This document shows positions 1-50,902 of a DNA stretch of 50,902 nt, one piece after another; positions within the stretch are counted from its first letter, which is position 1; the number at the start of each line of letters is the position of its first letter. The stretch is from positions 1 to 50,902 of the forward strand of contig JAJZJF010000005.1 of the NCBI GenBank assembly GCA_021810245.1. Direction: 5' to 3'. The position numbers and the translations under genes are program-made. Source of the stretch: a bacterium (GTDB lineage Bacteria; Elusimicrobiota; Elusimicrobia; UBA1565; UBA9628). Below the pieces are notes generated by a model. That model had not been told where the DNA came from. It ran no database searches and saw only the letters and a program-made list of their open reading frames with translations.

Positions 1-218
1 TAGGCGGCGACGCCGCTGGACACAAATTTCGCCCTTTGTTTTAAAGCGGTATTTTCAGATGCCCTAATTTGGGCTTTTAAGCGGCTTCCCACGCCGTCAA
101 TATACTAGTTTCTCTATAGCCCTGTCCAATAATTCCAATCGGTTTTCCCGAACTTCTTATTCCCGTTTGTCTTTAAGATACCGCCTTTGAAAAAAAGAGA
201 CATGGGTAATTCTGGGCC

Positions 219-254
219 TTGACAAAAAGCGATCCCGGAGCTATGTTAAGATTA
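219..254 (+). promoter_or_regulatory. Promoter placing the transcription start at the ATG (leaderless)
   Basis: A perfect -35 TTGACA (219-224) is followed by a 17-nt spacer and a -10 TATGTT (242-247). Six nt later comes the ATG at 254, so the usual start point, about 7 nt past the -10, falls on the A of the start codon. No Shine-Dalgarno sequence can fit. Nothing else is seen in bases 1-218. Confidence 0.7.
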
Positions 255-694
255 TGCTAGAAATATTAGAACACCTCATCAGCCAGGAGTCGCAGCACCC
301 GCATCAGTTTAGGGCGGCTCTTTACCGAGAATTTCTTTCGTCAGAGGTCTATCTTTTGACCTTAGGCGAACCCATCAAGGACGGCCTTTCCACATTCCGA
401 AAATCAAATGATTTTCTTCTATGGGCGGAGCAGAAATCCCCGGGGGAATTTCGGGTTCCGGTGTTTCCCTCTTCCGACTCGGTAGCCGCTTTCATTTCTT
501 CTCATCATTTGACCGCTCCCGAGGGAAAAGAATTTCTCTGGATGAGCCAAAACCCGCAAAGAGCCTTGGCGCCGCTGCTTGAGTTAAACGGCTTTTTAGG
601 CCTCAACCTTTATCTGGCGGAAAATGAATCCGTCGCTGTTTCCCAAGAAGAGACCAAGCTCTTGGCGCAGGGAATTATTCCCAACGCCGCTTGA
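254..694 (+). CDS. SseB-like domain protein
   Basis: A 146-residue protein that reads as one SseB N-terminal type domain: an N-terminal helix, a segment SSEVYLLTLGE, a central FRVPVFPSSDSVAAFI strand-helix motif and a C-terminal LGLNLYLAENE strand before a final helix. Proteins with this fold are poorly characterised; the E. coli founder affects serine sensitivity, and others are secretion chaperones. No signal peptide or membrane segment is visible. The ATG at 254 is supported by a promoter that would start the mRNA at that codon. It converges with the histidine kinase gene, whose stop lies 2 nt away on the other strand. The family call rests on the remembered motif pattern. Confidence 0.6.
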   Translation: MLEILEHLISQESQHPHQFRAALYREFLSSEVYLLTLGEPIKDGLSTFRKSNDFLLWAEQKSPGEFRVPVFPSSDSVAAFISSHHLTAPEGKEFLWMSQNPQRALAPLLELNGFLGLNLYLAENESVAVSQEETKLLAQGIIPNAA

Positions 695-696
695 AT

Positions 697-2703
697 TTAT
701 TTAGGCGGAGAAACTGGCTGGGGCGCGGGGTTTATTGGAGTTGACGGCGCTTGGTTTTTTTGCGGGATAGGAATCGTAAAGAAAAAGCGCGAGCCCTTTC
801 CCAATTCTGATTCAACCCCCATTTCGCCGCCGTGAAGTTGAACAATTTCTCGCGCAATCTTAAGTCCCAGACCAAATCCCGCCTTTCTCATCGCCTGGGC
901 CTGCTGGGATTGAAAGAAGCGCTCAAAGACTCTTGGCAAATCTTCCTTTGAAATTCCGATGCCGGAATCGCGCACGCCAACGGTCAGCATCTGAGGTCCC
1001 ATATCCACCTTGACCTGGACCAGACCTCCTTCTTTCGTGTATTGCACGGCATTAGTGCAAAGATTCTGGATGACTTGTCCAATGCGATGGGGATCGCCTC
1101 TTAACATCGGCAGTTGAGGCGGGACCTGAACTTCAAAACGAATTTTTCTCTGATGAGCGACAATCTGAATGCGGGAACTGACATCTTTTATGACTTCGGA
1201 GAGATTTAGATCGCCTAAATTGACCCGCAATTTCCCGGATTCAATAGCCGCTAAATCAACCAAGTCTGAAATCAGAAGATTTAAGGTTTGTGCCGCAGAA
1301 TTAATGTGGGAGGAATATTCGAGCTCTTTGGGGGAATTTTTCAAGCCCATTCCCAATATTTCCGAATAGCCCAATATCGCGGTCAGTGGATTTTTGACGT
1401 CGTGGGCGACCATCGCGAAGAACTTTTTTTGAAACCCGTTGATTTGTTCAAGTTGCCTATTGGACTCCTGCACTTCCTTCAAAAGGCGCGCGTTTTCAAG
1501 GATCAGGAACCTGCGCTCAAGAGCCCGGCGAACGGAAAAAATAAGGCGGGAGGAGTCCACTGGTTTAAGCAAAGCGTCGTCTAAGCCCAACTCGACGGAT
1601 TGGCTCACCCCTTGAAGCGCGGCAGTCAAAGGATAGCGGTCCACCATGAAAATAATTCTCAGATCCGGATCGTGCTCTCTTAATTTTTGAGCGATTTCTA
1701 GTCCCGTATGCCGGGTATAGGCCAAGGCGGCGCCAACGACGGCTAGATGGAAACTCCCTTTAATCTGGGCCCGGCGCAAGGCTTCCTCCGCGTCCATCGT
1801 CGTAACCACATCGTAACCAGCCACGCGCAGGGCTTGAGACAGCGCGTCCAAAGTAGGCTTGTAATTGTCTAGGAATAGTATTCTTTCCTTGCCCCTTTGA
1901 GCGGAATCGGCAATTTGAGAGGCTTCGGTTAAGAGCTTTGGAATCAAAGCCGACTCCTCGCGTAAAAGTTCTACGGGAGCGTTCTCTCTTAGGCGATTGG
2001 ACATCCAGCGCACGCGATCGATGCTTGAAATATAATAGCAAACGCAATTATTGACGACTTTTCTTAAGGCCGCATCAAAACTGACGACCTCCGGCCAAAG
2101 TCCCGGAAAAGAGACAATGACCTGGCATTTTCTTCCCGCCCCGAAAGAAGCCGGTTCAGGCTTAGAGACCTGAGAAACCTGTTTCCAAAAGGTTTTCCCG
2201 GCATCCGAAATATCGCTTGGGGGAACCGTTCTTTCCAAAAGAAATTTCTCGAGATTCTGCGCATTGGGGCGCTCTTCAACGATGATTCCCGATTGCCTAA
2301 AGGCGATGGGAAGGGCATGACTAGTAAAAAAAGCCTCATCGGCTAGAAAAACGACCGGACGCTCAACCGAGCGCAGTTGATCGGCAAAGCCGCTGGGAGG
2401 CGGCCAGGGAAGAGCTCGAACTGGAACGGATTGGACGGGAGAAAAACTCGCCAAAGTTTGAAGAAGGAAAAGCGGAAAGCGCCCGCGAAACTTATAGGCG
2501 TTAAAAAGGGCTTGCCTTTCCGGAATAGCGATGCGCTCATAATCTAAAACCAAGGCCGCGATATCAGGCGCTCCCATACGGATAATGGCGTCAGCCGCGG
2601 AATTAAAGGCCGTCAAAGAATAATCGTAATTTTTAAGATAGGTTTCCAACTCGCCGACGAGAGTCATGTCTTGCGTGACGAGAAAAATAACGCCCTTACT
2701 CAC
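697..2703 (-). CDS. Hybrid sensor histidine kinase with two receiver-like domains
   Basis: A 668-residue soluble protein with no membrane segment. Residues 5-75 resemble a receiver domain with a candidate phospho-acceptor at D54 (LVLDYE). Residues 274-395 form a second receiver fold, but the acceptor position reads AVVGAAL, giving Gly at about 324, while the conserved Lys is kept (LLKPVD, K380). A linker helix leads to the HisKA domain with phospho-acceptor H434 ([10 protein letters not shown]), then the ATPase domain with N-box ([10 protein letters not shown]), G1 (DSGIGIS), F-box (FERFFQ) and G2 (GFGLGL). All catalytic boxes look intact, so it should autophosphorylate. It starts with GTG inside the overlap GTGA with the tryptophanase stop (2700-2703), so the two are translationally coupled. 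No cognate output regulator lies nearby. Confidence 0.9.
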
Positions 2704-4094
2704 CGAAAGCCTCCAACCCTCACAGGTTTGAGTTTGGCCGTGAAATGGCGCAAGGTCTTGGGTTCCTCAATAATCTCAAGCCCTTCGATGAACTTTTTGC
2801 GACTCGCGATAAAACCAAAAACCTCGATAATGAAATCGACATGGCTTTGAGTGTAGACGCGCCTCGGGAGAGCCAAACGCACCAGTTCCATTTTTGCAGG
2901 CTCAAAATCCCGGCCTTTTCCGCGCCCAAACATCAAGGAACCCACCTCAACCGATCGAATCCCCGCAACCCCATAGAGTTCGCAAACCAAGGCTTGAGCC
3001 GGAAATTGATGAGGCAAAATATGCGGCAAAAAATGTTTTGCATCCACATAGATCGCGTGCCCGCCAGGCGGATTAATAATCGGCACCTTGTGTTTTTTAA
3101 GGCCTTCCGCCAAATACGCCACCGAACGCGCGCGGTAAGAAAGATAATTTTCGTCCACGATTTCTTTAAGGCCCTGAGCGATGGCCTCAAGATCTCGTCC
3201 GGCTAATCCTCCATAGGTTGGGAAGCCTTCTCCTAAAATCAGAAGCTCTTTGGCTTTCTTAAGCCACCCTGAATCATTAAAAGCCAGGAAGCCGCCCATA
3301 TTGGCAAAGGCGTCTTTTTTGGCGCTCATTAAACATCCATCAGCCAAGGAAAACATCTCGCGCGCGATTTGAATGACCGAGCGATGAGATTGCTCGCGCT
3401 CTCGAAGTTTAATAAGAAAAGCGTTTTCGGCAAAACGCGCGGCGTCGATAATCAGAGGAATTTTATTTTGACGGGCGACCTTTGAGGCCTCTTTCAAATT
3501 AGACAAAGAGACGGGCTGCCCCCCCAAAGAATTATTGGTCACGGTCATAATAATCATCGGGATATTTCGAGCCCCGATTTCCGATATGGATTTTTTCAAG
3601 GCGGCGATATCGATATTCCCCTTAAACGGCGCAGCGGAAGAAAAATTAAACGCCTCTTTCACGGGCAAATCCAAAGCGACGCTTCCGGCGGCCTCCACAT
3701 TGGCCCGGGTAGTATCAAAATGGGTGTTGGCGATAACCGTTTTCCCAGGACCGCAGGAAACCGACATAAAAATTCTCTCCGCCGCCCGGCCTTGATGGGC
3801 GGGCAACACATAGCGATAGCCGGTCAAATCTTTAACCGCTTTTTCAAAAACATACCAACTGCGAGCGCCGGCATATGACTCATCTCCTCGCATAAGGCAC
3901 GCCCATTGCTCAGAGGACATCGCCGAAGTCCCAGAATCGGTCAACAGATCAATTAAAACCTTATCAGCGGGAATCTGAAAGAGATTATAATGGGCTTTCT
4001 TTAATAAATCAGAACGCTCTTTTTCCGTGGTAAAGCCCAACGGTTCGACCATCTTAATTCGGAAAGGCTCTATAATCGTTTTCCACTTAGGCAT
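2700..4094 (-). CDS. tnaA: Tryptophanase (beta-eliminating lyase)
   Basis: A 464-residue PLP enzyme of the tryptophanase/tyrosine phenol-lyase family (E. coli TnaA is 471). The PLP lysine lies in [12 protein letters not shown] (K260), the cofactor pocket in [10 protein letters not shown] (about 99-108), and the C-terminus reads [15 protein letters not shown]. That tail, with its His, is a tryptophanase hallmark and favours tryptophanase over tyrosine phenol-lyase. The expected reaction is tryptophan to indole, pyruvate and ammonia. No tnaC-like leader or tryptophan transporter is seen. It sits between the DUF971 gene (8-bp overlap upstream) and the histidine kinase gene (4-bp GTGA overlap downstream), so three genes form one leftward operon. 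Indole as a product suggests a signalling link to the kinase, but that is inference. Confidence 0.9.
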
Positions 4095-4422
4095 AGGCGG
4101 TCCTATTGTTTGAGGAGTTTGAAGCGCAATCCGGGCACGGACAGATTTCTCTTAGGTATTCAAAAGTATAAATTCCCGCTCCATGTCCATCGGAAAAAGA
4201 AAAAGCCAACGCATAATGGCCGACAACGCTTTCTCTCTGGCAAGAGAGATCCAGCGGAATCGTCGAAACATCCAAAATCTTCTCTCCGGTGAATTCATCC
4301 CGGCACATGGCGCAGGGGCAATTCTCTCTTAAATAGCGAAAGGCATATTGGCTTTTATGGCCATCTTGCCAAGAAATGTAGAGATTCTTCTCGTCTTTCT
4401 CGATTTCGGAGATGGCTGACAT
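4087..4422 (-). CDS. DUF971 protein (gamma-butyrobetaine hydroxylase N-domain-like)
   Basis: A 111-residue protein matching the small DUF971 domain found alone in bacteria and at the N-terminus of gamma-butyrobetaine hydroxylases. It shows LYISWQDGHKSQYAFRYLR, a CPCAMC cluster and a second pair in CPCPDC near the C-terminus; in relatives such Cys/His residues bind zinc. The internal GHYALAFSFSDGHGAGIYTFEYLR segment is typical of the family. Stand-alone members are implicated in iron-sulfur or quinone-related functions, with no firm role here. It is the first gene of the leftward operon with tryptophanase and histidine kinase, and is divergent from the deoxyhypusine-synthase-like gene across an 83-bp gap. 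Confidence 0.8.
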   Translation of the reverse strand: MSAISEIEKDEKNLYISWQDGHKSQYAFRYLRENCPCAMCRDEFTGEKILDVSTIPLDLSCQRESVVGHYALAFSFSDGHGAGIYTFEYLREICPCPDCASNSSNNRTAYA

Positions 4423-4505
4423 TTTTTTGTCTAAAAAACTATTTTATTGTGCCTAGTAAATGTTATAAAATTAACGGCAAAGACAAAAGTATGAAGGAGG
4501 CCATA

Positions 4506-5567
4506 ATGGTTAAAAAAATAAACAAAAGCGCGTTTCTAAAAGAACCGATAGAGCATATTGATATCACCAAATTCAATGCGGTTCCGCTCATTGAAGCGAT
4601 GAGCAAAATGGCCTTTTCGGCCCGAGATCTCGCGCGAGCTTCCGAAATCTATGACCGGATGCTCGCAGACAAAGACACCTCCATCATTCTCTGCTTGGCG
4701 GGGTCCTTGTTTTCCGCGGGACTTAAAAAAATCGTCTGGGACATGGTCGAAAACAACATGGTAGACGCCATCGTTTCGACCGGCGCCAATATCGTGGATC
4801 AAGACTTCTTTGAAGCCCTTGGAAACAAGCATTACAAGGGCACCAAATGGGTTGACGACCACGCCTTGCGCGCGGCTAGGGTCGACCGCATCTATGACAC
4901 TTTTATCGATGAAGATGCCTTGGGCGACACCGACAACGCCAGCGCGGAAATCGCGGACAAACTCCCGCCCCGTCCTTACTCTTCCCGCGAATTTATTGTC
5001 GAGATGGGAAAATATTTGATGACCAAAGGCAAGATCAAAGAATCGGTGATTTTATCCGCCTATAAAAAAGGCGTGCCGATATTTGTCCCCGCGTTCTCCG
5101 ACTGTTCCGCAGGCTTTGGCCTCTTGCACCATCAATGGCATAACCCGGAAGAACATGTCTCCATTGATTCCGCCAAGGACTTTGTCGAACTCGTCAAGGT
5201 CAAACTGGCTTCTAAAGACACCGGGCTACTGATGATCGGCGGAGGCGTCCCCAAGAATTTCGCGCAAGACGTCACTGTCGGAGTTGAAATGCTGGGGCTT
5301 GATCCCAAGATGCACAAATACGCGGTTCAAATTACGGTCGCCGATGAAAGAGACGGCGCTCTTTCCGGCTCGACATTGCGAGAAGCCTGCTCTTGGGGCA
5401 AGGTAGACACCGTTTACGAGCAGATGGTTTATTCCGAAGCGACGCTGGCGCTTCCTCTTCTCGCTTCTTACGCATATCACAAAGGTTCTTGGAAAGCCCG
5501 TTCCGCCAAGAACTTCAACCACGTTCTCAAAGAGGCGCAAGAGAAAACCTTGGTTTCCACGAAATAA
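4506..5567 (+). CDS. Deoxyhypusine synthase homologue (bacterial type)
   Basis: A 353-residue NAD-dependent enzyme of the deoxyhypusine synthase fold. AAGGAGG at 4494-4500 sits 5 nt before the ATG at 4506; an in-frame ATG at 4449 has no such site. Family motifs include AGSLFSAG, STGANIVDQDFFE, the SWGKVD segment and GGGVPKNF. The Lys of GGGVPK (K250) aligns with the catalytic lysine of eukaryotic enzymes (GGGVVK), so the aminobutyl-transfer chemistry should be possible. Bacteria lack eIF5A, so the natural acceptor is not a hypusine protein; some bacterial homologues are thought to make homospermidine or related polyamines. The agmatinase starts 9 bp downstream, which supports a polyamine role. 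No arginine or ornithine decarboxylase is in the window. Confidence 0.88.
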   Translation: MVKKINKSAFLKEPIEHIDITKFNAVPLIEAMSKMAFSARDLARASEIYDRMLADKDTSIILCLAGSLFSAGLKKIVWDMVENNMVDAIVSTGANIVDQDFFEALGNKHYKGTKWVDDHALRAARVDRIYDTFIDEDALGDTDNASAEIADKLPPRPYSSREFIVEMGKYLMTKGKIKESVILSAYKKGVPIFVPAFSDCSAGFGLLHHQWHNPEEHVSIDSAKDFVELVKVKLASKDTGLLMIGGGVPKNFAQDVTVGVEMLGLDPKMHKYAVQITVADERDGALSGSTLREACSWGKVDTVYEQMVYSEATLALPLLASYAYHKGSWKARSAKNFNHVLKEAQEKTLVSTK

Positions 5568-5576
5568 GCCAGATTC

Positions 5577-6629
5577 ATGGAGAAGAGTTTTGATCCAAAC
5601 TCGGCGGCGGCCGAGGGCTCGGGAATTTTCGGCCTTCCTTTCGAGGAATCAAACTCATCTCTGATTTATCTGCCTATCCCTTGGGAAGCGACCACGTCCT
5701 ACGGCGGAGGAACCGCCAAAGCCCCCTCCGCTATTTTCCAAGCCAGCTATCAAGTCGATCTATTTGATGGAGAGGTCTTAAACCCATATGAGCCGGGGCT
5801 TTTTTGCCTTCCGGAATCAAAAAAAATCAAGGACTGGAATAAGACGGCCCGAGTAGCCGCTCAAAAGGTCGTAGCTTCCGCCGGTAAAACCTCAAAGAAT
5901 AAAGCCCTTGAGCAATCTCTAAAGCTCGTCAACTCCTTAAGCGAGAGACTAAACGCAGAAGTTTATAAAGAATCGCGAAGAATTCTGGAGGCAAAAAAAA
6001 TTCTCGCGGTTATCGGCGGCGACCATTCAACTCCTTATGGGGCGATGAAGGCGGCCTGCGAAAAATTTCCCGGTCTTGGGATACTCCATTTCGACGCCCA
6101 CCATGATTTAAGACGCGCATATGAAGGTTTTACCCATTCTCACGCTTCCATTCTCTATAACGTCTTGGAAAATATTCCGGTCTCCCGCCTCGTTCAGGTC
6201 GGCATCCGAGATTTCTGCGAGGAAGAGGCCGCTTATGCGCGAGAGAAAAGCGGACAGGTTTCCGTCTTTTACGACTCACAGATAAAATCTTCTCTTTTCT
6301 CCGGCGAGCCGTGGATGGGAATTGTTTCCCGCATTATTTCTCAACTTCCGGAAAAAATTTGGATTACCTTTGACATTGACGCGCTCGATCCCAAACTCTG
6401 CCCTAACACCGGCACGCCGGTTCCCGGGGGTCTTGATTTTGAGCAAGCCGTCTATTTGATTTCTCAAACCGTCAAAAGTGGGCGTAAAATCGTTGGCTTT
6501 GATCTCAACGAGGTTTCTCCCGGAGATAACTCCCAAAATGGCGAGTGGGACGCCAATGTCGGGGCTCGGCTTCTCTATAAAATGACCGCCTGGACCTTGG
6601 CATCCCAAGGCTTAAGACCCTACCGCTAA
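5577..6629 (+). CDS. speB: Agmatinase-family ureohydrolase
   Basis: A 350-residue Mn-dependent ureohydrolase. The metal ligands are all visible: H150 in GGDHST, D173, H175 and D177 in HFDAHHD, and D266 and D268 in TFDIDALDP. A further family segment is VGFDLNEVSP. The length is longer than a typical agmatinase (about 300) because of an insert at roughly residues 70-135. Agmatinase (agmatine to putrescine and urea) is favoured over arginase or formiminoglutamase by the neighbouring deoxyhypusine-synthase-like gene, which would use a polyamine; substrate is not provable from motifs. There is no clear Shine-Dalgarno before the ATG and only 9 bp to the upstream stop, so translational coupling is likely. 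Confidence 0.85.
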   Translation: MEKSFDPNSAAAEGSGIFGLPFEESNSSLIYLPIPWEATTSYGGGTAKAPSAIFQASYQVDLFDGEVLNPYEPGLFCLPESKKIKDWNKTARVAAQKVVASAGKTSKNKALEQSLKLVNSLSERLNAEVYKESRRILEAKKILAVIGGDHSTPYGAMKAACEKFPGLGILHFDAHHDLRRAYEGFTHSHASILYNVLENIPVSRLVQVGIRDFCEEEAAYAREKSGQVSVFYDSQIKSSLFSGEPWMGIVSRIISQLPEKIWITFDIDALDPKLCPNTGTPVPGGLDFEQAVYLISQTVKSGRKIVGFDLNEVSPGDNSQNGEWDANVGARLLYKMTAWTLASQGLRPYR

Positions 6630-6678
6630 ACCCTGAATCTTTTTTGCTTTTGGAGCATCCAAAAAGCAGGAGGGGTTT

Positions 6679-7329
6679 ATGGAACTACTTAACGAAGAAG
6701 TCCGCGGCGAAATCAAACGCAGGTTGGAGGTCTTGCCCAGCGATGTTAAGCTTATTTTCTTTAAACAAAACCTTGATTGTCCAACTTGCGAAATCGTGGA
6801 ATCGCTACTTCGGGAACTTGTTTCTCTGTCTTCGCGTGTAAAACTCGAGGTTCACAACCGCGTTACGGAAGAGGAAAAAGCCAAGGAATATGGAATCGAT
6901 AAGGCGCCGGCCTTGGTTTTAGAAGGGGCCGCGGGAAACCGTGTTAGATTCTACGGGCTTCCGGGTGGATATGAGTTTGCCTCTTTACTCGAAGCGATCA
7001 AGGAGGCCTCTTTTGGGACAACGGATATCTCGGAACAAACGAAGAAAAACTTGGCTAATCTCAAAGCGCCAATCCATATCCAAGTTTTTGTCACTCCGCA
7101 TTGCCCCTATTGTCCCTCGGCGGTGCGTACAGCCCACAAATTAGCCCTTGCCTTTCCCAACATCACCGCCGACATGGTTGAAGCCGAGGAATTTCCGGAA
7201 CTCTCGATGAAATTCGGAGTTTCTGGTGTTCCAAAAATCATCATTAACGAAGCGGGCGGATTTGACGGCGCACGGCCAGAATCGGCGTTTGTCTCGGCGA
7301 TACTAGAAAGCGTAGGCGCAACAGGCTAA
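6679..7329 (+). CDS. Two-domain thioredoxin-fold oxidoreductase (PDO/glutaredoxin-like)
   Basis: A 216-residue protein with two thioredoxin folds, each with its own CxxC: C34-P-T-C37 in the N-domain and C142-P-Y-C145 in the C-domain. The cis-Pro positions are seen in IDKAPALV and VSGVPKII. This is the layout of the protein disulfide oxidoreductases of archaea and thermophiles and of AhpF-type N-terminal domains. CPYC is glutaredoxin-like, so the C-domain is likely the redox-active half. There is no signal peptide, so it is cytoplasmic. AGGAGGGG (6668-6675) supports the ATG. It converges on the tRNA-Ala gene 2 bp away and marks the last chromosomal gene before island 1. Confidence 0.87.
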   Translation: MELLNEEVRGEIKRRLEVLPSDVKLIFFKQNLDCPTCEIVESLLRELVSLSSRVKLEVHNRVTEEEKAKEYGIDKAPALVLEGAAGNRVRFYGLPGGYEFASLLEAIKEASFGTTDISEQTKKNLANLKAPIHIQVFVTPHCPYCPSAVRTAHKLALAFPNITADMVEAEEFPELSMKFGVSGVPKIIINEAGGFDGARPESAFVSAILESVGATG

Positions 7330-7331
7330 AA

Positions 7332-7407
7332 TGGTGGACGTGACAGGGATCGAACCTGCGACCTCCTCGTTGCGAACGAGGCGCTCTCCCAGCTGAGCTA
7401 CACGCCC
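7332..7407 (-). tRNA. tRNA-Ala (anticodon CGC)
   Basis: A full 76-nt cloverleaf on the minus strand with encoded CCA. The acceptor stem is GGGCGTG/CACGTCC with the G3-U70 wobble that identifies alanine tRNAs. The anticodon loop is TTCGCAA, giving CGC and reading GCG. The 5' half (7370-7407) is supplied by the integrated island and the 3' half (7332-7369) is chromosomal. The integrase gene ends 8 nt upstream in the same direction, so the upstream sequence of this tRNA is now island DNA. Confidence 0.97.
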
Positions 7408-7408
7408 A
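7370..7408. repeat. attL: 39-bp direct repeat of tRNA-Ala 5' half
   Basis: Bases 7370-7408 are identical to 24205-24243 and in the same orientation. They span tRNA nucleotides 1-38, up to the end of the anticodon loop, plus one outside base. The crossover therefore lies in or near the anticodon stem-loop. Confidence 0.92.
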
Positions 7409-7415
7409 AAATCAT

Positions 7416-8483
7416 TTAATTATAAGTATTTTTTAAAACTTTTTGAGATTCAATTTTAAGCTTGGTGTCCAAAAAGTGTCCATCCTGGGGCAAATCCGCT
7501 GATTCAATAGGCATTAACGCATCGAATTTATCCATCTTCGCGGCCAAATGCTCCTTGGCCAAATGAGCGTAGCGCTGGGTCATTTGAGGCGAAGAATGGC
7601 CCAGTATCTTTTGCAAAGACGGCAAATCGCCCGTTCTCATGACAAAATGGCTCGCGAATGTATGTCGTAAATCATGGAATCTGAACTCTTGTATTTTACC
7701 ATTTTTCAATGCACGGGCAAATTGCCGCCGCAATGTGATCTCCGGCATATTGAAAACAGAGCCTGCGGGTCTGGGATTTAAGGCTAAAAAAACCTCCTTG
7801 AGTTTTTTGCCGATTGGAATTTCCCTGGGCTTGCCCGATTTCGACTGGAGAATAAAGATTGTGTCATGTTCCAAATCCAGGTTCTCCCAACGCAATCCCA
7901 AAATTTCCCCTTTCCTCATCCCGGTGAGGATAGCGCACGTTAAAATCGGGCGGATTCGGCTCTCGGCCGCGTTCAGGAGTTGCTTAATCTCCGCTTCGCT
8001 TAAGAAGCGCAGGCGATGGTTGTTTGGCTTTCTGCGGCGAACTTTTTCTACTGGGTTTTCGCCGAAGTAGTCCCCCCATTCCTTGGCGCGGTTAAAAACA
8101 GGCGAAAGAAACGCCAGGATGCGGTTGGCGGTCGAAGCGCTTGTCGCCCCGGCTTTCTCATTGTAAAACTCCTGTAAATCAGCGGTCGATACCTCCGCGA
8201 GTTTTTTATCGCAAAACCTTGACTCCAAACTTTTAAAAACCGCGTGGATGCCGTTTGCTTGAAGATACTGCCCCTCCAATCTCCAATATTTTTCCACGGC
8301 CCGCGTAAAAGAAATGGAACTCTTGACCCGTTCGGGGAAATACTTGCCTTCGGCAATTTCGCTTTGGCGCTTGAGAAGGACTTCCCGTGCCAGGCTTTTG
8401 GACGGGCCGATCTTCTCCCGTTTGCGGCGATTGCCGCGGTAATAATCGATATACCAGTTCTCGCCCTTCCTCAGGATACCCAT
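7416..8483 (-). CDS. int: Tyrosine integrase of island 1
   Basis: A 355-residue phage-type tyrosine recombinase. An N-terminal arm-binding-like domain (about 1-50) and SAM-like core-binding domain (about 55-150) precede the catalytic domain. Catalytic residues are R190 (LTGMRKGE), H270 and R273 (FHDLRHTFASH), H296 (ILGHSS) and nucleophile Y305 (TQRYAHL). All are present, so it should be active. The stop codon lies 8 nt before the tRNA-Ala and overlaps a TATAAT that faces the tRNA. The last part of the gene also contains a paired GTGTCCA repeat that recurs near the right end of the island. A 52-codon gene ends 8 nt upstream of the start. Confidence 0.95.
   Translation of the reverse strand: MGILRKGENWYIDYYRGNRRKREKIGPSKSLAREVLLKRQSEIAEGKYFPERVKSSISFTRAVEKYWRLEGQYLQANGIHAVFKSLESRFCDKKLAEVSTADLQEFYNEKAGATSASTANRILAFLSPVFNRAKEWGDYFGENPVEKVRRRKPNNHRLRFLSEAEIKQLLNAAESRIRPILTCAILTGMRKGEILGLRWENLDLEHDTIFILQSKSGKPREIPIGKKLKEVFLALNPRPAGSVFNMPEITLRRQFARALKNGKIQEFRFHDLRHTFASHFVMRTGDLPSLQKILGHSSPQMTQRYAHLAKEHLAAKMDKFDALMPIESADLPQDGHFLDTKLKIESQKVLKNTYN
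7419..7424 (-). promoter_or_regulatory. Element-borne -10 box for the rebuilt tRNA-Ala
   Basis: TATAAT on the minus strand, 11 nt before tRNA nucleotide 1, overlapping the integrase stop codon (7416-7418) at its edge. No good -35 is seen at 16-18 nt. It is the candidate replacement for the promoter left at 24252-24257. Confidence 0.5.
7463..7483. repeat. Paired GTGTCCA repeat, left arm site of island 1
   Basis: GTGTCCA occurs twice, 11 bp apart start to start, inside the 3' end of the integrase gene. A 21-bp stretch here is identical to 24054-24074, and similarity continues for about 11 bp more with two mismatches. Same-orientation copies near both island ends fit integrase arm-type sites. 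Confidence 0.55.
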
Positions 8484-8491
8484 ACTATTAT

Positions 8492-8650
8492 TTACTCCAA
8501 ACGGTCAAAAAATGTTCCCTCTTTGCCGATTTTTCCATTAATTCCCCATCTTTCTAATGCCATCATCACGCTCAACCCCGCTCTTCTGATCTCAATACCA
8601 ACCTCATAGTCCTCTCTCATAATCCTGACCTTGATCACTTTACTTCCCAT
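8492..8650 (-). CDS. Small hypothetical protein before the integrase
   Basis: A 52-codon reading frame, mostly charged, containing KVIKVRIMREDYEVGIEIRR and ending KEGTFFDRLE. Its stop lies 8 nt before the integrase ATG, so it may be co-transcribed with it. The ATG at 8650 has AGAGG directly before it, which is too close for a good site; a GTG at 8635, preceded by GGAAG, may be the true start. No family was recognised. Small genes in this position often encode excisionases or repressors, but no helix-turn-helix is evident. Confidence 0.4.
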   Translation of the reverse strand: MGSKVIKVRIMREDYEVGIEIRRAGLSVMMALERWGINGKIGKEGTFFDRLE

Positions 8651-8685
8651 CCTCTTCTCTCTCTTTGCTGCCCCAAACCCGCCGA

Positions 8686-8773
8686 CCTCCTGACCACACC
8701 ACCATGCTTAACCACAATTTTTAATGTGGTTGTGGGGGTGTGGTCAGGAGGATTTGTCCCCGTTCGGGACAAA
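8686..8773. repeat. Two nested inverted repeats upstream of the integrase unit
   Basis: CCTCCTGACCACACC (8686-8700) pairs perfectly with 8737-8751. Inside it AACCACA (8710-8716) pairs with TGTGGTT (8725-8731). Directly after, TTTGTCCC (8753-8760) pairs with GGGACAAA (8766-8773). No T-run follows, so a simple terminator is not obvious. The 8651-9190 stretch otherwise holds only remnants. Confidence 0.7.
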
Positions 8774-8875
8774 GAGGCGGACCAAGAATGGCAGCGAAAA
8801 TCAGTCGAATTCATGGATGGACCATTTCTCCTTCGCTTCTGTAACAACAGAAACGACGACAGAAGCGGGGGTTGG

Positions 8876-8979
8876 TCACCCCCTGAACTCGAATTTGCCA
8901 TCGGCGACTTCCTTGGCGAAGAGGCGAATCGCCTCTGAAACCAGGCGGCTGCGGCTGATGTCGCGACCTCATTTGACAT
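8876..8979 (-). pseudogene. Remnant of a ribbon-helix-helix regulator
   Basis: A frame with stop at 8876-8878 encodes about 31 residues, including GRDISRSRLVSEAIRLFAKE, which resembles the helix pair of RHH/CopG DNA-binding proteins. It has no start codon: a stop lies directly upstream at 8969-8971. A well-placed ATG with a purine-rich site (AGGGGGA) at 8979 is in a different frame, so a frameshift just after the start would explain both. The call depends on recognising a short pattern. Confidence 0.35.
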
Positions 8980-9199
8980 TCGCTTTCCCCCTTTTTATGG
9001 CCGGGATTACGGCAGGTGGGGAGCATTCTCCCCCGATTTATGTCGGCTGGCTGCCAGCCTGCTCGTTTGATATCCCTACACTTATTAATCGTTTGAGCCG
9101 GTCATTTCCGCACATTCCAGAAGCGGCTTAGACTAGGTTCGGCGTTTGATATAGCGCCAGCGGGGGTCTTTTTTAGCGGCTTCAACTAGGCGATTTCTG

Positions 9200-9511
9200 T
9201 TGAGAAATGGGGCGATCTGGCGGGGAGATGCCTCACTCTTTCAGGAGAGAATTTCGGGATTTCAAACTCTCAACCTCGATTTTATAGAACAAAACCAGCA
9301 TCTCATCTTTCTCGGTCCCGGCGGCTTGAGCAAATCCCATCTTGCCACGGCCATCGGCCTCGCCGCTTGTCAGAGGGAATTTAAGACCCTCTTCACTACA
9401 GCGGCCGACCTCATCAACCGCCTGGTCGCTTCCCAGGCAGACCACGGCCTCGAGCGCGCTCTGCAAATTCACCGCTCCAAGGCTCCTCATCAGAGAGGTC
9501 GTAGAAGTTGA
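9200..9511 (+). pseudogene. Decayed IS21-family istB ATPase fragment
   Basis: The frame contains an IstB-like block: LDFIEQNQHLIFLGPGG, then SKSHLATAIGLAACQ and LFTTAADLINRLVAS. Intact IstB proteins read GPPGVGKTHLA; here the P-loop has become GPGGLSKSHLA and the frame breaks shortly after the AADL segment, before Walker B. N-terminal residues and the istA partner are missing. It is a dead piece of an IS21-family element and shows that the island has been an insertion target. The stretch 9512-9591 holds nothing recognisable. Confidence 0.75.
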
Positions 9512-9591
9512 GAGCTGTTTGATGCGAATAAACGCCTTGAGGCTTTTCATCGCGGTTTCTCGACAACGGATATTAACTTATGCTTTCTCAT

Positions 9592-11055
9592 TTATGCCCA
9601 ATAGGGAACATAATGAATATAGCGCGGAGACGCTCCCGGATTGGCGATCTTGATTAAATTAGCGTCGATCGCCTTGCGGATCAGCGCGGAAACCAGTTGC
9701 GACTGGTTTCCGGAGAGTTTTAGGCGAGCTCTTAATGAAGCATTGGTCACCTTTTGCCCCGCGACATAGTGCAGGCAAACATGCTGGTAAGCGGTCCTCA
9801 GTCTCTCCTCGTTGTCCATGGCTTTATAGGGCTTGGGCGCGTAAAGAATAGCGCGAAAATAATCGGGATTGTTGATGAAATGAACGGCCGGAAGGCCGTA
9901 GAGCTCAAGGGAAGATGCCGCTTTATCTATTCCGCTGCCCCGCTCCTCGCAAAAACCGAGTTCGCGCATGAGGGCGGCCAGGATCTCGTTGCGCGCTCGC
10001 GGCTGCTGATCGATGAGTCGGTCAACGGCCATGTCGGGCAACAAAGAGCCGGGATTGGTTATTTCGATTCTGTCATCGAATATTTCCACCTGGACGTAGC
10101 TGTCGGTGCGAGAGTAGTCTCGGTGGATGACGGCGTTGGCGATCAATTCGCGCAGGGCGATCTCCGGATAGACGGGGACTTGTCTGCGCGTGGCTTTTTC
10201 GATGACTTCGCTCTTGGGAAGAAGGCCCATAATGTCATCAATCAGCTGGTCCAAGGAATGGACGAAACCCTTAAAATAAAATTCATCGCGCTCGGCCTCC
10301 AATTTGGAATTCCCCCGGTATCTTGTCAGCCGAATTCCGTAATGTTCCGCTCCGGGCAATTTTCTGAAATCCTTGCCGGTAACGAGAACGCCAAGATAAG
10401 TTGGCGCGAGGCCTGTCGCGGTTTTTGCCGCGAATTTGCGATTGACCATGATTTCACCGCGCCGCTCGGGTTCGCCTGAAAATGGGATTTTAAGCCTTTG
10501 GCAGACCGCGGAGATCTCAAAGTCCTCTAAAATTGCCGCAGATTCCGTCGAATTGATGGTCAGCTCCTCGAACCGCAATGTCCGTGAGCGCAATAACGCC
10601 GCGCGGATTTCGCTTTCGTTCATTTTTCTGGTTTGTCCGGCGCTGCGGATAAATGAAACCTCCAGGCTTTTCCCGCGCAGGCGCACGGGCTTTTGCGTTG
10701 AGCCGGGGATGTGAATATAAAGCAGGACCTTGCCCGGCGTTTCGGTTTTCTCTATGAAATGGTCTATCGCGCAGGACGGTTCTAGTCCGTCCCTGGCGGC
10801 ATTGCCTATCTTCTCAATGATGTTTTTAACGGCCGATGAGTCAATCCCGGCTTTTTTGCCGTCATGCGTCACCCCGAAAACCAAAAAGCCGCCCTGGTCA
10901 AGGTTCGCAAAAGCCGACAGGTGCTCGGTAAAGCGCTCCTTGTTGGAACTCAACTCGCGCTTCCAATCCAGCTCATTGAGCTCATGGGGAACCGATAGAT
11001 CGAGGCTTCGGCGCAGTAAGTCTTGAGCGCGAGCGATCCAAGAATTGGATTCCAT
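9592..11055 (-). CDS. AlbA_2 / RecG-like ATP-binding regulator
   Basis: A 487-residue protein with an N-terminal AlbA_2 (Schlafen-type) domain at about 15-135 (LDWKRELSSNKERF, SAFANLDQGGFLVFGV). A GHKL-like ATP-binding domain (IALRELIANAVIHRDYS, then IEITNPGSL and ERGSGIDK) follows, and a C-terminal winged helix spans about 415-480. The family is called a putative transcriptional regulator or ATP-dependent helicase-like protein and is common in defence islands. The ATG at 11055 is chosen over an in-frame ATG at 11085 because the promoter's -35 covers the latter and its start point falls on the former. Transcribed leftward alone, it is separated from the restriction operon by the IS element. 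Confidence 0.82.
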   Translation of the reverse strand: MESNSWIARAQDLLRRSLDLSVPHELNELDWKRELSSNKERFTEHLSAFANLDQGGFLVFGVTHDGKKAGIDSSAVKNIIEKIGNAARDGLEPSCAIDHFIEKTETPGKVLLYIHIPGSTQKPVRLRGKSLEVSFIRSAGQTRKMNESEIRAALLRSRTLRFEELTINSTESAAILEDFEISAVCQRLKIPFSGEPERRGEIMVNRKFAAKTATGLAPTYLGVLVTGKDFRKLPGAEHYGIRLTRYRGNSKLEAERDEFYFKGFVHSLDQLIDDIMGLLPKSEVIEKATRRQVPVYPEIALRELIANAVIHRDYSRTDSYVQVEIFDDRIEITNPGSLLPDMAVDRLIDQQPRARNEILAALMRELGFCEERGSGIDKAASSLELYGLPAVHFINNPDYFRAILYAPKPYKAMDNEERLRTAYQHVCLHYVAGQKVTNASLRARLKLSGNQSQLVSALIRKAIDANLIKIANPGASPRYIHYVPYWA

Positions 11056-11090
11056 AATGATAGGATACTTTAATGACGCTGACATGTCAA
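11055..11090 (-). promoter_or_regulatory. Leaderless promoter with palindromic -35 region
   Basis: On the minus strand TTGACA (11085-11090), a 17-nt spacer and TATCCT (11062-11067) place the start at the ATG of the AlbA_2 gene (11055). The -35 lies in a 10-bp palindrome TGACATGTCA, a likely operator. The identical -35, spacing and -10 sequence occurs before hsdM. Confidence 0.65.
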
Positions 11091-11096
11091 TATGTA

Positions 11097-11164
11097 AACT
11101 ATATTTAAACTATATGTAATAATACGACGGGAAAAGCCCTCTTGGCGGCTAGAACTATATGTAA
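11097..11164. repeat. Three AACTATATKTAA repeats upstream of the AlbA_2 gene
   Basis: AACTATATTTAA (11097-11108), AACTATATGTAA (11108-11119) and AACTATATGTAA (11153-11164) occur just upstream of the promoter. The first two are 11 bp apart, one helical turn. They look like regulator binding sites. The rest of 11120-11354 shows nothing else. Confidence 0.6.
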
Positions 11165-11354
11165 GACCCACGAGAATTTGCCGTTGAAATGAACTCCGCA
11201 TTCAACATGTGGAAATGGGGGCTGTCCCTATTTCCCTCGTCAAGCGCAGTTCAAAAGCCCGCGAGTTCATTGAAATCTCAAAGACCTCCCTTGTCAATCT
11301 TCGACATTCTCTGCGCCTCCAAATTGCGAAGTCCGACTGCGTTAAACCGAATGA

Positions 11355-11687
11355 TCAAGAGCGATTTTTTCCAATAATGGCACCCACAATAAATCCTGCT
11401 AGAGCGCTACCCATTGCCCCCCAGGACAACACACCTACCGGCCAATAATAATGCCCAAAAACCTCTACTAAAGTGATACTAATTAGCCCAATAACAAACC
11501 CGATAGCTAAGCCTATGACACCCCCAATTTGCATACTATTGGAATTTTCATTTGGCCGCCCAGATTTATTCCATTTCGCCGTTAAAAATGGAAGCATGCT
11601 GATATAAATAATAAGGGATGTAATTATCGTAGCCCAAGTTATGATAATTCCAAAATGAAATTTCCGACAAATAGGGATGTCGAGCAT
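11355..11687 (-). CDS. Small three-helix membrane protein, unknown
   Basis: A 110-residue protein with three hydrophobic segments at about 11-35, 53-73 and 81-105; the last two are glycine-rich (GVIGLAIGFVIGLISI, GAMGSALAGFIVGAIIG). Its codons are more A+T-rich than those of neighbouring genes, suggesting separate acquisition. No Shine-Dalgarno site is evident before the ATG. The IS element begins 12 bp beyond the start codon and may have cut off its promoter. No family recognised. Its position between the AlbA_2 gene and the restriction operon gives no clear role. Confidence 0.5.
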   Translation of the reverse strand: MLDIPICRKFHFGIIITWATIITSLIIYISMLPFLTAKWNKSGRPNENSNSMQIGGVIGLAIGFVIGLISITLVEVFGHYYWPVGVLSWGAMGSALAGFIVGAIIGKNRS

Positions 11688-11716
11688 AATTAGAATGGGT
11701 GACGTTCCCCCAATTT

Positions 11717-12562
11717 TTAGGCCACGGTGAATTGGTTATTTTTGAGGTTAATATTATTTAGCATTGTCGAGTGTTGTTGAGCAAACTCTCTAGGCGTTAA
11801 GCCGTTAAGCGATCCGTGCGGCCGTTGTTCGTTGTAATCTTTTCTCCAAGCCTCTATAATCGTTTGAGCCTCGATCAGCGTTAAGAACTGATTGTCGTTG
11901 AGACACTCCTCTCTCAACCGCCCATTGAAGCTCTCAATGAAGGCGTTTTCCGTAGGCTTTCCAGGATTAATAAAGTCGAGCTTAATGCCGCGCTCATAGG
12001 CCCAAGCATCCATCGCATTGCCCGCAAACTCCGGGCCGTTATCAACCCTGATGCTTTCCACTTTCCCGCGCACTTCAAGCAGACGATCCAACACTTCAGA
12101 GACTTCCTTGCCCGTCATCCCCAACCCTACCTCTATCGCCAAACACTCCCGCGTGAATTGATCCACAATCGTCAACATCTTAAGCTTCCTCCCATTTCTC
12201 AACCAATCTGAAACAAAGTCCATGGACCAAGCTTGGTCCGGCCCCGTTGGCTTGGGCAGCGGCAACCGCGTCGCCGACGCCCTCTTCTTGCGCCTTTTAA
12301 GCCGTAAAGACAGCCCTTCCTCGTTGTAGATGCGTTCCACGCGCTTATGATTAACCTCCCACCCCTCTCGTTTGAGCATCCGCCATATCCGTGGCATCCC
12401 AAAACGCCGACGCCGAAGCGCAATCTCTCGGATTTTTTCCCGCAGAGACGCATTTTCAGGACTCTCAGGCACGGATTCATACTGCCAACTCGCTCGGCTC
12501 AGCCTCGTCAAGCGACAGGCCCGCCGTTCAGAGAGGCCCAAGGCTTTAACCGCGTGTTCCAC
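11717..12562 (-). CDS. IS3-family transposase OrfB (DDE integrase domain)
   Basis: A 281-residue protein with the HTH_21-like N-terminal region (FGMPRIWRMLKREGWEVNHKRVERI) and the rve catalytic core. The acidic triad is seen in MDFVSDWL (first D), VDNGPEFAG (second D) and NAFIESFNGRLREECLN (E). It is normally made as an OrfAB fusion by -1 frameshifting from orfA, whose stop lies just upstream at 12586. The stop codon is 17 bp from the left end of the element. Confidence 0.93.
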   Translation of the reverse strand: MEHAVKALGLSERRACRLTRLSRASWQYESVPESPENASLREKIREIALRRRRFGMPRIWRMLKREGWEVNHKRVERIYNEEGLSLRLKRRKKRASATRLPLPKPTGPDQAWSMDFVSDWLRNGRKLKMLTIVDQFTRECLAIEVGLGMTGKEVSEVLDRLLEVRGKVESIRVDNGPEFAGNAMDAWAYERGIKLDFINPGKPTENAFIESFNGRLREECLNDNQFLTLIEAQTIIEAWRKDYNEQRPHGSLNGLTPREFAQQHSTMLNNINLKNNQFTVA

Positions 12563-12585
12563 CGCTTCGCGTTTGGCCTTGGGCC

Positions 12586-12852
12586 TTACCAGTTTTTTGA
12601 GAGAAGCTCCTTGGCCGCGTCTAAATCCATCGTCAGCTCCCCAACCTTCCGCTTGAGCTTAAGATTCTCCTCTTCTAAACTTCGCAGTTTCCTGATGTCT
12701 GGAACTGTCATCCCAGCAAACTTCCTCCTCCAAGCGTAAAATGTATTGGGACTCACCCCATATTTCCGGCAGAGTTCTTCTGTCTTGGCTCCCGCCTCAG
12801 ATTCCTTCAGAATCATTACGATCTGTTCTTCCCTATATTTTCTTCTCGCCAT
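12586..12852 (-). CDS. IS3-family OrfA (helix-turn-helix)
   Basis: An 88-residue HTH_Tnp_1 protein: EEQIVMILKESEAGAKTEEL and CRKYGVSPNTFYAWRRKF form the DNA-binding domain, followed by a leucine-zipper-like coiled coil (RSLEEENLKLKRKVGELTMDL) that mediates oligomerisation. AAGGAGG lies before the ATG. It precedes orfB in the usual IS3 order. Confidence 0.93.
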   Translation of the reverse strand: MARRKYREEQIVMILKESEAGAKTEELCRKYGVSPNTFYAWRRKFAGMTVPDIRKLRSLEEENLKLKRKVGELTMDLDAAKELLSKNW

Positions 12853-12925
12853 TTTTGGCCTCCTTGGTCTATCTTACCATCAGATAACCAATTCCTCCTG
12901 GCCTAGTTTTCGGGGGGAACGTCAG

Positions 12926-12942
12926 GCAAACTCTCTAGGCGT
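12926..12942. repeat. Fragment of a second IS copy abutting the IS right end
   Basis: These 17 bp are identical to 11781-11797, inside the 3' part of orfB and in the same orientation, and looser similarity (GTTAAGCG) continues beyond. One base separates it from the IS right terminus, suggesting a leftover from a deleted or nested second copy. Confidence 0.55.
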
Positions 12943-12947
12943 CCGCG

Positions 12948-13685
12948 TTAAGCGCCGAACATTCCCTCTAGGGGACCGCCGTTTAATTTCAGCCAGTGAC
13001 GCCGCTTCTCATAGTCCGGGAGCACCGACTTTACGATGCGCCAAAACCGAGGAGAATGATCGCGCGTCCTAAGGTGGCACAGCTCATGCACAACGATATA
13101 CTCCAGAACCGGAATCGGCATCATGGCGAGCCGCCAATTGCAGCGAATATCTCCATTTCTCGAGCAACTGGCCCATCTCTTTTCTTGCTCGACGACTTTG
13201 AGAGTCTTGGGCGCGACAGAAAGAGCCCGGGCGTGCTTAGAAACGACAGATCGCACTTTTTTCTCGGTCAAATTGGAATACCAGTCTTTGAGAGAACTCT
13301 GGATATCGCGCTCAAGTTCTTCTCCCGCATGACCGTTGACGAGCAATTGGAGGCTGCGACCTGACGGCTGGCAAACCGGCTGGGATAATCCCGGACGGCG
13401 TTCAATCTTAAGCCGGTAATTTCGTCCCAACGCCGAGAACGTTTCCCCATTTTTAAATTCCTTGGGCGGAAATTTCCTCGCCAGGTCGGCGAAGTAAGTC
13501 TGCCGATCCAAAAGCCAATCCGCTCTTTTGCCGACAAATTGGCGCAGTTGAGTTGCTTTGACGGACTTGGGCGCGCGAACGTCGATATCGCCGTTTCGGT
13601 GAACTTTGAGGGCTATCGTCTTTCGCCGCGCGGTTAAATGGATCTCGTATTTGAGCTTCCGGCCTTTGTGACAGATCGTGGGCAT
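12948..13685 (-). CDS. YgjP/DUF45-type zinc metallopeptidase
   Basis: A 245-residue protein of the M48-like YgjP (DUF45) family. The zinc site is HELCH in YIVVHELCHLRTRDHSPRFW, and the downstream family block KRRHWLK is present. YgjP-type genes frequently sit beside type I restriction genes; their role there is unproven. It starts 1 bp after the hsdR stop and is the last gene of the restriction operon. The stop codon lies in the short region of IS similarity next to the IS end, so the last residues may have been altered by IS events, although the length looks normal. Confidence 0.85.
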   Translation of the reverse strand: MPTICHKGRKLKYEIHLTARRKTIALKVHRNGDIDVRAPKSVKATQLRQFVGKRADWLLDRQTYFADLARKFPPKEFKNGETFSALGRNYRLKIERRPGLSQPVCQPSGRSLQLLVNGHAGEELERDIQSSLKDWYSNLTEKKVRSVVSKHARALSVAPKTLKVVEQEKRWASCSRNGDIRCNWRLAMMPIPVLEYIVVHELCHLRTRDHSPRFWRIVKSVLPDYEKRRHWLKLNGGPLEGMFGA

Positions 13686-13686
13686 T

Positions 13687-16600
13687 TTACCTTTTCACCC
13701 ATTGCTGGGCCAGCTCAATCATCTCCCGCGCCAAAGAAGGAAGCTCTTCTTCGTCACAGCCCTTTGTCCGAAGCAGGCGCTTGATCTCGCGCCGCATTTC
13801 CTTTTGAACGTCTTCTCGTTCCGTCCACTCGGCGACGGCCAGATTCTCGACGATCCGGATGATGTCCTTGGCGAGAGCCGCGCGGTCTTCTTTATTTTTG
13901 AGAGGAATTTTTTTTGCATGGCCGTTAATGAGGCCAAAAAAAGCGAATTCTTTTCCGCCATCAAGTCCGAGTTCGCGAGCGGCCTCATCTTTTTGGGATT
14001 CGTCTTCCTTGATCTTCATGAGAGACAAGAGAAGTTCGGCCTCGTCTTTGCGCTCGCGTTTCTGATCCGCGATGACATCTTCAAGGCGTTTTTGAAGCGT
14101 CCCATAAAACGCCGGATCTTGGGGAGCCTTCGCGCTCAGAGTGTCGCGAATGGCGTATTCAAGATGCACGGCTTGGGCTTTCGCGCCGCCCTTATCTCGC
14201 ATCACGCTGGCAAAATCCGGCGCGCTGATCGTCAACGGCTCAAGCAAACGCTCGATTCCCTCGGCGGCGATATGAGCGTGAATCAGGGCCTCGACTTTCG
14301 CGCTCAAATCCTCGGTCTTAAGGCGTTCGTCGCGATAAAGATTTTTCGCCCCTTCTCGGACGGCGCCCAAGAATTTAAAATCTTTTAAGTAGGGCTCAAG
14401 GCGCAGGTCCGGCATGAGAAAATCCACGCTCTTGGCGAAGGCGCGATAAGCCTTGTCGAATTCTCCGCGAACAGTTTCGCTCTTTAAAGCTTCAAGGCAA
14501 TTCTGGAGTATCGTTTTGGGTTCGCCGTTAAGCGAAATGCCGGCGAAAAACCCCATTGATTCTTTGCGGTAATCGGCCAAGGCCTTGAGTTCTCTCTCCA
14601 CGTCATCGGCGCGGAAAAGCCCTTCCAGGTCTTCCGCGCTAAATTCTTCATGCGCCCTCGCCAACTCCTTGCCGATCCCCGCGTAATCCACAATCAGGCC
14701 AAAATTTTTCCTGGGATAGGTGCGGTTTGTCCGCGCCACCGCCTGAAGGAGGGTATGCTCTCTCAGGCGCTTGTCCAGATACATCGCCTGAAGAATCGGC
14801 GCGTCAAAGCCGGTCAAAAGCTTGTCGCAGACGATAAGAAAACTGAGTTCACTCTTCGGATCAAGGAAGCGCTCTTTAACGCGGTCTTCCGCCTCGTCGC
14901 TCAGGCGGTAATGATCCTGCCAATCCTGCGGGTCATCTCTTTCTATCGTCATGACGATTTCGGAGCGCTCGGGAGAAATGAGCCGGTCCAAAGCCTTTTT
15001 ATAGAGATCGGCGGTCTGCCGAGTCTCGGCCACGATCATCGCCTTAAATCCATTGGGCTTGATCGCCTGCTGATAGTGTTCGACAATGTCCAAGGCGACG
15101 CGATCGATTCTCCGCGGGGCCGCAGCCAAGACATCCGGAGTCGCATACTCGCGCTTGATATCCGCGATTTCCTTTTTCTTTTTATCCGGAAAAAGTCCCG
15201 CCAAAAGCGAATCCAAGGAAGCGCCGACCACTTGAAGATCCGCCAAGCGGCTCATGTATTTGATCGGAACGACGGCTTTATCCTTCTCGGCCTGCGCGAT
15301 GCCGTACTTGTGGAGGTATCTCTCGCCCTCAGGACTAAAGAGGCGGTAGGTGTTGCGATTTTTCTTATCAAGCGGCGTCCCGGTGAAGGCGAAGAAAGCC
15401 GCGTTCGGAAGGGCTTTGCGCAAGTTAAAAGCGAGATTCCCGTATTGAGTCCGGTGCGCTTCGTCCGTGAGCACGATGATATTGTCGGAGGTGGAAAGAG
15501 CCTTCTCGGGCATTGTTCGGAATTTCTGTATCGTCGTCATGATGGTCCGGCCGACTCCTTCTGAGAGCATCCGGTAGAGATCGCGAGAGCTCTCCGCGCG
15601 GATGGGGTTGGGAAAGCCGCAATCCCGAAAATTGTCGGAAATCTGCTTGTCGAGGTCCCGCCGATCGGTGACGATCAGAAAATAAGGGTTTTTAAGCCGC
15701 GCTTCCTCGCGGCGGAGTTTGAGCGCGGCAAAAAGCATGGTCAGAGACTTTCCCGAACCCTGCCAATGCCAGACGATGCCTTTCTTGTCTTTTTCTTCAA
15801 GAACCCGGCGGGAGATTTTTTGCACCGCCGTGAACTGCTGGTAACGGCAAATCTTCTTGACGATTTTATTTTCATCCGCTTCAAAAACGATGAAATCGCG
15901 GACAATGTCCAAGAGATTTTTTTTATTGAGCAAAGCCGCGATGAGAACGTCTTGGGCGGCCGGCGTTGCGGAAAGATCGCCTTTTTTAATCAACTTAAGA
16001 GCCAGCATTTCTTTGACGGAAGCGTGATCGGCCAGATTCGGAATCTTTTCATCCGGTTTTTCCCGCCATTCATGGAAATGATCAAGGTCCGCGCCGACAA
16101 CCCCGTATTTCGCCCCAAAGAGATTTACGCCGATGAGTATTTGATTGGAGCGGAAAAGAGCCGGAATTTCCCGCTGGTAGCGCAAGAGTTGTTCCACGGC
16201 GTCGACAATCCCCGTTTCTTTCGCGACCGGGCTTTTGCACTCGATGACGGCCAGGGGAATGCCGTTGACGAAAATGACGATATCCGGCCTGTCGGTCAGC
16301 TTTGGACCCTTGACCCAAAATTGATTGGCGACCAGAAAATCATTTTTCTCCGGGTTCTCAAAATCAATGTATCGAATCGTCAGCCCGCGCCGTCCCCTGC
16401 CCGTTTCCTGATCGATGCTGATGCCCGAGACAAGCGCCGCATGAAATAGTTTATTTTCATCCAAAAGCCCCGAGCCTTGAACGCTCGCGACTTTCCGAAG
16501 GGCCTTATCGATCGTAGACTCCGTCGCTTCGGGGTTTAGCTCCGCCAATTTCGCGCGCAAGCGGCCGCTCAGCACGACCTCGCGCCGGGAACCGCGTTCG

Positions 16601-16719
16601 GAATTCTCGCTCTCCTGCGGATCCAGCTTCTCGCCGGGGATAAATTCATAGCCCATTCTCGCAAGTTGCTCAATGGCCGGTTTTTCGGAAAGGGTGTCTT
16701 CGTTAAGCTTAGGGTTCAC
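13687..16719 (-). CDS. hsdR: Type I restriction enzyme R subunit
   Basis: A subunit of about 1010 residues that translocates and cuts DNA. The N-terminal PD-(D/E)XK nuclease shows RPDIVIFVNGIPLAVIECKSP (D146, E160, K162 from this start). The SF2 motor has Walker A WQGSGKS, DEAH box LTDEAHRTQ, motif III AFTGTPLDKK and motif VI QAVARTNRT. The GTG at 16719 is preferred over an ATG at 16767, because GTG overlaps the upstream stop as GTGA (16716-16719), the same coupling as elsewhere in this window. All signature residues are present. It lies after the membrane and HEPN-like genes rather than next to hsdS. Confidence 0.95.
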   Translation of the reverse strand: MNPKLNEDTLSEKPAIEQLARMGYEFIPGEKLDPQESENSERGSRREVVLSGRLRAKLAELNPEATESTIDKALRKVASVQGSGLLDENKLFHAALVSGISIDQETGRGRRGLTIRYIDFENPEKNDFLVANQFWVKGPKLTDRPDIVIFVNGIPLAVIECKSPVAKETGIVDAVEQLLRYQREIPALFRSNQILIGVNLFGAKYGVVGADLDHFHEWREKPDEKIPNLADHASVKEMLALKLIKKGDLSATPAAQDVLIAALLNKKNLLDIVRDFIVFEADENKIVKKICRYQQFTAVQKISRRVLEEKDKKGIVWHWQGSGKSLTMLFAALKLRREEARLKNPYFLIVTDRRDLDKQISDNFRDCGFPNPIRAESSRDLYRMLSEGVGRTIMTTIQKFRTMPEKALSTSDNIIVLTDEAHRTQYGNLAFNLRKALPNAAFFAFTGTPLDKKNRNTYRLFSPEGERYLHKYGIAQAEKDKAVVPIKYMSRLADLQVVGASLDSLLAGLFPDKKKKEIADIKREYATPDVLAAAPRRIDRVALDIVEHYQQAIKPNGFKAMIVAETRQTADLYKKALDRLISPERSEIVMTIERDDPQDWQDHYRLSDEAEDRVKERFLDPKSELSFLIVCDKLLTGFDAPILQAMYLDKRLREHTLLQAVARTNRTYPRKNFGLIVDYAGIGKELARAHEEFSAEDLEGLFRADDVERELKALADYRKESMGFFAGISLNGEPKTILQNCLEALKSETVRGEFDKAYRAFAKSVDFLMPDLRLEPYLKDFKFLGAVREGAKNLYRDERLKTEDLSAKVEALIHAHIAAEGIERLLEPLTISAPDFASVMRDKGGAKAQAVHLEYAIRDTLSAKAPQDPAFYGTLQKRLEDVIADQKRERKDEAELLLSLMKIKEDESQKDEAARELGLDGGKEFAFFGLINGHAKKIPLKNKEDRAALAKDIIRIVENLAVAEWTEREDVQKEMRREIKRLLRTKGCDEEELPSLAREMIELAQQWVKR

Positions 16720-18566
16720 GTTAGCACGCCTTGTTGTTTGAATTGTTCTTGAAGCTTTTCCAGACACTCCTTAGGAAATTCCTTTGAATTATTCTTTTGG
16801 AGAACAGTATTTAGATAATATCTGAGCGCACACACTGCGGCATCTTCCAGTTTTTTAGTCCATATATTAAGGGCGCGCCTTTCCCATCTTGGATATTTCC
16901 CATGATGAACACTGCCATTGTTTCGGATTTCCCAAAACTTCTTCGTATCTTTTTTAAATAGCTCTAACCTTTTTTTCTGAAATTGCGCGTATTCAGGAGT
17001 CCCCATAACGGGCGAATTTCTAGGAACATAAATTAGTTGATACAGGGGTAAATCTTTTTCAGGATTATTTGAATGCTGGAGAAACAAATCAACCAGCAAC
17101 CAGAGCCCCGTAAATCGGGACTGATTATCCTCCGCAGTTTTTGCGCCGCGATAAAGGCGCAATGCTTCAAGCACGCACGCCGCAAGTTGATTTTTTTTAG
17201 AGAGTTCAATAAGTTTCGCGGACCACTCCCCAACTTGAGCCAACGCCTCGTGAGCGAGAGCCTGAGAGGGATATCCCGCTCTTCTTCCATCGCTGGTCCA
17301 ATTCCAATACACCGTTTTTTCTTTCCTGCAAAAAGCAGTTTGCAATGCTTTGACGTCAGGATTTTCCCGTAAAGTTAAGGCTAAACCATTTAGGAACACA
17401 TTAAGTTTTTCATAGGCGACAGCCCTCGCACTTCTCGGCCCATGTGCCTGAATATCCGTGAAGAAAAAATATTGGGGAAACTCCTTATTGTCTGGAATTT
17501 TGGAGGGATCCGGATTTTTAGATTCAATTTTTAGAGAAAGTTCTGGAAGGTCAATAGGAGTATTGAATCTTGACCGCATCGGGATAACCACGGACCACAT
17601 CGCCGGGGTTGAGGCTAAAGCATTTCCAAACTCTTGTTCACATCGAGTTGGCCCACTGCCATCGCGGAAGAAACTTTCAATCCAATTCTCATGCTCCTCA
17701 AATGACTTGCCCGCAGTAGCTGGATTATTATCGAATAATGCGTTCATTGCGTTGCCAAGAGCATAAGACGCAAAGAACCGCGTGAGGCCCCCCACTTTTT
17801 TTTCGTCTTCGTCAAACTCTCGCAAACATTTTTTGGCAATTTCATTAAAATCAGACAAGCTTTCCACGGTTTTTTTGTCGCTATAGAATTTATTCCAAGC
17901 GTTTTGTGCGGCTTTAATATCCTCTTCGGATGGTAGCGCTCCATAGACTTCCGCGAAATTGCCCTTAATACCTCTGAAGAGATGAGCGATAGCTCTGATA
18001 CTAAGCAATACCGACTCATCCTTTAAGAAGCAAGTTCTCGCCAAGTAAAGAAGAAATTCAATCCAAATGCGCTCTTCTAAAGCATTGAACTGCGTGTTCC
18101 AAAACTCTTCCGGGTAAATCTCCTCTGGCAGGTTGTGCGGTGGAGTTTCCCCTCCGGAGAATAAGTCTTCCCGAACATCGCGCAATGGCCCAAAAAGCTG
18201 GGAATTGTCTATATTCTCATCAAGCACCGGCTCAACAGGGGACAAGCCCATCGGCATGGGAGTGGTATAGACGGCTTGGGTCAATCGGTATGCCACCTCC
18301 ATGGCCAATTCATTCAGGATATTATCAGTAGGAAGAGGAGTAAACGCGAGAATGGAGCGTCGATCCTCTGACAAAGTGAGCGCCATAAAAGCCTTTGCGT
18401 ACGCATCTGGATCGCCATAATATTTTGAATCCAATTTTTCTCCAAGAATGTTACGCGTCTGAACAAAAAACCTCAACCATAAGCGCTGCTGGAGCTTAAG
18501 CTGGAGCAATGATGATGAGCTGAAACTTCTTTTTGGCGTGGCGGGCATGATTAAACCATTGAGCAT
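16716..18566 (-). CDS. Unknown protein with HEPN-like C-terminal motif
   Basis: A 616-residue soluble protein of no recognised family in the middle of the restriction operon. Near the C-terminus, FWEIRNNGSVHHGKYPRW, followed by a helix LEDAAVCALRYYLNTVL, resembles the RNase motif of HEPN domains (R-x4-6-H; here R548 and H554, then HG). HEPN nucleases such as PrrC and RloC guard type I restriction systems, so an RNase effector role is a reasonable inference. The rest is predicted helical without obvious repeats. It overlaps the upstream gene by 16 bp if started at 18566; an ATG at 18548 follows that stop by 2 bp, and neither has a clear ribosome site. Its stop overlaps the hsdR GTG. Confidence 0.75.
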   Translation of the reverse strand: MLNGLIMPATPKRSFSSSSLLQLKLQQRLWLRFFVQTRNILGEKLDSKYYGDPDAYAKAFMALTLSEDRRSILAFTPLPTDNILNELAMEVAYRLTQAVYTTPMPMGLSPVEPVLDENIDNSQLFGPLRDVREDLFSGGETPPHNLPEEIYPEEFWNTQFNALEERIWIEFLLYLARTCFLKDESVLLSIRAIAHLFRGIKGNFAEVYGALPSEEDIKAAQNAWNKFYSDKKTVESLSDFNEIAKKCLREFDEDEKKVGGLTRFFASYALGNAMNALFDNNPATAGKSFEEHENWIESFFRDGSGPTRCEQEFGNALASTPAMWSVVIPMRSRFNTPIDLPELSLKIESKNPDPSKIPDNKEFPQYFFFTDIQAHGPRSARAVAYEKLNVFLNGLALTLRENPDVKALQTAFCRKEKTVYWNWTSDGRRAGYPSQALAHEALAQVGEWSAKLIELSKKNQLAACVLEALRLYRGAKTAEDNQSRFTGLWLLVDLFLQHSNNPEKDLPLYQLIYVPRNSPVMGTPEYAQFQKKRLELFKKDTKKFWEIRNNGSVHHGKYPRWERRALNIWTKKLEDAAVCALRYYLNTVLQKNNSKEFPKECLEKLQEQFKQQGVLT

Positions 18567-19471
18567 CTTCTGGGAGACGGTTTTTTTGCCAAGGCGAAAC
18601 GAACGTCTTTGATCAGTTTCTCGGCCTCAGCTTCCAAGTTTTTAAATAGAATCTTGATTCCATCGACCCCGGATGAATCTTTGGCGATTTGGTCGACGAT
18701 ATCAATAATTTTTTTTGAGTCTTTAGGCCCCCCGCATCGAATAACAGCCTTTTGCCTGCGCGAAGTCTTAATTTCCATTACGCGAGCGCCGCCAGAAATT
18801 GTCACTCCATCAAATGAAGAGAGCGACTCGTTTGTTATTCCCATCTGGCGATGAAACACGAGCAAGGCAAGCTCTGGATAATTTGCCCAGAGATCGGGTT
18901 CTGGTCCAAGACATCCTGCTAATCCCGCTTTGAGTCCAATAGCTTCCTGGAGTTTTGGAATAAAAGATTCCGCAACCTGTTGGGCTTTGTGCGCCGCCGA
19001 TTCGTATCCATCACGAAACCCTTGCCAACGCTGGAGCAGATCAGGATAATGCCTTTTTAGGGCATCGTCAAAATAGCGCAGGAATCCTTCAGTTTTAGGC
19101 CAGGGAGGCAACGTGTAAGTTAAATTTCCTTTCCAGTTTAGGATACCCAGCGCCTTAATTGTGATGGCGTGCTCCGTCTGAACATATGGATTTTCCGCAA
19201 CAGAGCCCACCTCCTTGCGATGGATTTGTTTCGCACTCACTTCCAATGGCGACATCTCCATTTGGCAAACCGGCAGATAAAACCCGTTGAGGTGATTGTA
19301 AATAGGCGCGAGGATTTCATTTTGAATCTCTTTCGCATGTTCCTCGCGCAGACGCAGGTTGCGCTTAAAATGTTCCTTGCCAATATCCATTAAAAATCCG
19401 ACACCCCAGCCTAAAATAGCCGCAACTCCCGCAGTCCAGTGCTCCTTGATGAAGCTAAATCCTAAATTCAT
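18551..19471 (-). CDS. Membrane-anchored protein, unknown
   Basis: A 306-residue protein with one hydrophobic N-terminal segment at about 9-30 (HWTAGVAAILGWGVGFLMDI) followed by a basic, charged helix (KEHFKRNLRLREEHAKEIQ). It looks like a signal anchor with a large cytoplasmic helical domain. Conserved-looking stretches include LAPIYNHLNGFYLPV and GGPKDSKKIIDIVDQIAK. No family recognised. It begins 3 bp after the hsdS stop and overlaps the HEPN-like gene, so the two are probably made together. A membrane component next to a possible RNase suggests an abortive-infection arrangement, but this is inference. Confidence 0.75.
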   Translation of the reverse strand: MNLGFSFIKEHWTAGVAAILGWGVGFLMDIGKEHFKRNLRLREEHAKEIQNEILAPIYNHLNGFYLPVCQMEMSPLEVSAKQIHRKEVGSVAENPYVQTEHAITIKALGILNWKGNLTYTLPPWPKTEGFLRYFDDALKRHYPDLLQRWQGFRDGYESAAHKAQQVAESFIPKLQEAIGLKAGLAGCLGPEPDLWANYPELALLVFHRQMGITNESLSSFDGVTISGGARVMEIKTSRRQKAVIRCGGPKDSKKIIDIVDQIAKDSSGVDGIKILFKNLEAEAEKLIKDVRFALAKKPSPRRCSMV

Positions 19472-19474
19472 TGT

Positions 19475-20680
19475 TTACACCCGCACCTTCCCCGTCAAAA
19501 GTGCCTGCATCAGGCCTTTTTTAAGCCCGTCCATTGTTTTACGCGCATTTTCTTCTTTTTCGATTTTCTCATCCACCGCAGTTAAAATCTCGGCGATTTT
19601 CTTTTGTTCGGATAGCGACGGACAGGGAAATTCATAATTCCGGAATAATGGCCATGACGTGCGCGGCATCTTCGTGCCGCCGGACGTCCCAATTGCAAAA
19701 CCAAAGGCATTGTCAGATTGGAGAAGATAATACAAGAACGCTGGAATTAGGTTTTCGCGGGGTCTTATCACCATGATATCAGTGGAACAAACCCCATCGA
19801 ACGGAGCCATTGCGACCTTTTTAAGATTGGGGCGGAGTTTGCCAAATAGAATATCTCCCTTATAAAAAATAGTCTTGAGACTTGAGATGGATTTGGAGTT
19901 GCCAATGGCCAGGATACGCCCATCGCCGCTACCAATATGTTCAAGTCCAATATATGGGCGTTGATCTAAGATCGAAGGCATGAACCGCTCATCGGACTGC
20001 TCTGCCATATTCCCCAGCCGCACTATCTCCCACTCCACCGGGATTTCCCCAATGGGGGTTTTCTTGAATTTCTTATGCCCGATGCCGCGGGTAAGAAGGG
20101 TTTGCATGAGGGCTTTTTTGAGTTCCTTGGTTTTTTCGATGACGGCGCGGGTTTTCTCGATAGACTCATCCACCGCGGTCAAAATCTCGGCGATTTTCTT
20201 TTGCTCGCGGAGTGGAGGGTAGGGGAAAAAGATTTTTCCCATCACATTGTTCATGAGTTTTGGATTGCCCACATAGCTCACATGGCGTTTTGTATACATC
20301 GAGAGTATATAGGCAAGAAATTCAGCACAGATAGGATGATTGCCGTTAGCTTTTATTGTTCCACAAACATTCGTGCAGTTAAACCTACCACTCCTAAAGA
20401 AAACTGTCCCCGCGTATGCTCCGTCAGTTGTCCATGTTACATACTCGCCCTCAAAGTCAAATGTATCAATATACCCCATCACCCCTTGTTTTTTACTTTG
20501 GGATGAATAGACCGGGTATGGCCCAGGGTGTTCATTAATTTCTTTTTGATTAATAACGCGTCCTCGCCCCAATTCACCAATAGAATCTATATTTGTTGCA
20601 TCCCACTCCACCGGAATCTCGCCGGCGGGGGTTTTCTTGAATTTTTTTCCCATATCGAGCGTGGTAATTTGATTGGTCAT
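19475..20680 (-). CDS. hsdS: Type I restriction specificity subunit
   Basis: A 401-residue subunit with two target-recognition domains and two conserved helical regions. The two halves are internal repeats: KKFKKTPAGEIPVEW opens TRD1 and KKFKKTPIGEIPVEW opens TRD2, and each half closes with EQKKIAEILTAVDE. The repeated blocks are near-identical at DNA level too (around 19570-19610 and 20155-20205), which would permit recombination between halves. The target sequence would be bipartite but cannot be read from sequence. It sits between the winged-helix gene and the membrane-protein gene with 3-bp gaps on each side. Confidence 0.95.
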   Translation of the reverse strand: MTNQITTLDMGKKFKKTPAGEIPVEWDATNIDSIGELGRGRVINQKEINEHPGPYPVYSSQSKKQGVMGYIDTFDFEGEYVTWTTDGAYAGTVFFRSGRFNCTNVCGTIKANGNHPICAEFLAYILSMYTKRHVSYVGNPKLMNNVMGKIFFPYPPLREQKKIAEILTAVDESIEKTRAVIEKTKELKKALMQTLLTRGIGHKKFKKTPIGEIPVEWEIVRLGNMAEQSDERFMPSILDQRPYIGLEHIGSGDGRILAIGNSKSISSLKTIFYKGDILFGKLRPNLKKVAMAPFDGVCSTDIMVIRPRENLIPAFLYYLLQSDNAFGFAIGTSGGTKMPRTSWPLFRNYEFPCPSLSEQKKIAEILTAVDEKIEKEENARKTMDGLKKGLMQALLTGKVRV

Positions 20681-20683
20681 GAT

Positions 20684-21757
20684 TTAAACCTTGGCGAAAT
20701 CGGCTTCGTTTTCAAGCCCGATTATTTTGCCTAAGAAGCGCAGAGCCATCCGCTGATGCAATTGAGGCGTAAGACCGGCTTTCGGAATGGGAACGTCAAA
20801 ACCCGCGCGGGCGAACTCTTGGGCGACGAACTCCAGACTGTCTTGAAGTTTGGACGAAGCCATATAATCCGAGCGGGGATTTTTAGCGAGATCGTCAAGC
20901 GTTTTCCAAACATTTTCAAGGCCCTTAAAAATAGCGATCCAGTCCAGCCATTTCGGAGACGCTCCGTCATCAAAATGGGTTGAAGCCAAAAACTCCCACC
21001 ACTTTCTTTGAGAAAGCCAGTATTCCAATTTCTTGCCCTTGGGCTTGGTGAGCACCAGACCCGATTGGGCGAGACCTAAAAGAGCCTGATGAAGGCTCAG
21101 CCAAAAAAGACCGACCGCCTCCGCGATTTCGCGCGGGTGGGCGCTCTCGTGGGTCATGAGATAAAGCAAGGCCTCTGATTTCGCGCCGGTGCCGAAAAGC
21201 GCGCGCAAAAGAAAACGCAGATTGGCTCTGGCGTTGACTGGAACTTCTTTAGCCGGTTTTTGAATTTTAATGCGGGGACGGTTGAAACCAAAAGCCGCAA
21301 AAGAGGGGTCCCGCTTGTCGCCTTCCGCCCGAGGATGGAAAATTCCCGATCTTTCTTTAAAGAGCGGTTCCTCAACGCCGCGCATCGAGACTTGTCGGCT
21401 GTGGCAAAACGCGGCGAGATTTTTCCACTTTCTCTCTTGCCCGCGCTCTTCAACATAGCGCAAAGCCCCGCCGATTACGGCAATAACGTCCTCGTCTTCC
21501 TTTGAAAGAAGCTGTCTCAGTCTTGAAGCGTCAAGCCGCTCTCCATTGGTCAAAAGCCAAGCCAAAATCTCGTCAAACAGGCGCGGCTCATAGCGTGCGA
21601 TGGGCAAAGAAAAAATGAGCAAGGCTTCCGGGTCGATGATCCAACTCTCTTCCGCGCTGGAATCCCCCAAAACGCCCAAAGCCGACCACTGCCGCCAAAG
21701 AAAGGTCAGCAGCCTGTCAAGCAGCGCTTCTCTAAAGTCGTTGAGCGACATCGCCAT
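20684..21757 (-). CDS. Winged-helix protein paired with nucleotidyltransferase
   Basis: A 357-residue protein, mostly helical, with a winged-helix-like block at about 195-255 (TGAKSEALLYLMTHESAHPR, EIAEAVGLFWLSLHQALLGL). Its start overlaps the nucleotidyltransferase stop by 26 bp (20 bp if the ATG at 21751 is used). Such a tight pair recalls AbiEi/AbiEii toxin-antitoxin modules, with this protein as the candidate antitoxin or partner. No direct homologue was recognised and no enzymatic motif is visible. The next gene, hsdS, begins 3 bp later. Confidence 0.75.
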   Translation of the reverse strand: MAMSLNDFREALLDRLLTFLWRQWSALGVLGDSSAEESWIIDPEALLIFSLPIARYEPRLFDEILAWLLTNGERLDASRLRQLLSKEDEDVIAVIGGALRYVEERGQERKWKNLAAFCHSRQVSMRGVEEPLFKERSGIFHPRAEGDKRDPSFAAFGFNRPRIKIQKPAKEVPVNARANLRFLLRALFGTGAKSEALLYLMTHESAHPREIAEAVGLFWLSLHQALLGLAQSGLVLTKPKGKKLEYWLSQRKWWEFLASTHFDDGASPKWLDWIAIFKGLENVWKTLDDLAKNPRSDYMASSKLQDSLEFVAQEFARAGFDVPIPKAGLTPQLHQRMALRFLGKIIGLENEADFAKV

Positions 21758-22322
21758 GCCCCATCTCTTTTAGAATCCGCTTCACGTCGCTGCGGTAGGT
21801 TTCCGAAACATCGTGCGTCATGCTCCAGCGCGCGGCCTTCTCCAGCTCATCTCCGGTGGGCCTGAGGTCCAACAAGTCCTGATAGTGCTTTCCACCCTGA
21901 TCGACCGCCGCGTAGAGCTTGAAATGCACCTGATCATACCGGCTGATAAAGCGCACCGTGAGCGCGCTTCCATAATTGCGCAACTCCGCGCGTCCAAGCA
22001 CTCCTTCGGGCAATCCAAAATCCAATGCCGAGGTCGGGCCCGGATTGATCCATCCGTCCTTGAGCCGGAAATCGCGCTCGACCTTCTTCGCGGCCTCGAT
22101 TAAATGCGGCGGCAGAGGATTGGCCGAACTCATGATCAGGCCGTCCGTGGGGCTCTTTGAAACAAGAGCCACAACATCCACGTCCTTGGTCGTCCTTGTG
22201 ACCAACCCCAAAGCATGGAGCGCCGCCCCGCCGCAGACGAGCATATCGACATGCGGCTTCTTGAGCGCGGCGAGCTGCTCGCCTAAAGCGGCGAGGGCCT
22301 GCTCGATTTCTTCTCTGTTCAT
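21732..22322 (-). CDS. Nucleotidyltransferase-fold protein (DUF6036-like)
   Basis: A 196-residue protein with the minimal nucleotidyltransferase signature: a G-G motif in MLVCGGAALHALGL and, 7 residues on, a metal-binding DxD-type motif in TTKDVDVVAL. The helical C-terminal part ends with a segment WSMTHDVSETYRSDVKRILK. The motifs match the DUF6036/AbiEii-like group, members of which act as toxins or defence enzymes by adding nucleotides to tRNA or proteins. It begins 15 bp after the hsdM stop and overlaps the winged-helix gene, so the pair is embedded between the M and S genes. Confidence 0.8.
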   Translation of the reverse strand: MNREEIEQALAALGEQLAALKKPHVDMLVCGGAALHALGLVTRTTKDVDVVALVSKSPTDGLIMSSANPLPPHLIEAAKKVERDFRLKDGWINPGPTSALDFGLPEGVLGRAELRNYGSALTVRFISRYDQVHFKLYAAVDQGGKHYQDLLDLRPTGDELEKAARWSMTHDVSETYRSDVKRILKEMGHGDVAQRL

Positions 22323-22336
22323 AAAATCCCTTAGGC

Positions 22337-23821
22337 TTAAACCTTATAACCCAACTCTTTCAGATAGCCCTCGACCTTGTCATCGGATTGGCCGCGTTCT
22401 TTTTTCAGTTGGGCCAGTTCGTTGATGGTCGCTTGAACGTCGATTGACTCCTCGGCTTCGGTGATGTCGATATAGCGCGGGATATTCAGGTTGTAGTCGT
22501 TGCGGCGGATTTCATCCAAGGCCACCGGGCGACAATATTTCTCGATAGCGGCATAGGCTTGATAGGCCTTGACGATCTTCTCAATGTCCTCCGGGCGCAG
22601 TTCGTTCTGATTCTTGAGCTGTTGGAAGTCTCGCGCACCATAGAGAAAGAAAACCTTGCCCTTGCGCTGAACCGGCTTTTTCTTGTTTAAGATAAACAGG
22701 CAAGCCGGAATGCTCGCGCCGTAAAACAAGTTCGAGGGTAGGCCGATCACGGCTTCGACTAAATCTTCTTCAAGTATGCCTTGGCGAATCTTCCCCTCCG
22801 CGCCGCCGCGGAAAAGGACTCCATGCGGAAGAACGACGCCCGCCCGTCCGGAAGGTTTTAGCGTCGCGATCATGTGCTGGACGAAGGCAAGGTCGCCATA
22901 ACTTTTTGGAGGCAAGCCGTATCTAAAGCGCCCAAAAGCGTCGCTTGCGGCGGATTCGACGCCCCAATTCTTCAGTGAAAACGGCGGGTTCGCGATCACG
23001 ATGTCGTACTCGACGAGCTTGCCCTTCTGGAGCAGCTTCGGCTCGCGGATGGTGTCGCCTTTCTCGATCCGGGCTCCCGAGATTCCGTGAAGCAAGATAT
23101 TCATCTTGCAGATGGCCCAAGTGCCGAGATTTCTCTCTTGGCCGTGCAAAACCAGGTTTTTCGTGTTTTGATGGATGGCCTTAAGGTGGTGAACGGCCTG
23201 AACCAACATTCCGCCGGAGCCGCAAGCCGGGTCGCAAATATACATGCCTTCCCTTGGATCAAGAATATCGACCAAAAGTGTCACGACTTCTTTTGGCGTG
23301 TAAAACTCCCCGCCTTTTTTCCCCGCGTCATCGGCGAACTGGGAAATCAGATATTCATAGGCGCGCCCCAAAATATCGGGCTCGGACAAATCCTCATTGC
23401 GCAAGCGGAGCTTGGAAAAATGAATAATGAGCTTGGACAGCGTGCCGTCGGGAAGCCTTTCCTTGTCATTGAAATCGGTAGCCGACAAAACGCCTTCAAG
23501 AGAGCGATTATGCTCTTCGAGTTGATCATTCGCCTTGTTGATGGCGTCCCCTAAATTGTGAGTCAGCGTGGTCAGATATTTCCAATGGGCTTTAGGAGGA
23601 ATGAAGAACTCGTGCTCATCAGGGTCTTCGAGCGCGATTTTATTACTCTTGCCTTCTCTTAAGAGTTTCTCAGCTTCTTCATCAAAAACATCGGACAGCC
23701 TTTTCAGGAAGAGGAGACCGAAAATATAATTCTTGTAGTCGGAGGCGTCAATGCTTCCCCTCAGAATGTTGGCGGATTCCCAAAGGTGACTTGTCAGTGT
23801 TTCAAGTTCTAATTTTTCCAT
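22337..23821 (-). CDS. hsdM: Type I restriction-modification M subunit
   Basis: A 494-residue adenine-N6 methyltransferase. The N-terminal HsdM_N helical domain (LTSHLWESANILRGSIDASD) is followed by the N6-methylase domain with SAM-binding motif DPACGSGG (about 197-204) and catalytic NPPF (about 278-281). The ATG at 23821 is preferred; an in-frame GTG at 23869 would lie at the promoter's -10, upstream of the predicted transcription start. GGGA about 10 nt upstream may be the ribosome site. It is the first gene of an eight-gene leftward operon ending at 12948, with gaps of 15 bp or less and several overlaps. Confidence 0.95.
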   Translation of the reverse strand: MEKLELETLTSHLWESANILRGSIDASDYKNYIFGLLFLKRLSDVFDEEAEKLLREGKSNKIALEDPDEHEFFIPPKAHWKYLTTLTHNLGDAINKANDQLEEHNRSLEGVLSATDFNDKERLPDGTLSKLIIHFSKLRLRNEDLSEPDILGRAYEYLISQFADDAGKKGGEFYTPKEVVTLLVDILDPREGMYICDPACGSGGMLVQAVHHLKAIHQNTKNLVLHGQERNLGTWAICKMNILLHGISGARIEKGDTIREPKLLQKGKLVEYDIVIANPPFSLKNWGVESAASDAFGRFRYGLPPKSYGDLAFVQHMIATLKPSGRAGVVLPHGVLFRGGAEGKIRQGILEEDLVEAVIGLPSNLFYGASIPACLFILNKKKPVQRKGKVFFLYGARDFQQLKNQNELRPEDIEKIVKAYQAYAAIEKYCRPVALDEIRRNDYNLNIPRYIDITEAEESIDVQATINELAQLKKERGQSDDKVEGYLKELGYKV

Positions 23822-23852
23822 ATTCTGTTTCCCATTCTCTTGAGCTTTCTCA

Positions 23853-23888
23853 TTTATAAAGGATAGCACATAAAATTAATATTGTCAA
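23853..23888 (-). promoter_or_regulatory. Promoter of the hsdM operon
   Basis: TTGACA (23883-23888), 17-nt spacer, TATCCT (23860-23865) on the minus strand; the start should lie near 23853, about 30 nt before the hsdM ATG. The same -35, spacing and -10 precede the AlbA_2 gene at 11062-11090. Confidence 0.7.
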
Positions 23889-24053
23889 TATAGTATGAAT
23901 AAGCGAATAACTATAATTATAACTATTGTTTATCTATAAATATAATTTATAAAAACACATTCTAAATTTAATGTTCTAGTTTGCACTTTAAGAAAGTAAA
24001 AAGATCGCGCCTCGGAATCTTTCTAGAAAATTTCGCTTTTTAGGGGAAAAAAC

Positions 24054-24074
24054 TGGTGTCCAAAAAGTGTCCAT
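24054..24074. repeat. Paired GTGTCCA repeat, right arm site of island 1
   Basis: Identical over 21 bp to 7463-7483 and in the same orientation: two GTGTCCA heptamers 11 bp apart. Lies 130 bp inside the right att repeat. Confidence 0.55.
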
Positions 24075-24183
24075 ACTGGGTCAAAAACGGCAAAACCGCA
24101 AAAAAGCCCGTCAAAACGGAATAACGCGATTTCTCGACGAGAAATCAAGCTGGAACAAGGAAAACAGAGGCGGATCAAAACCC

Positions 24184-24203
24184 GGGAAAAAGGCCTTTTT
24201 CCC
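24184..24203. repeat. Perfect 20-bp palindrome beside attR
   Basis: GGGAAAAAGG joined to its inverse CCTTTTTCCC, one base from the attR repeat. Read leftward from the stranded tRNA promoter it forms a hairpin followed by GGGTTTTG, so it could end that transcript; it could also be a recombination or protein-binding site. Confidence 0.6.
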
Positions 24204-24204
24204 A

Positions 24205-24257
24205 TTGCGAACGAGGCGCTCTCCCAGCTGAGCTACACGCCCATTATTGAGATTATA
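24205..24257 (-). pseudogene. attR: tRNA-Ala 5' half with its original promoter
   Basis: Bases 24205-24243 repeat 7370-7408. On the minus strand they are tRNA-Ala nucleotides 1-38 with no 3' half. TATAAT lies at 24252-24257, 9 nt before nucleotide 1, which is standard tRNA promoter geometry; a weak -35 AGGACA lies 15 nt further up. This was the native tRNA promoter before integration. Confidence 0.85.
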
Positions 24258-24313
24258 CAACACTTTTTTGCCTGTCCTGGAAAACGCTATATTAGCGCCT
24301 TAAAGGCACCCAA

Positions 24314-24763
24314 TTATCTTCCTTCGACATCGCTGGCCCCGAAGTCGGAATTCCCGATATCAGAGTTGACATTAATATTGGAATTAAGCCCATTGAGATC
24401 GGAATTCAATTGATTTGAATAATCGTCCTCAATGTTTTTTAGGTCTGGACCGTCATTGCCTGAAGGCGAATAAGTGTCGTATTGAGAAGCATTCTCATTT
24501 AAATCTATTGGAGTGTTCCCTTGGTTTAAAGTGGGAACGACGGGAGGCGGAGGATTTGGAGTCTGTAGCCGATTTTTGACGACAGTTGCGGAAGAAACTG
24601 AATCTGAGTCTTCATCTGAGGAGTTAGAAGAACGATTTCGAGACAAGACCGCATCTTTCCGAACACGGGGAAGCGTCTCCAAAGAAGTTTTATGCGAATA
24701 AAACAAATAAATCGCGACCCAAACAGTGACCATCACAATCCAAAATTGGTAGTTCTTCTTCAC
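24314..24763 (-). CDS. Membrane-anchored low-complexity protein, unknown
   Basis: A 149-residue protein with one N-terminal membrane segment at about 7-23 (FWIVMVTVWVAIYLFY) after a KK start, then a disordered tail rich in Ser, Asn, Asp and Pro (PNPPPPVVP, then many N/D/S residues). It looks like a signal-anchored or exported protein. No family was recognised and nothing shows its function. It is the first chromosomal gene right of island 1. Between it and the next gene (24764-24908) only A+T-rich sequence is seen. Confidence 0.5.
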   Translation of the reverse strand: MKKNYQFWIVMVTVWVAIYLFYSHKTSLETLPRVRKDAVLSRNRSSNSSDEDSDSVSSATVVKNRLQTPNPPPPVVPTLNQGNTPIDLNENASQYDTYSPSGNDGPDLKNIEDDYSNQLNSDLNGLNSNINVNSDIGNSDFGASDVEGR

Positions 24764-24908
24764 GGATTTTTCATTATATACTACTTATATCAAATGGGCA
24801 ATAATAACCTTAGAGAAAGAGTCTTGGGATGTTCGGCCCATGGAAAAGCCTAATAATAAATCATATTATATGATTACTAAGTTAAAGTAATAATTGCGCG
24901 GAGAAAAA

Positions 24909-25889
24909 ATGAAAAAAGTAAATTTCCTGTCGCTGTTTTTTTTGTCGCTTCTGTTCTTGCCTCGCTTAACTCTCGCGGCTCCTTACGGGGAATACCGCGT
25001 CACTCCGCGACAGTTTGAAGACTTGGGCGTTCTCAGAGGGAACTCGGGACAAGTTCTGAAGTATTACGGCGGCCCCGTCATTTCTCACGTCAAGGTTTTT
25101 ATCGTCTATTGGGGCGATCAGGTCGGAACCGAGCTTCAGCTAAAGCTCGCGCCTTTTTACCGCTCGATTCTCGACAGCAGTTACATGGATGTTCTTGCCC
25201 AGTATAAAACGGATATTCCCGCCGTGGATGGACGAAAAGGAACCGGGCAAACCATCGGGCACGGCCGATTAATCGGCCAGAAAATGATCGAACCGCGCAA
25301 TCAAGCGGCAACTCTGACCGACAGGATGATCCAAAAAGAACTTTCCGCTCAGATCGCATCTGGAGTTTTACCCTCTCCGGATGCCAACACTCTTTATATG
25401 GTCTATTTCCCGCGAGGAGTCCGCATCAAGGGGCCAGGCGGCTCAGGCGGTTCCTGCGAAACCTTTGACGCCTACCATGATGGATTTAAAACCTCCCATG
25501 GCGACGCAATTTTCTACGGCGTCATGCCCGATTGCGGATTGGATTTTGCCGGCGCGACCGAAGTGTCGTCGCATGAGACAATCGAGGCCGTCACGGATCC
25601 CTTTCCAACGCCGGGAAATCATCCCAGCTATCCCCAGGCTTGGAATTCCATTCGCGGAGACGAGGTCGCCGATTTGTGTCAGATGCGGCCGCCGTCGTAC
25701 GTCTCAGGAAGCGTTACAAGCGTAGTCGCAAGGCCGTGGAACAATTCCATCGGCACTTGCGCCAAGGGGCCATGGACAGATGGAACAACTTTAAGCGCTT
25801 TTGGTTCCAGCGCAATTCACGCGAACCTCTTTCCGATCCTAAATACGCTGCCTGCGCTCACTCCAAACACTCTTTGGGAAGGACGCTAG
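24909..25889 (+). CDS. Secreted protein with metalloprotease-like motif
   Basis: A 326-residue exported protein: KK, then a hydrophobic core FLSLFFLSLLFLP and cleavage after TLAA. The ATG at 24909 has GGAGA just upstream; a TTG at 24894 is less likely. A central motif SSHETIEAVTDPFP resembles the HExxE zinc motif of a secreted family found in bacteria, fungi and plants, and the N-terminal YYGGPVISHVKVFIVYWG block is shared with that group. Cys residues appear near the motif (GSCETF, PDCGLD), possibly disulfide-bonded. It may be an extracellular peptidase, but this rests on one motif. Confidence 0.55.
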   Translation: MKKVNFLSLFFLSLLFLPRLTLAAPYGEYRVTPRQFEDLGVLRGNSGQVLKYYGGPVISHVKVFIVYWGDQVGTELQLKLAPFYRSILDSSYMDVLAQYKTDIPAVDGRKGTGQTIGHGRLIGQKMIEPRNQAATLTDRMIQKELSAQIASGVLPSPDANTLYMVYFPRGVRIKGPGGSGGSCETFDAYHDGFKTSHGDAIFYGVMPDCGLDFAGATEVSSHETIEAVTDPFPTPGNHPSYPQAWNSIRGDEVADLCQMRPPSYVSGSVTSVVARPWNNSIGTCAKGPWTDGTTLSAFGSSAIHANLFPILNTLPALTPNTLWEGR

Positions 25890-25901
25890 CGGCAGAAACG
25901 T

Positions 25902-26945
25902 TTAACCCAAAGTTTTCAAGTCAATTGAAAACCGGTAGCGAACGTCGTTTTTCATCATCCGATCATAAGCGCGGTTGACGTCCTGAATTTTAATGACCTC
26001 GACATCGGCTAAGACCTTGTGCTTTTCACAAAAATCTAACATCTCTTGAGTTTCAGGAAGGCCGCCAATGAGAGAACCCGCCAACGTTCTTCGTCCCATG
26101 ATCAGCGGAAAAGCCGCCACCTCCAGCGGAACCGGAGAAGCCCCGACCAAGGTCAAGGCTCCGTCTAACTTAAGCATTCCCAAGGCGGAATTTAAATCAT
26201 GTTTAGCTGAAACCGTATCAATAATGAAATTTAAATGCCCAGCCATCTTGGATACGGCATTTAAATCAGACAAGAGAATGAATTCATCCGCTCCCAGGCG
26301 TTTAGCGTCCTCTTTTTTAGACGAAGAATGACTCAAGACAAAAACCTCCGCTCCCAAAGCCTTTCCAATTTTAACCGCCATGTGCCCCAGGCCCCCCAAG
26401 CCTAGAACGCCAATGCGCGAATTTTTACCGACCTTAAAACGCTTAAGAGGGGAATAGGTCGTAATTCCGGCGCACAAAAGAGGCGCGACGCGCTCAAGGG
26501 GAAGGCCCTTGCCGATCTTGAGAACAAAATCCTCATCCACCACGATATGGGAGGAATACCCTCCTTGTGTCGCTAGTCCATCCCGGCCAACGCTGTTATA
26601 GGTGAATGTCGCAGGCCCCGCGCAAAATTGTTCAAGCCCCTTTTGACAAGACTCGCATTTCCGGCAAGAATCAACCAAGCATCCCACCCCGGCAAAATCG
26701 CCTTCCTTAAATTTTTTCACCTCTTTTCCAATCCGGACCACTCGTCCCACAATTTCATGTCCCGGAACCATGGGGTAGACCGCCGCCCCCCATTCGTTTC
26801 GAGCTGAATGAATATCGGAATGGCAGATTCCGCAGTAGGCAATTTCAATTTGAACGTCCTTGGGTCCTAGCGCTCTCCGCTCAAATGAAAACGGTTCCAG
26901 AGGCGTCGTCGCGCTTTTGGCGGCATATCCATGACATTGGCTCAT
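25902..26945 (-). CDS. Zinc-dependent alcohol dehydrogenase (cinnamyl/YahK type)
   Basis: A 347-residue medium-chain dehydrogenase that oxidises alcohols or reduces aldehydes with NAD(P)H. Catalytic zinc ligands are in CGICHSDIH and GHEIVGRV, and structural zinc ligands in CRKCESCQKGLEQFC. The Rossmann motif is GLGGLGHMA, and the NADP-type sequence after it (VLSHSSSKK) suggests NADP preference, as in YahK/CAD-type enzymes. AGGAGA before the ATG at 26945 fixes the start; an upstream ATG at 26963 lacks one. It faces away from the rhodanese gene; between them lies a tandem 16-bp repeat. Confidence 0.92.
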   Translation of the reverse strand: MSQCHGYAAKSATTPLEPFSFERRALGPKDVQIEIAYCGICHSDIHSARNEWGAAVYPMVPGHEIVGRVVRIGKEVKKFKEGDFAGVGCLVDSCRKCESCQKGLEQFCAGPATFTYNSVGRDGLATQGGYSSHIVVDEDFVLKIGKGLPLERVAPLLCAGITTYSPLKRFKVGKNSRIGVLGLGGLGHMAVKIGKALGAEVFVLSHSSSKKEDAKRLGADEFILLSDLNAVSKMAGHLNFIIDTVSAKHDLNSALGMLKLDGALTLVGASPVPLEVAAFPLIMGRRTLAGSLIGGLPETQEMLDFCEKHKVLADVEVIKIQDVNRAYDRMMKNDVRYRFSIDLKTLG

Positions 26946-26964
26946 ATTCTTTCTCCTAATCAAA

Positions 26965-26996
26965 CGAGTTTATCTACTTTCGAGTTTATCTACTTT
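26965..26996. repeat. Tandem 16-bp direct repeat
   Basis: CGAGTTTATCTACTTT occurs twice in a row (26965-26980 and 26981-26996), just upstream of the alcohol dehydrogenase gene. It may be a regulator site for it or a simple duplication. Confidence 0.8.
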
Positions 26997-27118
26997 ACAA
27001 AATCGCGATTTTTATTTTCAAAGATTGTTCGCTAATATCCGCATAATTTGCCAAAATAGAAGAAGAAACGGGAAAGCTTTATATTCCCCGTTCAAAACTA
27101 AAAAAAGGAGAAAAAACA

Positions 27119-27490
27119 ATGATCACCGAAACCAAAGAAATGAGCGCCGTGGATTATTTTAAGGCGAAACTTCAGTTCGAGACGACTCCGCACGAACTTA
27201 GCTCCGCACTTGAGAAAAAAAGTGTTTTCCTGGTGGATGTTCGGGACTCTGAGTCCTACAAAAAGGAACATATCACCGGTTCGATGAATATCCCGTTTGC
27301 GGATATCGTCAGCAACCTCTCCAAACTCCCCAAGGACAAGACCATTGTCCTCTACTGTTGGAACATCACCTGCGCCTTGGCGCCCAAAGCGGCCTTGATG
27401 TTGGCCGAAAAAGGCTTTAAAGTTCAGGAACTGGTCGGCGGAATCGCGGAGTGGAAATCAAAGGGCTTCTCGGTCGAATCGAGCAAATAA
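27119..27490 (+). CDS. Single-domain rhodanese-like protein
   Basis: A 123-residue sulfurtransferase-like domain: VFLVDVRDSESYKKEHI and GSMNIPFADI form the first half, and KTIVLYCWNITCALAPKAAL carries the likely active Cys (YCWNITC; first Cys at the usual position). The C-terminal GFKVQELVGGIAEWKSKGF block is a rhodanese hallmark. It is cytoplasmic, with no signal peptide. AAAGGAG lies about 9 nt before the ATG. A strong hairpin terminator follows the stop, so it is likely expressed alone. Its sulfur donor or partner is unknown. Confidence 0.9.
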   Translation: MITETKEMSAVDYFKAKLQFETTPHELSSALEKKSVFLVDVRDSESYKKEHITGSMNIPFADIVSNLSKLPKDKTIVLYCWNITCALAPKAALMLAEKGFKVQELVGGIAEWKSKGFSVESSK

Positions 27491-27500
27491 GCGGTCAATA

Positions 27501-27534
27501 AAAAGCCCCTCGGAAATTCCGAGGGGCTTTTTTT
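27501..27534. terminator. Bidirectional rho-independent terminator
   Basis: AAGCCCCTCGG (27503-27513) pairs with CCGAGGGGCTT (27519-27529) around a 5-nt loop, followed by a T-run, and A-rich on the other side. It serves the rhodanese gene and the convergent gene ending at 27544. Confidence 0.95.
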
Positions 27535-27543
27535 ATCTCTAGA

Positions 27544-28449
27544 TTAAAGCTTTAAACTGACGCCGACGTTGATAAAATTCTCCGCCGTCGTTCCCGGCTG
27601 AACATAATGCTCATAGGAAGCGTTAAAAGCCAGCATCATCATATTGGCGGCGACCCCGAAAGCGTAAGCGTCGGAGGCCTGCGCTCCTAACTGAAAGGTC
27701 GTATGGGTGTAAGAAAGATACGGCGTCAAAAATGGAATCATCTCCATTTGGATTTTAGCGTTGACCGACATATCCGGAAAGCCCAAAACCACGTTGGTCA
27801 CCCCGTCTAAGTTGGTCACTTCCGCATTTTGAACGCCCAACCCTCCCAGATTGCGGTCATAGAGAGATTTAGTTACGTTGACGGTCATTAGATTATCCAT
27901 CAACGCCGCATCGACAGAGCCGTGTAAATTGGTTTGCCCGAAATTGGCGCTTCCGGCATGGCCTAAAAAAGTGGAACCCTCGCCGTTGTGGATTTCGTTG
28001 ACGCCAGCTCTTAAGTCTACTCCGCCCAGACCCGCGCTTTCCGGCCCCCAATAATAAGGATTAGAGGCTTGAGCCGCGGCGCGCAGGGGCGGCCCTCCGC
28101 CCGGGGTTAAACTCAAAACTCCGTCGGCTCCAAAAAAGTAATTATTATAACCGTCGATGGTTGGGGTCGCGCCTCCCGAAAGTCCCAAGCCCCAAGTTTT
28201 CTGGTCGTAAGCGGCGCGCAGGGAATAGGTCCGATAGGTATAACCCTTGGTCCCGTCTCCATGATACTCTTCAAAGGATGGCTGAAAATGAAGGGCGCCG
28301 CCGAAATCGGCCGAGGCCTGGGTTCCGACGTAGCCGCCGCTTCCCATCGTTTGATTGACATTGCCGTCCGCGAACATAGCGGCGGCCGGAAGAGCGCTTA
28401 AACTCCACAACGCGAGCGTCAAGACGACAGCACGAGTTAATATTTTCAT
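27544..28449 (-). CDS. Predicted outer-membrane or exported beta-rich protein
   Basis: A 301-residue protein with a clear signal peptide (MKILTRAVVLTLALWSLSAL, cleavage near AAA-MF). The mature part is rich in Gly, Asn and alternating hydrophobic residues and ends VGVSLKL with a C-terminal hydrophobic residue pattern seen in beta-barrels. It has Gly-rich loops but no recognised enzymatic motif. A barrel or surface protein is the best guess. It lies alone, divergent from nothing close: the UDP-glucose dehydrogenase gene is upstream on the same strand. Confidence 0.6.
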   Translation of the reverse strand: MKILTRAVVLTLALWSLSALPAAAMFADGNVNQTMGSGGYVGTQASADFGGALHFQPSFEEYHGDGTKGYTYRTYSLRAAYDQKTWGLGLSGGATPTIDGYNNYFFGADGVLSLTPGGGPPLRAAAQASNPYYWGPESAGLGGVDLRAGVNEIHNGEGSTFLGHAGSANFGQTNLHGSVDAALMDNLMTVNVTKSLYDRNLGGLGVQNAEVTNLDGVTNVVLGFPDMSVNAKIQMEMIPFLTPYLSYTHTTFQLGAQASDAYAFGVAANMMMLAFNASYEHYVQPGTTAENFINVGVSLKL

Positions 28450-28492
28450 GAAAATATTATATATGAAAAACCCTCAGAAATTACGTCTTATT

Positions 28493-29803
28493 TTACGGGC
28501 GACCCACGCCGCAATAGGTAAAGCCCAAAGAGCGCATTTTTTGAGGGTCATAGAGATTGCGCCCATCAAGAATCAGCGGATTTTTAAGAAGGCCAAAAAT
28601 GCGCTTAAAATCAAGGTCTTTAAATTCTGGCCAATCCGTGACCACGGCCACCGCGTCGGCCCCTTGAAGACACTGATAAACGTCCTTGCATAAAACCACT
28701 CCTTTCATCTGCGGCCAAAAAGGCGCGCGGTCAAGCGCCACGGGATCTGTCGCCCGAATCTTGACTCCGCGATCTTTAAGGTGAAGGGCGATATCCAGGC
28801 TTGGCGCAAAGCGCATGTCATCGGTGTTGGGCTTAAACGCAAGGCCCAGCATCGCCACGGTTTTGCCTTCCAAATTCCAAAGATGTTCCTCTAATTTCCG
28901 AATGATCCAGGTTTTCTGAAACTCATTGACTTCCTTGACCGCTTTGAGCATTTGAAAGTCGTAGCCTTTCTTTCTCGCGATCCAATAAAAGGCTTCAAGA
29001 TCCTTCGGAAAGCAAAATCCGCCAAAACCGATTCCCGCGTTGAAAAACATCGGCCCGATGCGACGATCAAGCCCCATTCCCTTGGCGACCAAGCCGACGT
29101 CGGCGCCCACTTTCTCGCACAAAATGGAAACCGCGTTGATATAGGAAATCTTCATCGCTAAAAAAGAATTAGAAGCATGCTTAATGAGTTCCGCGCTTTT
29201 GACATCGGTGACAAGGACCGTTGAGTCAATAGGCTCATAAACCTTGCGCATGACCTTTTCAGATCGCGGAGACGCCACTCCTAAAACAATCCGATCGGGA
29301 TTCATGAAATCTTTAACCGCCGAGCCTTCGCTTAAAAATTCCGGATTGGAAACGACGTCAAACTCCACTCCCTTTTTCGCTAAACGCGCGACCGTTTTAT
29401 AAACCCATTCCCCGGTCTCGACTGGAACCGTCGATTTGTCCACGATGACGGCATAGCCGGATAAATTCTGGGCGACCTCGGCCGCGACATTTTCAACCGC
29501 CGACAAATCCGCCGAACCGTCTTCACGAGGAGGAGTGCCGACCGCGATGAATACGACCTCAACAGGAGAATTTTTAATGCGCATTCCTTCCTTGATAGAG
29601 GAAGCGAAAGAAAGCCTTTTGTGGCGCGCATTCTTCTTGAAAATAGCCTCAAGCCCCGGTTCATGGATGGGAACTTTCCCCGCTTTTAGAGCGGCAATTT
29701 TTTTCTTGTCGGAATCAACGCAGACGACCTGATGGCCAATCTCCGCCAAACACGCCCCGGTCACTAAACCCACATAACCGCAACCCACTACGCAAATTTT
29801 CAT
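28493..29803 (-). CDS. ugd: UDP-glucose 6-dehydrogenase
   Basis: A 436-residue NAD-dependent enzyme oxidising UDP-glucose to UDP-glucuronate for polysaccharide or lipid glycosylation. The Rossmann motif VGCGYVGLVTGACLAEIGH opens the protein; the active-site Cys is in GFGGFCFPKD, and substrate Lys/Asn contacts are in KSAELIKHASNSFLAMKISY. The C-terminal domain contains GLAFKPNTDDMRFAPSLDI. It faces a GT21 glycosyltransferase gene (29879) across a 75-bp gap with a TATAAT at 29856-29861, so the pair may share sugar-nucleotide metabolism, although GT21 normally uses UDP-glucose. Confidence 0.96.
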   Translation of the reverse strand: MKICVVGCGYVGLVTGACLAEIGHQVVCVDSDKKKIAALKAGKVPIHEPGLEAIFKKNARHKRLSFASSIKEGMRIKNSPVEVVFIAVGTPPREDGSADLSAVENVAAEVAQNLSGYAVIVDKSTVPVETGEWVYKTVARLAKKGVEFDVVSNPEFLSEGSAVKDFMNPDRIVLGVASPRSEKVMRKVYEPIDSTVLVTDVKSAELIKHASNSFLAMKISYINAVSILCEKVGADVGLVAKGMGLDRRIGPMFFNAGIGFGGFCFPKDLEAFYWIARKKGYDFQMLKAVKEVNEFQKTWIIRKLEEHLWNLEGKTVAMLGLAFKPNTDDMRFAPSLDIALHLKDRGVKIRATDPVALDRAPFWPQMKGVVLCKDVYQCLQGADAVAVVTDWPEFKDLDFKRIFGLLKNPLILDGRNLYDPQKMRSLGFTYCGVGRP

Positions 29804-29878
29804 GTCTTTATTCCCCTTATTTAAAATCAGCAGTTCAAAAATATCTTATCAAATGTATAATCTAAAGACTGATGGCTT

Positions 29879-31054
29879 ATGCTTAGTTGTCTCTATTGTT
29901 TCTCTGCGGCCTGGGCTGTAATTCTGCTCGCGGGTTTGTGGGCTTGTGCGCTAGCCACTTTCCGCCACTTCGGGCGAAGCGCTTTCTCAAGCCAATCAAA
30001 TTTTGCCGAAAAAATGACCTTGATTCGCCCGATCCGCGGCCTCAACGATGGAATTAGAGAAGCCTTGGAATCTATAGCCGAGTCCGACATTCAAAGCCGA
30101 CTTGAGATATTAATCGCAATGGAATCTTCCGATGATCCGGCTTATCCGATCGCGATAGGATTTTCCCAGTATAAAGCGAATAGAAACGTCTCCATTATTT
30201 TAACCGGTCCCAGCAAGGACCGAATGGGCAAAATACACAATATGATAGAGGCTTTTCCCAAAGCTAAAACCCCTTTCATCGTTTTCTCGGACGCCGACGC
30301 TTGGGCCAACCCGGCGTTGATTCGAGAAACCGCTCGCGCCTTCGGCTCCGGTTATGACGCGGTGTTTGCATTGCCTTATTTTGCAGATGCCAGAAACGCC
30401 GCGGAAATGAGTTTCGCCGTGGCCTTAAACCACGGATTTTCAACCCCCGCAGCTCTAAGTTATTATCTGTTTAATTTTCCGTTTTGCGCCGGCGCCTGGA
30501 TGGGGTTTTCAAAAGACATCATCAGAAAAATCGGGGGGCTTGAATCCTTTGAAAAGCGCATCGCCGACGATTACTCTCTGGGGATGGCGGTCGTTAAAGC
30601 TGGCGGCAAACACGCATTTCTTAGCCGCCCTGTTTTCTTTCGAGAAACCACTAAAAGCGTCAAGGATACTTTTCAGCATTTGTCAAAATGGGCCTCTATC
30701 ATTCATTCTTGCCTGCCCAATCTTTATTGGATTGCCCCTCTTTTCTCCCCCACCCATGCCGCCTTTTTATTTTTGTTCATCGCCTGGGCGACCCATTGGC
30801 ATGTTCTGGCCGCTTTAGTTCTTTTTACAGCGACTATTCTCTCCCGCATTTTGGTGGGAATCATTCAAGACTTGAAAATCGCGCGCAAGACCATGCCTTT
30901 TTACTCTTATCTTGGAATTCCCTTGTTTGATTTTATCGCCACGGGAATTTGGCTGTCTGGATTCCGCAAAAACATCAACTGGAGAAACAAAAGCTACCGA
31001 TTGTCTAGGGGATGCAAAGCGGAAGTGCTAAACGCCGAGATTCCTGTCAGATAA
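29879..31054 (+). CDS. GT21-family glycosyltransferase (ceramide glucosyltransferase-like)
   Basis: A 391-residue membrane glycosyltransferase. An N-terminal membrane anchor (about 3-26) is followed by a GT-A domain with aspartate motifs: AMESSDD (D1), FSDADAW (D2) and IADDYSLG (D3), and the HLSKWA segment in place of the classic QxxRW. Two or three C-terminal membrane segments follow (FLFLFIAWATHWHVLAALVL and others), and the tail reads INWRNKSYRLSRGCK. This layout matches ceramide glucosyltransferase (GT21) and the bacterial hopanoid relatives (HpnI). Glucosylation of a membrane lipid is likely. It converges on tolB, whose stop is 1 bp away. Confidence 0.85.
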   Translation: MLSCLYCFSAAWAVILLAGLWACALATFRHFGRSAFSSQSNFAEKMTLIRPIRGLNDGIREALESIAESDIQSRLEILIAMESSDDPAYPIAIGFSQYKANRNVSIILTGPSKDRMGKIHNMIEAFPKAKTPFIVFSDADAWANPALIRETARAFGSGYDAVFALPYFADARNAAEMSFAVALNHGFSTPAALSYYLFNFPFCAGAWMGFSKDIIRKIGGLESFEKRIADDYSLGMAVVKAGGKHAFLSRPVFFRETTKSVKDTFQHLSKWASIIHSCLPNLYWIAPLFSPTHAAFLFLFIAWATHWHVLAALVLFTATILSRILVGIIQDLKIARKTMPFYSYLGIPLFDFIATGIWLSGFRKNINWRNKSYRLSRGCKAEVLNAEIPVR

Positions 31055-31055
31055 A

Positions 31056-32360
31056 CTACCGCGACCAAGAGGGAGTCGCGCTATTTCCTTTAATTTTCAA
31101 AAGCGCATGAGGCGCGGAGCCGTCGGCATCCATCACATAAAGGCGGGAAATGCCGTTTCTACCTGTCCGGCTAAAAACGATAAAGCGTCCGTCCGGGGAC
31201 CAAGACGGGTTTTCGCTCGATCCACTTCCATGAGTAATATCGCGCTCATCGGTTCCGGTAATATCAGTCAAAAGAATATCTAATTTTTCCGTGGGAGAAA
31301 CTCTCCCGGCAAAAGTAATCCACTGTCCTGTCGGCGACCAGGAAGGAGAATCGCACCAGTTGAGCATGGTCAACCTCTTGACGCGAGCGGTCAACAAGTC
31401 CATGGTATAGACCTCGGGGTTTCCCGCCCGATCGGATACGAAAGCGATTTGGCTGGCATCCGGAGAAAACGTGGGTGAACTGTCAGCTCCTCTATCATTG
31501 GTCAATTGAGTCAGATGGCCGTTGACAAGGTTTTTGATATAGATATTCGGATTTTTCCCGCGCGAGAGGGTCATCAAAAGCTTGTCGCCATTGGGAGAAA
31601 AACCGCCGGCGATATTGAGCCCCTGATAGGTCGAAAATGGCCGAGAATGACTCCCAGGTTTTAGATCCAGAATAAACAGGTCGGGGTTCCCGTTTTTATA
31701 GCTGGTATAGACAATCTGTTTTCCATCAGGAGTAAAGCGCGGCAAGATGTCAATTGAATGATCCCAAGTCAATCTCCTCAAATTTTGGCCGTCGTAATCA
31801 ACCAGATATATTTCCTTGTGCGTGGTTTGATCATTAGAGAACGCGATATGGGTATGGGCGATTCCCGGCTTTCCCGTTAAGGCCTCAACGATTTCATCCG
31901 ACATCTGATGAGCCATTTCCCGCCAAGAATCAGAATTGCCTTTGTAAAAATGCCCTAGAATGGTCGAGCCGGAATTGAGGTCCAAAAGATGAACTGTTAT
32001 TTGTAATTGGTCGAGAGCCGTTGAAACATCCGCAGTCAATAAAAAAGTCGCGCCTTTCTTGCGCCAATCAGAAGCAATTTCCCTGGCATTAGAGCCGTTA
32101 AAAGCCGGGCCGTTTTCAAGCACATTGAAATAACGTGACATTAGTAAATCCGCCCGCACGACATCCCTGAGGTTATGGGCCATGAAGGCCGCTTTTTTTT
32201 CTCCCACAGGGCGAGAGAAAAACGGGGGCAAAGCTAAATTAAGAAGAGGCTGGGACTGGTTTTGCCCCGAAAGCTGAAGATAAAGTTCGTTTGTATCCGC
32301 CCAAAGAGGAGACTGAAATAGAAACAAAAGAGCGGATAAGACCCAAGAAGTTTTTTTCAC
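31056..32360 (-). CDS. tolB: Tol-Pal system protein TolB
   Basis: A 434-residue periplasmic protein: a signal peptide (ALLFLFQSPLWA), a TolB N-terminal domain at about 25-150 and a PD40-type beta-propeller with repeats such as ILPRFTPDGKQIVYTS, SPTFSPDASQIAFVSD, SPSWSPTGQWITFAG and NPSWSPDGRFIVFSR. It binds Pal to link the outer membrane and peptidoglycan. It starts with an ATG overlapping the cpoB stop by 4 bp. The order pal-cpoB-tolB along the transcript is unlike the usual tolB-pal-cpoB, and tolQRA are absent here. Confidence 0.93.
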   Translation of the reverse strand: MKKTSWVLSALLFLFQSPLWADTNELYLQLSGQNQSQPLLNLALPPFFSRPVGEKKAAFMAHNLRDVVRADLLMSRYFNVLENGPAFNGSNAREIASDWRKKGATFLLTADVSTALDQLQITVHLLDLNSGSTILGHFYKGNSDSWREMAHQMSDEIVEALTGKPGIAHTHIAFSNDQTTHKEIYLVDYDGQNLRRLTWDHSIDILPRFTPDGKQIVYTSYKNGNPDLFILDLKPGSHSRPFSTYQGLNIAGGFSPNGDKLLMTLSRGKNPNIYIKNLVNGHLTQLTNDRGADSSPTFSPDASQIAFVSDRAGNPEVYTMDLLTARVKRLTMLNWCDSPSWSPTGQWITFAGRVSPTEKLDILLTDITGTDERDITHGSGSSENPSWSPDGRFIVFSRTGRNGISRLYVMDADGSAPHALLKIKGNSATPSWSR

Positions 32361-33199
32361 TGCGACTGCGCTTGAGGCGCTTGCCTTTTTATTTTTTTCT
32401 TGGTCTTAGACGACTTAGAAGAATGAATGAGTTTTTTCAATGCCAAGGCGGCCGAATGAGCCTCGGGAGTTTGAGGGAAATCGTTTTCAACCGATTCCAG
32501 ATACTGTTCCGCTTCCTTCTTTTTCCCTCCCAGATGAATCAAACAGCGCGCATACATTAAGCGCGTTGAAGGGATTAAATTGCTTTTCGGATAGCGAGTC
32601 ATGAAAAGAGCGAACTGCTCGCCAGCCTTTTTCCACTCTTTAAGCCCATAATAACAGCGAGCCAGCTTGTAAAGGGCGGCATCGGCAAAAGCCCCGTTGG
32701 GATATTTTTGCAAATACTCGCTAAAGCCTTGAGCGGCCAAATCATAATTTTTGAGGCCAAGACGGATATCGGCGGAGTTAAAAATTTCCGTTGGAGAATG
32801 CCCGCGCGCCTTTTCGTCTTTTTCCAGGGCCGCTTTTTGCGCCTCAAGACTTTTAATCTGTTGCGCTGTTAAAACCTTGCCGATGGATAAAACCTGATTG
32901 GCAATCTGCACCCGCATGTCGTCTATTTTTGATGAGAGGTCGTTCATTTGACTCTCATTTTCCTTGATTGTTTCGGTGTAAACGCCCAGATCGTCGTGTA
33001 AATTTTTGACCTGTTCAGACAAATCCGCCTGATTATCCTGGAGAGAAGTCAAGGTTTTTTGAAGGCCCACTAACTGCTGCTTTAAGGCGTCGGTCTGGGC
33101 TTCGAGGTCTACGACATCCTGTTGGGTCGCGACGCAGGCGCTAAAAAAAGAAACGCCGAAGGCGAGAGCCGCAAGCACAACCGTTTTTTTTGCGCGCAC
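32357..33199 (-). CDS. CpoB/YbgF-like lipoprotein with coiled coil and TPR
   Basis: A 280-residue lipoprotein: a signal peptide with lipobox FFSAC (lipid-anchored C22), an N-terminal coiled coil at about 28-105 (VVDLEAQTDALKQQLVGLQK), and C-terminal TPR-like repeats at about 135-255 (YDLAAQGFSEYLQKYPNGAF, ARCYYGLKEWKKAGEQFALF, EAEQYLESVENDFPQTPEA). This is the CpoB layout, which coordinates Tol-Pal with septal peptidoglycan synthesis; here the coiled coil trimerises. It lies between pal and tolB. Confidence 0.88.
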   Translation of the reverse strand: MRAKKTVVLAALAFGVSFFSACVATQQDVVDLEAQTDALKQQLVGLQKTLTSLQDNQADLSEQVKNLHDDLGVYTETIKENESQMNDLSSKIDDMRVQIANQVLSIGKVLTAQQIKSLEAQKAALEKDEKARGHSPTEIFNSADIRLGLKNYDLAAQGFSEYLQKYPNGAFADAALYKLARCYYGLKEWKKAGEQFALFMTRYPKSNLIPSTRLMYARCLIHLGGKKKEAEQYLESVENDFPQTPEAHSAALALKKLIHSSKSSKTKKKIKRQAPQAQSQ

Positions 33200-33236
33200 T
33201 CAGAACCTTCGGCGATTTCCTATTTCCAATAGTCAG

Positions 33237-33842
33237 TTATTGCCCGGCAGATGGAGCCGGAGCGGTGGTTGAAGATGAAGCAGGGGTCATGGAAGCGGCG
33301 CTTTTAGCCGCGATTTTCTCGCGAACTTCGGTATCGGCATGCCGGTTTTTAGACCAGCATGATTCCGTCATCTCGGAACAAACCAGTTTCTCTTTTCCGT
33401 AGGAAATCGTGGCAATGCGATGGCCAGAAATTCCCAGAAGCATGTAATAACTCCGAACGGACTTGGCGCGGCGCTGTCCCAAAGCGAGGTTGTATTCGAC
33501 AGTTCCTCTTTGGTCGCAGTTGCCCGTCACCATAATGTCCAAATCGGGATGATTTTTTAAATAATGGGCGTTTTTCTTGAGTATGGATCGAGTCTCCGCG
33601 CTTAATTTCGCGCTGTCATAGTTAAAATAGACTGAAACGAGTTGAGGAACCTCTTCAAACTCGCCTCCGCGCAAACTGGCCTCGGTCATTGAAGAAGCCG
33701 CGACCGTCGGGGTGGATACGGCCACCGCCGGAGGGGTCTGAACGCCGCTGACCTTGATATGTTTGGGAGAACACGAAATAAACGCCAGAACTCCCACTGT
33801 GACAATGCCAACAGAGACGAATTGAACAAAAGTCTTTTTCAT
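33237..33842 (-). CDS. pal: Peptidoglycan-associated lipoprotein Pal
   Basis: A 201-residue lipoprotein; the in-frame extension to 34082 is rejected because the antisense gene occupies it and MKKTFVQFVS begins a signal peptide with lipobox FISC (C24). The OmpA-like domain shows GNCDQRGTVEYNLALGQRRAK, which carries the Asp and Arg that contact meso-diaminopimelate. The C-terminal tail (about 165-201) is unusual for Pal: it is rich in Ala, Ser, Thr and Pro. It anchors the outer membrane to peptidoglycan, with TolB as partner. The divergent gene begins 97 bp away. Confidence 0.93.
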   Translation of the reverse strand: MKKTFVQFVSVGIVTVGVLAFISCSPKHIKVSGVQTPPAVAVSTPTVAASSMTEASLRGGEFEEVPQLVSVYFNYDSAKLSAETRSILKKNAHYLKNHPDLDIMVTGNCDQRGTVEYNLALGQRRAKSVRSYYMLLGISGHRIATISYGKEKLVCSEMTESCWSKNRHADTEVREKIAAKSAASMTPASSSTTAPAPSAGQ

Positions 33843-33939
33843 ATTTTCCAATTTCTCCTCAATCCCATCATGATACTTAACTGACGGATTTATTGTAACA
33901 AAAAATATGTTAAAATACCAAAGATAAGGAGAAAATATT

Positions 33940-34839
33940 ATGGCATTTAAAAGGAAAGAGACGATTATCGAAGCGATCGACTTAAATACCATCACGCCTG
34001 AAGATGCGGAAAGCCGCATCATCGCCGGGGTTAAGAAATACGCAACCAACGAACCCAATTGGTCCAAGGCCGACGCCAACACCCCCTATCTCGGCCATAT
34101 TATAGGAATGGGAATTGAATCTGCCAATTTGGCCGACATCACGATGTCCATTGAAAGGCAATTCCTGACCAAGAAAACCCGTCGAGTGCCGATTGATGGA
34201 ACCAACGATTTCCGTTTGGAAGACGGCGAACTGGGAAAGCTCCGAATTTTAGACGGGCAAGACGCCACCGCCGCGACCCCCGGGCTTTCGGTTAAAATGC
34301 TGATGGATCTGGGGCATATGCCCAAAAATGACTCCTATTTATCCAAGGTCGCCGGGTTTGCCTATATTTCCAGCGTGGGAGAAGGCTACCGCCTGAATGA
34401 ATCCATCAAAAAATTGATGAACCGCATTGACAAATTAGCCGACAATGAAAAGGCGGAAGCAATCCAAAATCTAAAAACGATGATCTCTCAAGCCAAAACT
34501 TATCTCAGCGACATCTCGGACTCTAAGCGTTTTGCCGATTCCAAGCGAAAAGCCTACGAGGCCGACAAAGCCGCCCACGACAACCTGACCCAAGAACTAT
34601 CTCTTCTTCAAGATAAAATCAAGGGATTGTCCTCTTCCAACGACCATGAAAAGGTTTCCGCCCTTAACGCGGAGTTAGCCGAGTTAAAAACGCGCTTAAA
34701 AATGAGCTCCGATAAACTGCGGGTGTCTTCTGAAATCGCTTCTTGCGCGGCCAGGCGTTCTCCAATAGAAGAGGCCAAGGTCATTGAGATCGCCTCTTTA
34801 ATCTCTTCCACGGTTTCTCAAGCGGAAAAGATTTCTTAG
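33940..34839 (+). CDS. Unknown protein with C-terminal coiled coil
   Basis: A 299-residue soluble protein of no recognised family. Residues 1-165 are mixed (TPEDAESRIIAGVKKYATNE, LGHIIGMGIESANLADI) and residues 170-260 form a long charged coiled coil (NLTQELSLLQDKIKGL, VSALNAELAELKTRLK). AAGGAG lies before the ATG. It is the first gene of a rightward operon with a PlsC-PPTase fusion (17 bp later, GTG start) and a FabD-like gene, so a scaffold or regulator in lipid or polyketide synthesis is possible. This is inference from context only. Confidence 0.75.
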   Translation: MAFKRKETIIEAIDLNTITPEDAESRIIAGVKKYATNEPNWSKADANTPYLGHIIGMGIESANLADITMSIERQFLTKKTRRVPIDGTNDFRLEDGELGKLRILDGQDATAATPGLSVKMLMDLGHMPKNDSYLSKVAGFAYISSVGEGYRLNESIKKLMNRIDKLADNEKAEAIQNLKTMISQAKTYLSDISDSKRFADSKRKAYEADKAAHDNLTQELSLLQDKIKGLSSSNDHEKVSALNAELAELKTRLKMSSDKLRVSSEIASCAARRSPIEEAKVIEIASLISSTVSQAEKIS

Positions 34840-34856
34840 GGGTTGTCTTACAAGAC

Positions 34857-36257
34857 GTGCTCTCGAACTGCGCCGTAAAGGGGCTTCGCCGCCAGCGTTT
34901 TTTAAGTTCCCTGGCCGCGGGGGCCGTTTATCTCGTCATTCTCGCCTTTTTGCGCTTTCGCCTCCGCTACAAAATCCAAGATCTCAAATCCTTCCGAAGG
35001 CAGGTGCGACTGGCTCTTCAAGATCATGAGGGTCCGGTCATCTGGGCCGCCAACCACCTGACGATGATTGATTCGTTCCTTATTTTCTGGGCGGCCTCTC
35101 CTTGGACCCAGGCGATGCGCGATTCCTCCATCCCCTGGTCGACGCCTGAAATAGAGAACTACTACTACTTGGGCGGCTGGTTTAAGAAAAATTTAATACG
35201 CGGCCTCATCTACCTTTGCCGCTGCATTCCAATTTCGCGCTCGGGAGACGGAGACGACGCGCAAAAGGGGCGCCAAGAAGTTTTCGAGAAGTGCGTCTGG
35301 ATTTTAAAAAACGGCGGACCGGTCTTCATTTTTCCAGAGGCGACAAGATCCCGCCACGGCTGGTTTAACCGGCACAAACCCAAGGACTTTTTAGGGCGCC
35401 TGGCCCTTGAAGTTCCAAACGCGAAATTTTTCTGCGTCTATTTCCGGGGAGAAAATCAGCTCTATTCAACCACCGCCCCCTCCACGGGCGAACGTTTCCG
35501 CGTGGAATTCAAGGTTTTACCTGCCGTCATGGATGGAGAAACTTCCGCAAGACAAATTTCAACGCGTTTATTTAACGCCATTGGGGATCTTCAGGATCAA
35601 TGGTTTAAAGCCGCTAAAATCCTCCGCAATTGTTCCGGAAACGACGTCATCGATCTTAAATCTCCAACCGCCCTCGAACATTTTAGCGGCGCGGGAGAAG
35701 AAGACGCAGAATGGATTTCCCGGCATTTAAGCGCGAAAGAACGGGCCTATTGGGAAAGCCGCCCCGAGGAAGCGCGCTTTACGATTTTCTGGAAATTTTT
35801 CGCGGCCAAGGAAGCGGCGGCCAAGGCCCTTGAGCGCTCTAAAATCTTTGTCCCAACGGGCTCTTTTCTCTCTTTTGAAGCGGACCTATTCAAAAATTCC
35901 GTCATTCACAAACCCACCGGGGCAAAACTAGATATCTCTTTTACCGATGAAGACGAGGATAAAATCCATTGCATCGCGGTCTTCCGCGGAGGGATTCTCG
36001 GCGACAAGGATAATCCCGGAGACGTTTTATGGAGCGTGGATGAAATTCCGCCGGGCCAGGTCCCGAGCGAATTCGCGAGGGAAAGGGCACTTTCCTTCAT
36101 CGCCGAGTCTTCCGATGATCTTTCATCTCCATCCGCTCTCGCATTGTCCGATGACGGGGGACTTCCGATTGTTCTCAAAAAAGGCCTGTCGCTTGATATT
36201 AGCCTCTCTTTGTCCCATTCCGGAAGATACGCCGCCTCAAGCTTCATGATCTCATAG
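34857..36257 (+). CDS. Acyltransferase (PlsC) fused to phosphopantetheinyl transferase
   Basis: A 466-residue two-enzyme fusion beginning at GTG. Residues 20-250 are a PlsC-type acyltransferase: a membrane-type helix (SLAAGAVYLVILAFLRF), the catalytic NHLTMID (H67, D72), a phosphate-binding region and FPEATRSR (159-166). Residues about 258-460 are a 4'-phosphopantetheinyl transferase: GNDVIDL (261-267), WKFFAAKEAAAKAL (312-325) and a final SLSLSHSGRYAASSF block. It could acylate a lipid acceptor and activate an acyl carrier protein in one polypeptide. A FabD-like gene follows 10 bp later, supporting a fatty-acid or polyketide-like pathway. The two domains are usually separate genes. Confidence 0.85.
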   Translation: MLSNCAVKGLRRQRFLSSLAAGAVYLVILAFLRFRLRYKIQDLKSFRRQVRLALQDHEGPVIWAANHLTMIDSFLIFWAASPWTQAMRDSSIPWSTPEIENYYYLGGWFKKNLIRGLIYLCRCIPISRSGDGDDAQKGRQEVFEKCVWILKNGGPVFIFPEATRSRHGWFNRHKPKDFLGRLALEVPNAKFFCVYFRGENQLYSTTAPSTGERFRVEFKVLPAVMDGETSARQISTRLFNAIGDLQDQWFKAAKILRNCSGNDVIDLKSPTALEHFSGAGEEDAEWISRHLSAKERAYWESRPEEARFTIFWKFFAAKEAAAKALERSKIFVPTGSFLSFEADLFKNSVIHKPTGAKLDISFTDEDEDKIHCIAVFRGGILGDKDNPGDVLWSVDEIPPGQVPSEFARERALSFIAESSDDLSSPSALALSDDGGLPIVLKKGLSLDISLSLSHSGRYAASSFMIS

Positions 36258-36267
36258 GAAAAACATA

Positions 36268-37209
36268 ATGGATAAAAAATATTGCGTCATGTTTGCCGGC
36301 CAATCCGTTCAAGAGTCCGGGATGGGAAAAGATCTCCTTAAAATTCCCGCCGCCAAAGATATCCTCTTGCGCCTTAAGCCTTTTCTGGGAGAGGATTTGG
36401 AATATCTGCTGACCGAAATGCCCGATTCCGAGCTTGCCTTGACTTTTAACGCCCAAAGGGCCATTCACGCTCATCACCTGGCAAATTATTTCGCCTATAA
36501 AGCGGCGCATCCGGAATTAAGCCTCAACGGCGCCCTTGGGCATTCCATGGGAATTGTCGCGGCCTTGGTCGCCGCGGAATCAATCAGTCTGGAAGACTCC
36601 GGAAAATTTATTTTCGCCCGCGCCAAGGCTTTTTCAGAGGTCTGCAAAACTTTTACGGATCCGATGGGGCTGGCCTCTGTCAGCGCGGATGATTTTAAAG
36701 ACGTGGTCGATGAAGTCGCGCGCTTTGCCCCCATTTCGGTCGCTCTTTACAACACTAAAAGGCGCGGTGTCTTGGGTGGAACAATGGCTGAACTTGAGAA
36801 CTTCGCTCAAAAAGCCCGAGCCGAGGATTGGCCGGTCCGCATTAAAATCCTTAAAGTCGAGGGGCCGTATCACACCAAGGCATTCACGTCCTGCCGCGCC
36901 GAATTAGACCGCGCTTTGTCCGCTATTGAAATCAAGCCGCCTAAAGCGCCGGTCTTCATGGGGACCTCGGGACAGGCTGAAAAAGATCCCGAGCGGATCC
37001 GCCTCCTTTTGTCTTCCCAAGCCGATTCTTCTGAACTTTATCTTCAGGCCGTTGAATCGGCATATGCGGCTGGCTGCCGAGACTTTATCGAAATCGCCTA
37101 CAAGCCCCAGCCGGTCACCTGGCTTTCCGAGCAGTTGATTTCGGAAGACGGCGCTTTATTTGAAGGCGTCACCAGCGCCGCAATTAAAACGGAAGATATC
37201 CTCGCTTAG
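36268..37209 (+). CDS. Acyl-carrier-protein acyltransferase (FabD-like)
   Basis: A 313-residue malonyl-CoA:ACP transacylase family protein. The nucleophile motif is GHSMG (S93) and the catalytic His lies in GPYHTKAF (H202); the oxyanion-type start FAGQSVQESGMG is also present. It would load malonyl or a related acyl group onto an acyl carrier protein. It is the third gene of an operon with the PlsC-PPTase fusion. It lacks the usual fabH/fabG neighbours of the housekeeping gene, so this may serve a special lipid or polyketide pathway rather than primary fatty acid synthesis. Confidence 0.87.
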   Translation: MDKKYCVMFAGQSVQESGMGKDLLKIPAAKDILLRLKPFLGEDLEYLLTEMPDSELALTFNAQRAIHAHHLANYFAYKAAHPELSLNGALGHSMGIVAALVAAESISLEDSGKFIFARAKAFSEVCKTFTDPMGLASVSADDFKDVVDEVARFAPISVALYNTKRRGVLGGTMAELENFAQKARAEDWPVRIKILKVEGPYHTKAFTSCRAELDRALSAIEIKPPKAPVFMGTSGQAEKDPERIRLLLSSQADSSELYLQAVESAYAAGCRDFIEIAYKPQPVTWLSEQLISEDGALFEGVTSAAIKTEDILA

Positions 37210-37245
37210 GTTTTGGCGGAATATTTTTTAACGGAACAGCTCCGC

Positions 37246-37359
37246 TCTCGAAAAAATCCATTTTCAGAGGGAAAAATGTTAAGATAAACTTCAACGGCGC
37301 GTTCGTCTAGCGGCCCAGGACGCTGCCCTCTCAAGGCAGAGACCACGGGTTCAAATCCC
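37246..37359. repeat. Left 114-bp direct repeat of island 2
   Basis: Identical to 50775-50888 in the same orientation. It covers about 50 bp upstream of tRNA-Glu and the tRNA up to the T-loop. Such a long repeat includes the tRNA upstream region, unlike a minimal att core. Confidence 0.9.
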
Positions 37360-37372
37360 AACGACCCCGCCA
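37296..37372 (+). pseudogene. tRNA-Glu copy with broken 3' end
   Basis: Nucleotides up to the T-loop (37359) match the intact tRNA-Glu at 50825. After it the sequence reads AACGACCCCGCCA, which cannot pair with the T-stem or with acceptor GGCGCGT. The 5' half is therefore that of a tRNA whose 3' end was displaced by the insertion. Confidence 0.85.
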
Positions 37373-37478
37373 GTTTTCCCCCGACGAAGTTCTTATTTTT
37401 TAAGCGGAATTTCATAGAACTGTCCCTCCTGTTTGGATTGCTGGTTCTTGCTCCTTTTTGTCGCTTTTTGCTCGAAAA

Positions 37479-37497
37479 CGCACACTCAAGCGCACAC
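37479..37497. repeat. Paired CGCACAC repeat, left arm of island 2
   Basis: CGCACAC occurs at 37479-37485 and 37491-37497, 12 bp apart, just beyond the integrase stop. The same pair and spacing recurs at 50717-50735 on the other side. Confidence 0.55.
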
Positions 37498-37509
37498 CCA
37501 TTTCGAGCG

Positions 37510-38568
37510 TCATTGAAGTTCTTCAATCCCATAAAAAATTGATTCCTTTTCATCAAAACGTTGCGCCCGATCAAGATAGTGCTGAATTGAATCTGGCGAA
37601 GAATGCCCCAGTTCCGTTTGCAACTGTCGAAAATGCTTGACAACCATGGCCCGGTGAGTGGCGAATGTCCCTCGGAGATCGTAGGACACAGCGGGTTTAT
37701 TGACTCCCGATTTCAGCAGAGCCTTCCTAAAGACACGCGCCAAATAAACTCCGGCATATGGATTCCCAGTTTTTGGATTGCAAAAGAAAAGCCCGCTCAC
37801 GGGGTGGGGAGTAAGACTTTTAAGCAATTCTCCAAAGCGCGGACCAAGTGATTTTATTTTGAGGTAACGGCGTTCATTCTTCCGCGAAGTTTTTTTCCGT
37901 TTTGAATTTAAAAGCCAAACTTCGCCCTTCTCCCAATCAATATTTTCTTTTCCAAATTGGTTCGCTTCTCCAGGCCGCGCTCCTGTCAAAATTCGGAATT
38001 CAAACAAAAATCGCAGATGTTCGGGCAAGCAAATGAGAAGTTTTTCGATTTCTTCTTTTGTAAGCCAAACCTCGGCGCGATTTCCATCCGCAAGACCGAG
38101 TTTCTTAATATCAGCAAGGACGTTACGGCGGATCAGTCCTAAATCCGCCGCATATTGAAGAACCACCCGCAAACATTTGAATTCTTTGAGCACGGTCCCT
38201 TCCGAGCAGCCTGTTTGTTTAACCCCCAGTTTTCCAGAAAGACGCGCGTGCTTAAAGTTTTCCCAATCCTCACGCATAATTTCGTGAAGATTCTTTGGTC
38301 CAAAAAATCTGCATAGCGATTTTACTGTCCAGATTTCACGTTTGCATGAGGAATCTTTCAGTCGATGCTTCGCATTCATTGTAAGATAACGCTCCTGAGC
38401 GAATCTCTCAAAAGTCATCGGCTCTTGGCCTGCCCCTAAATTCGATTCCGCCTGTTGCCCGCCAATTAGGAATTCAGTCAAGGCCGTAATCGGCACAACA
38501 CGGCGAATATAGTTTCCGCCATGTCGGTATTCAAAGCGCACAACATCTCCTTCTTTGACGACGTTCAT
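37510..38568 (-). CDS. Tyrosine recombinase, left end of island 2
   Basis: A 352-residue phage-type integrase. Catalytic Arg in LTGARPGEANQ, a second box YDLRGTFATH, third box ELGHSSPDS and nucleophile Tyr in QHYLDRAQ. In the second box the usual H-x-L-R-H reads Y-D-L-R-G, a tolerated substitution of the first His by Tyr. The core-binding domain covers about 60-160. Its ATG overlaps the stop of the upstream excisionase-like gene by one base (TAATG), so three genes are coupled. The stop lies 150 bp from the left repeat. Confidence 0.92.
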   Translation of the reverse strand: MNVVKEGDVVRFEYRHGGNYIRRVVPITALTEFLIGGQQAESNLGAGQEPMTFERFAQERYLTMNAKHRLKDSSCKREIWTVKSLCRFFGPKNLHEIMREDWENFKHARLSGKLGVKQTGCSEGTVLKEFKCLRVVLQYAADLGLIRRNVLADIKKLGLADGNRAEVWLTKEEIEKLLICLPEHLRFLFEFRILTGARPGEANQFGKENIDWEKGEVWLLNSKRKKTSRKNERRYLKIKSLGPRFGELLKSLTPHPVSGLFFCNPKTGNPYAGVYLARVFRKALLKSGVNKPAVSYDLRGTFATHRAMVVKHFRQLQTELGHSSPDSIQHYLDRAQRFDEKESIFYGIEELQ

Positions 38569-38885
38569 TAAGTTTTTCCGTCCACTTGATTTTTTCTTGG
38601 ACGCCCCTTGTAGCTATATCGATGTTGGGAAATATATTTCTCAATTTCTCTTTCCTCAAAGAGACGACGATGTCCGAAATTCGTTGGGTGTAGCCCGAGC
38701 TCTTTCCAATTGTGCGCCAACCAAAAATAAGAATAACCCATTTTTTCCGCCGCCTCTTCCATAGTCAGTAGCCTTGATTTTTGAGAGGCTAATGATGGAA
38801 GCGAAGCTGGGAAAGGATAGGAACCGATGATCTTTCCAGGACACTGGCATGATGGGCAATGCAACGCGGGGGATGCAGCGCTCAC
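38568..38885 (-). CDS. Excisionase-like helix-turn-helix protein
   Basis: A 105-residue protein with a C-terminal HTH_17-type domain (LLTMEEAAEKMGYSYFWLAH, RRLFEEREIEKYI). Its N-terminal part (CPSCQCPGK) is of unknown function. It begins at GTG in the overlap GTGA with the previous gene and ends overlapping the integrase ATG. Such proteins direct excision or bind arm sites. An ATG at the MEEAAEKMGY position may be an alternative start. Confidence 0.75.
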   Translation of the reverse strand: MSAASPALHCPSCQCPGKIIGSYPFPASLPSLASQKSRLLTMEEAAEKMGYSYFWLAHNWKELGLHPTNFGHRRLFEEREIEKYISQHRYSYKGRPRKNQVDGKT

Positions 38886-39070
38886 AAACCACTCCCCAAG
38901 AAATCATCGAACTTCTCCACATTGATCAGCCAAAGTCTGGGACCAAATTTCCGGCAGGGGAGAATCCCCAATCGGCACCAAGACTGAACCGTTTTTTTGC
39001 TGACCCCAAATTTTTGCGCCACATCGGACGGTTTGAGCCAGCGGCAAGGTTTGAATTTTCCTTTTTTCAT
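38882..39070 (-). CDS. Excisionase-like HTH protein (MerR/Xis fold)
   Basis: A 62-residue protein consisting of one winged-helix HTH_17 domain (WLKPSDVAQKFGVSKKTVQS, LPCRKFGPRLWLINVEKFDD). GGAGGG (39075-39080) lies before the ATG at 39070; an in-frame ATG at 39082 falls inside the hairpin and is less likely. It overlaps the next gene by GTGA and is the first gene of a three-gene xis-xis-int operon. A hairpin stands directly upstream. Confidence 0.8.
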   Translation of the reverse strand: MKKGKFKPCRWLKPSDVAQKFGVSKKTVQSWCRLGILPCRKFGPRLWLINVEKFDDFLGSGL

Positions 39071-39079
39071 CACGCCCTC

Positions 39080-39108
39080 CATAGGGGCGCAATGCCTGCG
39101 CCCCTATG
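39080..39108. repeat. 12-bp stem hairpin abutting the ribosome site
   Basis: CATAGGGGCGCA (39080-39091) pairs perfectly with TGCGCCCCTATG (39097-39108) around a 5-base loop. Read on the minus strand it ends at the first base of the GGAGGG site of the first excisionase-like gene, so it could mask or expose that site, or be an operator. Confidence 0.75.
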
Positions 39109-39148
39109 GAGATATACAGCTGAAACAGCCGGATTCGATTTTTCATGT

Positions 39149-39421
39149 TCAATTGTCCGTACGCGCCGACACGCAACTCCAAATTCCGGAATTGTTTTTA
39201 TCCAAGGAACGTAACCCTAAATCCAAATCACGCAGCTCTATTCCCGGCGGTTGGTACAAGTTGAATTCCATGCTCCAATTCATGTCTCTGTCAATGAAAT
39301 TTAATACGTGAAAAGCTTTCCGACGAGCCTCCATGTAAATGGATTGAGCCTCTTTGAAACTTCTATTTCTCAAATCCACAATCGAAATAACCAACATGGA
39401 ATACGGCTTCATGATCATCAT
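39149..39421 (-). CDS. Small hypothetical protein
   Basis: A 90-codon frame between the DUF2130 gene and the excisionase-like genes. An ATG at 39421 has GAGG about 6 nt upstream and overlaps no stop; the longer frame from 39496 runs into the DUF2130 gene and is not preferred. It contains the segments MLVISIVDLRNRSFKEAQSI and MNWSMEFNLYQPPGIELRDL. No family recognised. It may be part of the DUF2130 operon, as its start lies 8 bp beyond that stop. Confidence 0.4.
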   Translation of the reverse strand: MMIMKPYSMLVISIVDLRNRSFKEAQSIYMEARRKAFHVLNFIDRDMNWSMEFNLYQPPGIELRDLDLGLRSLDKNNSGIWSCVSARTDN

Positions 39422-39428
39422 AATGGCC

Positions 39429-40448
39429 TCAGTTTTCAGAACCCTTATCAAACTCGATTTGAGGAAGCTGACGCGCGGCTTCTTCCCCGAATCCACCGGT
39501 CAAACTTCGATGAACACCGGCTTCCGCGCTCCAAAGGCCGCGCAATGCCTCGATGATCCGCCGATGCTCGACATTGACCTTTTTCTGAATGTCATTAAGC
39601 CCCTTGACCGCCGCGCTCAAGAATTTCGCCTTTTCTCTCAGATCGAGTTCATAACTGTCCGTCAGGTAAGACTGAATACGCGCGACGACCTCGCTGCCCG
39701 CCCCGTGAACCGCCTTGGCTTCGGCGAGCTTGATGAGCTTCTCGGCTCCATCCAAAATCATGGCCAGAGTGAAGGCAAGATTGCTTCTGTCGATGAGCCA
39801 AACTCTGACTCCGGCACGACGGCACGGCGCGAGGCCGAAACCCGCCGCCCTAAGCTCCTCATTTGGAAAAGCCGAGGAATTCGCCGCGATATAGCCAAAT
39901 TGCGCCTTGTGCCGCAACATGTCGCCCCAGATTTTTTCCGGCCAGTCTCGATTCCAATCGGCGCTCCATTTATCATCCACAATCATCGCGCCAATGCGAG
40001 TCCCGTTCCGATGAACGTGAATAATAACGTCCGTCCCCTTTTTGCCCTGCCCTACTTCTTCGATCTCGCACAAATCGAGCGGCAGATTTTTCTTGAGATA
40101 TTCCCCCAATCCCTCCTCGGCGATGATGCCTTGAACCTGAGCCGATCCAAGACTCAGCTTCGATTCCATTTCCTGTGCGCGAGCCTGAGCTTCCGAAAGT
40201 TTTTTTCGGATTTCCGATATTTCCAGGTCTTTCTTGGCGAATCTCTCTTGAAAGCCACGAATGATTTCGGTTTTGGCCCTGCCCACCGCGATTTTTATTT
40301 TCTCTTCCGCCGCCTCCGCAGCCTTAACTTGTTCTTCCTTCATAAGGCGATTGGCCTCTGCCCGGCCTTCCTCAGCGACCAAGTCCGCGACTTGTTCCTT
40401 AAGGTTTATTCTCGCTCCGCACTTCGGACACTCGATTTTCAAGTTCAT
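39429..40448 (-). CDS. DUF2130 domain protein
   Basis: A 339-residue protein: an N-terminal CPKCGAR half zinc knuckle, a long charged coiled coil at about 20-115 (EEKIKIAVGRAKTEIIRGFQ, ISEIRKKLSEAQARAQEMES) and a DUF2130 domain related to PD-(D/E)XK nucleases (GKKGTDVIIHVHRNG, IGAMIVDDKWSADWNRDW). The usual E-x-K of the family (ESK) reads DDK here, so activity is uncertain. GGGGAGGAG before the ATG at 40448 fixes the start, not the in-frame ATG at 40502. A consensus promoter and palindromic operator lie upstream. Confidence 0.82.
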   Translation of the reverse strand: MNLKIECPKCGARINLKEQVADLVAEEGRAEANRLMKEEQVKAAEAAEEKIKIAVGRAKTEIIRGFQERFAKKDLEISEIRKKLSEAQARAQEMESKLSLGSAQVQGIIAEEGLGEYLKKNLPLDLCEIEEVGQGKKGTDVIIHVHRNGTRIGAMIVDDKWSADWNRDWPEKIWGDMLRHKAQFGYIAANSSAFPNEELRAAGFGLAPCRRAGVRVWLIDRSNLAFTLAMILDGAEKLIKLAEAKAVHGAGSEVVARIQSYLTDSYELDLREKAKFLSAAVKGLNDIQKKVNVEHRRIIEALRGLWSAEAGVHRSLTGGFGEEAARQLPQIEFDKGSEN

Positions 40449-40545
40449 GACATTCTCCTCCCCGTTTTTTCTTTTGAGTTTTTCGTAGCGTCTTTCATGC
40501 ACTAATTTTTTGTAGAATAATCAATAATGTAATGTGCTTACTTAT

Positions 40546-40579
40546 TATGTATTATACATCATAATACATACTTTGTCAA
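40546..40579 (-). promoter_or_regulatory. Consensus promoter covered by a palindromic operator
   Basis: On the minus strand TTGACA (40574-40579), 17 nt, TATAAT (40551-40556): both hexamers and the spacing are consensus. TATGTATTAT (40546-40555) and ATAATACATA (40561-40570) are perfect inverted arms that cover the -10 and spacer. The divergent gene at 40590 encodes a ribbon-helix-helix protein, the likely repressor. Confidence 0.85.
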
Positions 40580-40589
40580 GGGGAGGAGT

Positions 40590-40745
40590 ATGCGGCAACA
40601 TTCCGAAGAACAGATGATTCGTATTTCAGCGTCAATTCCTAAAAAATTGCATACCAAGGTTATCGAGCGAGCTCATGAAGAACGTCGATCCTTAAGCTCA
40701 GAAATCGTTATCTTGCTAGAGAAAGCTCTTTCTGGAGGGAACTGA
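40590..40745 (+). CDS. Ribbon-helix-helix (Arc-type) repressor, 51 residues
   Basis: A short gene missed by length filters. MIRISASIPKKLHTKVIERA forms the beta strand and first helix and RRSLSSEIVILLEKAL the second helix of the RHH/Arc fold. GGGGAGGAG lies just before the ATG. It is divergent from the DUF2130 gene with a 10-bp-arm palindrome between, which it probably binds to repress the consensus promoter and perhaps itself. It stands alone: no toxin partner is encoded downstream; 40746-40886 holds no gene. Confidence 0.88.
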   Translation: MRQHSEEQMIRISASIPKKLHTKVIERAHEERRSLSSEIVILLEKALSGGN

Positions 40746-40873
40746 TTTTTTTCAATAATAATATCTATTGACGAAATACCCGGAAAAACGCACCGATGAG
40801 TGGCTGAGTTTATTATGTAATGCCGTTATGTTCATCCGTTTCAACCGAAACGCCAATGGGATAGCCCCGACTG

Positions 40874-41660
40874 AGCTTTCTTATCTTTAAACCCCGGCAG
40901 CGCGGGCGAATTCTTCTATCGTTTGAAAACGTTCCTTGGGGTCGGGCTTTAAACATCGGACAATAATTTCATTGAGACGAACATTGCAGTCGGGTAGAAT
41001 CTCGGTAAGAGGTTTAAAGACGGAGCGCTCCTTTTGCGCCAAAAAGTCCGGGCCGCGGAAGGGGATATCCCCGGTCAAGGCTTCGTAAATGGTCGCCCCC
41101 AAAGAGTAGATGTCCGAGCGCGCATCCCATTTCCCCAAGTGCTGCTCCGGCGACATATAAGCGAAAGTCCCGGCGGTTTCAACTCGGCTCACTCGGCTCA
41201 TCGCGTCCAGCGCCTGACCTGCGATGCCAAAATCCATCACTTTCGCTCCCTCCGCCTTCGTCACCATGATATTGGAGGGCTTTAAATCTCGATGAATCAC
41301 CTTTTTTGAGTGGGCAAAAGCCAGGGCTCTACAAACCCCGCCGAGCACAGACCCCATTTCAGCCGCCGCTAGTTTCCCGTGTTTGGCGATCATTTCCGCC
41401 AAGTTTTGGCCCTCGACATATTCAAAGACCAAATAGACTTCGTTGGATTCCTCTATGATTTCATGGATATCCACAATCGAAGGATGGCGAAGTTGGGCCA
41501 CAATTTTGGCTTCATCCAAAAAGCGAGCTTTCTCCTTGGGATTCATCGCCACCTCGGGACGCATCTTTTTTATCGCGACTCTGCGCCCCAATGAATGATC
41601 TTTTGCCTCATAGACCAATCCCATGCCTCCTTGACCGATTTGGCGCAAAAGCTCGTATTT
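40874..41660. repeat. 787-bp duplicated kinase segment, copy 1
   Basis: Nearly identical to 43003-43789 in the same orientation; I saw three base differences. It covers the kinase catalytic domain and about 13 bp past the stop codon, and ends abruptly just before the domain's start. Confidence 0.95.
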
Positions 41661-42944
41661 CCCGGCGATCAGCGCGGTGGATTGTCCCTCGCGGGTTTGG
41701 CCCGATGAGGCAACGGTCTCCGCGGTGGAGGGCGGTTTTGTCAATGACGATGGCGCGGTTGATGCGGGAGCGGCGGACGTGGCGGCACTTTGGGGCCGAT
41801 TCTTGCGCTTTAAAACAAATCTCCAAGTCACGAGGAGCAAGAATAAAGCGATTACAACCCCGATTTCTTCCATGGTCTTAATCCGCGCGGCTTCTTGATT
41901 GGCTTGTGCTTCGGCGGCCTTTTGGACTTGCGCCGCATGAGCCGCCGCTGCCGCTCGCGCGGCCTTATTAGAAATCCACACGCGCACATGCTTCGTCCCA
42001 TCCCCAGAGACGATTCGCTTGCCGTCTGGGGAATAACTTACGGAGCGGACATAACTCCCCACATCCTTGGACTTCCACAGCTCTTCACCGCTCATTGCGT
42101 CCCACACGCGCACATGGTTCGTATCATCTCCAGAGACGATTCGCTTGCCGTCCGGGGAATAAGTTACGGAGAAGACAGCGCCCACATCCTTGGACTTCCA
42201 CAACTCTTTCCCGCTCACTGCGTCCCACACGCGCACATGCTGCGTCTCATCCCCAGAAACGATTCGTTTGCCGTCGGGGGAATAACTTACGGAGTTGACA
42301 AAACTCCCCACATCCTTGGACTTCCACTGCTCTTCACCGCTCGCTGCGTCCCACACGCGCACATGGCCGCTATTACCATAATAACCATCCCCGGAGACGA
42401 TTCGCTTGCCGTCAGGGGAATAACTTACGGACCAGACATAACTCCCCACATCCTTGGACTTCCACTGCTCTTCACCGCTCGCTGCGTCCCACACACGCAC
42501 ATGGTCTGTCCAATCCCCAGAGACGATTCGCTTGCCGTCTGGGGAATAACTTACGGAGACGACAGTATTTCCCACATTCTTGGACTCCCACTGCTCTTCA
42601 CCGCTCGCTGCGTCCCACACGCGCACATGGCCGCCATTATCTCCAGAGACGATTCGCTTGCCGTCTGGGGAATAACTTACGGAGACGACAGTATTTCCCA
42701 CATTCTTGGACTCCCACTGCTCTTCACCGCTCGCTGCGTCCCACACGCGCACATGGCCGCCATTATCCCCAGAGACGATTCGCTTGCCGTCTGGGGAATA
42801 ACTTACGGAGACGACAAAATTCCCCACATTCGACGTCCACAGCTCTGTAAACCCTTGCGCGGAAGCGGGCCTTAGAGACGCAAATATAAGACAAAAAAGA
42901 ATAAAGTGAAAACAGATTCTCTTGAACGCCAGTTTGTTGAGCAT
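40887..42944 (-). CDS. Receptor Ser/Thr kinase with seven WD40 repeats
   Basis: A 685-residue membrane kinase. A signal peptide (FILFCLIFASLRPASA) leads to seven near-identical WD40 repeats of about 42 residues (consensus SVSYSPDGKRIVSGD..HVRVWDAASGEE, about 30-330), which close one seven-bladed propeller outside the cytoplasm. A membrane helix (EIGVVIALFLLLVTWRFVL, about 360-380), a Ser/Thr-rich linker and a PknB-type kinase (about 423-685) follow: GQGGMG, VAIKKM, VIHRDLKPSNIMV, VMDFGIAG, YMSPEQ. All catalytic residues are present. The kinase is identical to that of the gene at 43016, and the two share a 787-bp DNA repeat. It probably senses a periplasmic cue and phosphorylates a FHA-bearing partner. 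Confidence 0.92.
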   Translation of the reverse strand: MLNKLAFKRICFHFILFCLIFASLRPASAQGFTELWTSNVGNFVVSVSYSPDGKRIVSGDNGGHVRVWDAASGEEQWESKNVGNTVVSVSYSPDGKRIVSGDNGGHVRVWDAASGEEQWESKNVGNTVVSVSYSPDGKRIVSGDWTDHVRVWDAASGEEQWKSKDVGSYVWSVSYSPDGKRIVSGDGYYGNSGHVRVWDAASGEEQWKSKDVGSFVNSVSYSPDGKRIVSGDETQHVRVWDAVSGKELWKSKDVGAVFSVTYSPDGKRIVSGDDTNHVRVWDAMSGEELWKSKDVGSYVRSVSYSPDGKRIVSGDGTKHVRVWISNKAARAAAAAHAAQVQKAAEAQANQEAARIKTMEEIGVVIALFLLLVTWRFVLKRKNRPQSAATSAAPASTAPSSLTKPPSTAETVASSGQTREGQSTALIAGKYELLRQIGQGGMGLVYEAKDHSLGRRVAIKKMRPEVAMNPKEKARFLDEAKIVAQLRHPSIVDIHEIIEESNEVYLVFEYVEGQNLAEMIAKHGKLAAAEMGSVLGGVCRALAFAHSKKVIHRDLKPSNIMVTKAEGAKVMDFGIAGQALDAMSRVSRVETAGTFAYMSPEQHLGKWDARSDIYSLGATIYEALTGDIPFRGPDFLAQKERSVFKPLTEILPDCNVRLNEIIVRCLKPDPKERFQTIEEFARAAGV
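42000..42836. repeat. Tandem WD40-coding repeats, about 126 bp each
   Basis: Six to seven units of about 126 bp encode the WD40 blades with high DNA identity; units around 42541-42666 and 42667-42792 differ by a single base. Such identity implies recent expansion or homogenisation. Confidence 0.85.
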
Positions 42945-43002
42945 TAGGACAATTTTATAACATGTGGAAACACTCCTAAAATTTTCTTACAAGATAATTT
43001 TC

Positions 43003-43789
43003 AGCTTTCTTATCTTTAAACCCCGGCGGCGCGGGCGAATTCTTCTATCGTTTGAAAACGTTCCTTGGGATCGGGCTTTAAACATCGGACAATAATTTCA
43101 TTGAGACGAACATTGCAGTCGGGTAGAATCTCGGTAAGAGGTTTAAAGACGGAGCGCTCCTTTTGCGCCAAAAAGTCCGGGCCGCGGAAGGGGATATCCC
43201 CGGTCAAGGCTTCGTAAATGGTCGCCCCCAAAGAGTAGATGTCCGAGCGCGCATCCCATTTCCCCAAGTGCTGCTCCGGCGACATATAAGCGAAAGTCCC
43301 GGCGGTTTCAACTCGGCTCACTCGGCTCATCGCGTCCAGCGCCTGACCTGCGATGCCAAAATCCATCACTTTCGCTCCCTCCGCCTTCGTCACCATGATA
43401 TTGGAGGGCTTTAAATCTCGATGAATCACCTTTTTTGAGTGGGCAAAAGCCAGGGCTCTACAAACCCCGCCGAGCACAGACCCCATTTCAGCCGCCGCTA
43501 GTTTCCCGTGTTTGGCGATCATTTCCGCCAAGTTTTGGCCCTCGACATATTCAAAGACCAAATAGACTTCGTTGGATTCCTCTATGATTTCATGGATATC
43601 CACAATCGAAGGATGGCGAAGTTGGGCCACAATTTTGGCTTCATCCAAAAAGCGAGCTTTCTCCTTGGGATTCATCGCCACCTCGGGACGCATCTTTTTT
43701 ATCGCGACTCTGCGCCCCAATGAATGATCTTTTGCCTCATAGACCAATCCCATGCCTCCTTGGCCGATTTGGCGCAAAAGCTCGTATTT
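43003..43789. repeat. 787-bp duplicated kinase segment, copy 2
   Basis: Copy of 40874-41660 at offset 2129, same orientation. Confidence 0.95.
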
Positions 43790-44320
43790 GCCGGCTATGA
43801 GCGTCTTGTTTTCGGACACGGTAGGTTTTTGTATTTCCGACACGATACAGGTTTGCTTGGGCTCTGGGTTTGGATTAGAGGGGACTTGAAGGACGGATGC
43901 GCCACCCTTAGTTGGAAGCCATTTCCTAGCCTCGTCTCGATTGATTTCTTCTGCGCAGCGATAAGCTCTATACATACCCAAAATCCAGAAGATGAGTATG
44001 ACTAGCAAGAATAGTGGTACGAAAAAGATGTATATGGCCGACACCAATAATTTTAGACTGGAGTTGGGTAGTATGGCTAACAGGAATGCTAGCCCTAAGA
44101 TGGGTATGGCTAGCAGGAATGGTAACATCAGGAACTTAAGGCCCATAAAAATCCCATCTCTGGCTTTTCCTAAATAAATATGCCCCAGTCCGGGCCAGAG
44201 TGAAGATAAGAGTGCCGCAATGAGAGGTATTTTTAAGTTTTTCTCATAGCCACATTTTAGACACACCGTCGCTCTATCTGAGGCTTCTGTTTTGCATTCG
44301 GGACATTGAAGCATCGGCAT
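43016..44320 (-). CDS. Membrane Ser/Thr kinase with zinc-ribbon and TM2-like domain
   Basis: A 434-residue protein. A zinc ribbon (CPECKTEASDRATVCLKCGY, 5-24) precedes several membrane segments at about 31-125, including a TM2-type block SSLWPGLGHIYLGKARDG, then a short linker and a PknB-type kinase (about 172-434) identical to that of the gene at 40887. Unlike that gene it has no extracellular domain, so the sensor half is replaced. AGGAAGG lies before the ATG. Its own promoter is only weakly visible (TTGAGG-17 nt-TAACAT). It is upstream of the WD40 kinase on the same strand. Confidence 0.92.
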   Translation of the reverse strand: MPMLQCPECKTEASDRATVCLKCGYEKNLKIPLIAALLSSLWPGLGHIYLGKARDGIFMGLKFLMLPFLLAIPILGLAFLLAILPNSSLKLLVSAIYIFFVPLFLLVILIFWILGMYRAYRCAEEINRDEARKWLPTKGGASVLQVPSNPNPEPKQTCIVSEIQKPTVSENKTLIAGKYELLRQIGQGGMGLVYEAKDHSLGRRVAIKKMRPEVAMNPKEKARFLDEAKIVAQLRHPSIVDIHEIIEESNEVYLVFEYVEGQNLAEMIAKHGKLAAAEMGSVLGGVCRALAFAHSKKVIHRDLKPSNIMVTKAEGAKVMDFGIAGQALDAMSRVSRVETAGTFAYMSPEQHLGKWDARSDIYSLGATIYEALTGDIPFRGPDFLAQKERSVFKPLTEILPDCNVRLNEIIVRCLKPDPKERFQTIEEFARAAGV

Positions 44321-44445
44321 AAAACACCTTCCTATTTCTCCTCATTGGTGCGTCTTTTTCCCAACTTGATGTTACCAAGCCGGGGAAATCGCCTCAACTT
44401 TTTTCAACTATTATCGTGACATGCTCCCTTGACGCGCTCATGATT

Positions 44446-45168
44446 TTATTGGCAGAGAATCTCAATATTACCATCATTTATAAGTTCATAGACGCCGATT
44501 TGCAATTTTTGGATGAGTTTTTTGAGCTTGGGACGGAGATTGATTTTATTTACTTCCTTTGCTTCCTTCAGCGCAAGGCAACCTTCTGGTTTCCCCTGAA
44601 GAAGAACCGCTTTATAAATCTCGGACTGGGGATTTGTGTTAAAGTCGCATCGAAATTTTTCAGGGTCAAGTTGCAGATAATAGGTCTCAATCTCAAGGAC
44701 AGTTTTTAGAAGCGTATCACTCGTGTTGTTCAACTTGAATTCAATCAGGTAAAAGCTATTCTTTGATTCATTGTAGGTCACCAAATCGATTTTCCCGGCT
44801 CTGTCTCCACGTATATTTTTTAGAGGAACCTGATATTCTATCACCTTGCCTAGCGTGCCTAGTTTGGCCTTAGTATTGAACAGGCATCCTGCATACTGCT
44901 CTTCCTTCCTATTACTTTTGGTTTTCTGGAACTTTGCCCCCAGGTGAGGATTATAAGTCTCTTCCCGCGAGATGGTTCCTATTCCTTTCAGCCACCCGGA
45001 GTTCTTTTTCTCCAACAGCAGTCCTGCAATAATCTCGGAAGAGAGTTCGTTAGAATCATTCGTTCTACCGCTCCAATTGACACAGTCTGCCTTATAGATG
45101 GTTTCAGGTTTTTTGATGCTCTCCGCTATCTTGTTCTGCACCTGCTTACAATTATATTTTTTAGGCAT
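44446..45168 (-). CDS. PD-(D/E)XK-like nuclease-fold protein, unknown
   Basis: A 240-residue protein with a candidate PD-(D/E)XK core: GKIDLVTYNESKNSFYLIEF and K on the following strand (D-x15-E-x-K pattern). An N-terminal helical segment (KYNCKQVQNKIAESIKK) precedes it, and the C-terminal part is charged. GGGAGG lies before the ATG. It lies between the TM2 kinase gene (gap 125 bp) and the LPP20-like gene on the same strand. Whether it is a defence nuclease or a binding protein is open. Confidence 0.6.
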   Translation of the reverse strand: MPKKYNCKQVQNKIAESIKKPETIYKADCVNWSGRTNDSNELSSEIIAGLLLEKKNSGWLKGIGTISREETYNPHLGAKFQKTKSNRKEEQYAGCLFNTKAKLGTLGKVIEYQVPLKNIRGDRAGKIDLVTYNESKNSFYLIEFKLNNTSDTLLKTVLEIETYYLQLDPEKFRCDFNTNPQSEIYKAVLLQGKPEGCLALKEAKEVNKINLRPKLKKLIQKLQIGVYELINDGNIEILCQ

Positions 45169-45220
45169 ATTTCCTCCCTTATTTTATTTGTTTTTACGGT
45201 GATGAAGGGGAGATTCATTT

Positions 45221-46798
45221 TCATTTAACCCCTCTCAGTTTCTCCGTGAGAAATTTGGATATCCGAAACAAGACGCGGCTTGTGGATTTTGTTTTGGCTT
45301 GATGGGACCTCATGGCGCTGCTCTTGGCAGCGGGGCCATCGGAATCAAAAACGGGTTCGCCGTTGGGAAGGGCGTAGAGAGAAAGCGCGCTTTGCGCCCA
45401 TCCTTGGTAGAGGTCATAGTCGCCGACTTTTTGGCTGCTATCCTGGATGGAGACCAGGAGCAGATAGTCCGCATGAAGATCCACGGCTTTTTGAATCCTG
45501 GACTTTAAATTCATCGCGCGGCCCGGTATTTCCATTCCGCTAAACCCCTGGGAAACCAAGACTCTTTTAATGGAGGTGGCCAGTTTCTCTCGCAGGTTCT
45601 CATCTGGAGCCAACGCCGCAAAGGCGACGGAACGCGCCTTAATGAGGTCCACCGTGCATTGGGGGGCCGAGAAAAAACGGGGAATAGAGCCTGTTTTAAA
45701 AAGGGCGGCTCCGTCCACCTCGACTTGAAGAGTGGCGCGAGATTGGGAAGGGTCTATGCGCACGATGGGAATCTGGGCCAAGCCGCGGGAGTCCGTCATG
45801 AGCGCATGTCTCGCGAGTGTCCCGCGTCCTTCTGAAAAATCAGACTTAAGAGAAAGACCCTTGATGGGAACGTGAATTCCGCCGCGAGCGTCTTTGTAGG
45901 AAGCCTCAATTTGCGGGCTCTGATTAATCTTCCCCTCAGCGCTATAGGTGATACGGTTGGGATGAGCGGCAAGCGAAATATTCTCAAGAATGCCGCTGAT
46001 TTTTCCGGCCAGAAAACTTTGCATTTCCTGTTTGCGTTTGTCCATGCGCATTTCGACGGGGCTTTCTCCCCAATAACCGGAAAGAGTGTTTTGAGCCAAG
46101 ATCAAGTCCCGCAAACCGCTCATCACGCGCTTAGATGCCAGTTCTTTTTCGCCCTCTTCCGCGAGGCCTTCAACCCGCTCCTTTTTGAGGGAGAGCTGCT
46201 TCTCCGCTATCTCGTGGTATTTCTTTTGAGGAACGGAAAGGAGAACATCCACAAATCCCTTCTGAGGATAATCCAGAAATTTTTTGATCGCAAGATAAAG
46301 ACTGTTTTCCGGATCGGCCAAAACAAGATGCGTTCTCAAATCTATAGCGTCTTCAATTTGCTCTTTCTCCACATGAGAGGAACCGGAAGCGTTATAGCTG
46401 TATCGACTTTGAGATTGAGAGGTGATGGTCACTTGGATGCGCTTAGCCAGCCGCTCAAGGGCCAAGCTATAGGCTTTGTCATAAGCCTCCTCGGCATGCC
46501 CTTTGTGGATTTCCGCCGAGGCGTCTGCGGCATAGTAGTCCGGATCATGCTCCAGCTTCTCAATCAAGGCTCCAATGTCGGGAGGATTCTGAACGGGAGC
46601 CGCGAGAGGTTTGACGCCGGGTTTAGCTGTAGTTTGAGAGGGGGAAAAATTGGAAAGATGCTCTTGGGCTTGTTGCGCCTGATTTTCAAGAGAGGATTCG
46701 GAATCGGAAGGAGATGTATTTTGGGATTTCAGATGAGGAGTTATCATCAAACACAAGGCCAAGGCGCAAAAAACAGCGAGACGTTTTTTATTGGTCAT
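45221..46798 (-). CDS. LPP20/LpoB-like exported protein
   Basis: A 525-residue exported protein. The start at 46798 (GGGAG before ATG) is chosen because the longer frame overlaps the FHA gene and lacks a start context; its ATG overlaps that gene's TGA (ATGA). A signal peptide (LAVFCALALCLMITP) is followed by a Gln-rich segment, then an LPP20-like domain (AYDKAYSLALERLAKRIQVT, QIEDAIDLRTHLVLADPENS). The C-terminal part (KLATSIKRVLVSQGFSGMEI, ADYLLLVSI) resembles LpoB/CsgG-type envelope proteins. It may sit in the periplasm or outer membrane as a partner of the FHA protein. Confidence 0.65.
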   Translation of the reverse strand: MTNKKRLAVFCALALCLMITPHLKSQNTSPSDSESSLENQAQQAQEHLSNFSPSQTTAKPGVKPLAAPVQNPPDIGALIEKLEHDPDYYAADASAEIHKGHAEEAYDKAYSLALERLAKRIQVTITSQSQSRYSYNASGSSHVEKEQIEDAIDLRTHLVLADPENSLYLAIKKFLDYPQKGFVDVLLSVPQKKYHEIAEKQLSLKKERVEGLAEEGEKELASKRVMSGLRDLILAQNTLSGYWGESPVEMRMDKRKQEMQSFLAGKISGILENISLAAHPNRITYSAEGKINQSPQIEASYKDARGGIHVPIKGLSLKSDFSEGRGTLARHALMTDSRGLAQIPIVRIDPSQSRATLQVEVDGAALFKTGSIPRFFSAPQCTVDLIKARSVAFAALAPDENLREKLATSIKRVLVSQGFSGMEIPGRAMNLKSRIQKAVDLHADYLLLVSIQDSSQKVGDYDLYQGWAQSALSLYALPNGEPVFDSDGPAAKSSAMRSHQAKTKSTSRVLFRISKFLTEKLRGVK

Positions 46799-48609
46799 GC
46801 TTTCTCCCTGGCCCGATAAGAGAGACCTTTGTATTCCAAGGTGGCGCCGGGATAAAGAACTTGGCACTTCCCGGGAGTGATAAAAAGGAGAGCGGCCTCT
46901 GAAACAACGAAGCGGCAACGACCGCCATTGCGGGGCATAAGTCCAAGATCGCTTGCATCGCAAGGGATTTCCTGAATCGGGCAAAAAACGTCGTGCTTTT
47001 TGCTGGAAAGGACGAGGCCCAGCAGCTGCCGCGCCGTTTGCGGCTGTTTGACCGTCAAATTAACCGGCGCGGAATCTGAGGCCAATCGAGTTTCTAAAGT
47101 CGGCGCGGCGCCTGAAAATAAACCAATCTGATACTCAACGGCGCCACCGAGATTGAGGATGTCGCCATCTTCCAGGCGCGAACGCGTCAGCGCTTCTCCA
47201 CGGTGTTTGGTTCCATTGGTGCTGTCCAAATCCTCGGCAACTACAGAATTTCCCATCAGACTGATTTTGAGGTGCTTGCGGCTGATCCGCTCGTCATCAA
47301 TCTCGATATCGGTCTCAATGCGGCCTATTGTCAAAACATCGGCTTTAATAATGATAATTTTCTTCCCCACTTTCTCTGGGATAAGAAAGAGACGATGGGT
47401 TTTGCGTGAGTCCTCCAGATCGCGCCTGAGCGCTCCGGCGCGGGAATTGACGGGATTGAGGCTGAGAGCTTTCTCGATATTATCCTGCGCCGCGCGGACA
47501 TCGTTTTCGGATAGATTTCTATGCGCCGCTTCAATCAAATCATTGGAACGCGCAATTTTATCTTGCGCCAAGCGGGCAACTTCTCCTTCAAGCCGATTAT
47601 AGATGGCTTTGAGGCCTGGATGGTAGGGAAGAAGCGTTTTTAAACGATCGCCATTGTCGATATCTTCAGGGATAAGCGTTTTCCCTGATGACTGCGACTC
47701 GCGCAGCGCCAGATCAAGTTTTTTATATTCAACCTGAGCTTGTTGAAATTTCTGGGGATCTCCACCGGTCCAATCCATCAGCCTTTGGCGAAAGGCATAG
47801 AGATCGTTGTTGTCTGGCAACACCCACAGGCAGGAATCAACGAGGCGCAAGGCGGCCATGACATCCCCATTTCCCCAATAGCGCTCAAGGCTTTCAAAGG
47901 CCGATGGAAGTCCCTGAACCATCCGGCGGCGTTTCAACGTGAAATAAAATTCCTGTCCAATGAGAAAAATAAAACAGCAGGCGAAAAGGGTGGAAGAGGT
48001 TTTAAACCCTGAACGGACATTGCGGCGTGTCTGAAGAAAACGGCTTGAGAGCCCCGGCGGAGTCAATGCGCTGGCGGCTGAAATAAGAATTTTCCCACGA
48101 GCGTCTAAAATGCGAATTTCGGCCTCGTAATCGAGGAGCATTCCAGGCACTGGGCGTAAACGGGCTTGAGACACATAGACGCTTTTTAATTTCCCCGCTT
48201 CGACGATCCGGAGAACCGCCTCCGGATCCACCAATCCCTTTTTCATAAGGACATTGACTTGTGAGACTAATTGGGACATGTCCGCCGCCGGCGCGAGCAA
48301 TCGCCAACCGGGATAGCCGATGAGCGTGGCATTGAGGTCGTCTTTAAGCGCCTGCAGATTGGGGATGTCATCGGAATTTCTAGCGGAGATATTGATCTCG
48401 TCAATGGAGGCCAGCCCTCCGTGCAATTTTAGATGAGCCGCTTGTTTTTGAATGCTGCGCGAAAGCGCCTGAAGGGCTGGTCCCATGGGAATAAAGGGCG
48501 GCGGCGGAACCGATAGATTTTGCCAGGCCCAGGCGGATAAAATAAGAAAAACCGCCATTGCCGACATAAGAATTTTACGGCGCTTGCCGTAAATATCGGG
48601 CAAAGACAT
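46795..48609 (-). CDS. Membrane protein with TPR-like region and FHA domain
   Basis: A 604-residue protein with an N-terminal membrane helix (SAMAVFLILSAWAW), an exported or soluble domain at about 40-195, a second hydrophobic segment at about 205-220 (TLFACCFIFLIGQEFYF), a helical TPR-like region and a FHA domain at about 410-500: VLTIGRIETDIEIDDERISR, KHLKISL, LDSTNGTKHRG carry the phosphothreonine-binding Arg, Ser and Asn pattern. It is translationally coupled to the LPP20-like gene. A FHA reader next to two Ser/Thr kinases is the classic pairing, so this protein is a probable substrate or sensor of their phosphorylation. Confidence 0.82.
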   Translation of the reverse strand: MSLPDIYGKRRKILMSAMAVFLILSAWAWQNLSVPPPPFIPMGPALQALSRSIQKQAAHLKLHGGLASIDEINISARNSDDIPNLQALKDDLNATLIGYPGWRLLAPAADMSQLVSQVNVLMKKGLVDPEAVLRIVEAGKLKSVYVSQARLRPVPGMLLDYEAEIRILDARGKILISAASALTPPGLSSRFLQTRRNVRSGFKTSSTLFACCFIFLIGQEFYFTLKRRRMVQGLPSAFESLERYWGNGDVMAALRLVDSCLWVLPDNNDLYAFRQRLMDWTGGDPQKFQQAQVEYKKLDLALRESQSSGKTLIPEDIDNGDRLKTLLPYHPGLKAIYNRLEGEVARLAQDKIARSNDLIEAAHRNLSENDVRAAQDNIEKALSLNPVNSRAGALRRDLEDSRKTHRLFLIPEKVGKKIIIIKADVLTIGRIETDIEIDDERISRKHLKISLMGNSVVAEDLDSTNGTKHRGEALTRSRLEDGDILNLGGAVEYQIGLFSGAAPTLETRLASDSAPVNLTVKQPQTARQLLGLVLSSKKHDVFCPIQEIPCDASDLGLMPRNGGRCRFVVSEAALLFITPGKCQVLYPGATLEYKGLSYRAREKA

Positions 48610-48670
48610 TCTACACCCTCCCGTCGCTTTTAAATGTCAGTTCAGCGGTATTAATAGAATCCTGACAAGT

Positions 48671-48698
48671 AGTGTAACAGGAATTGTTGATTTGTCAA
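48671..48698 (-). promoter_or_regulatory. Promoter of the FHA/LPP20 operon
   Basis: TTGACA (48693-48698), 16-nt spacer, TACACT (48671-48676) on the minus strand, about 55 nt of leader before the ATG at 48609, which has GGGAGGG upstream. Confidence 0.6.
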
Positions 48699-49133
48699 TA
48701 TTCGGCGAGCCGACACCATTTCGCCATGAGCGTATGAATCGAGGACAGTCTCCCTAAATCCCATGAGGCCAAACGGCGCGGGAATTAAGTAACTTGTCAC
48801 CGTAAGGCGTCGCAAAATAATCCTGATTCAGGCTGGATGACACCTAAATTTGAATAAAACCGCTATTTAAACGTCCAATCAACCGAACAAACTCGCCTTT
48901 TTTATTGTTTCTCAACGGAGAGCAATCTGTTATTTCTAATGGTAATGTGTGGATTTTAAGGTCATTTTAGGCTTTTAAGGCGTTTTAGGCGTCAAAATAT
49001 CCACGAGACCGAACAGAATTTGTGGGGGTAACCGAACAGCTTCTAAAACCTGGGAGGGTTGTCGGCAATCTGAAATTGGTCTTGCGGGGAATGCGGGCGT
49101 CCGCTAAACGACAGAGAGAGGCGAAACCGGGTA
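48699..49133. other. Intergenic region with ACCGAACA repeats
   Basis: No convincing gene. ACCGAACA occurs three times (48882-48889, 49008-49015, 49031-49038), and a TTTTAGG/TTTTAAGG-rich stretch lies at about 48955-48995. It sits between the FHA operon promoter and the end of the right integrase gene. A replication or recombination role cannot be shown. Confidence 0.5.
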
Positions 49134-50696
49134 TTACGTCGCGGACAGCATTCGCTTGGAATTAAGCCGCAGTCTGCCATTTTTCTTTTCAATAATGAAC
49201 CGAGTCAAATCCTCGGCTCTGAATCGACGTCCCTTGCCGATTTCAACGGAAGGCAATATTCCTTGGGCGGCCAGCCGGGAAATCATGCTAGGGTCTTTGT
49301 ATCCGAGAATAGCCGCGGCTTCTTCAGCCGTGAAAAGAGCGGCGAGTGCAGTCACTTCGTTTTTGAGAAACACGGTGCGCGAACCGATTTTAAAGGGATG
49401 AAGATGCTCAGCCTTAATCCACCCCACGTAAAGCTGCGTCCGATGAATTCTCAACTTGGCGCAGGTCTCGGCCACGCTGTAGAATAAATCTTTCGCCGAA
49501 TCCGAATTCAAATTCGTCTCAAGCGCGGCGTCTAATCCCTCCAGTCTCGCCTCGTCCAACTCAAGACCGCTCAACTTTAAGGCATGACGGAAAAGTTCCA
49601 AACGGATCGCTTTGTCCGGCCATGCTTGAGCGGGAAGCGTTTTCGCGGGGCCGCCGCTTCCAAAGCGGCGCCCATAATCTTCAAGCAAATCTTTTTCCTT
49701 GAAGTTGTAGTACGCCAGAGTCTCCTCGACATTCATATGCCGCGCCAGTTTTTGAACTCTCTTGGCATCCAGGCCGGATTCAACCCATTCGCTAATCCTT
49801 GTGTGGCGCAGATAATGAGTGCGCCCGACATATTCATGAGGCAAGCCCGCTTCTTGCGCCATCGGAATATAGACTTGATCCCGGTAGACCGCGCTGCTGA
49901 GAGCTTTGCCTTTTTTATTGCAGAAGATGACTCTGCCGACTACTTTTTTTGATTTTGGCGTCAAAACCTCCTCCGCCTCTATATTTTTTTGCCCCAGATA
50001 TTTATCGCGCGCGTCCAAATACCGTTTAAGATATCCGCAACCCAAAGGAGTCAAATAGGCCGTATCCTCAAACCCTGCGGCACGGTCTTTTGATTCACGG
50101 ATTACGATGGGAACAATCCCGCCGGGGTTCTGCCTAGACCAGAGAATGTCCTTTTCCGATAGGCGCGCGACTTCGGAAGCGCGCAAAGCCGCGTCATACT
50201 GAACCGCGATCATCGCCTTATCTCGAAGGTATAAGAATCTTCCCTCATCATTGAGACTAGACAATCGTTTTTCATCTATACCTAAAAGTCCATCGCGCTC
50301 ATCCGAACTTAAACGACGATATTCTTCATCTTTGATCGGCGCGGGAGCTTTGACGCCCCTCGCGATGTTTTCTGGAATCAAGCCCTGGCTATGCGCGGCT
50401 TTGAACAGACCTTTTAGATTCATCAGCAAAACTCGAATAGTCCGAGTTTTTATTTCACCCGCAGCTTGCCGCAGATCCAGGCTTTTCCGCAGATCCTGGA
50501 AGTCCTCGACATTAAAATCGCTGAGACTTTTCAGGACTCGCCCGGGGTGGGCTTTAACGATCTCGCGACAAAGCGCCGCGAAAGCGTTGCGATAGCCGTC
50601 TGCCGTCCCTGGACTTAAGGGTTCGCCGCTCCGCTGGTGGCGATAGTCAGAAATCACTTGCTCAAGCTGGGTTGAAAGGCTCTTTTGCGTTTTCAT
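49134..50696 (-). CDS. Tyrosine recombinase fused to two excisionase-like domains
   Basis: A 520-residue protein; GGAGG before the ATG at 50696 fixes the start. Residues 1-355 form a tyrosine recombinase: first Arg in YDAALRASEVARL, HYLRHTRIS, LARHMNVEE and nucleophile Tyr in TLAYYNFKE. After a linker, residues about 420-460 form a MerR/excisionase-like HTH_17 domain (AKLRIHRTQLYVGWIKAEHL, PFKIGSRTVFLKNEVTAL), and residues about 465-510 a second one (FTAEEAAAILGYKDPSMISR, GRRFRAEDLTRFII). Excisionase is usually a separate gene; here the same chain could bind arm sites and recombine. Confidence 0.9.
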   Translation of the reverse strand: MKTQKSLSTQLEQVISDYRHQRSGEPLSPGTADGYRNAFAALCREIVKAHPGRVLKSLSDFNVEDFQDLRKSLDLRQAAGEIKTRTIRVLLMNLKGLFKAAHSQGLIPENIARGVKAPAPIKDEEYRRLSSDERDGLLGIDEKRLSSLNDEGRFLYLRDKAMIAVQYDAALRASEVARLSEKDILWSRQNPGGIVPIVIRESKDRAAGFEDTAYLTPLGCGYLKRYLDARDKYLGQKNIEAEEVLTPKSKKVVGRVIFCNKKGKALSSAVYRDQVYIPMAQEAGLPHEYVGRTHYLRHTRISEWVESGLDAKRVQKLARHMNVEETLAYYNFKEKDLLEDYGRRFGSGGPAKTLPAQAWPDKAIRLELFRHALKLSGLELDEARLEGLDAALETNLNSDSAKDLFYSVAETCAKLRIHRTQLYVGWIKAEHLHPFKIGSRTVFLKNEVTALAALFTAEEAAAILGYKDPSMISRLAAQGILPSVEIGKGRRFRAEDLTRFIIEKKNGRLRLNSKRMLSAT

Positions 50697-50716
50697 AGAG
50701 CCTCCGGAGACAAAAA

Positions 50717-50735
50717 CGCACACAAAAGCGCACAC
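50717..50735. repeat. Paired CGCACAC repeat, right arm of island 2
   Basis: CGCACAC occurs at 50717-50723 and 50729-50735, 12 bp apart, directly upstream of the integrase ribosome site and 40 bp inside the right 114-bp repeat. Matches the left pair in spacing and orientation. Confidence 0.55.
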
Positions 50736-50774
50736 TTAAAAATGGCTATTTTATGGGAAGCGCATTCCCCGTAT

Positions 50775-50888
50775 TCTCGAAAAAATCCATTTTCAGAGGG
50801 AAAAATGTTAAGATAAACTTCAACGGCGCGTTCGTCTAGCGGCCCAGGACGCTGCCCTCTCAAGGCAGAGACCACGGGTTCAAATCCC
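50775..50888. repeat. Right 114-bp direct repeat of island 2
   Basis: Identical to 37246-37359. It contains the tRNA-Glu upstream region and tRNA nucleotides up to the T-loop. The intact tRNA 3' end follows. Confidence 0.9.
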
Positions 50889-50901
50889 GTACGCGCCACC
50901 A
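50825..50901 (+). tRNA. tRNA-Glu (anticodon CTC)
   Basis: A 77-nt cloverleaf with encoded CCA: acceptor GGCGCGT/ACGCGCC, anticodon loop CTCTCAA giving CTC and reading GAG, T-arm ACGGG/CCCGT around TTCAAAT. The left copy at 37296 shares all but the 3' end and is broken. The window ends one base after the CCA. Confidence 0.97.
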
Positions 50902-50902
50902 A

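Follow-up and report, generated by a model that had tools for sequence, protein, structure and literature searches.

The window, that is, the whole stretch of 50,902 nucleotides analysed here, harbors a 13.6-kb island carrying at both ends an exact 114-bp repeat that lies within a tRNA-Glu gene. One copy of this repeat (attL, 37246..37359, plus strand) comprises the upstream region and the first 64 nt of tRNA-Glu, the other (attR) is located at 50775..50888 on the plus strand, and the intact tRNA-Glu (CTC) gene, the integration target, occupies 50825..50901 on the same strand. The island encodes a tyrosine integrase (37510..38568, minus strand; Phage_integrase E=5e-14 and a PHROG integrase match), an excisionase-like helix-turn-helix (HTH) protein (38568..38885, minus strand; PHROG excisionase E=3e-4 and a weak NCBIfam excise match), and a second, XerC-like integrase fused to an HTH_17 domain (49134..50735, minus strand). 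A remnant of this second integrase with 84% identity is found at the same tRNA-Glu site in another genome (G002), where it lies beside an AbiEi/AbiEii phage-defence pair, and the site is empty in a congeneric genome (G004). The repeat, the two integrases, the empty site and the AbiE cargo bear out the proposal of the first-pass annotation that its signalling genes are carried by a mobile island. At a related cluster in G018, an integrase is likewise found about 230 bp from a tRNA-Val gene. Carriage by phages was ruled out, since the FHA protein of the island has no relatives among 50,697 phage records or in the IMG/VR viral contigs, and the profile of its FlgT-like partner has no matches in IMG/VR; carriage by plasmids was ruled out as well, since a plasmid search returned no relatives of either protein. 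The gene at 39429..40502 (minus strand), which codes for a zinc-ribbon/coiled-coil protein with no family match and with distant relatives in a few genomes, is preceded by a perfect 12/12 promoter match at 40579-40551, and is probably separate cargo outside the module described below.

The five genes that had been proposed as an envelope signalling set were all verified at their positions, and all are on the minus strand. The WD40 receptor kinase (40887..42944) consists of a signal peptide, an exported WD40 propeller, a transmembrane (TM) segment at residues 355-373 and a cytosolic Ser/Thr kinase, whereas the second kinase (43016..44320) bears a zinc ribbon and two TM segments in front of the same catalytic domain; hence, the earlier description of two differing heads on one catalytic domain stands. 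The two catalytic domains are identical over 261 amino acids plus the stop codon, with six synonymous nucleotide differences, and their motifs are intact. The duplicated segments (40874..41674 and 43003..43803, both minus strand) share 99.25% DNA identity, and this 801-bp duplication runs 13 bp beyond the stop codons, with the proviso that assembly of the MAG over such a repeat could be imperfect. A derivation from the host's own kinases was ruled out by the phylogenetic tree. The next closest kinases, those of G015, lie outside such clusters. Both kinases score high in PADLOC against PD-T4-6, MADS6 and PglW, but this similarity to defence kinases of the PD-T4-6 or Stk2 type does not by itself speak for or against defence, because the host's core kinases score about as high or higher.

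The WD40 head has seven WD40 matches, and its array (41976..42846, minus strand) is built of 126-bp units encoding near-identical blades with six hypervariable columns. The blades are 92% identical outside these columns versus 19% at them, and the first two blades are identical. The mean identity of all pairs over six blades is 82%, slightly below the published cut-off for WD40 repeats of high internal conservation (at least 85% repeat identity over at least 100 amino acids; Dyrka et al.). As far as the single allele known from the window allows a comparison, the array is similar to that of the fungal HET-type NLRs (PMC4986451) in its near-identical 42-amino-acid WD repeats whose variation is limited to a few surface positions, but there the repeats are part of a NACHT protein, and here of an extracytosolic receptor kinase. 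The combination of WD40 repeats with a bacterial Ser/Thr kinase is also known from PkwA (PDB 5yzv), but in the present protein the WD40 part lies at the N-terminus, is exported, and has the TM segment between itself and the kinase.

The bitopic FHA reader (46795..48609, minus strand) is composed of a TM segment, a periplasmic domain, a further TM segment, helical repeats, the FHA domain (E=7e-14) and a C-terminal beta domain. Its phosphothreonine-binding residues are canonical (GR/SRKH/STNG; R430, S443-R444-H446 and N465-G466), in agreement with the earlier notion of a reader that spans the membrane; in G236 and G230, the corresponding positions have been eroded. A suggestive promoter-like site with a 10/12 match and an extended -10 element lies 62 bp upstream of the gene (48671..48698, minus strand). 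The FHA gene overlaps the next gene (45221..46798, minus strand) by 4 bp (ATGA); we therefore place the start of the latter at 46798 rather than at 46984. The product of this gene, a periplasmic protein with a weak LPP20 sequence match, was modelled by AF2 with a pLDDT of 78.6, and its best fold match in the PDB is FlgT (3w1e; E=9e-8, probability 1.00, with a low whole-chain TM-score of 0.21/0.30). The predicted fold thus resembles those of the outer-membrane ring proteins FlgT, CsgG and PelC. The previous label LPP20-like holds for the N-terminal domain (PDB 5ok8, E=0.008), but not for the whole protein, which is predicted to fold like FlgT/CsgG; we ruled out a literal LPP20 lipoprotein, since this match is weak and the signal region does not end in a lipobox cysteine. 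The protein differs from FlgT, PelC and CsgG in having neither a lipobox nor a Pfam FlgT match, in being encoded in a cluster without flagellar, Pel or curli genes, and in being partnered with an FHA protein and kinases. The periplasmic domain of the FHA protein is itself weakly CsgG-like, and these weak fold matches suggest that this part may be linked to the FlgT-like partner. The remaining gene (44446..45168, minus strand) encodes an accessory PD-(D/E)XK nuclease-like protein that has no Pfam match but contains a D...EFK motif, which is kept in the only relative that we found; in G003, the gene of this relative is flanked by those of an AAA ATPase and an ankyrin-caspase protein.

We surveyed 341 genomes of Elusimicrobiota for these genes; a profile scan of named genomes (A3) matched only G018 and G023. 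The full-length bitopic FHA protein is present in six of the 341 genomes, and its gene adjoins a FlgT-like gene in all six. Kinase genes adjoin four of these six pairs and three further FlgT-like loci, and such adjacency at seven or more of nine loci has a probability below 5e-7 even with the highest kinase density seen; in the two other pairs (G236 and G242), no kinase was found in the region read. The survey thus confirms that the FHA, FlgT-like and kinase genes are repeatedly associated outside the window. This was the neighbourhood check suggested in the first-pass annotation, and the outcome that would have spoken against its proposal, a lack of association elsewhere, did not arise; the PD-(D/E)XK gene, which it had counted in the set, falls outside the conserved core. 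The heads differ between loci on related catalytic domains, including an exported WD40 propeller, a PQQ propeller, ankyrin, BatD and zinc ribbon. The cluster in G023 has three FGE genes that are the variable repeats of a diversity-generating retroelement (DGR), with the reverse transcriptase (RT; E=2e-18) beside the template repeat; 45 of their 46 differences from the template are at adenines (13/13, 17/18 and 15/15 for the individual repeats). Two kinds of sensor diversification occur, namely, the six WD40 columns and the DGR-targeted FGE genes; the WD40 variation in the window does not have the adenine pattern, and no DGR was shown in the genome of the window. In the literature, sensors diversified by DGRs, like WD repeats under positive selection, are linked to conflict and non-self recognition (PMC10907252, PMC7159879, PMC4986451).

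Among known systems, the island is rather similar to the kinase-kinase-phosphatase (KKP) system of Pf prophages (PMC11341870), a mobile phage-defence system that also has an FHA reader and a pair of Ser/Thr kinases whose catalytic domains are alike but whose other domains differ, and the two Ser/Thr kinases of the island are indeed adjacent. However, a domain search of the island proteins detected no PP2C phosphatase and no cold-shock domain, and FHA is not fused to the kinases but belongs to a separate bitopic membrane protein with a FlgT/CsgG-like partner, next to kinases with exported swappable heads; we therefore ruled out membership in KKP. Multicellular bacteria have DGR-diversified and ternary conflict systems (PMC10907252, PMC7159879) that likewise show diversification of their FGE/CLec or propeller sensors, swapping of domains and, occasionally, kinase and FHA parts, but the present cluster has no vWA, MoxR or STAND/NACHT core, and its predicted output is an FHA protein with an envelope-ring-like protein; LPP20, CsgG and Elusimicrobia are unmentioned in PMC7159879, and Elusimicrobia in PMC10907252. 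A kinase-PP2C-FHA triad in the same genome (G000 C37, L048) also combines a Ser/Thr kinase with FHA, but it consists of a CHASE2-like core kinase from a distant clade, a phosphatase and a soluble FHA protein, without a FlgT-like protein.

With about an even chance, in our judgement, the genes form a mobile transenvelope phospho-signalling module for conflict, serving phage defence or kin discrimination. In its favour we count the gene association, the mobility, the sensor diversification, the swapped heads, the FlgT/CsgG-like fold, the canonical residues of the FHA domain, the intact motifs of the kinases and the AAA/caspase surroundings of the PD-(D/E)XK relative. Against it stand the two pairs with no kinase in the region read, the eroded FHA residues, the flagellar setting of the G061 homologue, the WD40 identity slightly below the cut-off, the absence of relatives in the plasmid, phage and viral-contig searches, the weak fold matches behind the link between the FHA and FlgT-like proteins, the possible imperfection of the assembly, and the lack of a recognised toxic effector domain in the core. 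An unlikely, though arguable, alternative is that the kinases sense the periplasmic state and, by way of the FHA and FlgT/CsgG-like proteins, control a complex of the outer-membrane ring, secretion or motility type, mobility being incidental. The FlgT/PelC/CsgG-like fold, the bitopic FHA/YscD-like topology and the extra small LPP20-like lipoproteins in G095, G181, G236 and G242 are all consistent with such control, and the FlgT-like family can be structural, because another homologue, in G061, sits in a flagellar gene cluster. Nevertheless, the window cluster has no flagellar or secretion genes, and the patchy distribution, the integration at a tRNA site that also takes AbiE, the DGR targeting and the head swapping argue against it. 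It is decidedly unlikely that the module serves not phage defence but the recognition of kin or non-self among related cells, comparable to heterokaryon incompatibility in fungi: the WD40 blades resemble HET-type repeats (PMC4986451), a periplasmic WD40 head fits contact sensing, and this alternative has been proposed for DGR conflict systems (PMC10907252), but we recognised no adhesin or delivery partner.

A mobile element that bears an FHA reader and two kinases with a common catalytic domain would also fit a KKP-like kinase addiction module (PMC11341870) that stabilises the island, with phage resistance as a by-product; yet the island lacks a PP2C antidote and a cold-shock domain and keeps FHA apart from the kinases, which makes this very improbable. 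We give scarcely any weight to a chance assembly of unrelated cargo, since, even though the PD-(D/E)XK gene and the gene at 39429-40502 are not conserved members, the invariable FHA/FlgT-like pairing and the recurrence of the kinases across classes contradict it for the core genes.

The gene set reappears in other members of the phylum, its sensors exchanged or mutated, and looks to be a so far undescribed envelope system that tells self from non-self or acts against invaders. The set itself, its association and mobility, the common catalytic domain, the diversified sensors, the topology and the fold were obtained by computation; from these we infer ligand sensing, a phospho-relay, ring assembly and a protective outcome. 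The diversified heads (WD40 propeller and zinc ribbon/TM here; ankyrin, PQQ, BatD and DGR-mutated FGE elsewhere) would respond to a ligand that is foreign or non-self by activating the common Ser/Thr kinase, whose phosphothreonine signal the bitopic inner-membrane protein would read with its cytosolic FHA domain. The periplasmic domain of this membrane protein would then engage the FlgT/CsgG-like protein, which may act as, or cap, an envelope ring, so that the envelope would be altered or breached and the invader blocked or the cell sacrificed; no toxic effector domain was recognised in the conserved core. Our tentative, more specific reading is thus of an undescribed immune or allorecognition system working across the envelope, in which sensors diversified by retroelement or recombination would signal through a Ser/Thr kinase and an FHA membrane protein to a ring-like effector, and which islands at tRNA sites may have carried from one Elusimicrobiota family to another. 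The tRNA-Glu site is a defined integration hot spot where AbiE, an established defence pair, and this module alternate. Most of the predicted bacterial conflict systems that use hypervariable sensors are built on NTPases such as STAND and MoxR and act in the cytosol. In the module, a diversified sensor of the same kind is combined with a kinase, a transmembrane FHA protein as reader and an envelope protein that is FlgT/CsgG-like, so that it offers a testable example of a phospho-relay by which recognition would be carried to the envelope.

A profile built on the full length of the FHA protein, rather than on its FHA domain alone, was searched against 341 Elusimicrobiota genomes, many of them fragmented MAGs, and matched six: the window genome (G000), G023, G095, G230, G236 and G242. 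In all six, the FHA gene is adjoined by a gene for the 'LPP20-like' protein, called FlgT-like here after its fold. A Ser/Thr kinase gene lies beside this pair in G000, G023, G095 and G230, and beside a FlgT-like gene in G018, G181 and G022, with no FHA gene seen on the latter three contigs; in G236 and G242 no kinase lies near the pair. Genomes hold 5-36 kinases each, and a simple Poisson estimate on that basis puts the chance adjacency of a kinase in seven of nine loci at no more than about 4e-7. Upstream of the G095 kinase is a 912-aa protein (L043:6289-9027) that is rich in DnaJ-like CxxCxGxG motifs and has no Pfam match.

The window, contig C140 of this 2.03-Mb, 152-contig Elusimicrobiota genome, carries the set on the minus strand in the order FHA gene (46795-48609), FlgT-like gene (45221-46798, overlapping the former by ATGA), PD-(D/E)XK-like gene (44446-45168), membrane kinase gene (43016-44320) and WD40-kinase gene (40887-42944). 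On the same strand follows a gene unrelated to the module and without a family (39429-40502), upstream of which a promoter sequence of its own matches the consensus perfectly (TTGACA-17-TATAAT, 40551-40579); then come genes for an excisionase-like protein and an integrase. Among 97 genomes, a single relative of the PD-(D/E)XK-like protein turned up, in the congener G003 (L155:4103-8406, C29), where AAA ATPase, PD-(D/E)XK-like and ankyrin-caspase genes form, in that order, one apparent operon. AAA ATPase and ankyrin-caspase genes are typical of conflict clusters. The PD-(D/E)XK-like gene is accessory cargo and not part of the core of the module.

Integrase 2 (49134-50735), a recombinase fused to a C-terminal excisionase/HTH_17 region, lies at the opposite end of the gene set from the first integrase. 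An exact 114-bp repeat (37246-37359 and 50775-50888) spans the region upstream of tRNA-Glu(CTC) and the first 64 nt of this tRNA, the intact copy of which occupies 50825-50901; the duplicated att segment comes from the 5' side of the tRNA gene and the sequence before it, the usual case being the 3' end. In the congener G004 the site is empty, with a malonyl-transferase-like gene, tRNA-Glu and a PBP1A gene adjacent, and contig C130 of the window genome starts inside PBP1A, which fits the expected right flank of the island. The same site in G002 (L162:2770-5324, C162) holds a 118-aa remnant with 84% identity to integrase 2, together with AbiEi (E=2e-74) and AbiEii (E=1e-78). From the empty site in G004 and the integrase remnant and AbiE genes in G002, this tRNA-Glu site is an integration hot spot that takes defence cargo too.

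The GxGxxG, VAIK, HRD and DFG motifs are intact in both window kinases. At the protein level their catalytic domains do not differ at all, and the six nucleotide differences between them are synonymous, indicating that the two heads share a single engine maintained by recent duplication or gene conversion; the 801-bp duplication comes from a MAG assembly, which could be imperfect across such a repeat. The heads, read as sensors, comprise an exported WD40 domain with a TM helix at 355-373 (WD40-kinase), a zinc ribbon with two TM helices (membrane kinase), a zinc ribbon, PQQ propeller and ankyrin repeats (G018), BatD (G022), and a zinc ribbon with a long N-terminal region (G023); the kinases of G095, G181 and G230 are short zinc-ribbon kinases, that of G181 being adjoined by a free WD40 protein. 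In the kinase tree, the window kinases cluster with a kinase of the G018 cluster (0.99) and stand well apart from their own genome's three core kinases. The kinase of the G023 cluster joins those from another family, G230 and G181 (0.99), and this second grouping suggests horizontal movement.

The WD40 array is built of 126-bp units, and blades 1-6 share a mean identity of 82%, namely 92% outside six columns and 19% within them. Three of these columns follow the end of the SGD strand and three immediately precede the SVS strand; judging by register, we take them to correspond to the hot spots known from the top surface of WD40 propellers. The G023 cluster (L042) includes three FGE-domain genes (zinc-ribbon/TM), at the 3' ends of which are variable repeats (L042:9898-10025, 14449-14576 and 17733-17860), remote from the 128-bp template beside a reverse transcriptase on another contig (L153:2878-4026). 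They differ from the template at 13, 18 and 15 positions, 45 of the 46 differences falling at template adenines. Such near-confinement to adenines is characteristic of a diversity-generating retroelement (DGR), so neighbours of the module are diversified in G023, now or recently. More VR-like copies occur elsewhere in that genome. Two reverse transcriptases are found in the window genome (C96:19342-19884 and C94:10354-10779). In fungal HET-type WD repeats, concerted evolution occurs with positive selection on few surface positions (PMC4986451), and Dore et al. proposed that the targets diversified by DGRs serve conflict systems as antigen sensors (PMC10907252).

The FHA protein has a TM segment near its N-terminus and another at ~207-225, with a predicted periplasmic part between them, followed by helical repeats and a C-terminal FHA domain in which R430, S443-R444-H446 and N465-G466 are present. 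The N-terminal segment of the window protein falls under the hydropathy threshold applied, but is modelled as a helix (residues 5-32), and its counterparts in relatives score as TM. The model resembles the FHA domains of EmbR and GarA and, weakly, GNA1162 and CsgG, the weak matches probably arising from the periplasmic part. The model of the LPP20-like protein best matches FlgT (3w1e, E=9e-8), and also the LPHT ring, PelC and CsgG, with low whole-chain TM-scores because the domains are placed differently. From these models we infer that the FHA protein may be an inner-membrane reader contacting a periplasmic ring-type protein.

Less probably, the set could be a regulator of envelope stress or of a surface structure, the main alternative to a conflict module, which is favoured by a FlgT-like homologue lying among flagellar genes in G061 (L046:8930-10411, C2). 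For each of the nearest known systems, namely KKP, DGR and ternary conflict systems, HET-type WD repeats and FlgT, the set lacks or does not clearly show at least one of the defining features tested, and a limited literature search found no publication combining the module's parts. The gene set is most likely a mobile, sensor-diversified conflict module with an envelope output, as predicted from sequence, for which phage defence and kin discrimination are inseparable by sequence.

Follow-up and report, generated by a model that had tools for sequence, protein, structure and literature searches.

The window (the whole stretch of DNA analysed, 50,902 nucleotides, which is the entire contig C140 of an assembly of 2.03 Mb and 94% completeness) carries, at the right end of a genomic island integrated in a tRNA gene, a gene that joins a complete tyrosine recombinase and two tandem winged helices, the latter by structure prediction, in one polypeptide. 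The fusion is conserved, catalytic residues included, in a family of single origin. Sequence comparisons and models tentatively favour, at a little under an even chance, the interpretation of the C-terminal tail as a built-in accessory-site-binding module of an island-borne simple (Xer/Cre-like) tyrosine recombinase.

The fused gene is a single ORF with an ATG start and a GGAGG-like site ahead of it; an alternative GTG start at 50735 would give a protein of 533 aa. The gene and its domains are as follows.

49134..50696, minus strand: fused recombinase gene, 520 aa (ORF, Pfam/NCBIfam matches, alignment).
50343..50696, minus strand: core-binding helices, approximately residues 1-118, at the very N-terminus (AlphaFold model; approximate border).
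49665..50342, minus strand: catalytic domain, approximately residues 119-344 (Pfam, alignment, model, structural matches).
49485..49664, minus strand: linker and two helices, residues 345-404, with low confidence for 345-355 (both models).
49338..49484, minus strand: first winged helix, residues 405-453 (both models, structural matches, HTH_17).
49182..49337, minus strand: second winged helix, residues 454-505, with the excisionase-family match (TIGR01764, both models, structural matches, HTH_17).

Pfam Phage_integrase matched residues 143-331 (E 8.9e-15, above the cut-off) and HTH_17 matched two stretches, 49344-49484 and 49194-49337 (E 1.3e-17 for the whole protein). The nearest NCBIfam models were XerC and XerD, the XerC-like match covering residues 24-343 (E 6.8e-21) and lying far below the curated cut-off of the model; scores were 74.9 bits against an equivalog cut-off of 335.15 for XerC, and 64.1 bits against 329.6 for XerD. 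The excisionase domain TIGR01764 was found above its cut-off at residues 455-501 (31.5 bits; cut-off 28.8). All six catalytic residues of tyrosine recombinases (R172, K203, H294, R297, H320 and Y329) were invariant in the 13 sequences aligned. An arm-binding domain before the core-binding domain is absent, as no arm-domain family of Pfam or NCBIfam was matched and the modelled helices start at residue 5; the enzyme is, as modelled, a 'simple' tyrosine recombinase lacking the N-terminal arm-binding domain. The original prediction, that one polypeptide carries a complete tyrosine recombinase and two HTH_17/MerR-type domains, was confirmed by the ORF, the Pfam matches, the catalytic residues and the models.

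The full-length protein was modelled by AlphaFold with a mean pLDDT of 83 and the tail alone with 87, both models having the same elements in the tail, two tandem winged helices; it was predicted neither as unfolded nor as disordered, in agreement with the winged-helix fold originally proposed for it. Residues 1-348 matched Xer, Cre and integron recombinases with Z up to 19.8. The best tandem structural match of the tail was TraN of plasmid pIP501 (4p0z; Foldseek E 1.9e-4), which was also the sole molecule found by sequence profile, under another name (E 0.011). Single tail domains matched BldC (6ama; Z 8.1), Xis of Pukovnik (4j2n; Z 7.4) and RdfS (8dgl; Z 6.3), and the first winged helix matched Xis of GIsul2 (8c3t; Z 6.9); because Z values under 8 are common, the assignment leans on BldC, TraN and the HMM matches. 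Passages of PMC10877727 describe TraN as having two winged helices and note its likeness to excisionases and BldC.

A set of 294 genomes drawn from across Elusimicrobiota had full-length fusions in 9 of them (13 loci), and 8 of the 44 genomes of the family of the window had them too, which added G294 and G300; altogether, the search for the same fusion elsewhere gave 15 full-length loci in 11 Elusimicrobiota genomes. Over the 294 genomes, the tail profile was met at 13 places in recombinase ORFs of 533-696 aa and in one 73-aa ORF, which adjoins the second type of recombinase described below (int2) in G094 and matches the second winged helix only; a free tail was otherwise never encountered. 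The tail has the MerR/Xis-type winged-helix fold of excisionases (TIGR01764, models, structural matches) and is not a small free protein apart from the integrase, since it lies inside recombinase ORFs at 13 of the 14 places. Nine of the 15 members form a more distant branch of longer proteins (626-696 aa), most with about 100 extra N-terminal residues.

The cores of the fused recombinases formed one clade with support of 100/99 in a tree of 28 rows (14 fused, 8 other tyrosine recombinases and 6 int2), from which a long-branch Xer row and the fused row G077b were left out and which held fewer other rows than a tree of 34 rows; in the latter, one long-branch Xer row fell inside the fused group, which gives two changes instead of one. 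On this phylogeny the fusion is considered to be of single origin. Identity of the tail to that of the window protein was, for most members, higher than or on par with whole-protein identity. In three close pairs, dN/dS was 0.22-0.24 for the core, 0.08-0.30 for the first winged helix and 0-0.13 for the second; these ratios indicate that the tail is under purifying selection and conserved as well as the core. Since the full-length fusion is conserved at 15 loci, chance is excluded as its explanation. No relatives were found in viral contigs by scans with the protein and with alignments; phages and plasmids gave only matches lacking the tail, and none with the tail alone as query. Of two further scans, over genome contigs, the first gave no relative and the second gave five loci, all on contigs already known to carry fused genes. 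From these sequence searches, in which the cellular part covered that phylum, the family is known here from Elusimicrobiota alone. Paired fused recombinases, head to head and about 1.3 kb apart, were observed in two distant genomes (L040, 9828-15010; L042, 6455-11612), one of them being followed by a serine-recombinase-like ORF, as read by eye.

The island, of about 13.5 kb, is inserted in tRNA-Glu(CTC), and its limits are the following.

37246..37359, plus strand: left att repeat, comprising the tRNA-Glu promoter and nucleotides 1-64 of the tRNA (direct-repeat comparison).
50775..50888, plus strand: right att repeat, identical to the left one over 114 bp (direct-repeat comparison).
50825..50901, plus strand: intact tRNA-Glu(CTC), at the contig end (tRNA prediction on the window).

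In the window, fabD (36268-37209) is followed by the island and then by the intact tRNA gene, and the contig stops at 50902; the gene for a penicillin-binding protein, truncated, opens another contig, C130. In the sister genome G222 the site is empty, with fabD, tRNA-Glu(CTC) and the penicillin-binding-protein gene consecutive (both gene names come from a Pfam match and sequence reading). The region thus has the terminal direct repeats, the tRNA site and the empty site in a relative that characterize a tRNA-integrated genomic island. At the same tRNA-Glu, G283 has the fused gene in decayed form, with 84% identity over residues 1-106. A tRNA T-arm was located within 450 bp of the fused gene at 7 of the 15 loci, on the 5' side at six of them (the window, G239C15, G162C74, G191C30, G300C65 and G294C194, the last with a tRNA-Asp half) and on the 3' side at one (G162C75, tRNA-Val).

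Several further features were observed at these sites. At window positions 37350-37372, the tRNA-Glu copy of the left att repeat lacks its own 3' end and has CCCAACGACCCCGCCA instead, which resembles the 3' end TTCAAATCCCGTCGACCCCG seen in G239, G191 and G162; judging by this sequence, the island may have originated at a different tRNA gene. Sequences resembling tRNA-Glu(UUC) adjoin the fused gene in L038 (9190-9276, minus strand), L037 (2970-3056, plus strand), L032 (6626-6711, plus strand) and L130 (5' of the gene); their 3' halves match the host tRNA exactly and their 5' halves are variant, and those of L037 and L038 have a predicted cloverleaf with an odd D-arm. In the cargo of the island, a 300-bp stretch occurs twice (40874-41173 and 43003-43302, 99% identity) in two genes with protein-kinase domains, one of them with WD40 repeats, and its sequence identity indicates a recent duplication. 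The sister genome G071 (L046, 2619-2900; L045, 1-700) has a restriction-system-like gene and a duplicated fabD 3' end before the same tRNA-Glu, and is thus read from the sequence as holding another insert at this spot, the gene type having been recognized by eye. Two ORFs adjoining the decayed fused gene of G283 (L039, 7635-9323) resemble, as judged by eye, a toxin-antitoxin pair of the AbiE type. Within 7332-8483 of the window there is a further tyrosine recombinase ORF (7416-8483, minus strand), 9 bp from tRNA-Ala(CGC).

The island encodes a second recombinase, int2, at its left end, with the following associated features.

37510..38568, minus strand: int2, tyrosine recombinase of ordinary architecture (domain match, relatives at tRNA genes).
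38568..38885, minus strand: 105-aa Xis-like protein (ORF, domain match).
38882..39082, minus strand: 66-aa free HTH_17 (Xis-type) protein (HTH_17 match).
37479..37497, plus strand: CGCACAC pair with 12-bp spacing, left end, assigned to int2.
50717..50735, plus strand: CGCACAC pair with 12-bp spacing, right end, assigned to int2.

The genes for the 105-aa and 66-aa proteins precede int2 and the gene ends overlap. Relatives of int2 adjoin tRNA genes (Glu, Cys, Ser), most of them with a Xis-like gene. Organised like a classic tRNA-site integrase, int2 appears from its sequence context to be a likelier driver of integration at the tRNA site than the fused enzyme, which makes any assignment of a substrate to the latter tentative. 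The two 12-bp-spaced pairs lie just inside the island ends, where none are expected by chance; a similar CGCACAC pair follows int2 in G094, a genome lacking the fused gene, and other pairs with 12-bp spacing were seen in G208 and G287. Binding of the tail to these repeats was considered and dropped, as such repeats are also present at int2 islands devoid of the fused gene. A fixed two-recombinase element was likewise discarded, as int2 and the fused gene lie on the same tRNA gene in only three of the eight family genomes that have a fused gene (in the window by linkage; in G239 and G191 through tRNA halves that are identical and lie on separate contigs); they do not share a tRNA gene in G294, G300 and G162, an int2 match is absent in G283, and G181 has int2 with no tRNA on the examined stretch. 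In pairwise comparisons with the two tail domains, none of 500 shuffles scored as well as the 105-aa protein against either domain, and 108 and 60 of 500 did so for the 66-aa protein, which suggests a likeness to both domains for the 105-aa protein and no clear one for the 66-aa protein; such pairwise scores are too slight a basis for deriving the tail from a Xis operon of the int2 type.

Just 3' of the fused gene, a cluster of short repeats was detected.

48881..49038, minus strand: conserved 3' cluster, with TGTTCGGTT at 48881-48889 and 49030-49038 and TGTTCGGTC at 49007-49015.
48965..48990, minus strand: three direct repeats with a 9-bp period, inside the cluster (none in shuffles).

Ten copies of TGTTCGGTT were counted in 467,948 bases (13 contig stretches with fused genes), the expected number being about 2.6 summed over 11 of the 13 stretches; nine copies lie at -45 to +253 bp of the 3' end of the fused gene and one is 1282 bp off. 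Spacings of 23 and 126 bp are common to the clusters of the window and G239C15. The most-shared 8-mer was GTTCGGTT, in 6 of 11 chosen 3' regions, and the best 8-mer of 11 random regions reached at least 6 in 5 of 1000 draws; the 11 regions are those of the 15 loci that remain after removal of G077b and of three near-duplicates (G239C15, G162C74 and G300C65), and the motif had been noticed before it was tested. In G162C74, G191C30, the two loci of G037, and G077b, the 600 bp 3' of the gene contained no site within one mismatch of GTTCGGTT; in G283C84 and G162C75 a site is present, inverted with respect to the gene. The 9-bp repeats are present in three loci only: the window and, in looser form, G239C15 and G283C84, where a GCCT triple was spotted by eye and then by pattern. 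A generic scan for short-period triple repeats singled out the 9-bp period in the window, where 2 of 200 random stretches did equally well, and in none of eight other loci. A repeat length of 9 bp is reported for a BldC target in passages of PMC11963761. The cluster of TGTTCGGTT and 9-bp repeats is accordingly put forward as a candidate binding region of the tail, as a lead rather than a proof, because it is missing in several loci and inverted in two.

The reading of the tail as an accessory DNA-binding module is favoured because the enzyme has no N-terminal arm-binding domain. The tail would bind accessory DNA repeats near the recombination site, the 3' cluster being the best candidate target, and would bend or hold this DNA and steady the synapsis. 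In this way a C-terminal tail would do the job of an N-terminal arm-binding domain, or of an arm domain plus Xis. As helper and enzyme are covalently joined and always 1:1, control would be exerted through expression of the fused gene rather than through the supply of Xis. A further proposal is that a simple recombinase became a mobile-element enzyme by capturing two excisionase-like domains at its C-terminus, so that a single protein would bind both core and accessory repeats and determine the direction of its reaction, with no need of the N-terminal arm domain of known integrases; this is conceivable and rather doubtful.

Of the two functions suggested in the original prediction, added accessory-site binding fits better than locked directionality. 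The tail could be a true excisionase, a built-in directionality factor that would tilt the enzyme towards excision each time it is produced, as would agree with the TIGR01764 score above cut-off, the structural matches to the Xis proteins of Pukovnik and GIsul2 and to RdfS, and the position of the gene at the island edge; however, the same fold is used by the regulators BldC, MerR and TraN, and the fusion is not the only excisionase-like factor of the island because free Xis-type proteins are encoded beside int2. Characterised archaeal integrases run in both directions with no directionality factor, according to passages of PMC8371274, and therefore a simple enzyme need not have one. We consider this alternative unlikely.

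It is fairly improbable that the protein is a maintenance recombinase, that is, a resolvase like Xer or TnpI that would use the 3' cluster as its site, for instance in the resolution of dimers formed by the excised island, with tail and repeats as its accessory complex. XerC and XerD are indeed the closest NCBIfam models, the conserved sites are beside the gene and not at the tRNA junction, and int2 already accounts for tRNA integration; yet the cluster is missing in several members, a clear core site was not found, 7 of the 15 loci have the fused gene at a tRNA junction, and no int2 was detected at the same tRNA in G162C74, G300C65 and G294C194.

A tail acting mainly as repressor or activator of the recombinase's own promoter and of nearby genes is very unlikely: the fold is of MerR/BldC type and TraN, which matches the tandem best, binds DNA sequence-specifically and regulates conjugative transfer (passages of PMC10877727), but the conserved repeats found sit 3' of the gene and not in its promoter, and regulation needs no covalent link. 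Finally, an artefact joining two genes by read-through, frameshift or assembly error, which the fragmented assembly and the nearby contig end could suggest, is refuted because independent loci carry the same fusion (one open frame at 15 loci in 11 assemblies, with a tail under purifying selection), and its probability is negligible.

Passages of Smyshlyaev et al. 2021 (PMC8138268) divide tyrosine recombinases into simple and arm-domain types, with Xis found only with the latter, and give the view that mobile-element integrases arose from simple recombinases through acquisition of a single arm-binding domain at the N-terminus. A conserved family with tandem excisionase-type domains at the C-terminus would represent an independent route to what the arm domain provides, and the conserved fusion suggests a mobile element whose recombinase has its helper built in. 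With enzyme and helper naturally joined by a covalent bond, one could test how far the supply of helper sets direction, and the fused enzyme might serve as a one-component tool. No description of an integrase-excisionase fusion was found in the open-licence literature searched.

Compared with known systems, the simple tyrosine recombinases of Xer-related subgroups share with the fused enzyme the core-binding and catalytic domains, the catalytic residues and the lack of an N-terminal arm domain; unlike it, these subgroups are without a C-terminal winged helix in the passages of PMC8138268, where RitC has only an extra C-terminal helix. TraN of pIP501 shares the two tandem MerR/Xis-type winged helices, but is a free protein with no recombinase. 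BldC and the Xis proteins (6ama, 4j2n, 8c3t and 8dgl) share the fold of the single domains, and differ in being free single-domain proteins, BldC being a transcription factor. In integrases of the lambda and Tn916 type the arm domain is N-terminal and of another fold. These arm-domain integrases with a separate Xis, represented here by int2, have in common with the fused enzyme a recombinase core with accessory DNA-binding domains, and a system that includes winged helices of Xis type; Xis is free in the lambda/Tn916 type, whereas in the fused enzyme the winged helices are C-terminal and covalently attached.
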